Below are positions 1-36,358 of a stretch of DNA of 36,358 nt, in pieces (position 1 is the stretch's first letter; every line of letters begins with the position of its first letter). This stretch comes from Asticcacaulis benevestitus DSM 16100 = ATCC BAA-896 (GTDB lineage Bacteria > Pseudomonadota > Alphaproteobacteria > Caulobacterales > Caulobacteraceae): positions 1-36,358 of the forward strand of contig NZ_AQWM01000035.1 in assembly GCF_000376105.1 (NCBI RefSeq). The letters are read 5' to 3'. A program made the position numbers and the translations under genes. The notes under the pieces were generated by a model, which was not told the DNA's origin, ran no database searches, and was given only the letters and a program-made list of their open reading frames with translations.

Positions 1-129
1 GGCACCGGTCATGCCGCTCACCTCCAGCGCCATCAAGCGTTCAGCCGTAAAGCTGATCATGTCGCGCAACAAATCGCTGTCGGAGGTCTTTTCAACAAGC
101 CCTTTCAGGGCCATCATATCGTTGGTCAT
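1..129 (-). CDS. IS256 (mutator) family transposase, N-terminal fragment cut by window edge
   Basis: Reading the minus strand from an ATG at 129 gives 43 residues beginning MTNDMMALKGLVEKTSDSDL and continuing through DMISFTAERLMALEVSGMTGA to the window edge. This is the typical N-terminus of IS256/mutator-type DDE transposases of alphaproteobacteria. The catalytic domain would lie outside the window, so it cannot be said whether the element is intact. It points away from the ROK gene, so the end of the element sits upstream of that gene. Family assignment is from recognition of the N-terminal pattern. Confidence 0.8.
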   Translation of the reverse strand, partial: MTNDMMALKGLVEKTSDSDLLRDMISFTAERLMALEVSGMTGA

Positions 130-290
130 CGGTGGTCTTTCGTCTCTGGAATGAGTGTAGGAACCCAAACCATATCCGAAAATCACTGATGGCCAACCCC
201 GCTTCGCTGAGGCTCGCTTTGCCCTTTGGACGGGCAGCGAGCCTAGCGCTACGCTCTCAACCAATTACACCACGCTGTGGGACACGACCT
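1..290 (-). mobile_element. IS256-family insertion sequence, left part only
   Basis: The transposase start at 129 is preceded on the minus strand by about 160 bases of untranslated leader. This leader contains a GTGTCCCACAGCGTGGTGTA segment (268-287 read as reverse complement) of the kind seen close to the terminus of alphaproteobacterial IS256 elements. I place the end of the element near 285-290. The exact terminal inverted repeat and target duplication cannot be fixed because the other end is outside the window. From here to the ROK start (about 130 bases) I see only an AT-rich leader. Confidence 0.55.
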
Positions 291-421
291 AATATGCCGG
301 ACTTACATAAATTTCGCTTTGTTGCGTTTTTGCCGTGGCTACGACACTATGCAATGGCGATAACTGCGCTAACCACGCAAATCTTGTAAGACGCAGATCC
401 GACTAACACTTAAGATTTCCA

Positions 422-1651
422 GTGAGATCGATGATTAATAGCCTGCCTAACAATAGAACGAACAGAGGAAGCAACATCGTCGCCGTTGGCGCTTATAACG
501 AGCGTTTGGTGCTGTCGATCCTTAGAAGCAAAGGTGCTCTGTCCAAGGTAGAATTAACGCAGGCGACCGGATTGTCCAAGCAAACGGTGACGGATGTCAT
601 CGGCAGGTTGGAATCAAATGGACTGTTGCTGAAGGGGGCTCCCGTGCGCGGTCGAATCGGTCAACCGCAAGTTCCCTTCCTGCTCAATCCGGATGGAGCC
701 TATTCTATCGGTTTCAAGATTGGTCGGAAAAGCTACGAGCTTGTGTTGATGGACTTCGCCGGCGCCATTTTAAAGTTGCACAGACAGCATATAGATTATC
801 CAACGCCTACAACCATGGTGACTTTTGTCGACGAAGCCTTGGAAACGCTGCGGCGCGAAATTTCGGTATCTATCATGGAGAAGGTTGTAGGTATGGGCGT
901 CGCCATGCCGAACGAGCTTTGGCGCTGGGGGCAGGAGTTCGACGCTCCAGATGACGAGATCGCCAGTTGGAAGAATTTCAACGTTCAATCTGAGTTGGAG
1001 AAATCCATAAGCCTGCCGGTTATGATTTCCAACGACGTGGCCGCGGCGTGCAATGGGGAATTGATTTTTGGGCAAGGAGAAAAAGCAAGTGACTTCCTCT
1101 ATGTCTACCTCGGTACCTTTATAGGGGGTGGCCTTGTCCTGAATGGCAAGATCGTTTCAGGCTCACGTCAAAATGCAGGAGCCATCGGGTCCATGCTGAT
1201 AGCGGATGGGCGGAACGGATCTGAAGCGCGGCAGCTCTTGTCTGTCACCTCTATCATTTCACTGGTTCACGACTTGACGGCCCACGATCGCGATACATCA
1301 CCCATTTGGGCGCCCGATGACGACTGGACGTCCATGGATGCACATGTGCTTCCATGGGTGGAGCATGTCGCAAGCCATCTCGCGTCAGCTTGCATCAATG
1401 CGGCGGCCATAACAGACGTTCCTCAAATCATCATCGATGGGTCGCTCCCCCCGCGTGTGCGGGCGCTCATCGTTGAAAGCGTCCGCGCTAAGACATCGAC
1501 ATTACCGACGACGGGTCTAAGTGACTTCGAATATGCTACAGGCACACTTGGTTATTCCGCGCGGGTGGTTGGCGCGGCCAGCCTGCCAATGCAAGCCAGA
1601 TTTGCGAACGATTGGGACACGCTTTTGAAAGCAGAACCCTTAACCGCCTGA
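422..1651 (+). CDS. ROK-family transcriptional regulator
   Basis: A 409-residue protein with an N-terminal winged helix (about residues 28-75: LSILRSKGALSKVELTQATG, then SKQTVTDVIGRLESNGLL) followed by an actin-like ROK domain. ROK landmarks are NDVAAAC at 204-210, where Asp205 matches the catalytic aspartate of ROK kinases, the glycine-rich GTFIGGG at 231-237, and NAGAIG at 251-256. The cysteine-rich zinc motif (CxCGxxGCxE) of ROK kinases and most NagC/Mlc repressors is absent; the sequence runs straight into ADGRNGSEARQLL. It is therefore probably a sugar-responsive regulator and not an active kinase. The start is GTG at 422; an ATG three codons later (431) is equally plausible and neither has a clear ribosome site. 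Its neighbours (broken fucose mutarotase, TonB receptor) suggest a sugar-uptake target, possibly the receptor at 3613. The effector is unknown. Confidence 0.87.
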   Translation: MRSMINSLPNNRTNRGSNIVAVGAYNERLVLSILRSKGALSKVELTQATGLSKQTVTDVIGRLESNGLLLKGAPVRGRIGQPQVPFLLNPDGAYSIGFKIGRKSYELVLMDFAGAILKLHRQHIDYPTPTTMVTFVDEALETLRREISVSIMEKVVGMGVAMPNELWRWGQEFDAPDDEIASWKNFNVQSELEKSISLPVMISNDVAAACNGELIFGQGEKASDFLYVYLGTFIGGGLVLNGKIVSGSRQNAGAIGSMLIADGRNGSEARQLLSVTSIISLVHDLTAHDRDTSPIWAPDDDWTSMDAHVLPWVEHVASHLASACINAAAITDVPQIIIDGSLPPRVRALIVESVRAKTSTLPTTGLSDFEYATGTLGYSARVVGAASLPMQARFANDWDTLLKAEPLTA

Positions 1652-1714
1652 TCGTCAGTTGCCAGTGGTAGAGCAGCGGTAAAGAACATGATTGTCGCGT
1701 GTCGGGTTGACTTA

Positions 1715-2700
1715 ACAGGCTGCGGAAATAGCGCCAATTTTTCACCGATCGTCACTAGCCGGTTCGAAGATGAGCCGTGATGAGGCCTTTTCAGCGGCCT
1801 TCTCGGCCGATTTTGTCTTAATCCGGCTTCTTTCGGCGGATTGCGGACGCGATTATGCTGTCGTCAGCAAATTTGGTAGCCTCACCAGATTATAAGCGGT
1901 GGCTGTCAGGGTGAACATCCAGCCGACGCGATCCTTTCCGCGATGGCGTGTCTTGCGTATTCCGCCGCTGGTCTTGGCCCAGCCGAACACGTCTTCGATG
2001 CGCTTGCGGATGCGCTGACTGACGGCGTAGCCGGGATGATGGGTGGTCCGACCGTCTATGGCCGAGCGTCGGTTCGTCGTGTTCTGCGCGACGTGTGGCG
2101 TAACCTTTATGTCCCGCAAGGCGGCAACGAAGTCGGCCGTATCGTAGGCTTTGTCTGCAGCCAATGTGATGCGATGACGCCCCTCCATGCGGCCAAGCAT
2201 ATCCAGTGCGGCCTCGCGCTCCGCGGTTCCGCTTGCATGGGTCAGCGTGGCGTCGACGACTAGACCATTGCGATTTTCCATTGTCACGTGACCCATATGG
2301 CAAAGCTTGGCCGCCTGGCCACGGGCCTTCTTGTAAAGCCTGGCATCCGGGTCGGTGGTCGACGCGTGAGTTGCGTTGCTGCGCTTCTCGCCGTGGAAAT
2401 CGCGCTAGGGGTTGCGTGCGGTGGCCTTTGGCGGCTGCTTCGCTTCAGCGCCAGAGCCGCTCCCGTCAGCGTCGCCACCATCGGTCTCGTCCTTGGGCTT
2501 GAAGCTCTTCATGGTCGCCCAGGCTTCGATCAAGGTGCCGTCGACCGAGAAGCGCTCGTCCGACAAGAGAGCCTTAACTCGCGGCTGGCTCAGCAAGGCG
2601 GCCAGGAACTTGGCGGCGATGTCGGCAGCCAAGAGCCAATCACGGTTCTTGGTGAATACCGTGACGTCCCAGATCGGTGCGTCCATACGCTCGCAGCGAG
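1715..2700 (-). mobile_element. IS5-type insertion sequence remnant
   Basis: The transposase remnant at 1853-2686 lies within this block. An AACAGGCTGCGGAAATAGCG stretch at 1715-1734 resembles the terminal repeat of alphaproteobacterial IS5-type elements and is my guess for the transposase-distal end. The other end is lost: upstream of about 2687 on the minus strand the sequence no longer encodes transposase. The 1652-1852 stretch therefore probably holds the short ROK trailer plus the IS end, with no gene. No matching second inverted repeat was found by eye. Confidence 0.5.
1853..2686 (-). pseudogene. IS5-family transposase, N-terminally truncated with internal amber stop
   Basis: Two in-frame segments on the minus strand belong to one transposase. 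The first (2686-2408) carries DAPIWDVTVFTKNRDWLLAA and the DDE-type ALLSDERFSVDGTLIEAWAT region. A TAG at 2407-2405 interrupts a conserved RNPxRDFHGEKRSN stretch, and reading on in the same frame gives HASTTDPDARLYKKARGQAA, GHVTMENRNGLVVDATLTHA, LAADKAYD, HVAQNTTNRRSAIDGRT and RIRKRIEDVFGWAKTSGG to a TAA at 1853-1855. No frameshift is needed; a single substitution (for example GAG to TAG) explains the break. The usual first 80-90 residues before the WDxxxFxKNRDR motif are missing. The element is therefore inactive. Confidence 0.85.
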
Positions 2701-2752
2701 CGCCTTTTTCCGTATCCTGCTAAAGCCCCAAAAATGAGACGAGCTTATTAGG

Positions 2753-3191
2753 ATGCTGAAGGTTTGGATTCTCTGTTGGGACCGGAATTGCTGGGGATTT
2801 TGCCGTCCATGGGCCACGGCGATGAGATAGCTATCGTCGACGCCAACTCTCCCGCCCTCAGTCATGCGAAGCGATTGGTTCGGATGGATGGCCATGGCGC
2901 TCCCCGAATTTTGGAAGCTGTATTATCCGTTATGCCCTAGACCGCGACGTGCCTGAATCGGCCTTTCGTCCGTGCGCGTTTGGCGATTGTGAGCGCATTG
3001 AACCGATATATGCCAAATTCCAGACGAGTATCGACGCCCACGACGCGGGCATTCAACTTTCGCCAATTTTAGGTCCGCCCTTCTACGAGCGCATAAAGAA
3101 CGCTTTTGCCATTGTTGCAAGCGGCGAAGGACGCCTTTATGGCAATATTAGTCTCCGCAAAGGTGTGATCCTTCCGGATGCGTCAACTTAA
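2753..3191 (+). pseudogene. Fucose mutarotase (FucU/RbsD family), broken by two frameshifts
   Basis: Joining three frames restores an approximately 146-residue FucU-like protein: MLK, then GLDSLLGPELLGILPSMGHG with DEIAIVDANSPA (the family MGHGDxIxxxDAN motif), then after 2938 DRDVPESAFRPCAFGDCERI, and finally PPFYERIKNAFAIVASGE with YGNISLRKGVILP, matching the FYERxxKAFAIVxTGE...YGNxLLKKG end of E. coli FucU. One base is missing at about 2759-2762 (AAGGT where AARGGT is needed) and one at about 2936-2939 (CCCTAG where CCCNTAGAC is needed). The family interconverts alpha and beta anomers of fucose or related sugars in the cytoplasm. It directly abuts the truncated IS5 remnant, so its promoter may also be gone. 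Two sequencing deletions cannot be excluded. Confidence 0.82.
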
Positions 3192-3612
3192 AGCGACTTT
3201 CAGCTAAGCTGCCTAAACCGCTTTTTGATTTTGCCTCCTTTTGGCGGTTTTTGGCGATGCGGCCTCCGAGTCGCCGAGGCAATACCGTTTGGCTGCATGA
3301 GCGGCGCCCCGCGTCTCTTGATGCGCCAATGTCACATCCACGTCCTAATCTGATGATTTTTGCAATCTGCCCCCCCTCCGAATCTGCATCATCAATTCTA
3401 ATAAACCCTATGTTTTCACATATAATTTTTTTAAGCCGCATTTTAGTCCGCTGCTTTCTCAAAAAAAACACTATCTCAAATTTAAGTACGGCATATTGAC
3501 TTAAGTAAAACTGTCTGAGCCTATCGTTTTTGTTGGTGCTTCAACGTGACCTAAAATCGGTCGCAACGATCCATCGATGCAAAAGAAAAAATAGCTCTAA
3601 CAGGAAACGAAA
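3192..3612 (+). promoter_or_regulatory. Intergenic leader of the TonB receptor with repeated TTAAGTA boxes
   Basis: No gene is seen here. The second half is AT-rich. TTAAGTA occurs twice as a direct repeat (3482-3488 and 3501-3507), and the second copy lies in the palindrome ACTTAAGT (3499-3506). A related CTTAAG occurs just upstream of the ROK start (near 409-414), which would fit a shared ROK operator, but this is only suggestive. The receptor has a clear ribosome site, AGGAAA at 3602-3607, before the ATG at 3613. I could not place a convincing -35/-10 pair. Confidence 0.35.
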
Positions 3613-6366
3613 ATGAAAAGGCACCTCATAGGCACAGTCAGTGTGCTTGCGGTTTCGACGCTGCTCGCAGCCACCGTCTTGCCAACTTTGGCGTATGGTC
3701 AGGAAACGTCCCAACCGGCCGCAGCCCCCGCGGAAGCCGACACAACCGAGGTCATCGTCACGGGCGTGACAATGAAAACGAAGAAGGTTCAATCGACCAT
3801 CTCGACCAGCACGATCACTGAAAAGGATATGCAGATCCTTGCGGCGAGCGGCACCGCTCAGCTGCTTGCGAACATTCCCGGCTTCTTACCCGAAGGCGGC
3901 ACGGCAGGCGAAACGCATAACAACGTCCAGGTTCGCGGCCTGCCGCAAGCCGGCGGTTACCGTTACGTCCCCAATCTGATCGACGGTTTGCCCGCCTACG
4001 AGGAACCCGAAGCGCCGTTCATGAACAACGACGTCTTCATCAAGCCGGATATTATGACAGTACGAGTCGAAGCGGTTAAAGGTGGCCCCGGCGGCATCCT
4101 CTATTCGAATGCCCTTGGCGCCGCTGTGAACTATATCACCCGCACCGGCACCGACGAATTCGAAGGCGGATACAAACTGGAACTTGGCAGCGACGACCGT
4201 GTGCGCAACGATCTGTTCGTGTCGGGTCCGCTGACCAAAAATCTGACATTCGCTGTTGGTGGCTTCTACCGCACGTCAAACGGCGTGCGTGACCCAGGTT
4301 TCACGGCGAATGCCGGAGGTCAAATCCGCGGCAACCTGAAATACACGAGTGACGACGGCTCGCTCACCGTATTGCTGATGGGGCAGCACATAGATGACCG
4401 CACGGCCTTTTATCAGAACGTGCCCTACGCGGTTCCCGCCACCGCGACTCCTGGGACGACCGCAGCGCCATTTACGGTCGACACGGATCTTATTCAAAAC
4501 CTGGGGCTGGATTTTGGAACGGGCACGCCCGTCTCCAATCAAACCAGCTTCTACCAGCTCTACGATGCTTCGGGTAAGCAATTCACCTTGGACATTAAGG
4601 ATGGCATACATCCCAAGTTTGACATCTTCACGGCCGAAGTCGAGAAGGTGTTCGGTAATGGCTGGAAATTCAACGCCAACATTCGTTCTACCGAAGGCTC
4701 GAACGGCTTCAGCGCGATGTTCCAGGATCCTCCGGTAGACACCTCCTACCTGATCAATGGTAATCCGCGAAACAGCGGAGACACAGGTTTCAATGGGCTG
4801 ATCCACAGCGCCCCATACGCGCCATGGTATCAGAACGCTGTGGCCGTGAAAGCCTACTATACCGATAGCGTGACCGGAACCGATCTTACGACCGCAAAAG
4901 CCGCGCCAGCGTACCTGGCCAATAACGTTCCGGTGCGAGGCTTCGTTGAAGCGACAACGCTTGTGTCCGATCTTCGCTTGGCGAAGAACCTTGACCTGGG
5001 CTGGTCTAGCCACGATTTGACGTTTGGCGTCTACAACAGCCATTACACCTATGACGTCTTCTCCGTTTTTGCCCGCGCATACTCGACGATCGAAGACAGC
5101 TCGCGCAAAGTCGATTTCTACGCCGTCGATGCAAATGGCCAGCAGGTTGGTCCCTCGATCACAAAGGACAGCATCGTCAGTCCGGCCCTGTTTGGTCTGG
5201 GTGCGACATCATCAGAGCAAACTAAGGCCCTCTATTTCCTCGATCACCTGACCTTGCTCGACGACCGTCTGAATATTGACGCCGGCGTGCGATGGCAAGA
5301 ACTTGTGATCAACCGCGTCACGACCAATTCCTTTAACCCCGGCAACACTTCGGCTAATGTCACCCCGAATAATGTGACGGTCGGCTCAACAAACGACTCG
5401 TTGGCCTATAAGAACGTGGCTATTCCGAACGGCGCCCCTCAATACGATCATCAAAAGTATCAAGGCACCGGATGGTCTCTGGGCGCTAACTACCGCCTGT
5501 CAGGCGGCAAATCTGGAGAGGGCGACACAGCGATTTATGCCACTATCGCAAAATCGTTCCGCCTTCCGGGATTTGAAGATTATATCTTCGGAGGACCGGC
5601 AACCAATGCTTCGACAGGTGCAGTTGCCCAGGGAAACCTAGTCGAACACATCATGCAGTATGAAGGCGGAATTCGGTTCGCCAATAACCAGTTCGCAATC
5701 TCGCTGTCCGGGTTTTATATCGACTTCGAAGCGAAAGAAATTCTCGGGTCAACACTCGTCGATCTGAGCGCATCCGTCGGTGGCACGCCCTGCTCCACCG
5801 TACCGACTCCGGCAAACTGTCCCGTCGTTCGTGACAGCTACCACAACAAGTTAGAAAACAAGGGCGTGGAGTTCGAATATTACTATCATCCGGATTACCT
5901 CCCCGGTCTCAAAATCCAGGGCAGCATTGTCTTGCAGGATCCGAAGATCTCCAATGATGTCGCCTACCGTGACGGCATTATCAACGGCAGCTACCACACC
6001 GTCGCCGTCGGCAGCTATGTGCCGCAACGCCAGCCCAAGACGGTCGTCAACTTCCGTCCATCGTACACCTTTACCAGCATACCTCTGACAATTTACGGTC
6101 AGGCGTACTATTACGGTGAGCGCTTTGCAGGAAACGATGACACCGCCATCTATCCGGCATACACGCAAGTCAACGCCGGGGCCCTGTGGAGCGTCACCGA
6201 TCGCCTCGATCTGCAACTGCATATCGACAATCTAAACGACGCATCGTCATTCACTGAGGGCGGTTCGATTAACGCGAACACGACGATGAGCGACGGTCGT
6301 TACGTGGGCGTGGCCCGTCCATTGATCGGCAGATCGTGGAAAGTCGTCACATCCTACCGCTTCTAA
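3613..6366 (+). CDS. TonB-dependent outer-membrane receptor
   Basis: A 917-residue receptor. The first about 29 residues form a signal peptide (MKRHLIGTVSVLAVSTLLAA, cleavage near LAYGQ). TTEVIVTG is a TonB-box-like segment before the plug. The plug carries LLANIPGF, VQVRGLPQ, the ligand-gate-like NLIDGLPAY and VEAVKGGPGGILYSNALGAA. The rest is a 22-strand barrel ending SWKVVTSYRF with a terminal aromatic, as needed for outer-membrane assembly. The plug resembles FecA/siderophore-type receptors more than the TIGR01782 type found at 14677-17772. It is alone on its strand, ends in a strong terminator, and faces the alpha-galactosidase gene. Location suggests oligosaccharide uptake, but a siderophore ligand is equally allowed by sequence. 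Start chosen on AGGAAA 5-10 bases upstream. Confidence 0.93.
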   Translation: MKRHLIGTVSVLAVSTLLAATVLPTLAYGQETSQPAAAPAEADTTEVIVTGVTMKTKKVQSTISTSTITEKDMQILAASGTAQLLANIPGFLPEGGTAGETHNNVQVRGLPQAGGYRYVPNLIDGLPAYEEPEAPFMNNDVFIKPDIMTVRVEAVKGGPGGILYSNALGAAVNYITRTGTDEFEGGYKLELGSDDRVRNDLFVSGPLTKNLTFAVGGFYRTSNGVRDPGFTANAGGQIRGNLKYTSDDGSLTVLLMGQHIDDRTAFYQNVPYAVPATATPGTTAAPFTVDTDLIQNLGLDFGTGTPVSNQTSFYQLYDASGKQFTLDIKDGIHPKFDIFTAEVEKVFGNGWKFNANIRSTEGSNGFSAMFQDPPVDTSYLINGNPRNSGDTGFNGLIHSAPYAPWYQNAVAVKAYYTDSVTGTDLTTAKAAPAYLANNVPVRGFVEATTLVSDLRLAKNLDLGWSSHDLTFGVYNSHYTYDVFSVFARAYSTIEDSSRKVDFYAVDANGQQVGPSITKDSIVSPALFGLGATSSEQTKALYFLDHLTLLDDRLNIDAGVRWQELVINRVTTNSFNPGNTSANVTPNNVTVGSTNDSLAYKNVAIPNGAPQYDHQKYQGTGWSLGANYRLSGGKSGEGDTAIYATIAKSFRLPGFEDYIFGGPATNASTGAVAQGNLVEHIMQYEGGIRFANNQFAISLSGFYIDFEAKEILGSTLVDLSASVGGTPCSTVPTPANCPVVRDSYHNKLENKGVEFEYYYHPDYLPGLKIQGSIVLQDPKISNDVAYRDGIINGSYHTVAVGSYVPQRQPKTVVNFRPSYTFTSIPLTIYGQAYYYGERFAGNDDTAIYPAYTQVNAGALWSVTDRLDLQLHIDNLNDASSFTEGGSINANTTMSDGRYVGVARPLIGRSWKVVTSYRF

Positions 6367-6392
6367 TCCGGTATATCATCTGCTAAGCGGCG

Positions 6393-6426
6393 AAGCCCTG
6401 GTTGCCAAATGGCGACCGGGGCTTTT
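6393..6426 (+). terminator. Rho-independent terminator of the TonB receptor
   Basis: AAGCCC (6393-6398) pairs with GGGCTT (6419-6424), and the inner TGGTTGCCA pairs with TGGCGACCG through two G-U pairs. This gives a continuous 15-bp stem with a minimal loop at 6408-6409, followed by TTTT (6423-6426). It lies 27 bases after the receptor stop. Confidence 0.88.
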
Positions 6427-6845
6427 CGATTAAGCGACCGGCCAATCCCTCCCATTGGAGGCAAACTGACGACGTCTGCTGACGGGACGGGACAGGTTCG
6501 CTTTCGCGAATAAAGTCACCGCGGATCGACAGTACGGCACGATTTCACCATCATCCTCCGCGCTTCCAGGTTGAAATGGGGCGGTGACGAGAAGATCAGA
6601 CTGTTGAATATCACTCAAAACTGATGAAGTATATGCCCCCTCCCGACGGCATCGCAATGTGCCATAGCAGTGCCAGTTTCCTAAACTTACAAGCGCTTAG
6701 AGGCTCTTGTTCAGAACTATTGGCGGTCGATCATTCTTCAGAAAGCGTGCAGTATGGAGCATGACCAATAAGGCGGTCGGCTAGGCTTGAACTCAGTCGA
6801 AAGACCGTCATTAATATTTGCTCCTGCAGGAAAGTGACATTCCAC
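6427..6845. other. Gene-free stretch between convergent receptor and alpha-galactosidase
   Basis: Only short open frames occur (for example a 75-codon minus-strand frame at 6430-6657), with no ribosome site, no recognisable motif and atypical composition. I see no terminator for the alpha-galactosidase transcript that enters from the right. It may be decayed sequence, but no parent gene could be named. Confidence 0.4.
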
Positions 6846-8066
6846 TCAAAGTGTCGGCGTTATCCGGATCATTGTGGCCCCGTGCGCGGGAACATCCGCA
6901 GTATACTTGCCTGTTACCGCTTTAATGACCTGCTTTGACCAAAGATCCGTGGTGGTTGCCTTCAACCCGGCTGGCCAGCCTAATGTTTCCCAGTTCACGG
7001 ACATTGACTTAGAACCTTCGGAGCGGTTTAAGAGCACCACGGCTTTCTCACCTCCCTTGAGAGCGCGTTCCCAGATTTCGAAGTCACCTTCATCGCTCAC
7101 CTTGCGCGCTTGTTGGCCAAGACTGTCCTGGTCCACTGCGATGACGTCCCTATTGATAAGAATCGATCGTGTATCCTCGGTCATCGTGGACAGATCATTT
7201 CCAGCGATCAATGGCGCGGCGAGCATAGCCCACATTGAAAAATGCGCCCGGTATTCAGTGGTAGTCATACCACCATTGCCGACCTCAAGCATATCTGGAT
7301 CGTTCCATTGGTTTGGTCCGGAGTCTTTCCAGAGCTCCTCTTGCTTGTCGAGTATCCACAAAAAGGAATGATTGTTTCCTTGATCCTGGCTCCAGGAATC
7401 CCGGATGTCGCCAGTGGTTCGCCACATATGCCCCACTTTCGGGGCCCACTCCCGTGGTTTGTTGTCGCCCCATTCGCAGATCGATAAGAGAATGTCCCGA
7501 CCTGAGGCCCGCAAGGCTTTCGCCATTATCGTATACGCGGCCTCCGCGTTACGCGTACCCGTATTGCACCAATCATATTTAAGGTAATCAACGCCCCAGG
7601 CAGCGTAGGTTCGAGCGTCTTGGAACTCGTGACCTGCGCTGCCAGGACGGCCACCGCAAGTCAGCGCGCCGGCGTCTGAGTAAAGGCCAAATTTCAAGCC
7701 TTTGGAATGGACGTAGTCGGCCAGCGCCTTAATACCGGCCGGAAACTTCTTCACGTCAGCCTGTATAGTTCCATCTGACGCTCGCTCAGTCTGCCAGCAA
7801 TCATCAATGATGACATACTTGTAGCCAGCATCCTTCATACCGTTTGCCGCCATAGAGTCAGCGACGGCGCGAACCTTGGCCTCGTCGACATTGCAGGCGA
7901 ACTTGTTCCACGAATTCCATCCCATGGGTGGCGTCGCCGCCAGGTTCGGCTTCGGGGCCGTTAACCCAAGGGAATCGTGCGCAAGCGCATGAGGCGTTAT
8001 GACTGCCCACGCCAAAGCTGCGAGAACGCCCGTGCGGGCTAGACTGGAACTGGCAGTTTTGTTCAT
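6846..8066 (-). CDS. GH27 alpha-galactosidase, exported
   Basis: A 406-residue glycoside hydrolase family 27 enzyme that releases terminal alpha-1,6- (or other alpha-) galactose. A signal peptide (about residues 1-30, ending PHALAHD) precedes the barrel, which opens with PPMGWNSWNKFACNV. YVIIDDCW (84-91) is the conserved substrate-binding strand. The nucleophile is Asp165 in YLKYDWCN, and the acid/base is Asp220 in RTTGDIRDSW, equivalent to Asp170 and Asp231 of human alpha-galactosidase A. WNDPDMLEVGN is also present. A short C-terminal beta domain ends MIRITPTL. The ribosome site is GAGGAAA before the ATG at 8066. It is separated from the upstream beta-galactosidase by a terminator, so it has its own promoter. 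Probably periplasmic. Together with the GH2 enzyme it would strip both galactose anomers from an imported oligosaccharide. Confidence 0.95.
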   Translation of the reverse strand: MNKTASSSLARTGVLAALAWAVITPHALAHDSLGLTAPKPNLAATPPMGWNSWNKFACNVDEAKVRAVADSMAANGMKDAGYKYVIIDDCWQTERASDGTIQADVKKFPAGIKALADYVHSKGLKFGLYSDAGALTCGGRPGSAGHEFQDARTYAAWGVDYLKYDWCNTGTRNAEAAYTIMAKALRASGRDILLSICEWGDNKPREWAPKVGHMWRTTGDIRDSWSQDQGNNHSFLWILDKQEELWKDSGPNQWNDPDMLEVGNGGMTTTEYRAHFSMWAMLAAPLIAGNDLSTMTEDTRSILINRDVIAVDQDSLGQQARKVSDEGDFEIWERALKGGEKAVVLLNRSEGSKSMSVNWETLGWPAGLKATTTDLWSKQVIKAVTGKYTADVPAHGATMIRITPTL

Positions 8067-8517
8067 TTGTTTCCTCGTTGAGCACAGTCGCGAACGACAT
8101 GAATTGTTTCAAGACCGGCCTGATAGGCCCAGGTCAATGTGGCCGCTTAGCTACTCTACGTGCTACCCGGTAGTCGTTCGACTAAACTCTTAGGCCGGCT
8201 GCTTGATAGTAGAGTTCCCCGCAATGCGAACGACTGGCAAACTCGGCCGGCCCTTACATGCTATGATATTATGTAAAATTAAGTCAAGATACCTTGCGTT
8301 GGATTGCTTATCATCGGGCATGTGCCTGCCCCTGATTTTACATGCAAAAGGCAAAAAAGGCCCTCCCGAAGGAGGGCCTAAGTGCTCCGGTGCTAGAGTC
8401 AGGGGAGCTCTCGCATTTCGGAGGAAAGAAAATCGGATGCAATTATAATATAATATTACCTACGAAATGACAAGCAAATTGTACCGTCATTTCCATTATT
8501 TCCTGTGTCCTTGATCG
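8067..8517 (-). promoter_or_regulatory. Alpha-galactosidase promoter region with CTACC-C-GGTAG dyad
   Basis: No gene is present. About 100 bases upstream of the alpha-galactosidase start lies the perfect dyad CTACC-C-GGTAG (8163-8173), a reasonable operator candidate for a LacI-type repressor, though no second copy was found. AT-rich tracts occur at 8262-8285 and 8441-8458. The terminator of the upstream operon sits at 8353-8379. Confidence 0.35.
8353..8379 (-). terminator. Terminator of the receptor-halogenase-beta-galactosidase operon
   Basis: AGGCCCTCC (8358-8366) and GGAGGGCCT (8371-8379) form a perfect 9-bp GC-rich stem closed by a CGAA loop. Read on the minus strand it is followed by six U residues (8358-8353). 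It lies about 140 bases past the beta-galactosidase stop and ends that operon before the alpha-galactosidase gene. Confidence 0.93.
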
Positions 8518-11406
8518 CTACTTAACGTCAAACTGCGCGGTCGCGGCGGACAATCCTTCCCCTGATGCCTTAAGGGTGGCACGACCCGGAACGCCCGTAG
8601 ACTGAACAATCACTTGGGCCCAGCCATTGAACACGCTGCGCTGCCATGGACCTGCGGGGTGATTGATCCGAACGACACCCCAACGGCTGCCGCCTACCGA
8701 GACGTCCGCCAAGGACGGTACGCCGCCTTTGGGTGTCGGAATGACATAACTCAAGCTGTTTTCAGATTTCAATCCGTCCACGTCCAGAACAACCTGACGA
8801 TTGCCGTCGACCACCGTTGTCTCCACAGGCAGGCCATTGACATATACCCTCTGCGAGGGTGCAAGATCAGCTACGAACAAGCTTACCTTGTCGCCAGGCT
8901 GTGTCGTCGGACGCGAAAACTGACCACGTAACACCAAACCAGCCGTCACTGGCGGCTGAGCTTCGGGCGGAAGCCACTGCAACGGATCGCGCCAGGAGGT
9001 GGTATCAACGGCCTCAGCGACTTCCGTCTGGTCACCAGTTCCGTCGACAGCGAGGCTTCGCCACTGTGAAACAGGCAGGAATTCATAACGGTCGACGGTT
9101 CTGTCCGCCTCGTGCGATCCAGGATCTCCGTTGCCTACACCGATAATTCGGATCGGCCCCGTAACGTCGAACTTGATCCTGTCCGATGCGGTCGGTACGA
9201 TCCCCCCCACCTTGTCTTCTACGTTGACCCAGACCACCGAGACGTCGGTTCCGTCAGCTGCGAGTTTATGTTTATCAGGCGTGAGAGCCACCTTTTCCGC
9301 TCTTCCGCTTGTGGACACTATGGCGTTGGCTACAAGCTTCCCATCGCTGTAAGCCCGTGCTTCCAGTTTCCCTGCCTGATAAGGCACATCCCACTGAAGG
9401 TGTGAATTTGCGACCATTGTCTTTCGGCCAAGGGATTTGCCGTTGAGAAAGAGCTCGACGGCCTGTGCATTGCTATATACGCGAACATCGATCGGCTGGC
9501 CTTCTTTCCCCTGCCAATTCCAATGCGGCAGAAGGTGGACCATGGGCGCAGTCGTCCATACGGACTTTAGGTAGTAAGCGCTATCTTTGTAGACGCCGGT
9601 CGTGTCCAGCATCCCGAATTGCGATGAAATAGCTGGCCAGCCAAAGGGGGTTGGCTCGCCACGATAGTCAAAACCTGTCCAAACAAACATTCCAGACATC
9701 CAGGGACGAGCGATGACATGGTTCCAGCCCTCCTCGATACTGAGGGAGTAGCTGGGCCGCCCTTGCCGGTCGTATGCGTTCAGATGCACCTTGGACCGAT
9801 CATCGAAGTAAATACCGCGCGTCGATAAAGTCGAACCCTCTTCAGTCATCGCCGCGGGCTTTTCCGGAAAACGTTGATGAAACGCATCCACATCGTGCTG
9901 GGCGCCATAGTTGAAGCCGATGACATCGGCCGAAACCGACACACCGCGACCGGAGCTGCTCGCCGCCACCGTCGTGCGGCGGCTTGGATCCAGGCGGTGG
10001 ACGATGTCTTGCATCTCGTCAGCTAAGTGGGTTCCAAGGGGCGTGCCCTCAAGCGCCCATTCTTCATTCCCTACCGACCACAGGATGACACTGGGGTGAT
10101 TGCGGTCACGAATAATCAAGCGTTCTAGTTGCCCGCGAATCTCCGGCGTTGTCCCCATCATGCGATGCTCGTCTAAGACCATCATGCCAATGCGATCGGC
10201 ATCGTCCAATAGTTCCGGCGCAGGTGGATTATGCGATGTGCGATAAGCGTTTGAGCCCATGCCTTTGAGTTGGTTAAGGCGCCAAGCCTGAAGCGCGTCA
10301 GGCATGGCCGTGCCGACGCCGGCGTGATCCTGATGGTTATTCGTGCCTTTGAGTCTCATCGGCTTTCCATTCAGGAAAAAGCCGCTATTGGCATCGAACG
10401 TTATCGTGCGAATACCGAAGGTCGTATCGTACGTGTCGACAGTCCGGCCCTCACTCACAATGGTTGTCTTTAAATGGTAGAGGTCCGGAGTGTCCGGAGA
10501 CCACAGATGAGGCGCGGTCACCTTGACCGAGCCATGAAAAGTTCCGTCCGACGCCGCCTTGACCGTCAAGCCTGTCATCTCAGCGTGTGCGACCCGTTGC
10601 CCATCTGGACCAACAACATCCTGAAGCAAACTAAATGTGCCATCGGTCTTCGCATCATTATCGACCGTTACATCGATGTCTAAGGTCGCCCCCCCCTTGT
10701 CGACCGTCGGCCTAACGAAAGTGCCCCACTTGCCGACATGTAGCGGATCGGTCTTCGAAAGCCAGACGTGACGGTAAATTCCGGCACCTTCGTAAAACCA
10801 TCCCTCCTCAACTGTCGCATCGACACGCACAGCAATTACGTTACGGCCGCCGTAGTTGAGATAGTCCGTGATGTCATAGCCGAAGCCCGAATACCCGCTC
10901 GGTTCAGTCCCGATATAGTGCCCGTTTACCCAGACTACGCTGTTGCGATAGACGCCATCGAAATCGATCGATATCCTGCGTCCACGGTCGCTCTCCGGCA
11001 CGTCGATGACTTTGCGGTACCATCCGACACTATTTTCCGGGAAGTCGTGCCCAATGGCTTTTGAGCCATGGTTACCATTGCCGCGCGCGTCAAACGGCAA
11101 TTCCACGGCCCAGTCGTGGGGCAGATCGACGCGCCGCCAAGCGGCGTCGTCGAAGTCGGAGTTCGCCGGCCCGTCGCCATATCCTGCCTTGGCGAAGAAA
11201 AAAGGCCTTAGACCGTACTTGAAATCCTTCGACGGATCGGTGGCGTTACCAAAGGCAAAGGCCCATCCTTTATCGATGTTAATGCGCTCGCGCTGGGAAG
11301 CTCTTGTCGAGGCCCCCGGCACGTCCGCAACAGCCAGTCGCGGCACAATATTTACTGCACCTATTGCTATCATTGATAATATCGTCAATCCAAGGTGCTT
11401 CGGCAC
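8518..11406 (-). CDS. GH2 beta-galactosidase, exported
   Basis: A 962-residue glycoside hydrolase family 2 enzyme from a GTG at 11406. The ribosome site AGGAG is six bases upstream and a signal peptide follows directly (TILSMIAIGAVNIVPRLAVA), so the longer frame reaching 11514 is rejected. Domain order: jelly-roll sugar-binding domain (about 40-215, DLPHDWAVE, GWYRKVIDVP, VVWVNG), immunoglobulin-like domain (220-335), TIM barrel (335-610) with RGTNNHQDH-like KGTNNHQDH, YRTSHNPP, acid/base Glu448 in SVGNEEW and the nucleophile at Glu522 or Glu523 in AMTEEGS, then a DUF4982-like domain (PHWNWQGKEGQPIDV, VELFLNGKSLGRK) and further beta domains. The barrel matches the bacterial beta-galactosidase group; beta-glucuronidase or another GH2 specificity is less likely. 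It is last in a four-gene operon, 85 bases after the halogenase. Confidence 0.9.
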   Translation of the reverse strand: MPKHLGLTILSMIAIGAVNIVPRLAVADVPGASTRASQRERINIDKGWAFAFGNATDPSKDFKYGLRPFFFAKAGYGDGPANSDFDDAAWRRVDLPHDWAVELPFDARGNGNHGSKAIGHDFPENSVGWYRKVIDVPESDRGRRISIDFDGVYRNSVVWVNGHYIGTEPSGYSGFGYDITDYLNYGGRNVIAVRVDATVEEGWFYEGAGIYRHVWLSKTDPLHVGKWGTFVRPTVDKGGATLDIDVTVDNDAKTDGTFSLLQDVVGPDGQRVAHAEMTGLTVKAASDGTFHGSVKVTAPHLWSPDTPDLYHLKTTIVSEGRTVDTYDTTFGIRTITFDANSGFFLNGKPMRLKGTNNHQDHAGVGTAMPDALQAWRLNQLKGMGSNAYRTSHNPPAPELLDDADRIGMMVLDEHRMMGTTPEIRGQLERLIIRDRNHPSVILWSVGNEEWALEGTPLGTHLADEMQDIVHRLDPSRRTTVAASSSGRGVSVSADVIGFNYGAQHDVDAFHQRFPEKPAAMTEEGSTLSTRGIYFDDRSKVHLNAYDRQGRPSYSLSIEEGWNHVIARPWMSGMFVWTGFDYRGEPTPFGWPAISSQFGMLDTTGVYKDSAYYLKSVWTTAPMVHLLPHWNWQGKEGQPIDVRVYSNAQAVELFLNGKSLGRKTMVANSHLQWDVPYQAGKLEARAYSDGKLVANAIVSTSGRAEKVALTPDKHKLAADGTDVSVVWVNVEDKVGGIVPTASDRIKFDVTGPIRIIGVGNGDPGSHEADRTVDRYEFLPVSQWRSLAVDGTGDQTEVAEAVDTTSWRDPLQWLPPEAQPPVTAGLVLRGQFSRPTTQPGDKVSLFVADLAPSQRVYVNGLPVETTVVDGNRQVVLDVDGLKSENSLSYVIPTPKGGVPSLADVSVGGSRWGVVRINHPAGPWQRSVFNGWAQVIVQSTGVPGRATLKASGEGLSAATAQFDVK

Positions 11407-11491
11407 ACTACTCTCCTGATTAAATTTAATTTTTGAGGCCAAGGCCAACCTACACCTTCGGCCGCGCATGCTACGAGGGAACCCGTCGCAA

Positions 11492-13054
11492 TTAGTCCAC
11501 CGTCGCTGCGCCACAATATTGCCTGATGAAGTCCCGGTGCGAAGGCATCGAGTCTACAACCTGCGCGGTGATCTGCCGAAGGCGTGCAACGTTTTTTGCT
11601 ATTTCGGGCAAAGGGATCTTATCGACGAGTGGATCGTAGCTTTTGGGTGTCACGCCTTGGCCGAGCATCACCGCTAACCAACTGTCGTCCGTGAACAGTT
11701 CGTCTTGATATCGGAAAATTCGTCCCGTTGAACAGAAGAGCGACATCCGTGCCTTGAGACGTTCCGGTATAACCATTGCACCGCGCTCCCGCCAAAATGA
11801 AGAATCAGAGCGCTCCGTGGCGCAGTAATGTAAAATAATAAAGTCTCTCACGGCCTCGTATTCCAGCAGCGTCGCCACATTGAATTCATCGATATTCGCC
11901 TGTGCAAACCTTTTGTCCGGAAAAAATAAAAGGAGCTTCGCAATGCCCGTCTGAATAAGATGAATGCCGGTCGATTCCAGCGGCTCAATGAAGCCTCCGG
12001 AAAGGCCGATGGCCACACAGTTCTTCACCCACATCGAACGACGGTGACCGGCCGTAAACGTGATCAAATGCGGGTCGTTGATCGGCTTGCCCTCGATCTG
12101 CGACAACAGCCTAGCGGTAGCTTCGTCTTGGCTTATGTGGTCACTCGAAAAAACATAACCATTCCCGACACGATGTTGTAGCGGGATACGCCACCGCCAG
12201 CCCGCAGAGTCAGCGGTCGCGCGGGTATAGGGCGGGAAATCTGAAAGGGGTTCGCTTCCAACTGCAACCGCACGATCACACGGCAGAAACTGGCTCCAGC
12301 TTTCAAAGCCGGCATTTAGGTGTCCCTCTATGAGCAGTCCCCGGAATCCTGAGCAGTCAACGAATAAATCTGCCGCGATTGTCCGGCCGTCGTCGAGGGT
12401 CACGGATGAGATAAAGCCATCATCCGACCTTAGGTCCGTACCGGCAATGCGACCTTCGATGCGGGTGACACCGCGCCCTTCTGCGTAACGGCGCAGATAT
12501 TTTGCATATAACGAGGCATCGAAATGGAAAGCGTACCGCAAAGAAGGACCGGGCGTGCTTGTCGCCCCGTTGGTCGTTAGAAACCGGCCTCGCGCCGCAG
12601 CTACTGAGCAGAGATTATAATCACTGATTGGCCCAGGGTCCGGGCACATTCCCCTGGCATAACCAGACTTCAACCGGAGCCATAACTGTAGAAATTTAAA
12701 CTCCTGCGTGTGCCGTCCGTGATCGCCAAAGGGATGGAAGTACCTCTCGCCCAGCCTGTTCCAATCGACAAACTCGATGCCGAGCTTGTAGGTGGCATGC
12801 GTATAACGGATGAAGTCGAACTCGTCCAAGCCAAGGATATTGTTGAAGGTCCGGATCGACGGTATCGTCGCCTCACCGACGCCGACAGTCCCAATTTCCT
12901 CCGACTCAATAAGCACGATCTTGACGTGCGCGGGCACCGTCTTTGCTAACGCGGCAGCGGTCATCCATCCGGCCGTGCCGCCGCCCACTATCACGACACG
13001 CTCAATCCGTGTGTTGTCACCGCCGCGATCAAAAGCTGCGTCCCCACTGACCAT
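11492..13054 (-). CDS. Flavin-dependent tryptophan-halogenase family protein with intact WxWxIP
   Basis: A 520-residue PrnA-type flavoprotein. IVGGGTAGWMTAAALA (22-37) is the FAD-binding GxGxxG. Lys90 in HATYKLGIEF corresponds to the catalytic Lys79 of PrnA, and Glu360 in GGFIEPLESTGI corresponds to PrnA Glu346 with the adjacent chloride-binding Thr-Gly. GWRWRIP (285-291) is the halogenase WxWxIP motif that blocks monooxygenation, so all known determinants of halogenation are present. The family uses reduced FAD from a partner reductase plus oxygen and halide; no flavin reductase gene is adjacent. The natural substrate of receptor-linked members is not established, and free tryptophan should not be assumed. 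Only two bases separate it from the upstream paralogue, indicating co-transcription. Confidence 0.9.
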   Translation of the reverse strand: MVSGDAAFDRGGDNTRIERVVIVGGGTAGWMTAAALAKTVPAHVKIVLIESEEIGTVGVGEATIPSIRTFNNILGLDEFDFIRYTHATYKLGIEFVDWNRLGERYFHPFGDHGRHTQEFKFLQLWLRLKSGYARGMCPDPGPISDYNLCSVAAARGRFLTTNGATSTPGPSLRYAFHFDASLYAKYLRRYAEGRGVTRIEGRIAGTDLRSDDGFISSVTLDDGRTIAADLFVDCSGFRGLLIEGHLNAGFESWSQFLPCDRAVAVGSEPLSDFPPYTRATADSAGWRWRIPLQHRVGNGYVFSSDHISQDEATARLLSQIEGKPINDPHLITFTAGHRRSMWVKNCVAIGLSGGFIEPLESTGIHLIQTGIAKLLLFFPDKRFAQANIDEFNVATLLEYEAVRDFIILHYCATERSDSSFWRERGAMVIPERLKARMSLFCSTGRIFRYQDELFTDDSWLAVMLGQGVTPKSYDPLVDKIPLPEIAKNVARLRQITAQVVDSMPSHRDFIRQYCGAATVD

Positions 13055-13056
13055 AC

Positions 13057-14604
13057 TTACGCCGCCCTTTTCGGGGTAAAGCCCTGGCGGCGAACCAGCT
13101 CGACGAGAGACCGATGTTCCGGCATGATCGTCAGTGCGTATTCGGCCTGTTTCTGAATTTCCTGGAATTCGGCACGGGCCTCGTCAAAATATCGGAGCGC
13201 CGCGATACGATCGCCCAAGATGGTCTTGTAACCCATGCCATATAAGACGTATTGCCAGTTGTGCTCCGTGAAGATGTCATGCTTGAGATCGACGTCGATG
13301 AACGACGGGGCCCTGTACTTCCACTGTTCCAGGCGATCTCGAAGACCGTCGCTGATCGATCCCGGATTAATATTATCAAGCCAGAAATCGGTATCGCGAC
13401 GGTTACTCACACAGTAATGCAGCTTGATAAAGTCAATGACGTGCGCATACCGCTCGCGCATTTGCGCGTTGAACTGCTCAGCGCCGCTGTCACACTGGTC
13501 AGACCATGGAAACAAAGCCGCCAGAATGACGCCTGCGATCTCCGCGAAGCCAATGCCAGTCGCTTCGAGCGGCTCGATGAAACCAGCAGACAGACCGACT
13601 GCGACGCAATTTTTTTTCCACTGGACCTCACGATAGCCCGCTTCAAATTTGAGTATCCGGCTCGGAAGATCGTCTGCGGCATGGCCGATATAGGTGCGCA
13701 GGCACGCTTCAGCGGCCTCGTCGCTTGTGTGGTCAGACGAATAGACATACCCCGTGCCACGGCGTTCTTGAAGCCCGATATCCCAAATCCAACCGTTCGT
13801 CTGCGCGACCGCTTTCGTATAGGAGGGTATAGGCGCTGCCGGGTCGTCGTACGGGACCTGGATGGCAACGGCGCGGTTGGTGAACAACTGCGACTTGAAT
13901 GATTTAAAGGGAACGCCCATCGCCTGGCCGATCAGTTGTGCACGAAACCCCGTGCAGTCGACATATAGGTCGGCCGTGAGGCGACCCGTCTTCCGACCCA
14001 CGAGACTTTCGATTTCTCCCGTTGGAGCCATTGTGACGTTGTCGATCGTATCGAAAACATGAGTAACACCTTGCTCGATAGCGCGCGACCTAAGTAATCC
14101 GGCAAATGCGACCGCGTCGAAATGATAGGCGTAATTAAGAGGGCCAGCGTATTCGGGATGCGTAATGAGTTTTGGCGCCCTGTAAGCATCGGCGACGCGC
14201 ATCTGCACGTTGCTCGCCGACGCCCAATCTTGCCCGCTGGCCGCTCCTGCCAGCCAGTAGGGAAGCAAATCCAGACCGCTACCCTGGTCCGCTATCTGAA
14301 AAGGATGAAAGTAGCGATCAGGTCCCGCCGAACCGGTTGACCGCCAATTTACAAATGCGATGCCCTGTTTGAAGGTCGCGTTGGCCGAGCGAATAAGATC
14401 CGCCTCGGCCAAACCTATCCGGCCGAGCGTCTTGCGGATACTGGGAAAGGTCCCTTCGCCCACTCCAATAATGCCAAAATCTTCAGATTCAACGACGGTA
14501 ATTCTCGCGCCGCCGGGGGTAGACGTGGCGAGCATGCGCGCGAGGTAAGCGGCCGTCATCCACCCTGCGGTGCCCCCGCCCACAATAATTATACTCTTAG
14601 CCAC
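13057..14604 (-). CDS. Flavin-dependent tryptophan-halogenase family protein with altered WIWDIG motif
   Basis: A 515-residue paralogue of the next gene downstream. It has FAD-binding IVGGGTAGWMTAAYLA (7-22), Lys79 in NATFKQGIAF and Glu347 in GFIEPLEATGI, at almost the same numbers as the PrnA catalytic pair Lys79/Glu346. The halogenase signature WxWxIP is WIWDIG (272-277), losing the proline. This variant may be incompetent for halogenation, may act as a monooxygenase, or may be a partner of the downstream copy; sequence alone does not decide. It is 72 bases downstream of the TonB receptor, with an intervening hairpin, and precedes the second copy by two bases. The ATG at 14604 starts directly with the nucleotide-binding strand, as usual for the family. 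Confidence 0.88.
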   Translation of the reverse strand: MAKSIIIVGGGTAGWMTAAYLARMLATSTPGGARITVVESEDFGIIGVGEGTFPSIRKTLGRIGLAEADLIRSANATFKQGIAFVNWRSTGSAGPDRYFHPFQIADQGSGLDLLPYWLAGAASGQDWASASNVQMRVADAYRAPKLITHPEYAGPLNYAYHFDAVAFAGLLRSRAIEQGVTHVFDTIDNVTMAPTGEIESLVGRKTGRLTADLYVDCTGFRAQLIGQAMGVPFKSFKSQLFTNRAVAIQVPYDDPAAPIPSYTKAVAQTNGWIWDIGLQERRGTGYVYSSDHTSDEAAEACLRTYIGHAADDLPSRILKFEAGYREVQWKKNCVAVGLSAGFIEPLEATGIGFAEIAGVILAALFPWSDQCDSGAEQFNAQMRERYAHVIDFIKLHYCVSNRRDTDFWLDNINPGSISDGLRDRLEQWKYRAPSFIDVDLKHDIFTEHNWQYVLYGMGYKTILGDRIAALRYFDEARAEFQEIQKQAEYALTIMPEHRSLVELVRRQGFTPKRAA

Positions 14605-14638
14605 TGCGCCCTCGTTTCAAGACGAATATCAGGATCAA

Positions 14639-14668
14639 GCCGGCCTCCGATGTGCACCGGAGGCCGGC
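14639..14668 (-). other. Intercistronic hairpin between receptor and halogenase genes
   Basis: GCCGGCCTCCG (14639-14649) and CGGAGGCCGGC (14658-14668) form a perfect 11-bp stem with an 8-base loop, immediately after the receptor stop codon. No U-run follows on the minus strand. It is better explained as a 3' stabilising structure or partial attenuator that makes receptor mRNA more abundant than the enzyme part than as a full terminator. Confidence 0.7.
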
Positions 14669-14676
14669 CGCCGTGG

Positions 14677-17600
14677 TTAGTAGCTCATCCGTAGACTGAT
14701 TTCGTAGCGGCGATCGCTCTTAAACCAGCTGCGGGTCGCGAATATCCCTTGAACGACTTCCATTTTCGTCTTTGGAACACCATCCAGCAGATTCGACGCC
14801 TGGAATGACACCTGGACACGGTCGTTCACCTTGTAACTGACGCTGCCATCAAGCTGTCCATACGCAGAGCCATAAATTGGCAGAGAGTAACAAACGACAT
14901 CAGCGCCGCGCTTACAGTAGACCGGATCATCTGCTGCGCCAGGGAGATTATACCAGCTATTGGTACCGTTGCCCGTCGTGGTGGCCAGATAATCACCACG
15001 CCAGCTGTATGCCAGCCGTGCATCCCAGGGGCCTTTGTCGTATAGAAGATTGATATTATAAGCTTCTTTCGAAAGGCCAGGCACGGTGATGTCCGGTATC
15101 GTGTTGCCATCCATACCGACTGCGCGCAATGACGGAGCCCTGCTATCAACATGAGTGTAGTTGGCTTCGATGCCCAAACCATCCAACGGTGACGGGAGTT
15201 GGTCGAAGAAAGCTCGCGCTCCCAGTTCAAAGCCCCTGATGTTCGTCTTTTCGTTCGAGTTGAAGTTTTGAACGACCTGCAAGGCGCCTTGTACATCTGA
15301 CGAAGAGGTGGAGCCGTACTGAGTATACTGGCCTGAAATGTTATATATAGACTGGTTGAAAACGATGAAATCCTTGATCGACTTGTTGAACAGGTCGAGG
15401 TGCGCCGTTAGGCTTGGCTTCGGATACCATTCAATCGACAGGTCTTCGTTCGTTGACACTTGCGGCTTCAACAGCTGCGAGATGCTTCCGCTGTAGCCGG
15501 AGAAAATGCCAGGCATCTGCGGACCAGAAGTGATCGCCGCATTATTGGCGTTCGTCGAGGTACTAATGCTCACTTTACCACCGACACGATCATCGCTGTA
15601 GCTTGGGGGACTTAGAGATTGGTTGACAGCGAAGCGGATAAGCCAGACGTCGTCCGGTTTGAAACTGAAGTTGACGGACGGAAGCGCACGGGTATACTTA
15701 ATATCGCCACCGACCGGCGTACTTACTGACGCATCACGCCTGTAGCTCAGCGGCATGTTGCCGTTGTTGGCAGCCATATAGGCTTGTGCGGCTGCCGGCG
15801 TCCCCCCGACCTGAGCGTAGGCGGTATTGGCGTCTGCCTGTGACAGGAAGAACGGCGCGGCCGTATTGACTGTGAAAGTGCCACGGCTATGTACGGTATC
15901 CTGAACCACGCGCAGGCCAAAATTACCGGTGAACGGAGCCCCGCCAAACCAGCTTGAGTCGCTGGCAAACCGCACTTCGCCGTAAACCGACGCAGTTTCA
16001 ATCCGGATATTGTTGGTCTGTGGTGCGCCCAGATCAGCAATCGTTGTTGCAGCGCCCTTCGGGAATTCCGCGCTGCCATAGGTGACGATATTATGCGTCA
16101 GGCACGAGCCACAGATTACCGTCGAAGGGGAGGAGAATATGTAGCTGCCCGGAACGGGAATATCCCCCTTGAAGAAGTTGGGGAAGCTGTAGACGGCCCA
16201 GTCTTCGGCCGGCGACTGCGCGACCGTCTTTTGAGCGCCGTTCCACGATTCGTTAATGGCTGACCACCAGGTTCCAGTGAAGGTGTCCGTCTCAGCGCGA
16301 TCTGCGTAACGCACACCCGCCTTAACGTCCCGGAAGAAGCCGTCGCCGAGCTCGTAAGTGGCGTCGAGATTCACCGCTGTCATATGCGCTTCATTCTTTT
16401 GCACATTCCAGACGATGGAGTTCGCGGCAGCGTGAGCGGAATCCACCATGGCCGTATTCGAGTTCGCAATGGTATTAACCGGCAAATCTCCAGTGAGGTC
16501 CATGTGCATTGTGGTGAGGTTGATACCTTCACCGATGCCCATGCCGTAGTCTTCAGCCTTATGCCAGGCGGCGACGTATTGCAGGGCGCCAGCCAGTTTC
16601 AGACGTTCACCGTTCCATGTGAATCCTTGGCTGAAATCCGCGGTCGTGTTCTCGCTGGGGGTAGAGTTGTTGGCGCTGCCAGGTGCCCAGGTGGTGCTGT
16701 TGCCAACTGAACTACCGTCGTGGGCCAGTGTGCCGGAGACGAACAATCCGTTCGAATCGAATTGTGCGTCGGCGAAGGTAACCGGCGCAGGCAAGCCACC
16801 GTTTTGTCCAAAGGAAACATCGGCAAAAACCCCGCCGCCGCCATTTACCGTCTTGTAGTTTGACGCAAAGACGGTCTGGTAAAGCGTCAATTGGTCGTTT
16901 GGCTTCCACTGGAAAGCCTCATAGAAACCCGTGCGCGTACGATCGAATGTGTCGTTGCCGTAGTCAAATCCGCCGGGCACATAGCGTTTTTGGCCCCCGA
17001 CCGTTTGTTGATAGTATGGTTCGCTGCGCATGAAACTGTCGGCGGATTGGAACTCAGCCCGCGCAACATCCACCAGCACACCCATTTCACCAATGGGTGT
17101 GTCGAAGCGACGGGTCATAAGAACCGAACCACTTGGCGAACCCTTTTTGACCAAGTCGCCATAGCTATACGCCGCACTGATACCGATCTCCGGCTTCCCG
17201 TAGTCGAACGGCATGCGGGTACGCAAATCGATTGAACCACCCAAGCCACCTTCGATGAGGCGCGCATTGCTACCCTTATAGACGTCGACGGCCGACATCA
17301 TTTCTGGGGTCACTTCACCCCAGCTTAGACCGCTTCCGCCGTTGGCCGAGAAGATTTCCCTGCCGTTCAGAAGCCCGGTGATGCCAGACAAGCCGCGGAT
17401 TTGCACGTCCGTGCCTTCCCAGGAGAACTGATCGGGGCTTCCGAGGCTGCCGAAGCGGACCATCGTCACGCCGGCCACGCGCGAGAGGACTTCCGTGACG
17501 GAGGTGTCCGGCAATTTGCCGGCTTCATCAGCAACGACTGAGTCGATCACTGTATCCGAATTCTTCTTGCGCTCGGTTGCATTTTGCAGCGCTTTTCGTC

Positions 17601-17772
17601 GCGCGGTTACGACCACAACGGTCTCGTCTGTCCCTGCCCCAGTCGCGCTAGCAGTGGCACCGGTTTGGTCTTGCGCAAAGCCAACTGCTGGCGCAACGGC
17701 AACCATACTGAGCACGATAAGCGATGTACTTGCCGCGAGCCGCGCAGCGCGCGTCCCTTTGTTTCTTTTCAT
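14677..17772 (-). CDS. TonB-dependent receptor, Xanthomonas/Caulobacter type
   Basis: A 1031-residue receptor starting at the ATG at 17772, where GGGAG lies 7 bases upstream and a signal peptide follows (MKRNKGTRAARLAAS, SLIVLSMVAVAPAVGFAQ). Thirty upstream in-frame codons are rejected. ETVVVVTA is the TonB box, followed by RKALQNATERKKNSDTVIDS and the plug landmarks GKLPDTSVTEVLSRVAGVTM, VQIRGLSG and LNGREIFSANGG, which are characteristic of the TIGR01782 family (carbohydrate-type receptors of Caulobacter and Xanthomonas). The barrel ends RRYEISLRMSY, with a C-terminal tyrosine. It is the first gene of a minus-strand operon with two halogenase-family genes and the GH2 enzyme, implying uptake of the substrate those enzymes act on, probably a galactosylated oligosaccharide or aryl glycoside. 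Confidence 0.93.
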   Translation of the reverse strand: MKRNKGTRAARLAASTSLIVLSMVAVAPAVGFAQDQTGATASATGAGTDETVVVVTARRKALQNATERKKNSDTVIDSVVADEAGKLPDTSVTEVLSRVAGVTMVRFGSLGSPDQFSWEGTDVQIRGLSGITGLLNGREIFSANGGSGLSWGEVTPEMMSAVDVYKGSNARLIEGGLGGSIDLRTRMPFDYGKPEIGISAAYSYGDLVKKGSPSGSVLMTRRFDTPIGEMGVLVDVARAEFQSADSFMRSEPYYQQTVGGQKRYVPGGFDYGNDTFDRTRTGFYEAFQWKPNDQLTLYQTVFASNYKTVNGGGGVFADVSFGQNGGLPAPVTFADAQFDSNGLFVSGTLAHDGSSVGNSTTWAPGSANNSTPSENTTADFSQGFTWNGERLKLAGALQYVAAWHKAEDYGMGIGEGINLTTMHMDLTGDLPVNTIANSNTAMVDSAHAAANSIVWNVQKNEAHMTAVNLDATYELGDGFFRDVKAGVRYADRAETDTFTGTWWSAINESWNGAQKTVAQSPAEDWAVYSFPNFFKGDIPVPGSYIFSSPSTVICGSCLTHNIVTYGSAEFPKGAATTIADLGAPQTNNIRIETASVYGEVRFASDSSWFGGAPFTGNFGLRVVQDTVHSRGTFTVNTAAPFFLSQADANTAYAQVGGTPAAAQAYMAANNGNMPLSYRRDASVSTPVGGDIKYTRALPSVNFSFKPDDVWLIRFAVNQSLSPPSYSDDRVGGKVSISTSTNANNAAITSGPQMPGIFSGYSGSISQLLKPQVSTNEDLSIEWYPKPSLTAHLDLFNKSIKDFIVFNQSIYNISGQYTQYGSTSSSDVQGALQVVQNFNSNEKTNIRGFELGARAFFDQLPSPLDGLGIEANYTHVDSRAPSLRAVGMDGNTIPDITVPGLSKEAYNINLLYDKGPWDARLAYSWRGDYLATTTGNGTNSWYNLPGAADDPVYCKRGADVVCYSLPIYGSAYGQLDGSVSYKVNDRVQVSFQASNLLDGVPKTKMEVVQGIFATRSWFKSDRRYEISLRMSY

Positions 17773-18090
17773 TGTTCGTCTCCCTGGCATTGCGCCGAAC
17801 CTGCGTACATTCGTTTGCGATGCAATTTGATCTAACTGGCCACCGCAGTGCGTGAAACGCACCGCCCGGCCATCTGCATATAATATAATACAATTAGCAG
17901 ATCAACTCATTCATATTATCATACTCTCATAATATGGAACAATTGTATTTTCGCCACATGCGAATAACAAACCTTTAAAGCGGAAAGGGAAATTGACTAT
18001 AATGGCACAAGCTGCAGCATTAAGGTTGTACCACTTGGGTCGCGCGTCGAGCGCCCACCTTAGAACTGTTGTCGAAAAAAGTGCCCCCCG
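17773..18090 (-). promoter_or_regulatory. Promoter region of the receptor-halogenase operon with AT-rich inverted repeat
   Basis: No gene is present. The 17875-17960 stretch is markedly AT-rich compared with its surroundings. It contains CATATTAT (17912-17919) and ATAATATG (17929-17936), a perfect 8-bp inverted repeat with a 9-base spacer, about 140-165 bases upstream of the receptor ATG. It is a reasonable operator or UP-like element. The ATATT/AATAT core recurs in the dyad before the GntR gene (21757-21774). No unambiguous -35/-10 was assigned. Confidence 0.4.
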
Positions 18091-18112
18091 AAACGTCCTC
18101 TACGGGAGGACG
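18091..18112 (-). terminator. Probable terminator of the LacI-EamA operon
   Basis: CGTCCTC (18094-18100) and GAGGACG (18106-18112) form a 7-bp stem around TACGG, nine bases after the EamA gene stop. On the minus strand it is followed by a short UUU and a CGGGGGGCAC stretch. The U-run is weak, so termination may be partial. Confidence 0.55.
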
Positions 18113-18120
18113 CGTCAGGT

Positions 18121-18999
18121 CTAGTTCACTGAGTCGTTCGTGTGTTTAAGCAGCGGCCAAATACCAGCCAGCGCAATGACTGTAACTCCGACACGTGTCG
18201 CAACGTCAGGCGTCTCGGAAAAAAAGACGAAACCGAGTCCAATGCTCCAAAGCAATTGCGAATACTGCGTTGAAGCGACGGAAAAGGCGGGGCCGCGGCG
18301 CCAGGCGTACATCAAAACGACATTGGCCAGCGCCCCACAGCTGGCATAAGCCACAATAAGCCAGAACGCACTACCGCTTGGGGAAACCCAATGGCTCACG
18401 GCGGCAATACCACTGATTGCCAAGACCGAAAGGGCTGAGGCGCCATACATCGACGCCGCACTTTCCTCGTCACGCGTGGCGTGCAGAAGAAGACCCGTGC
18501 CGGCCCCACAAAGGGCGCAGACAAGGGCCGCTAAATGGCCGGAATTGAGTTCGCGCAAACCCGGTCGCAGAACGATAAGCACGCCTAGAAAGCCGATCAG
18601 CGAAGCCAGCCAATTGAGAAGAGTGGTTTTCTCGCGAAGGCAAAATGGAATAAGCGTGGAGGTCAGCAAGGGGGCGAGGAACAAGATCGCGGCCGCTTCG
18701 GCGAGCGGCAGCCGGCTCCAGGCATAAATTCCCGAAACCGTCCCGCCAACCGCAAAACAGCCTCTGAGCAACCAGCGCCACCACCTGTGAGGACGTACAA
18801 GTTCGATGGCACTCAAGGATCGCCCCAACACCAAGGGTGACAACATAAGGGAAACTACAGCCCCGACGAATGCCAGTTCGAAGGGGGGAAGACTGGTTCC
18901 GATCCCTCGGATGCTGGCATCCCCAAGCGAGTAGAGACTGTAAGCTGCCAACCCTAAAACGGGACCGATAATGGGCTTGAAGACCGTAAACCTACCCAC
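18121..18999 (-). CDS. EamA/DMT-superfamily inner-membrane transporter
   Basis: About 292 residues from GTG at 18999, a hydrophobic protein with about ten membrane helices in two EamA repeats (GPVLGLAAYSLYSLGDASIR opens the first; AALVCALCGAGTGLLL opens the second). It shows drug/metabolite transporter features such as SRLPLAEAAAILFLAPLLTS and WRRGPAFSVASTQYSQLLWS. The in-frame extension to 19233 is rejected because it is the LacI gene in another frame and is not hydrophobic. The GTG overlaps the end of the LacI gene by eight bases, indicating translational coupling. Family members export metabolites, or in some cases import; the substrate here is unknown. Context suggests relief of sugar or galactoside-derived metabolite stress. 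Confidence 0.85.
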   Translation of the reverse strand: MGRFTVFKPIIGPVLGLAAYSLYSLGDASIRGIGTSLPPFELAFVGAVVSLMLSPLVLGRSLSAIELVRPHRWWRWLLRGCFAVGGTVSGIYAWSRLPLAEAAAILFLAPLLTSTLIPFCLREKTTLLNWLASLIGFLGVLIVLRPGLRELNSGHLAALVCALCGAGTGLLLHATRDEESAASMYGASALSVLAISGIAAVSHWVSPSGSAFWLIVAYASCGALANVVLMYAWRRGPAFSVASTQYSQLLWSIGLGFVFFSETPDVATRVGVTVIALAGIWPLLKHTNDSVN

Positions 19000-20005
19000 C
19001 GCACGAGTCCCGCACGACCATTTCCGTTGGCAACCGCTCCGAAGCCGCCGACAAACCGGCTTCCCTTCGAAACAACTTTGAAACCAGTAGCTGCCCCGCT
19101 CGTACCACGTCTTGACGAACGGTCGTAAGCGCGGGCGTGGCATGGCGAGCAAGGGCGACGTCATCATAGCCCACAACTGCGACATCCGCCGGCACATCAA
19201 TCCCCCGTCGTCGCAACGCAGCGATTGCGCCAAGCGCGATCATATCGGTCGAAGCGACGATGGCATCAAATGGAACAGAACCATCTAGCAAGTCATTCAC
19301 CGGATCGAATGCATCATCATAACCTATGTCGGCCGAGCGGATGAGACGTGGGTCGATTGGGAGGCCTGCCTCCTCGAGAGCCCATCTATACCCCCTGCAT
19401 CGCTCGGTAATAGCCTCAAATGGCGCAAGACCAAGGAAGACGATCCGTTTACGCCCTGACCTGAGCAAATGTCGCGTCAGTTTCACAGCACCTGCGAAAT
19501 TGTCGCCGCCAACGGAACAGTAAAGCTGCCCGTCAATTTCCGGCCCCCACACCACGAAGGCCCTTCCTTGCCGAAATTGTCGATTGAGGGCGCTATGGTA
19601 TTGACTCTGCCCGAGAACGATAAACGCGCCATTTGAGTTGCTTTTCAACAACGCATTTAGAGTGTCGTCATTGTTTGGCACGACATGAGCCAAGGCCAGG
19701 TCGCGGCCTCTTTCGCGCATGGCCAGTGCGATGCCCCCGAGCAGTTCAAGGATGAAAGGATCCGGAAAGACGCGCGCGCCCACCGGGGGCATAACTACGG
19801 TTACAAGGTCGACAACATGCTTCGAGCGCGGCTTTCGAAGCGGTATCGAATACTGCATGCCTCGCGCAGCCTCCATCACGGATTGTCGAACCGCCTCACT
19901 AATCACAGGATTGCCCGCGAGCGCTCGCGACGCCGTGGACGTCGAAACGCCCGCCCGTGCTGCAACGTCCTGAAGTGTAATCGTTTTATCTGGTGTGCCT
20001 TCCAT
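18992..20005 (-). CDS. LacI-family transcriptional repressor
   Basis: A 337-residue regulator. The helix-turn-helix and hinge occupy residues 10-60 (TLQDVAARAGVSTSTASRAL, then AGNPVISEAVRQSVMEAA). The periplasmic-binding-protein-like effector domain shows FPDPFILELLGGIALAMRER, a SVGGDNFAGA strand, DAIVASTDMIALGAIAALR and VAVVGYDDVALARHATPALT, the usual LacI effector-domain landmarks. A sugar ligand is expected. It overlaps the exporter gene by eight bases and is divergent from the IclR gene, with a 16-bp palindrome in the shared promoter. It is the most likely local regulator of the receptor-halogenase-galactosidase operon. Start chosen by HTH position and the GGGAG-like ribosome site upstream. 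Confidence 0.93.
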   Translation of the reverse strand: MEGTPDKTITLQDVAARAGVSTSTASRALAGNPVISEAVRQSVMEAARGMQYSIPLRKPRSKHVVDLVTVVMPPVGARVFPDPFILELLGGIALAMRERGRDLALAHVVPNNDDTLNALLKSNSNGAFIVLGQSQYHSALNRQFRQGRAFVVWGPEIDGQLYCSVGGDNFAGAVKLTRHLLRSGRKRIVFLGLAPFEAITERCRGYRWALEEAGLPIDPRLIRSADIGYDDAFDPVNDLLDGSVPFDAIVASTDMIALGAIAALRRRGIDVPADVAVVGYDDVALARHATPALTTVRQDVVRAGQLLVSKLFRREAGLSAASERLPTEMVVRDSCGG

Positions 20006-20051
20006 GCAATCTCCCTCCCGCTAGCAACCGCACCACGAGCTTAACGAGCTT

Positions 20052-20067
20052 TTATGCAATTGCATAA
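20052..20067. promoter_or_regulatory. 16-bp perfect palindrome between LacI and IclR genes
   Basis: TTATGCAATTGCATAA is a perfect palindrome placed 47 bases upstream of the LacI start and 68 bases upstream of the preferred IclR start. Such a position suits an operator that controls both divergent genes. The central AATT is unlike the central CG of most LacI operators, so IclR binding is possible too. I found no second exact copy in the window. Confidence 0.6.
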
Positions 20068-20134
20068 CTTTATCTTTGCAATTTCAGCGAGGCGACATAG
20101 AATTAGCAAAAGAGCCTTCGGATGGAACTCAGAA

Positions 20135-20989
20135 ATGTCGGTTTTCGAACAAGGGAATTCATCGGCTACAGGCGCAAGACAGTATCACGCGCCAGCGCTC
20201 GAGAAGGGCTTAGACATCCTAGAGGCATTGGCAGAAGCGGACGGTCCGATGACATTGTCAGCTGTCTCCAAAAACCTGTCTCGCTCCATGAACGAATTAT
20301 TCCGGATGTTCCAGGTTCTTATAGACCGCGGCTATCTGGCGCCCGCATTGGACGGCACAGGCTACGAACTCAGTACCAAGCTGCTAACGATTGCACGTAG
20401 CTCCCACGTCTTGCGTCAGTTCGTCAATCACGCACTTCCCCACATGCGCTCGCTTGCGGAGAGCACGGAACTCGCATGTCATGTGTCCGCAGCTGCCGAC
20501 GACCAACTCGTCGTCATTGCCTCCGTTGATGCACCTGCTGCTGTGAACTTCAGCGTTCGCCCAGGTTTCCGAAGCCACATGACGTCTTCCGCCGCTGGAA
20601 AGGTCCTGTTCGGCTTAGAAACCATGGACATGCGCGATCGACTCTCCCCAATTTTAAAGCGTAACATTGGCGATCAAAAATGGTCTGATTTTTATGAATC
20701 GGCTGAGGAAGCGCGTCGCAATGGCTTCAGCATTGCTCAGAGTGAGATTCTTCCCGGCGTCACCGATATCTCGGGTCCGGTGTTCGACGAGCTCGGCATT
20801 AAGGGCGTTCTCACCGTGCCCTTCATGCATTCCGGGCTCGGCCTGCAAATCTCCCAGGTGTCAAAACTTGTCGCTGAAAAATGTGCGGAAATCAGCCGTG
20901 AATTGGGAGCCAAAGGCCGCGTGACCGTCGACAGGTTGTCTTTACGGCCCACAGCCATGTCGCAACCATTGCTGAAGCTCGTCCGCTAA
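20135..20989 (+). CDS. IclR-family transcriptional regulator
   Basis: About 284 residues from ATG at 20135 (MSVFEQGNSS); a longer in-frame start at 20054 falls inside the palindromic operator and is less likely. Winged HTH at about residues 19-75 (APALEKGLDILEALAEADGP, LSAVSKNLSRSMNELFRMFQ, RGYL). The GAF-like IclR effector domain shows VRPGFRSHMTSSAAGKVLF, EEARRNGFSIAQSEI and VTDISGPVFDELG...LTVPF, the family pattern. IclR proteins near sugar loci often respond to sugar acids or aromatic acids. It is divergent from LacI and convergent with GntR; the effector is unknown. Confidence 0.92.
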   Translation: MSVFEQGNSSATGARQYHAPALEKGLDILEALAEADGPMTLSAVSKNLSRSMNELFRMFQVLIDRGYLAPALDGTGYELSTKLLTIARSSHVLRQFVNHALPHMRSLAESTELACHVSAAADDQLVVIASVDAPAAVNFSVRPGFRSHMTSSAAGKVLFGLETMDMRDRLSPILKRNIGDQKWSDFYESAEEARRNGFSIAQSEILPGVTDISGPVFDELGIKGVLTVPFMHSGLGLQISQVSKLVAEKCAEISRELGAKGRVTVDRLSLRPTAMSQPLLKLVR

Positions 20990-21022
20990 TTTTACAAGGA
21001 ACCAGGACGTCTCATACCGTGA

Positions 21023-21745
21023 CTATCCGTTTACAGATCGGACATCTGCCAGCGGATTCGAGTCTCTTCTGGCCTCAAGGCTCCTGCTTTCATCGTCAAG
21101 CAGCCAGCGCATCGCGGTTTCAGCGCGATTTATATCCCGCGCACGGATGGCATTTATAACCGCAGCATATTGGTCAAGATTTACGACAACTGTTGGCAAC
21201 ACATCTTTGGCAAACCGATTAAAGACCACCGACATCGTTGCCTGAAGACGGACGTAAAAGAGGTTTCCCGAACCCTCTATTACGCCATCATGTAGCCGCC
21301 TGATTGCTGAGACTTTTTCATCCTGGCTTTGAGCCAGCTTAAGATCAGCAAATGCACTTTCGATCTGAGATAGAGCCGATGGTGAGCCCAGCTTAGCCGC
21401 CAAACCGGCAGCCATTGGTTCCAGGCCCCTGCGCAAGTCCGCGTATTCCCGCAAAAAAACATCTGAATTTGGGGAATCAACAATCCAGCGCATGACATCG
21501 GCATCGAGAAGGTTCCACTTCGCGACTGGCTGGACTTGAGTGCCGACGCGAGGGCGCGAATCCAGCAGACCTTTTGCCATCAGGCTTTTGACAGCCTCTC
21601 GTACGACTGTACGACTGACACCGAAAACATCCGTCGACTCCGCCTCATTAGGAAAAGGGCGCTGGTCGTAATCGCCACGAATGATCGCAGGGCCAATTGC
21701 TTCCAGAAGACGCGCAGCCATGTTTAAATTGAGGTGTGTTTCCAT
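21023..21745 (-). CDS. GntR/FadR-family regulator resembling DgoR
   Basis: About 240 residues from ATG at 21745 (METHLNLNMAARLLEAIG); an ATG at 21754 is an alternative, and the extension to 21802 is unlikely because it runs through the operator-like dyad. Winged HTH at about residues 9-75 (NEAESTDVFGVSRTVVREAV, LMAKGLLDSRPRVGTQV) followed by WNLLDADVMRW and an FCD effector domain (YADLRRGLEPMAAGLAA, RRLHDGVIEGSGN). The SRPRxGTxV...WNLLDxDVxRW signature is shared with D-galactonate repressor DgoR and close relatives. A galactonate- or sugar-acid-sensing role is therefore plausible and would fit galactose release by GH27/GH2. No galactonate pathway enzyme is in the window. Confidence 0.88.
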   Translation of the reverse strand: METHLNLNMAARLLEAIGPAIIRGDYDQRPFPNEAESTDVFGVSRTVVREAVKSLMAKGLLDSRPRVGTQVQPVAKWNLLDADVMRWIVDSPNSDVFLREYADLRRGLEPMAAGLAAKLGSPSALSQIESAFADLKLAQSQDEKVSAIRRLHDGVIEGSGNLFYVRLQATMSVVFNRFAKDVLPTVVVNLDQYAAVINAIRARDINRAETAMRWLLDDESRSLEARRDSNPLADVRSVNG

Positions 21746-21756
21746 CGTGCCCATCC

Positions 21757-21774
21757 GTATATTGCCTAATATAC
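21757..21774. promoter_or_regulatory. Candidate operator of the GntR-family gene
   Basis: GTATATT and AATATAC form a perfect inverted repeat with a GCCT spacer, 11 bases upstream of the chosen start. The size and symmetry fit a FadR-subfamily dimer site and would give autoregulation. Binding by this protein is inferred from position only. Confidence 0.5.
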
Positions 21775-21802
21775 TTTTATCAATGAAAGAGGCAATTATC
21801 AT

Positions 21803-22486
21803 TTCATAATACCATTGTCATTGACGAATTTCTACAAGTCCTTCTCTGGTTGGCGCCAAACACCTCGATACGAACCACTTTTCCTGAGCAAAGCCCTGGC
21901 TTTCAGATATGAAAGCTAGGTATCTTAGTTGCTAAAAGGCTGCAACGGAGCTTCTAACCGCCGACATAGGCACCCTTAATAGAAGAAGAGACGTGCTGCG
22001 AAAGCACAGGGAGGCGTTGAAGGGGTGGAGGGTGAGCGGCCGCGCCACTTTAAATCCGCGGCAAAAGCAGTTCGACGTTGGTTGCTATTGCGATAATTCA
22101 ACCAGCTTTTAGGCGGGGACTTCGGCGCTCGTGCGGTTCATGGTGGCGGTGTCCCGCCATATCGCTGCTTCTGCCACACCAACGCGTGGGGCACGACCAC
22201 AGGCGTCAAGGCGGGCCTTGGCGTTACTGCGCGCACGGCGATCTCGGTCCCCCAAGGGGTAGTCGCTCTGAATGAGCGCAAAATGCCTAGGCTAAAGCCA
22301 ATATTTGTCTCGGTGCACGTCTTCGGGCACGCCCTTACCAAGCCTACAGCTCAGTTGAGGGATTTGATTTGCGACGAAGTCGGTCGACATTCGGCTTTGT
22401 CAGGATAGGTAGAAACCACGACTGAATTTTCTGAGACACTGATCGGGTGGATCAGGCCTAGAACCAAGATGATCTCAGAGCTGTTC
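21803..22486. other. Intergenic region without a recognisable intact gene
   Basis: About 680 bases between the GntR and LysR genes. The first 200 bases hold only short AT-rich sequence and a small GTGCT/AGCAC hairpin near 21992-22006. From about 22100 to 22407 one plus-strand frame stays open and reads protein-like (CHTNAWGTTTGVKAGLGVTA, VPQGVVALNERKMPRLK), but it lacks a start codon and ribosome site. It may be a gene remnant; I could not name a parent family. Confidence 0.35.
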
Positions 22487-23380
22487 TTAAGCCGGAATGA
22501 CGAAGACTTTCTCGGGAAACGAAGACTCGAGGATATCCATGAACGCCCTCACCTTCGCACCGACGAGACGACGCGAACTTTGCAACGCCCAGATTTCCAC
22601 GGGAGGCCCTGCTTGCGTTCCCCAACACGCCAGGCGGCCTGCGGTTATATCATCCTCAACCAAAAGCTTTGGCAGAAGGGCGGCGCCGGCGCCCGCCAAG
22701 ACCGCATCCCTTACCATCAGCAACGACGATAACCGCAGTACGGGATGGGGCTTAAGATAAGCCTCACCTGACTCCGACGCTATTCGCCACACCGTGCCGG
22801 CAGTCGTCGTTGACAGGAGCACGGCATTAACTTCACTGGAGCCGCTGTCAGACCCTAGGGAGGGGCGAGGCATCAGAACGGGAGCCACGACCACCCGATG
22901 ATCCTGTAGAAAGCGCCGCCCCACGAGACGTTCGTCCGCGGAAGGATCGATACGGATGATAAGATCGTAGCCATCTTCTACCGGGTCAACTATACGATCC
23001 TCGGCAACGATCTCAAGCTGTACCTCAGGATAGGCCAAGGCGAAGCGAGCGCCGATGCGCCCGAACACCACATGGGCCAGCACAACTGGCGCGCTGACGC
23101 GCAACCTGCCTCTAGGCGTCGCGGCGCCGAGGACGACCGCTTCACCCGCTTCGGCGATCTGTGACAACAATCCGTCGGTGCGTTCATGCAACTGCCGCCC
23201 CTCCTCCGTCAAACGAAGGGTATGTGATCCGCGTTCGATCAACCGGACACCAAGACTTTGCTCAAGCTCCGTCACCCGACGCGAGAGCGTTGCCTTAGGT
23301 CGGTTTGACGCGCGGCTCGCGCGGCCGAAGCCACCATGAGACGCAACCAGGTTAAAGTAGGACAAAGCCTCCAAGTCCAT
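22487..23380 (-). CDS. LysR-family transcriptional regulator
   Basis: About 297 residues from ATG at 23380 (MDLEALSYF); an ATG eight codons upstream (23404) is possible. N-terminal winged HTH (residues 1-60: FNLVASHGGFGRASRASNRP, KATLSRRVTELEQSLGVRLI, TLRLTEEG) and a periplasmic-binding-like effector domain (GRLRVSAPVVLAHVVFGRIG, VEDGYDLIIRI, VRDAVLAGAGAALLPKLL). It belongs to the large CrgA/YhjC-like group that controls a divergent oxidoreductase. It is divergent from the NmrA-like gene across a 120-base spacer holding a GAGAC/GTCTC dyad. A 91-bp piece of this gene type recurs at 25995-26085. Confidence 0.92.
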   Translation of the reverse strand: MDLEALSYFNLVASHGGFGRASRASNRPKATLSRRVTELEQSLGVRLIERGSHTLRLTEEGRQLHERTDGLLSQIAEAGEAVVLGAATPRGRLRVSAPVVLAHVVFGRIGARFALAYPEVQLEIVAEDRIVDPVEDGYDLIIRIDPSADERLVGRRFLQDHRVVVAPVLMPRPSLGSDSGSSEVNAVLLSTTTAGTVWRIASESGEAYLKPHPVLRLSSLLMVRDAVLAGAGAALLPKLLVEDDITAGRLACWGTQAGPPVEIWALQSSRRLVGAKVRAFMDILESSFPEKVFVIPA

Positions 23381-23397
23381 TTTCTCGTTCCAAATTT

Positions 23398-23412
23398 GAG
23401 ACAACCAGTCTC
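23398..23412. promoter_or_regulatory. GAGAC-N5-GTCTC dyad, candidate LysR operator
   Basis: GAGACAACCAGTCTC forms a perfect 5-bp inverted repeat of 15 bases overall, the size of a LysR box, located 18 bases upstream of the LysR start and about 90 bases upstream of the divergent NmrA-like gene. The flanks contain AAATTTG and CTAATTTG, adding to the symmetry. Confidence 0.55.
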
Positions 23413-23500
23413 TAATTTGTCATCTTTTTCACAGATTTGAAACTGCTATTTTGTTTGAAGGAGACGCGAAGTCTCGCCACAAAATCGAAGGATTTTCAAA

Positions 23501-24379
23501 ATGTCTATTCTTGTTACCGGCAGCACTGGCACAATCGGCTCACAGGTTCTCTCGGCCCTGGCGGGACAATCTGCCGATATTCGCGCCCTCACGCGATCAC
23601 CGGACACGGCGCGCATGCCTACCGGCGTCCGTCCTGTTCGCGGCGACCTGGCCGACATCGAGTCCATGCGCGCCGCACTCCAGGGCGTAAGCACATTGTT
23701 CCTGCTGGCGCCCAATGTGCCCGATGAACTCACGCAAGCCATGCTGGCTGTCAATCTGGCACGTGAGGCAGGTGTCAAAGGCATCGTCTACCTCTCGGTA
23801 TTCAAGGGCGAAACCTACACAGATGTGCCACATTTTGCCGGTAAATATACGGTCGAGCGGATGATTGAGGCCCAAGACCTCCCGGCGACGATTTTGCGGC
23901 CGGCCTACTTCATCCAGAACGACATTCGGCAGAAGGCCCCGGTTCTGGGCGCCGGCATTTACGCGTCTCCGATCGGTAACAAGGGTCTATCCATGGTAGA
24001 TATTCGCGACATCGGAGAGTCGGCCGCCAAAGAGCTCATCCGACGCGATCAAGCGCCCGTGCCGCTCGGCATCGAAGCCTATAACCTGGTCGGCCCGGAT
24101 GCGCTCACCGGAACGGATATCGCAGCGATATGGACCGAGGTGCTTGGCCGCACCATCAGCTACGGGGGCGATGATCTCATCTCGATGGAGCAGCGCATGA
24201 AAGCCATGCTGCCGGGTTGGCACGCGCTCGACCTGCGGCTGATGTTTGCGCGTTACCAGTCCGACGGCGCCATTGCCACGGACGCAGACCTTGAACACCT
24301 CACCCGTTTGCTCGGACACCCGCCGCGCTCGTACCGCGCCTTCGCGGCAGATGCCGCCGTGCAATGGGCCAATAGCTAA
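23501..24379 (+). CDS. NmrA-like / QorB-type NAD(P)-binding SDR protein
   Basis: A 292-residue atypical short-chain dehydrogenase fold. The N-terminal dinucleotide site is TGSTGTIG (6-13, GxxGxxG) followed by RALTRSPDTA, where the arginine suggests NADPH preference. RPVRGDLAD and VSTLFLLAPN follow the usual NmrA pattern, as does LRPAYFIQND. The catalytic YxxxK of classical SDRs is replaced by GKYTVERMI, common in the NmrA group. Relatives reduce quinones or azo compounds, or sense the NADP redox state. Ribosome site AAGGA precedes the ATG. First gene of a three-gene run under the divergent LysR regulator. Confidence 0.87.
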   Translation: MSILVTGSTGTIGSQVLSALAGQSADIRALTRSPDTARMPTGVRPVRGDLADIESMRAALQGVSTLFLLAPNVPDELTQAMLAVNLAREAGVKGIVYLSVFKGETYTDVPHFAGKYTVERMIEAQDLPATILRPAYFIQNDIRQKAPVLGAGIYASPIGNKGLSMVDIRDIGESAAKELIRRDQAPVPLGIEAYNLVGPDALTGTDIAAIWTEVLGRTISYGGDDLISMEQRMKAMLPGWHALDLRLMFARYQSDGAIATDADLEHLTRLLGHPPRSYRAFAADAAVQWANS

Positions 24380-24414
24380 TTCTCGTCCCCACCAATGTCT
24401 TGAGGAGACCTCCC

Positions 24415-25353
24415 ATGATATCCAACACTGAAATCTTCCATCCGCTCGACGACAAAGATGCGGTTGTCGTCGCCACGATGCGGCAGGTGCTCGCGCCCAT
24501 TAAAGGGACGATCAATAGCCCTGCCTCCAGGGGGCTGTTCGACGAGGTCATGGAGCATACCCCAGATGCGCGAGGCATGACTTACGAAGCAGGAACGGTC
24601 GGCGGGGTGTCGGGCCTTTGGTGCCTTCCCGATAACAAACGGAGCGATGTGTTTATTCTCTACTGTCATGGTGGCGCTTACATTCTTGGGTCTGCGCGGG
24701 CTTTCAGACATCTTGCAGGTCAAATCGCCGCGCGGACACGAGTGGCGACCTTCGTGCCGGATTATCGTCTAGCCCCGGAACATCCGTTTCCAGCCGCTGT
24801 GACAGACCTAGTATCTGTCTATTATGGCCTCTGCGACCTGGCGCCACAGGCGATCTCGATTGTCGGAGATTCAGCCGGCGGCGGTTTGGCCCTTGTGCTC
24901 CTGGCTCTGATGCAGGCAGAAGCCACCGCAGGTACAGTATTGGCTCCGCGAGCCGGCGTTGCGATGTCACCATGGACGGACCTCGCTTTGACAGGCGCCA
25001 GCATGACCGAGCGCGCCGAAGCCGATCCGCTTTTGACGCCAGATATGCTGAAGACGACGGCCACGCTCTATCTCAACGGTCAAAGCCCGGAAGCCCCTTC
25101 AGCCTCACCGCTCTATGGTCATCTCGCAAACCTACCGCCAATTCACATCCATGTCGGTGAAGACGAAATTCTGCTCGATGATTCGAGGCGCTATGCGTCT
25201 CGTGCACAATCAGTTGGTTCAGATGTCAGTCTGAACGTCTGGCAAGGCATGCCTCACGTCTTTCCGTCAAATATCGGCGCTCTGTCCGCTGCTGGAAAGG
25301 CACTCGATCTTATCGGTCAGTTTCTGACCGCTCGCTTTGAACTCAGCCTATAG
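24415..25353 (+). CDS. Alpha/beta hydrolase, hormone-sensitive-lipase (family IV) esterase
   Basis: 312 residues from ATG at 24415, chosen because AGGAG (24404-24408) lies six bases upstream; an upstream in-frame ATG at 24400 has none. The oxyanion-hole motif HGG (85-87, YCHGGAYILGS) and nucleophile elbow GDSAGG with Ser153 define the HSL/family IV group. The acid is Asp250 in VGEDEILLDD and the base His281 in GMPHVFP. DYRLAPEHPFPA is the conserved strand after the oxyanion motif. No signal peptide, so cytoplasmic. It would cleave short-chain esters or lactones; in this context a step in detoxifying or degrading a small organic compound. 35 bases after the NmrA-like gene. Confidence 0.93.
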   Translation: MISNTEIFHPLDDKDAVVVATMRQVLAPIKGTINSPASRGLFDEVMEHTPDARGMTYEAGTVGGVSGLWCLPDNKRSDVFILYCHGGAYILGSARAFRHLAGQIAARTRVATFVPDYRLAPEHPFPAAVTDLVSVYYGLCDLAPQAISIVGDSAGGGLALVLLALMQAEATAGTVLAPRAGVAMSPWTDLALTGASMTERAEADPLLTPDMLKTTATLYLNGQSPEAPSASPLYGHLANLPPIHIHVGEDEILLDDSRRYASRAQSVGSDVSLNVWQGMPHVFPSNIGALSAAGKALDLIGQFLTARFELSL

Positions 25354-25399
25354 TCACCCAAGGATCAAGAATCCGCCCTCTCTGCAAAGGACACAAACC

Positions 25400-25783
25400 A
25401 TGACTAAGATACTTTTTGTCGGCCAGAAGCCGGACACCGTCGACTTTTCCGATCCGGCCCTGCCGCCAGGCTTCAACGCCGAAAAAATCCAGGCGGGGAT
25501 CGACCTTGCCGCTACGCGGATCGCGGAAAAGGGCTGGCAGGGCGACATCTGCATGATTACGCCTGACGACGCGGGCCTTACGACATTGACTGCGCAACTT
25601 GCCACAACCGCCTACGACTGTGTCGTCATAGGTGGCGGTCTAAGGATGCCGCCCAAGAGCCTATTGTTGTTCGAATCCGTAGTAAACGCCGTCCACAAGG
25701 GCGCGCCAGGCGCCGCGATTGCGTTCAATACACGTCCAGAAGATACGGCCGAGGTCGCGACCCGCTGGGTCACACAACGCTAA
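25400..25783 (+). CDS. Small conserved-looking cytoplasmic protein of unknown function
   Basis: 127 residues from ATG at 25400, with AAAGG nine bases upstream; a longer in-frame start at 25337 overlaps the hydrolase gene and is rejected. The sequence starts MTKILFVGQKPDTVDFSDPA, has a Rossmann-like alternating pattern (strands TKILFVG, GDICMITPD, YDCVVIGGGL, AAIAFNT) and a glycine-rich VIGGGLRMPP. It looks like a minimal single-domain alpha/beta protein. No signal peptide or membrane segment. I do not recognise the family. Placed 46 bases after the hydrolase and probably in the same operon. Confidence 0.75.
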   Translation: MTKILFVGQKPDTVDFSDPALPPGFNAEKIQAGIDLAATRIAEKGWQGDICMITPDDAGLTTLTAQLATTAYDCVVIGGGLRMPPKSLLLFESVVNAVHKGAPGAAIAFNTRPEDTAEVATRWVTQR

Positions 25784-25832
25784 GGATCAGCTAGGGGTGG
25801 TGGCTTTCTGTTTCGCCGTCATCCCCTGCCCC

Positions 25833-25994
25833 TCAGACTGGCTGCGCGACAATGTTCATCACGCGCTCGAGCGTGTCAACGGAAGCGCCGTCTTCGAAAC
25901 GAACGAGCTCCGTGCTGAGAGACAGCGTAGCGCCCAATTCGAGCGACCTTTGCCGCAGCAGAGGCTCGAGCTGGTCCTGAGCGATACCGGCGCC
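25833..25994 (-). pseudogene. Fragment of a flavin-dependent aromatic monooxygenase
   Basis: The minus strand from 25988 reads GIAQDQLEPLLRQRSLELGA then TLSLSTELVRFED, the segment of PheA/TfdB-type FAD monooxygenases (xxPQxxLEPxLRExAxxLGAxxRxxTELVxFEQD) that follows the N-terminal FAD site. Similarity fades after FED, and the frame ends at a TGA at 25835-25833. Neither the GxGxxG site nor the GDAAH motif is present, so it is a small remnant. It abuts a LysR fragment at 25995 in another frame. Confidence 0.6.
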
Positions 25995-26085
25995 GGCGCG
26001 CTGACGCGCAACCTGCCCCTCGGCGTCGCGGCGCCGAGGACGACCGCTTCACCCATTTCGGCGATCTGTGACAGCAATCCGTCGG
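25995..26085 (-). pseudogene. 91-bp LysR gene fragment, near-duplicate of part of the LysR gene at 22487-23380
   Basis: Aligning 25995-26085 with 23088-23178 gives 86 of 91 identical bases without gaps, in the same orientation. Read on the minus strand it encodes CCHRS-frame or LSQIAEMGEAVVLGAATPRG then RLRVSAP, against LSQIAEAGEAVVLGAATPRG in the intact gene. Outside this segment the two regions are unrelated. It lacks the HTH and the rest of the effector domain. The rest of 25784-26198 holds no gene; an AT-rich TTTGTCTCA stretch at 26131-26139 recalls the LysR operator dyad. Confidence 0.85.
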
Positions 26086-26165
26086 CCCAAAAGCAGCCAT
26101 ATCTTCCTTAGAACCAATTGATATTTAAAAATTTGTCTCATAACTACCATCATGCGGTAACGTGT

Positions 26166-26187
26166 AAAACGCGGGCGAATGCCCGCG
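26166..26187 (-). terminator. Terminator of the lipoprotein gene
   Basis: CGCGGGC (26170-26176) and GCCCGCG (26181-26187) form a perfect 7-bp stem with a GAAT loop, followed on the minus strand by UUUU (26169-26166 includes GTTTT). It lies 12 bases past the lipoprotein stop. Confidence 0.78.
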
Positions 26188-26198
26188 CATCGCGCAAT

Positions 26199-26954
26199 TT
26201 AACCCGCCGGCGCGGCCGCCAGCTTCGCCGAGCCAATATGCCAGCGCAACTGTGCCGGTGCCGCGCCATCGACATCGTTGACGCGCCGCACGACGTACTC
26301 ACCGGTGAAGCGCTGGTGCGTTCCATCGTCAAGCGTGGCATCGACCACGACGGGAACGTTCTGATATATGGACCCGGCCCCGCCTTCGCTGGGCTCCAAG
26401 ACCCCGATCGTGACATGGGTCGCCCGCGTGTGCGCAAAACCCGAACTGAACTTCGCCCGCGTTTGATTGGGCGGACCGCCTTCACCCCATTGTTGCCATG
26501 CCGTGTCATAGTCATGCGCATTGAGCGCGGAATAGTAACGCTTCACCACGGCTACAGCCGCCGCCTGGCTCTTGGGTACCGGCCGGCACTCCGCCATCGG
26601 CGCGCCTTGGCCGTCGAACAGGGCGCAGCTCCGAGCGATCTCGTCTTCGATCATCGCACAGCTGTTGGCCGTGTTGCAGGGAGGATGTGTCGCCGGCGAC
26701 ACGGCAAGGCACATCTTCACCTGCTTGTCGGCAGCAGTGGCGCCGATCTCATCCGCGCAGGACACCGGGCTGCCTGCGGCGGACAGCGATATCGACACCG
26801 TCTCCGGGCCGGACGCGGCGGTGGCGCCAATCATGGCTGGACGGGCTGCTTCGCTGGCGCCCGCGTCCGCCGCCGGGCCTTTTTCAGACGCCTGACAGCC
26901 CCCAAGGCCGCCGAGGGACAAGCCAAGCAGGGCCGATGTAAGATATAACTTCAT
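26199..26954 (-). CDS. Lipoprotein with C-terminal NTF2-like domain, function unknown
   Basis: 251 residues. The N-terminus is a lipoprotein signal (LTSALLGLSLGGLGGC, lipobox GLGGC, lipidated Cys20), followed by an Ala-rich linker to about residue 45. A middle segment contains several cysteines (SCADEIG, MCLAV, PPCNTANSCAMI, ARSCALF) that probably form disulfides. The C-terminal part (about 130-245: VVKRYYSALNAHDYDTAWQQ, FTGEYVVRRVNDVDG, LRWHIGSAKL) has the pattern of an NTF2/SnoaL-like fold. No catalytic assignment is possible. It is monocistronic, with its own terminator. Confidence 0.82.
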   Translation of the reverse strand: MKLYLTSALLGLSLGGLGGCQASEKGPAADAGASEAARPAMIGATAASGPETVSISLSAAGSPVSCADEIGATAADKQVKMCLAVSPATHPPCNTANSCAMIEDEIARSCALFDGQGAPMAECRPVPKSQAAAVAVVKRYYSALNAHDYDTAWQQWGEGGPPNQTRAKFSSGFAHTRATHVTIGVLEPSEGGAGSIYQNVPVVVDATLDDGTHQRFTGEYVVRRVNDVDGAAPAQLRWHIGSAKLAAAPAG

Positions 26955-27121
26955 GATTATCTCCGGGCTCCAGCCCTAGCGAGGGCGCAAGCTCCGCTGT
27001 ACGCGCCTAATTGGCAAGGCGACCCCATAAAATTTCAATGTGCCCCGCATGTCCGCCCCCGCCAAAAGTTGCTGAAGTTCAAATATACACGACTTAAAGG
27101 CCGCGATAACCAAAGATGGGG

Positions 27122-27355
27122 CTATCCCCGCAAAGGTCCCGAATCAGACATAGGATTTACGAGGCGGAGGTAAGTTTCAGGTCCGTGATGCTCTGCAAAC
27201 ATTTTGGGGCGGCCCGCGGGCGTGCGTCCCGCCCGTAGGAGAGCCAAAGCCTCGGCCAGTGACTTGACACGCGTCAGGGGCAGCGTTCCGTAGCCCTTGT
27301 ACTCCCGTAACTTTGGTAAGGTGGCAGTTAGCTTGAGGTGGCTACTAGCAACCAT
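27122..27355 (-). CDS. Small hypothetical protein, coupled to a decayed upstream gene
   Basis: A 77-residue frame (MVASSHLKLTATLPKLREYK ... YLRLVNPMSDSGPLRG) whose ATG overlaps the stop of the preceding minus-strand frame by 11 bases, a typical coupling arrangement. It is basic, without signal peptide, membrane segment or recognised motif. It could be a real small gene or a leftover of the decayed neighbour; confidence is low. Confidence 0.35.
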   Translation of the reverse strand: MVASSHLKLTATLPKLREYKGYGTLPLTRVKSLAEALALLRAGRTPAGRPKMFAEHHGPETYLRLVNPMSDSGPLRG

Positions 27356-27658
27356 GTTTTGAGGCCCGCCAGAGTGCTGCGATGATGGAAGACAAAAGCA
27401 ACAAGACGCCGACGTCCGGGTAGAACATATACACTACCGTCAAATTCACACTGCTAAATTCAGGCACCATAAACGCCAGAAATACCCTAATCCAATCAGC
27501 ACCAAAGATGGAACGAATGAGCGAATTGCTACAATTGCCAACGCCAAGAGAAGGCCATCCAAGTGCCTTCGGAGAATTAGAAATGGCGGTGGAGGAAATT
27601 GGGTTTGATGTTTTACCGCACGATAACCGAGCGACATACCTGATTGCGTATGGCACAT
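27345..27658 (-). pseudogene. Probable frameshifted small membrane protein
   Basis: Two overlapping minus-strand frames each hold half of a plausible membrane protein. The frame starting at 27658 gives GLLLALAIVAIRSFVPSLVL then IGLGYF before turning into WRLWCLNLAV and a stop. The other frame, from about 27492 down, gives VFLAFMVPEFSSVN, YMFYPDVGVLLLLSSIIAAL and WRASKHGC to TAG at 27345. Switching frame near 27485-27492 restores a roughly 100-residue protein with three hydrophobic segments. No homologue is recognised, so this rests on the hydrophobicity pattern only. Confidence 0.4.
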
Positions 27659-27999
27659 GTGATTGCCATGCTAGAAAGGCTGCGTCGAGAACGCAAATGT
27701 GAGACTACGTCGCTATTTGCCGTTGGAGACTGATCTGCAGAGACTCGAGGAGGCGGCCCTGCCCTCTATTGGCCAGAGCTAAAGAAACGCGTAGATTTGT
27801 AGCAGAAGCGAACAAAGCGAGAGCATGCCTATCATCCAAGGACGTCAATCTGGACAATGTCGGAGAACTATTCCTTCCCTCTCGTTTCCCGCCAAAAGCG
27901 CCACTCCAAATATTGCAATGGTGGGTCGCATGGACACTTAACGTCACTACCGGTACGAGGCCGTAACGGCGTATTGCGTTCGCCAGAGCTTTGGCAGGT
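27659..27999. other. Gene-free stretch
   Basis: Short frames occur on both strands (for example 27769-27966 plus), but none has a ribosome site, a recognisable motif or convincing composition. No repeat or terminator was noted. Confidence 0.4.
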
Positions 28000-28818
28000 C
28001 TAGCGATGATCGTAACTAATGATTTCCACGACCTTCCACCGACCTTCGGTTTTTCGCCAAATATTAACAAACTTGGCCGTTGCGTCCAGATGCTCCGAAC
28101 CATCTGTCTTTGCGGAATAAAAGCGCTGGGTTCCGGCCTCAATGACACCATATCCTGGCACGGGATTCACCAAAAGTGACCCCTCCACCAACTCGCGGCG
28201 CAGCTTTATACCTTCTGCGCAACGATTTTGGAGTGCAGTCACATTTTGCGCAAAATCGGTCTTTCCCGTTATATCTTGATAAAATTCAAGATTTTCGTCC
28301 AACATCTCCGAATAGAGTTTCACATCGCACGCATCGAACGCGTCAAAAAGCTTTTTGTCAGCATCGCTAATCTGTGCCTCAAGTTCCAAGTGCGGAGCCA
28401 ATTCAGGCGCTGGTTGAACGTCCACCTCGCCATGGAGCCCTTTACCGGCTGAGCTCGTCACAAGACCTTGGAGATGCCCTTCTTTGAGTTGCATATCGAA
28501 GTCCATCCCTCCGGCCGCGTCTAGGTGAAATTGAACGCGATTGTTTTCCACTCGACCCGCGGTGAAGCCTGTCTGCATATCTACTGATCGGCCTGCACTG
28601 CCTGTTAGTAGGACACCGTCCTTTTTTAGAACGAGTACCACCTTATCATGGCTGCTTTTTCCATCAGGGCCCGCTATGACCAGATCACCGAACCATACAC
28701 CAGAAATGTCTACGCTCTTCTGCTGTGCTATCGCGGAAGGAACCAGACAAGCATTCGGAATCAGAAAAATAATAAATACGGCAACTTGAGTAAGAAATTT
28801 CTTTGCTATGCTGGACAT
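28000..28818 (-). CDS. Secreted protein with DUF4440/SnoaL-like C-terminal domain
   Basis: 272 residues with a signal peptide (KKFLTQVAVFIIFLIPNACL, cleavage near AIAQQ). The middle part (about 35-125) has a beta pattern, VDISGVWFGDLVIAGPDG ... VVLVLKKDGVLLTGSAG ... VQFHLDAAGGMDFDMQLKEG, like small exported beta-sandwich domains. The C-terminal part (150-270: DADKKLFDAFDACDVKLYSE, DENLEFYQDITG, TQRFYSAKTDGSEH, FVNIWRKTEGRWKVVEIISY) is a DUF4440/NTF2-like module, usually a ligand-binding or ketosteroid-isomerase-like fold. Ribosome site GGGAG lies five bases before the ATG at 28818. No enzymatic role can be assigned. Confidence 0.87.
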   Translation of the reverse strand: MSSIAKKFLTQVAVFIIFLIPNACLVPSAIAQQKSVDISGVWFGDLVIAGPDGKSSHDKVVLVLKKDGVLLTGSAGRSVDMQTGFTAGRVENNRVQFHLDAAGGMDFDMQLKEGHLQGLVTSSAGKGLHGEVDVQPAPELAPHLELEAQISDADKKLFDAFDACDVKLYSEMLDENLEFYQDITGKTDFAQNVTALQNRCAEGIKLRRELVEGSLLVNPVPGYGVIEAGTQRFYSAKTDGSEHLDATAKFVNIWRKTEGRWKVVEIISYDHR

Positions 28819-29320
28819 TTGGCTCCCTGTAGAAATAAAACGACAACAATCAATTGGTCTTCTGCCTATTTAACAAGAGGCCCATTACCTATGGTTTGGA
28901 TGCGGGCCGGGATATTAAATTTCCGTAATACTAGCGTCACGACGAGGATAACGGCCAACACCCGGCTTCCGTCGTCTCGTTAGTCGATCCTAGTGCTGCG
29001 CCACAGACAGTCGGTTTAAAACGGCAGACCCTGTCGGAGTGGTCAGTTGTAGGGAAGATTCATCTCGGGTGATTGCCGTACATGCACGTCGGCTACCTAA
29101 TCCCCAACTCACCACAACGAACAGGGAGAAACGGAGATGGTCCATCGCAAGCTCCGGAGCCGCGAATGGTGTTTTAATACCGCAAAATGAATTTGTCGCA
29201 CCGCACCTAAAGTTTATTCAGGGAATACGCGAAATGGCGTGTCCGATTTTGTACCTTTGCCCCGACGGACCCGTCATTCTATCTCTGCCAACGGGGCGAA
29301 GGCCGATCTGTATGCGCGTG
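28819..29320. other. Gene-free stretch between secreted protein and epimerase genes
   Basis: It contains the promoter side of the secreted-protein gene and the trailer of the NAD-dependent epimerase gene. No open frame with a ribosome site or recognisable product, and no clear terminator, was seen. A long plus-strand frame entering from 29039 is antisense to the epimerase gene. Confidence 0.45.
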
Positions 29321-30334
29321 TCAGTGTTCGTCGCGGTCAAACTTGAAGTCGTCGGGCAGGCAGCCAAGTCCAGTGAGCGTCGCCTTCATGGCTTCATCTA
29401 TTGGCGTGCGCGGCTCAGGCCCGATTGCCTCGACAAGTCGTGTGTTCGGCATGCGCAGCGGCTTCTTCCAAAGATATTTCATCTCCCCGGCTTCCTTCAT
29501 GAAGGTGTTGAAGGGCGCCAAGAACGGCAGTATCCACCATGGAAAGCTTTTGATCTTCAGATCTGGCTTGTCGACGACACGCCGGATGGCGGCGGTCAGC
29601 TGTGTGCCGTCGTGATCCCAGAAACCCTCCATATGGTAGGCCGCGAAGACGGGCAAAGTATCGCCCTTCTCAACCAGCCGCATCATTGTTTCCGCAGTGT
29701 CCGGCAGATAGGCCCATTGATGACCAATGCCCCGTTTGCCAGGATAGGTGACGGAGTCGACCTGTATGCCCGGCGTGATCATGCCTTGGGAAAACCAGTT
29801 ATTGCCAGCCTTGGGACCAAAGAAGTCTCCGGCCCGCACAATGATCACCCGTACGCCGCTTTCGCTGGCAAGTTTCAAGCGACGTTCCATCTCGACGCGG
29901 ATAGAGCCTTTGACTGTGACCGGGTTCTGGGCTGCGTCCTCATGTAATACTGGAAAGGCATCGGGGCCAAAATTGTATATGGTACCTGGTAATATGACTG
30001 TGGCGCCCACGGACTTTGCAGCAGTGATGGTATTGTCGAGCATCGGCAAGACGAGCGTTCCCCAGTTGCGGTAGCCGGCGGGGTTCACGGCATGAACGAT
30101 GAGAGTCGCATCTTTTGCGGCGTTCAGTACATCTGAGGCATTCATAGCATCGCCCTGCAGCCAGTTGAGTTCCGGCTGACTGCCTGCGGCTTTTGCTGCG
30201 TCCCGGTTCAACGCCCGGACGGTCCAGCCGCGCTTCACCAGGAGGCACGCGACTTCGCCGCCGATGCCACCGGTAGCGCCGAGCACCAAGGCGATCTTTT
30301 CGTTGTTCTTGTTGTTGGCGATATTGTTGGTCAT
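29321..30334 (-). CDS. NAD(P)-dependent epimerase/dehydratase (atypical SDR)
   Basis: 337 residues from ATG at 30334, chosen because AGGAG lies nine bases upstream; the longer frame to 30364 lacks one. The NAD(P)-binding motif LGATGGIGGEVA (GxxGxxG) sits near residue 20, followed by ALNRDAAKA and LQGDAMNASDV. VHAVNPAGYRNW, LPGTIYNFG and VIIVRAGDFFGP are typical of extended SDR epimerases; the active-site tyrosine is likely in TIYNFG, although the classical YxxxK is not clear. C-terminal substrate domain FPWWILPFLAPFNTFMKEAG. It is divergent from a LysR gene. Substrate unknown; relatives act on nucleotide sugars, sterols or small carbonyls. Confidence 0.88.
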   Translation of the reverse strand: MTNNIANNKNNEKIALVLGATGGIGGEVACLLVKRGWTVRALNRDAAKAAGSQPELNWLQGDAMNASDVLNAAKDATLIVHAVNPAGYRNWGTLVLPMLDNTITAAKSVGATVILPGTIYNFGPDAFPVLHEDAAQNPVTVKGSIRVEMERRLKLASESGVRVIIVRAGDFFGPKAGNNWFSQGMITPGIQVDSVTYPGKRGIGHQWAYLPDTAETMMRLVEKGDTLPVFAAYHMEGFWDHDGTQLTAAIRRVVDKPDLKIKSFPWWILPFLAPFNTFMKEAGEMKYLWKKPLRMPNTRLVEAIGPEPRTPIDEAMKATLTGLGCLPDDFKFDRDEH

Positions 30335-30391
30335 GATTGATATCTCCTCTTTCGATGGCCCCACTATCCTTCATCAGACGGATAAACGGAA

Positions 30392-30427
30392 TTGTGCTTT
30401 TTCCTTTATGGGCTATACTAAAATGTA
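30392..30427 (+). promoter_or_regulatory. Candidate sigma70-type promoter giving a leaderless LysR mRNA
   Basis: TTGTGC (30392-30397), a 16-base spacer and TATACT (30414-30419) form a good -35/-10 pair. The start point expected about seven bases after the -10 box coincides with the A of the LysR ATG at 30427. No ribosome-binding sequence precedes that ATG, consistent with leaderless translation. Confidence 0.55.
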
Positions 30428-31332
30428 TGAGCGACCTTGAGCCGAGCTGGGATTTTTATCGGACCTTCCTGACAGTGATGCAGGAGGGATCGCTGTCGGC
30501 TGCGGCCCGGCAACTCGGGCTGACACAGCCAACGATCGGGCGACATATCGACGCCTTGGAGACTAGTATCGGCTTCCAGCTGTTTATCCGGACGCCCCAA
30601 GGTCTCATGCCTACAGAAGCCGCAGTGGATCTAAAGCCGCATGCAGCGAAATTGGCCTCAAATGCCGCAGCTCTCCTGCGCGCCGCGACGGGGCATGGCC
30701 CCTCGTCAAGCGTGGGCGTTCGAGGCACCGTCCGGATAAGCGCAAGTGAAGTGATAGGCATAGAGGTGCTGCCGCCAATTCTCGCCGCTCTCGGCGAAGC
30801 CCAGCCCGATCTCATTATTGAGCTATCGCTTTCTGACGATGTTGAGGACCTGTTGCATCAGAAAGCCGACATTGCCGTGCGCATGGCGCCGCCGACTCAG
30901 GATGCCTTGCTCGTCCAACGTATCGGCGGAATACCGATCGGCCTGCACGCCCACAGGTGCTACCTTGAAGCAAACGGGGTTCCCCAGAGCCTCGAAGGAT
31001 TACGCGAGCACCGTTTTATCGCCTTCGATCGCGAAAATGAATTCACGCGAAGCCTGCGCAAACTAATGCCGTTCCTAAACGCCGTGCGTCCGGTCCTGAA
31101 AGCAGATAGCAATCTGGCACAACTGGCCCTGATCCGCGCCGGATGCGGAATTGGTGTCTGCCAAGTGGAGATAGGACGGCGGGATCCGGATCTTGTCCAC
31201 ATTCTGCAAAAGGAGTTGGCACTCAATCTGCAAACGTTTCTGGTAATGCACGAAAACCTGAAAACAACCCCACGATGCCGTATCACCTTCGACGCGCTGG
31301 TGGCGGGAATGTCGGCCTATGCCGGCAAATAA
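30427..31332 (+). CDS. LysR-family transcriptional regulator
   Basis: 301 residues from ATG at 30427 (MSDLEPSWDFYRTFLTVMQE); a longer frame from 30337 would start inside the divergent gene's leader. Winged HTH at residues 8-65 (GSLSAAARQLGLTQPTIGRH, ALETSIGFQLFIRTPQGL). The effector domain has VGVRGTVRISASEVIGIEVL, DLLHQKADIAVRMAPP and LIRAGCGIGVCQVEIG. It belongs to the group that typically controls a divergent oxidoreductase, here the epimerase. No ribosome site is visible. Confidence 0.92.
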   Translation: MSDLEPSWDFYRTFLTVMQEGSLSAAARQLGLTQPTIGRHIDALETSIGFQLFIRTPQGLMPTEAAVDLKPHAAKLASNAAALLRAATGHGPSSSVGVRGTVRISASEVIGIEVLPPILAALGEAQPDLIIELSLSDDVEDLLHQKADIAVRMAPPTQDALLVQRIGGIPIGLHAHRCYLEANGVPQSLEGLREHRFIAFDRENEFTRSLRKLMPFLNAVRPVLKADSNLAQLALIRAGCGIGVCQVEIGRRDPDLVHILQKELALNLQTFLVMHENLKTTPRCRITFDALVAGMSAYAGK

Positions 31333-31456
31333 GGAAAAACAAACGTGCAATTGATGGCACAGCGAAGCAGGAGATCCTGCGGAGCTTGAAATCCAGTCGA
31401 TACACGCGAACCCACCCCTTGGATCCACGTTAGGTGGCGTAAGGATTAAATCGGGA

Positions 31457-31822
31457 TTATGCCGCGTTTGCCCGCTCTGGCTTCCCGAAACGCCCTATAT
31501 TCTCATCTCCCCAAAATTTTAGCGCCACAAGAATTGGCTGCAGGCTACGGCCCAGGGGCGTGACGGTATATTCGACCTTTGGTGGCACCTGGGCGTAGAT
31601 TTTGCGCTCAATCAGCCCGTCCTCCTCAAGCTCCCGGAGCTGGTTTGTCAAAGTTCTCTGGGTGACGCCGCTGATCTGACGCCGGATTTCGTTGAAGCGC
31701 ATCGTGCCGGTCAAAAGATGGAAGAGTACGACACACTTCCATTTGCCGTCGATCAGGCTGATCGTGGCTTCGACGGCGCAACCCGGGTCACAGTCAAAGC
31801 GAGAGTGGCGAACCTTGGCCAT
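31457..31822 (-). CDS. HxlR-family (redox-type) transcriptional regulator
   Basis: 121 residues from ATG at 31822 with AGGAG nine bases upstream; the in-frame extension to 31987 runs through promoter DNA. A winged helix domain fills the protein: CAVEATISLIDGKWKCVVLF, LTGTMRFNEIRRQISGVTQR, TLTNQLRELEEDGLIERKIY, VPPKVEYTVTPLGRSL. The N-terminal DCDPGCAVE with two cysteines is the position used for thiol-based sensing of quinones, aldehydes or hypochlorite in HypR/YodB-type relatives. It is divergent from a GlcG/HbpS-like gene, and both promoters carry GTATC/GATAC dyads. Confidence 0.93.
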   Translation of the reverse strand: MAKVRHSRFDCDPGCAVEATISLIDGKWKCVVLFHLLTGTMRFNEIRRQISGVTQRTLTNQLRELEEDGLIERKIYAQVPPKVEYTVTPLGRSLQPILVALKFWGDENIGRFGKPERANAA

Positions 31823-31826
31823 AGTG

Positions 31827-31841
31827 GTATCTCCTAGATAC
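31827..31841. promoter_or_regulatory. GTATCT-N3-AGATAC dyad overlapping the HxlR ribosome site
   Basis: GTATCT (31827-31832) and AGATAC (31836-31841) form a perfect 6-bp inverted repeat with a CCT spacer that covers the HxlR Shine-Dalgarno sequence. It shares its half-site with the larger dyad at 32015-32034, so it is a candidate autoregulatory operator. Confidence 0.5.
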
Positions 31842-32014
31842 TTATATGCACATTGTTCCGTACATCCAATACCGGGCGTATGCGGTTCTGATCGATTTAG
31901 CAATACGCCTTCACTCATATGTGGCCTGAAATAAGTCCGTTGAGCCGCTTCGACACATTCCAATCCTGAACAACATATATGATTCAATAAATTAGGGTGT
32001 TACTCGTCCGGCAC

Positions 32015-32034
32015 CAGTATCCATACGGATACTG
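32015..32034. promoter_or_regulatory. CAGTATCC-N4-GGATACTG dyad, candidate HxlR operator
   Basis: A perfect 8-bp inverted repeat with ATAC spacer lies 115 bases upstream of the GlcG-like start and about 190 bases upstream of HxlR. Such a 20-base site suits an HxlR dimer. The rest of 31823-32148 holds no gene. Confidence 0.62.
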
Positions 32035-32148
32035 AAGGCAAACTTTGTGCGTATCACGCCGTGAGAACAGGTCCCCTACATTCAAGTGACCGCACGCCCC
32101 CCTCTTGGGCGATGTGGGCGCCATCAACCTGACTCTAAGGAATCTCAT

Positions 32149-32568
32149 ATGACCAAAAATAGCTATACCTCTCACTCGATCACGCATCAGGCCGCCGCAC
32201 GACTGATCGCCGAGGCCACCGCCGCGTCTGAGCGCGTCGGCTTCGAACCGGTGATCGCCATCGTTGACGCGGCCGGCAACCTCAAAGCCTTTGAGCGCAG
32301 CGACAAGAGTTCATACCTGGCGGTCAATATCGCCATCGACAAGGCATACACCGCCGCCTCGTTCGGTCTCACGACTGCGCAGTGGGTCGACTTGCTAGAA
32401 GATCGCGGCGCGTCGAACCTGAGGTATGTGCCCCGTGTCATGGCCGCGGCCGGTGGGTTCCCTATCATGGAAGATGGAGCGATTATTGGTGGACTTGGCA
32501 TTTCGGGCGGAAGTTGGTCACAGGACCAGGAAGCCGGTGAAGCCGCGCTCCAAGCCTTCGGTCAATAA
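32149..32568 (+). CDS. GlcG/HbpS family (DUF336) heme-degrading-like protein
   Basis: 139 residues from ATG at 32149, with TAAGGA upstream. The family pattern is complete: SITHQAAARLIAEATAASER, PVIAIVDAAGNLKAFERSD, AIDKAYTAASFG, and the glycine-rich end GGFPIMEDGAIIGGLGISGG followed by SQDQEAGEAAL. Family members form octamers that bind heme or small aldehydes and are often induced with oxidoreductases under redox or electrophile stress. It is divergent from HxlR, so it is the likely HxlR target. Cytoplasmic. Confidence 0.92.
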   Translation: MTKNSYTSHSITHQAAARLIAEATAASERVGFEPVIAIVDAAGNLKAFERSDKSSYLAVNIAIDKAYTAASFGLTTAQWVDLLEDRGASNLRYVPRVMAAAGGFPIMEDGAIIGGLGISGGSWSQDQEAGEAALQAFGQ

Positions 32569-32631
32569 GACTAATACAAGTGGGAGACTAGGTCTCAGGT
32601 CCTGCGATAGCGGCGAGGCCTACCAAGCCCA

Positions 32632-33564
32632 CTAAGCGCGCTGCTGAATATCCAGAATAGCCTTTCCGTTGACTTTTCGGCCTAACAGCGCATCGACTGC
32701 TTCCGTCACCTGCCGCCAATCGCCACGCCAACCGATGCATGGGTCGAGCTGCTTCCGGGCCATGAGAGCCAACAGGTAGTCGAGGTCCGGGCCGAACCCC
32801 GACCCCACTCCAAAGATTTCGATTCGTCGTCCCGCCGCACGACGACCGTCCGCAAACCGCTGCTGCATGAAATCGATCGTGCTCGGCTCAAGGGACGAGG
32901 CACCCACGCTTTGCAATGTGCCGCCAATGGCCAGCAGGTCCAATGCGCAAGGCAGGAGCGCGCCGCCCACGTTGTCGATAACGCCATCTACCGGTGTCTT
33001 CACACCGTCTAATCCCACAACAACTTCATGGGCTCCAAGCTCGGCAAGGCCGGCGCCTCGTCCCATCGAGCCAACACTGGCGATGACGTGAGCGCCTGCC
33101 AGATGCGCGAGCTGGACGGCGAAGCGGCCTACACCTCCGGAAGCCCCTGTGATCAGAACGCGTCGACCAATTAGAGGGCCTAACGCGCGTACAACCCGAA
33201 GCGCCGTGATACCTGCAACTGGGAGTGCGCTCGCGGCGCCGAAATCGACCTCCGGCGCCGCGACCCCGATTTCACCCGTATTCACTGCCCTGAGTTCTGC
33301 CCAGGCGCCGCCCCCACCAAAGGTGCTCACCCGCGCGCCGGCTTTCGGTCCCGACCCATCGGCGGCGGCGCGCACGACGATGCCAGCAGCATCCCAGCCG
33401 GGTACGTCCCCTGCCTTTCCCCGGTTGAGCGAGGCGACATCGCCGAAATTGAGTGACACGGCGCGCACTTCGATGAGGGCTTGGGACGGCGTCGGCGTCG
33501 GGTCCGGCGCCTCGCCAAGGCGAACACCGCGCGGCTGTGTTGGATCGAATATCAGCGCTTTCAT
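32632..33564 (-). CDS. Zinc-independent MDR-type quinone/enone oxidoreductase
   Basis: 310 residues from ATG at 33564 (MKALIFDPTQPRGVRLGEAP); the frame to 33666 is an over-extension. The GroES-like N-terminal domain carries LIEVRAVSLNFGDVASLNRG and PGWDAAGIVV. The Rossmann domain has ITGASGGVGRFAVQLAHLAG (AxxGxxG) and IDNVGG. The structural and catalytic zinc cysteines of alcohol dehydrogenases are absent, so it belongs to the NADPH quinone/enone reductase branch. It converges with the GlcG-like gene and is divergent from the AraC gene. Probable detoxification of quinones or alpha,beta-unsaturated carbonyls. Confidence 0.91.
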   Translation of the reverse strand: MKALIFDPTQPRGVRLGEAPDPTPTPSQALIEVRAVSLNFGDVASLNRGKAGDVPGWDAAGIVVRAAADGSGPKAGARVSTFGGGGAWAELRAVNTGEIGVAAPEVDFGAASALPVAGITALRVVRALGPLIGRRVLITGASGGVGRFAVQLAHLAGAHVIASVGSMGRGAGLAELGAHEVVVGLDGVKTPVDGVIDNVGGALLPCALDLLAIGGTLQSVGASSLEPSTIDFMQQRFADGRRAAGRRIEIFGVGSGFGPDLDYLLALMARKQLDPCIGWRGDWRQVTEAVDALLGRKVNGKAILDIQQRA

Positions 33565-33721
33565 CAGAGCTCGTCCCTTTTGCCAGGTCTTTGGGAAGGT
33601 ATGCGAAAGAAGCCTTTCGCGTCGGGAGCGCCTGCGTGCCTCTCCCTGCAGCCGTATTATGGTCATGTGAGGCGATACGTGCTATGCTCTTTCGTCCCTA
33701 TTATCGTTGCGATCGTATCAA

Positions 33722-34693
33722 TTGCTCATTGATCCTCTATCAGACGTGCTATCCCTTCTGAAACCGCGCAGCTATGTCTCCGGTGGCTTCTCCGCGGCTG
33801 GGGACTGGTCGATTCAGTTTACACGCAACGACGGCATCAAGTGCTACGCCGTCGTCTCCGGCGAGTGCTGGCTATCGGTCGAGGGCGTCCTTGAGCCCGT
33901 TCGCCTAACTAAAGGCGATGGCTTTCTGCTACCGAACGGGCGGCCTTTCCGACTGGCGAGCGATCTCAAGTTAGCGCCGACTGACGCCGCAACTGTATAC
34001 GCCGCAAAACGTGAAGGCGGATTCGTGACGTGCAACGGCGGCGGCGAACTTTTAATTGTCGGTAGCTACTTTGCCCTCGCGGGCAGCCATGCCAACATCC
34101 TCTTGAAGATGCTTCCGCCCATCGTTCATCTTCGCAAAAAATCAGATCAGGCTGCGCTACGATGGGCTGTGGAGCGGATGATGGAGGAACTGAGGAGTCC
34201 TCAGCCAGGCAGCTTCCTAGTCGCCCAACATCTCGCTCATATGATGCTGGTCCAGGCCCTCCGACTGTACATGTTGGACGGGGCTACGGCCGGCGTAGGC
34301 TGGCTTTTCGCCCTAGTGGATAAGCAGATGAGCTTAGCGATCAACTCAATGCACCATGATCCGGCGCGGCGCTGGACGCTAGACGCGCTGGCGTTGTGCG
34401 CCGGCATGTCACGCTCCAGATTCGCTCGGAAGTTCAAGGAAACGGTCGGGATGACGGCAATGGAATATCTGACGCGCTGGCGAATGCTACTCGCCGGAGA
34501 CAGGCTTGCCAATTCCAGTGATCCCATCTCCATCATAGCGCCGGCACTGGGCTACGAATCCGAAAGCGCATTCAGCGCCGCTTTCAAGCGGGTCATGGGC
34601 TGTTCGCCAAGGCAATACAGTCTTGTCGAAAGTCCGAATTCTTTGACTGTGGGCGAAAAGGGTAAGATACCGGCTGCCAACCGGTCTACGTGA
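33722..34693 (+). CDS. AraC-family transcriptional regulator with cupin sensor domain
   Basis: About 323 residues; the start is uncertain. TTG at 33722 is the nearest conventional codon; TTG at 33707 and an ATT at 33728, where relatives normally read MDPLSxVLSLLKPRS, are alternatives. No ATG is available. The N-terminal cupin domain (about 10-190) reads LLKPRSYVSGGFSAAGDWSI, KCYAVVSGECWLSVEG, GDGFLLPNGRPF. The C-terminal double HTH (about 215-310) has LDALALCAGMSRSRFARKFK, GMTAMEYLTRWRMLLAGDRL and IAPALGYESESAFSAAFKRV followed by GCSPRQY. It is divergent from the MDR reductase gene, a frequent pairing in this AraC group. Confidence 0.9.
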   Translation: MLIDPLSDVLSLLKPRSYVSGGFSAAGDWSIQFTRNDGIKCYAVVSGECWLSVEGVLEPVRLTKGDGFLLPNGRPFRLASDLKLAPTDAATVYAAKREGGFVTCNGGGELLIVGSYFALAGSHANILLKMLPPIVHLRKKSDQAALRWAVERMMEELRSPQPGSFLVAQHLAHMMLVQALRLYMLDGATAGVGWLFALVDKQMSLAINSMHHDPARRWTLDALALCAGMSRSRFARKFKETVGMTAMEYLTRWRMLLAGDRLANSSDPISIIAPALGYESESAFSAAFKRVMGCSPRQYSLVESPNSLTVGEKGKIPAANRST

Positions 34694-35203
34694 TGCGTCT
34701 CAATTATCGTGCGGCGGAACCCGATGATTGTTGGAATGGACGACCCCGCCCGTATCGTTTATGCCAAGGTTCGGTTGTCATTTTCCGAACCCTAAGGACC
34801 GTAAGTGTGACCGGAAAGCATGCACCACGCAATGCCATATCATTGGTCAACGCGGGCTGCTTCCCGGCGCTGACTTAGCCTAATCCTCGTCTACAGTTGG
34901 CTGAGCAGCAGGCTTTGGCCCCACGACCAATGTCGCGCCGCCTAAAGGTTGAAACATCTCCGCGTTAGTTTAGAATATTGTGAATTGAAGCGCCATCTGG
35001 AAAATCGGCGATCGCTTCCAAGATTAATTTTAAGTCTGGCTCGGGCATTTGTGGCAAGATTGGGCTCCGACATTTTTCGCGCAAGATGAACTTGGTCAGG
35101 TCTTTTCATTTCCGATTGGCGGGAGTGCGGAACAAACCGGACTGGCTTTATGCTGTAAGTCCAAAACTTTCTTAATATTCGATAGAGCTGGGGCGTGGTG
35201 CCT
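34694..35203. other. Gene-free stretch between AraC and autotransporter genes
   Basis: Small frames (for example 34690-34878 and 35049-35246 on the plus strand) lack ribosome sites and recognisable motifs. No terminator with a U-run was found for either flanking gene. Confidence 0.4.
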
Positions 35204-36358
35204 TCAAAATCTCAGTCGCAATCCAGCACTGCCCTCAAGTCTGTAGCTGTCGCCAAAATCTTTCAGGGCCGTCTTACCCACTGCTTCCCCGTATAGGGTA
35301 AGATTTGTGCCAAGGTATAGGGTTCCGCCCACGCCAAGTTCGCCCCAGAGCCGGTCTTCAGCATGATGAATAGCGGTAACTGACACGCGAGTGGGCGTCC
35401 CATCGAGCCATTCATAGGTGAGGTTGACGAGGCCGTAGATATCGCTACGGCCAGCTGCCCAGGTATTCTGACGATCTAGGATGACACCCCAGCGTGATTT
35501 CAGACTGGCGCCCTTATCGGCTGTCACGACAGCATCTGCTTCGTCAACGAAGCGATCAAACCGCACATTAGAATAGGCCATCTGGAACTGCGGCGTGACG
35601 CTAAGCTTGCCACCGATCGACATACGTTTACCGGCTTCGAAGCTGATAGCCTCTCCGCTGCCACGATTGCCATGTGTGAGCGCGCCGAGAACATCTGAAT
35701 CGAGATTGCTGTCATAGTAACTGACCTGCGCCTGACCGTCGATATACGCCCCCTTAAGACCATACCAGGTCATGGTCGCGCCAAGGGCATAGCTGTTCGT
35801 CTTGATTGCGCCGTTGCCAAAGTTTGAGCGAATACGGCTTCTGGCCTCACCATAGGTGACGGTGATACCTGTCACCAGGCGCTCGCCCTTGTCGGTCGTT
35901 GTAAGCAACTGATCGGCACCCAGTTGCATCTTCCAAATATCGATGTCCTGATCGGAGCCACTTGTCGATACCGCCGCGTTGGCGCGGCTCCGTATGCCTT
36001 CCGTGCGTCCCCAAAGACCGTTACCTTCGGGATTACCCCCGGCAGCCCAAGTGCGGTTACCGACGCGCTGCTGGAGCGTGGGCAAGGTGTTAAGCGATTG
36101 CAGGTTCGCGCTATAAACCTCATAGATCGGTACACCGGGCTGGTAAAGCGGTGACGGATCGGTATCGCCCGGAATGAGCAACGCCGAACGCAGATACCAA
36201 TCGCCATCGGCGGGATTGGCAACGCCATTCTTGTAGAGTCGATAGCCGTAGGCACCAGCGATTACCGCCTGTTCGCCGTCGAAGACGTAGTCACCTTCAA
36301 GCACAAAAGTGCCGTTGGATGCGCCGGTGACGTCTATGATCTTGATGCCCTCGATCGT
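35204..36358 (-). CDS. Autotransporter C-terminal beta-barrel, N-terminal part beyond window
   Basis: The frame is open from the window edge at 36358 to the stop at 35204 and gives 384 residues of a larger type V secretion protein. It opens with GIKIIDVTGASNGTFVLEGD, the conserved stretch before the translocator domain of autotransporters, followed by GAYGYRLYKNG and DWYLRSALLIPGD. A barrel of about 270 residues follows: GLWGRTEGIRSRANA, KMQLGADQLLTT, SYALGATMTWYG, AYIDGQAQVSYYDSNLDSDV, YGLVNLTYEWLDGT, and ends SYRLEGSAGLRLRF with the terminal phenylalanine of outer-membrane barrels. The passenger domain, and so the function, lies outside the window. Confidence 0.9.
   Translation of the reverse strand, partial: TIEGIKIIDVTGASNGTFVLEGDYVFDGEQAVIAGAYGYRLYKNGVANPADGDWYLRSALLIPGDTDPSPLYQPGVPIYEVYSANLQSLNTLPTLQQRVGNRTWAAGGNPEGNGLWGRTEGIRSRANAAVSTSGSDQDIDIWKMQLGADQLLTTTDKGERLVTGITVTYGEARSRIRSNFGNGAIKTNSYALGATMTWYGLKGAYIDGQAQVSYYDSNLDSDVLGALTHGNRGSGEAISFEAGKRMSIGGKLSVTPQFQMAYSNVRFDRFVDEADAVVTADKGASLKSRWGVILDRQNTWAAGRSDIYGLVNLTYEWLDGTPTRVSVTAIHHAEDRLWGELGVGGTLYLGTNLTLYGEAVGKTALKDFGDSYRLEGSAGLRLRF

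Follow-up and report, generated by a model that had tools for sequence, protein, structure and literature searches.

The constant partner of the flavin-dependent halogenases (FDHs) considered here is a TonB-dependent receptor (TBDR), not the galactosidase beside which two of them lie. The window, i.e. the whole stretch of 36,358 nucleotides that was analysed, includes the following elements.

18992..20005, minus strand: LacI-type regulator, the candidate local regulator (PF00356, PF13377)
18121..19233, minus strand: EamA-family transporter ORF (PF00892, 58.5 bits)
14677..17862, minus strand: TBDR (P0004), 1061 aa from the listed GTG (TIGR01782, 511 bits; cut-off 310)
14639..14668, minus strand: GC-rich hairpin (inverted repeat) without a T tract, in the gap between receptor and FDHB
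13057..14604, minus strand: FDHB (P0002), flavin-dependent halogenase, 515 aa, GTG start (PF04820, 434 bits, E 1.1e-129)
11492..13054, minus strand: FDHA (P0001), flavin-dependent halogenase, 520 aa, BrvH/Xcc4156-like (PF04820, 612 bits, E 9.3e-184)
8518..11406, minus strand: GH2 β-galactosidase, GalA type, 963 aa (NF041462 GalA, 1078 bits; cut-off 900)
8358..8379, minus strand: terminator-like hairpin with a T tract, at the end of the block
6846..8066, minus strand: GH27 α-galactosidase, a separate unit past the terminator in the same locus (PF16499, 260 bits)

The first-pass annotation had placed an FDH pair between a TBDR and a GH2 β-galactosidase, with two bases between the halogenase genes; the PF04820, TIGR01782 and GalA matches, all over cut-off, and the spacing (13055-13056) bear this out. 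Its claim of a single terminator holds in part, in that the T-tract hairpin at 8379-8358 closes the block, but a second strong structure lies at 14668-14639; the terminator scan overall (20 sites versus a shuffled mean of 16.5, sd 5.3) was hardly above shuffles. Because it lies between the receptor gene and FDHB, the second hairpin may allow unequal expression of receptor and halogenases. The 70 bases past the receptor stop, in which it lies, have a folding z of -3.97. As a mark specific to FDH loci such hairpins were rejected, being general behind these receptor genes (z below -2 after 29 of 37 with a downstream FDH versus 72 of 102 others, overlapping loci unmerged).

Some gene starts probably differ from those listed. 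Met at residue 25 or 31 may be the true start of the receptor; the GH2 start was moved from 11514 to the likely GTG at 11406, preceded by AGGAGAG, leaving a gap of 85 bases to FDHA; and, since the EamA ORF in its listed extent runs into the LacI gene, its true start is probably later. The combination of TBDR, glycosidases (GH2, GH27) and local regulator (LacI) is that of a TonB-dependent carbohydrate utilisation locus; a search for an operator common to the locus promoters yielded one AT-rich 12-mer only.

The source Asticcacaulis genome encodes 20 full-length FDH-family genes, and at 12 of its 15 FDH sites a TBDR barrel (PF00593 matches over cut-off) is no more than 5 kb away, versus 19% expected (binomial P 5e-7), so the adjacency is not due to chance. 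In 14 other genomes, taken from an even draw of 150 Pseudomonadota, a TBDR was present within 6 kb in 29 of 34 FDH regions, among the matches listed. In the whole draw of 150 genomes, for each of which at most the best 10 PF04820 and best 5 TIGR01782 candidates were scored, so that matches may be missed, PF04820 (E ≤1e-60) occurred in at least 15 genomes, TIGR01782 (E ≤1e-90) in at least 19 and both in at least 13 (P 1.4e-12). Thus FDH-receptor adjacency, for which a genome survey had been suggested as a check, is neither unique nor random. The coupling has its exceptions: the five regions lacking a TBDR are L133, L142, L155, L164 and L165, of which L142, L155 and L165 carry a SapC or DUF6445 match; a second FDHB type had no TBDR in 10 of the 14 Asticcacaulis regions examined; and many receptors have no nearby FDH.

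Within Asticcacaulis the receptor-FDH unit recurs next to changing glycosidases. Among eight homologous loci, where gene calls were homology-guided (own ORF calls were used elsewhere), a GH2 gene is near in only four, two of them 30-31% identical to the window GH2; GH42, GH43/GH5, GH39/GH9 or GH29 genes also occur. At other FDH sites of the source genome GH3/GH30, GH115/NAGLU, GH97, GH127, GH1 or GH92 genes are nearby, and at 9 of the 15 sites a reference-set glycosidase lies within 6 kb. A galactosidase-centred reading was therefore rejected as a general explanation, the adjoining families changing between loci, and the earlier remark that halogenation has no known role in galactoside breakdown stands, none being evident here.

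Both window enzymes match PF04820 (gathering cut-off 21 bits) along their whole length. FDHA has K90, E357, WRWRIP and GxGxxG; FDHB has K79, E344, GxGxxG and WIWDIG, a variant of WxWxIP with a different last residue, and its K79 and E344 are invariant in an alignment of 23 sequences. GxGxxG, the catalytic lysine and WxWx[IV] are kept in 145 of 160 compared FDHs, with Glu in 144 of these and Asp in one. The catalytic lysine, glutamate and WxWxI being retained, halogenation by FDHA and FDHB is likely; it would draw on halide and FADH2, and may take place in vivo too. No signal peptide was seen by eye in either protein. No flavin reductase gene adjoins them, both PF01613 genes of the genome being on other contigs. 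A catalytically dead halogenase recurs near active FDHs.

The coupling is directly observed to certain receptor clades, and receptor sequence predicts it, as the few changes on the tree indicate. On a tree of 116 receptors (72 linked, 44 unlinked; 14 near stretch ends dropped, duplicates merged) the FDH link changes 10 times versus a shuffled mean of 35 (minimum 28); this tree is biased, because linked loci were partly fetched via P0001, P0002 or PF04820 and unlinked ones mostly via receptor search. In an 83-receptor version only the P0001/P0002 loci were removed. A 76-receptor set (32 linked, 44 unlinked), comprising own-genome receptors and survey receptor-search matches, one in L139 being omitted as its gene start differed, likewise gave 10 changes versus a mean of 24.6 (minimum 16; 1000 shuffles).

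The window receptor falls in clade C2, 32 of whose 33 members are FDH-linked; W533 is present in 33 and W540 in 31. A tryptophan occupies the W540 column in all 12 receptors of clade C3 and in all eight receptors whose genes adjoin those of BrvH- and Xcc4156-like enzymes, yet in only one of the 25 in clade C1, of which 23 are linked. Near-invariant tryptophan columns number one, three and seven in the linked clades C1, C2 and C3 (25, 33 and 12 receptors), versus none, one, one and two in the control clades U1-U4 (11, 10, 4 and 5 receptors; one linked, in U4), a comparison that lends the tryptophan signal weak support. Many alignment columns differ between the 72 linked and 44 unlinked receptors, largely owing to kinship of the linked ones, so W533 and W540 are leads, not proof; the signal is clade-bound and exploratory, and depends on an uncertain loop alignment. 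Linked receptors are longer (mean 1039 versus 950 aa) and richer in cysteine, differences confounded with clade. Overall tryptophan content did not differ significantly between linked and unlinked receptors (P 0.08), a search for link-marking residues in the own-genome receptors (10 linked, 13 unlinked) gave nothing decisive, and no solved structure related to the window receptor was found at E 0.001.

Companion genes were also directly observed. SapC, Cupin_8 or DUF6445 genes, labelled, like the glycosidases, by BLAST to one reference each from the source genome, are near 30 of 72 linked versus 1 of 44 unlinked receptors, and in the receptor-search set 15 of 32 versus 1 of 44. We take the Cupin_8 and DUF6445 proteins to be oxygenase-like.

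It may be that the window holds a receptor-coupled halogenase cassette, whose FDHs place a halogen on an aromatic side chain of the partner receptor before it is exported; this is the explanation we favour, though tentatively, and it could well prove wrong. To judge from the protein families, the TBDR would import a galactose-containing plant oligosaccharide that GH2 and GH27 would cleave. FDHB and FDHA would act as cytoplasmic two-component halogenases, supplied with halide and with FADH2 made by a housekeeping flavin reductase whose gene lies elsewhere, and a lysine-bound hypohalous species on K79/K90 would halogenate an electron-rich aromatic ring. The FDH target would go with the receptor rather than with the sugar, and the likeliest single candidate would be the receptor polypeptide, modified on an aromatic side chain before Sec export so as, perhaps, to tune a ligand-binding or surface loop. 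Against a receptor target, no halogenated outer-membrane protein appeared among the literature matches listed, and we know of none.

The main rival explanation, possible if doubtful, is that the FDHs halogenate an aromatic or aromatic-decorated glycan imported by the receptor, e.g. a feruloylated plant oligosaccharide, so as to detoxify, tag or use it. The linkage evidence is identical to that for a receptor target, in that a receptor-imported target would produce the same FDH-receptor linkage. Plant cell-wall glycosidases lie near FDHs, and a BD-FAE gene, presumably of the feruloyl/acetyl esterase type, directly adjoins one own-genome FDH (L030:8274-9131). That esterase apart, none of 30 scanned FDH-neighbour genes looks like aromatic catabolism; one aromatic would need to accompany many of the very different glycosidases beside FDHs; and halogenation of a nutrient usually hinders its breakdown. 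The main text on BrvH does report acceptance of free indole (PMC5945002).

The same in vitro activities, i.e. bromination of indole by BrvH (PMC5945002) and action of the Xcc enzymes on indoles (PMC7336383), as given in the main texts, could point to a small molecule such as a halogenated indole, a signal or weapon released when food comes in by way of the receptor, and an aminotransferase gene (L023) and an acyltransferase-type gene (L027) do lie near two FDH sites. However, NRPS, PKS and indole-pathway genes were absent among scanned FDH neighbours, 20 mostly receptor-tied copies would be hard to account for, and BrvH turnover on indole is reported as very low (PMC5945002), making this explanation unlikely.

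Modification by the FDH pair of an aryl-galactoside aglycone freed by the adjoining GH2, an earlier suggestion, draws on the closeness of that gene to FDHA and on the four homologous loci with GH2, but is decidedly improbable: the GH2 is probably exported, its N-terminus being hydrophobic and signal peptide-like by eye, whereas the FDHs seem cytoplasmic, and the varying glycosidases, at homologous loci and beside own-genome FDH paralogues, make such an aglycone unlikely as a general substrate. Flavin chemistry on a sugar without halogenation, which the first-pass annotation had allowed, is made unlikely by the catalytic set retained in most relatives. A role as a QhpG/LodB-like monooxygenase or maturase is very improbable indeed, since similarity to the QhpG and LodB NCBIfam equivalogs reaches 22-38 bits only (cut-offs 240 and 400), the catalytic set is so widely kept, and the close relative BrvH is a proven halogenase whose activity K83A abolishes (PMC5945002, main text).

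Returning to the receptor as target, a wider version of this proposal, in which dedicated cytoplasmic halogenases chemically alter aromatic residues in particular TonB receptors ahead of their export, often together with Cupin_8, DUF6445 and SapC proteins, to give a carbohydrate-receptor surface with bromo- or chloro-tryptophan, and in which the dead halogenase serves as a targeting subunit, is doubtful as a whole. If receptor editing is true, BrvH and Xcc4156 would belong to a widespread receptor-modification system. Because the coupling recurs in other bacteria, including around BrvH, it is the receptor that offers the lead to pursue: instead of taking in any indole, the substrate search narrows to the receptor itself or its cargo, and the linkage supplies named loci for gene removal and mass-shift tests.

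PrnA, RebH and PyrH genes belong to natural-product clusters. The description of the window FDHs as PrnA-type is correct as to superfamily, the fold and catalytic residues being common to PrnA, RebH and PyrH at 31-36% identity, but their closest solved relatives are others. For FDHA these are, in sequence and structure, BrvH and Xcc4156; it is without the four-residue insertion in the C-terminal region of PyrH and there aligns to BrvH gaplessly. FDHB is not BrvH/Xcc4156-like (408 bits to 2pyx and 401 to 9lu2 versus 264 to BrvH, 6frl), its nearest solved relatives being the 'tryptophan halogenases' 2pyx (Shewanella frigidimarina), 9lu2 (Pseudoalteromonas L11-2) and 9ltb (Altererythrobacter S1-5), which PyrH equals in structural Z.

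Four of nine listed places each were examined for BrvH- and Xcc4156-like genes. The gene of BrvH itself has a TBDR gene immediately ahead of it and a second FDH after it. At three loci a gene with 89-90% identity to Xcc4156 comes after a TBDR, accompanied by SapC and/or Cupin_8; Xcc4156's own locus was absent among the genomes searched (best match 90%). The BrvH receptor is outside clades C2 and C3, with weak best BLAST matches; next to BrvH lie GH3-like and LacI genes, versus GH2 in the window, and the FDH beside BrvH is of the WRWRIP type, whereas FDHB is of the WDIG type. The Xcc4156-like loci have a single FDH, unlike the pair in the window.

The TBDR/CUT loci of Blanvillain et al. 2007 (PMC1790865) resemble the window in that a receptor is grouped with glycosidases and a local regulator; neither halogenase nor SapC occurs as a word in the main text of that paper, nor does TonB in those, figures aside, of the BrvH (PMC5945002) and Xcc4156 (PMC7336383) papers. 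Among the literature matches listed, judged by titles and abstract starts, none links halogenase, TBDR and sugar. A phage/Colwellia transcript study raises the speculative idea of an unknown FDH that may modulate how viruses interact with host receptors (PMC11337851). The Xcc4156 (PDB 6y1w) paper states in its main text that it is not known what BrvH and three Xanthomonas FDHs naturally act on (PMC7336383). According to the main text of Neubauer et al. 2018 (PMC5945002), BrvH (PDB 6frl) has low activity on indole and none on tryptophan, and its active site is open, like that of MibH, whose substrate is a peptide; the Xcc4156 paper repeats this peptide-substrate idea (PMC7336383).

The minus-strand block at 8518-17862 of the window comprises genes for a TonB-dependent receptor (TBDR), two PF04820 flavin-dependent halogenases (FDHs), termed FDHB and FDHA, and a GH2 beta-galactosidase. 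Gene order and coordinates bear out the first-pass annotation, which had placed an FDH pair, two bases apart, between the TBDR and GH2 genes, and the terminator that it assigned to the end of the block has a counterpart in a terminator-like hairpin.

Features of the window locus
Upstream of the receptor: EamA-type transporter ORF and LacI regulator
Between the receptor and FDHB: GC-rich hairpin without a T tract
13057-14604, minus: FDHB, transcribed before FDHA, two bases separating the pair
11492-13054, minus: FDHA, a PF04820 FDH
Likely start GTG 11406, minus: GH2 beta-galactosidase, with AGGAGAG ahead of the start; the ORF as listed overlaps FDHA
8379-8358, minus: terminator-like hairpin 3' of GH2
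6846-8066, minus: GH27 alpha-galactosidase, beyond the terminator-like hairpin

Hairpins with z < -2 follow the receptor in 29/37 cases with an FDH downstream and in 72/102 others, counts in which overlapping loci are not merged; these receptor genes generally have a 3' hairpin, which suggests that receptor transcript exceeds halogenase transcript. The same galactoside region carries, on the opposite strand to the FDH block, a ROK-family regulator (422-1651, plus). A second TBDR (3613-6366, plus) gives its top scores with siderophore-receptor models, all below cut-off, and a partial DDE transposase (PF01609; 1853-2296, minus) adjoining the locus is a sign of past insertion.

The genome to which the window belongs (4.99 Mb, 100 contigs) has 21 PF04820 matches, 20 of them full-length, with catalytic motifs missing in two of the 20. 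These 20 genes form 15 sites, 12 of which have a TBDR barrel match within 5 kb (19% expected by coverage, P 5e-7); of the remainder, two have such a match 7 kb away, and the site on contig G000:C2, which neighbours priA and a gene of integrase type, is more than 130 kb from any. A glycosidase of the reference set lies within 6 kb of 9/15 sites, and a Pfam scan of the neighbours gave GH3 and GH30, GH115 and NAGLU, GH97, GH127, GH1, glucoamylase, GH43 and GH92, and, once, SapC. Thus, across these sites the sugar enzyme varies and it is the receptor that is mostly constant. The other PF04820 match (G000:C39:9716-9985, in stretch L021) is a fragmentary remnant of an FDH: ~90 codons interrupted by a TAG, with a TBDR gene about 4 kb away.

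Among 41 genomes searched with FDHB (25 of the genus, including this one, and 16 from other families of the order), four Asticcacaulis genomes besides this one hold relatives at 56-62% identity. In the eight homologous loci read, window included, FDHB and a TBDR lie in one run in all eight, with FDHB directly behind the TBDR in seven; in L063 FDHA sits between them. FDHA is present in 6/8, L061 having FDHB alone and L067 stopping at a contig edge. Of the linkage between halogenases, receptor and GH2 that the first-pass annotation had proposed surveying, the FDHB-TBDR part is conserved in these loci but the GH2 part is not constant, GH2 being near 4/8 loci (window, L064, L065 and L066, the last two with copies at 30-31% identity); other glycosidases are GH42 (L061, L063), GH39 and GH9 (L061), GH43 and GH5 (L062) and GH29 (L064, L065). 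A second type of FDHB, 48-51% identical to FDHB, has a TBDR 5-8 kb away in 4/14 regions read and none in the other ten, all in Asticcacaulis:

L035:9107-10696 (on G000:C2); L069-L074; L077-L079

Among 150 evenly drawn Pseudomonadota genomes, PF04820 (E<=1e-60) was found in 15, the receptor family TIGR01782 (E<=1e-90) in 19 and both in 13 (hypergeometric P 1.4e-12; 9.8e-12 leaving out the window's own genome). When every FDH place listed for the 14 other genomes of the PF04820 search was fetched, 29 of the 34 regions had a TBDR within 6 kb, 17 had SapC, Cupin_8 or DUF6445, and 11 a reference-set glycosidase. Pairing of a high-scoring with a lower-scoring FDH behind a receptor also occurs outside the genus (L145, L152, L153, L158, L159), one of the two being of the WDIG type, the FDHB motif variant, in L153 and L158.

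Receptor sequence predicts the FDH link. On a tree of 116 TIGR01782-like receptors (72 with an FDH within 3.5 kb, 44 without; 14 near stretch ends set aside), a sample biased because many linked receptors were found via their FDH, there are 10 link-state changes versus a shuffled mean of 35 and minimum of 28 (1000 shuffles). The 76-receptor subset, limited to receptors of this genome plus the TIGR01782 search listing (32 linked), likewise gives 10, versus a mean of 24.6 and minimum of 16. Most linked receptors fall in three clades: C1 (23/25), C2 (32/33), which holds the window receptor, and C3 (11/12). SapC, Cupin_8 or DUF6445 lies within 4 kb of 30/72 linked versus 1/44 unlinked receptors (P 7e-7), and of 15/32 versus 1/44 in the subset; DUF6445 adjoins linked receptors repeatedly (10/72 versus 0/44), examples being L025:14445-15371, L153, L155 and L163.

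An FDH homologue that lacks the catalytic Lys, and often GxGxxG and WxWx as well, recurs in alpha- and gammaproteobacteria, with 14 of 15 such sequences compared lying near intact FDHs and a TBDR; it is a recurrent pseudo-halogenase, perhaps a partner subunit.

L023:12795-14312; L025:11301-12887
Further loci: L075, L080, L086, L087, L094, L108, L112, L131, L135, L140, L149, L157

Distant relatives of the FDHs, sharing 26-35% identity with FDHB, are encoded on fifty viral contigs (L200-L249). A 'tryptophan halogenase' gene, RS06730, is hit by one of the insertions listed in a colony-morphology screen of a freshwater Sphingomonas (PMC11340318), a possible phenotype for such a halogenase gene.

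Receptor coupling, retention of catalytic residues and the companion gene families are established here. From family knowledge, FDHA and FDHB would use FADH2 and halide in the cytoplasm, where their target may be the receptor polypeptide. Three things lead us to favour this target: the constancy of the receptor as partner, the open sites of characterised relatives, and the near-invariant Trp residues of linked receptors (W533 and W540, window receptor numbering), the W540 column being Trp also in the eight receptors beside genes like those of the halogenases BrvH and Xcc4156. Against it, clade C1 lacks the conserved Trp of the W540 column, every residue signal is confounded by clade, overall Trp content is unchanged, and we know of no halogenated outer-membrane protein. 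The main rival, that the substrate is an aromatic imported through the receptor, predicts the same receptor linkage and is favoured by a feruloyl-esterase-type gene adjoining one FDH (L030).

FDHA and FDHB are new members of an already known enzyme family. Receptor-linked halogenase families were already mentioned in the first-pass annotation, made from sequence alone; the literature searched, with partial coverage, gave no description of the receptor-coupled cassette as a class. 'TonB' is absent from the main texts of the papers on BrvH (6frl) and Xcc4156 (6y1w), which state that the native substrates are unknown and propose larger substrates or peptides (PMC5945002, PMC7336383). Of 249 genomes from the family, one contains a 100% match to the BrvH sequence, and its gene order there (L258) is GH3-like, TBDR, BrvH, second FDH, LacI; relatives at 97, 81 and 72% (L259-L261) have the same order, four of nine listed places having been read. 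In L258 the second FDH is behind brvH in transcription; on the metagenome contig of brvH, the BrvH paper places another FDH gene 'upstream', with 42.7% identity (PMC5945002). The three FDHs read at 89-90% identity to Xcc4156 occur in the order TBDR, SapC, Cupin_8, FDH (L262, L263) or, by our own gene calls, TBDR, Cupin_8, FDH (L264), and a 71% relative in the order TBDR, FDHB type, SapC, FDH (L265). BrvH and Xcc4156-type enzymes fit the receptor-coupled pattern.
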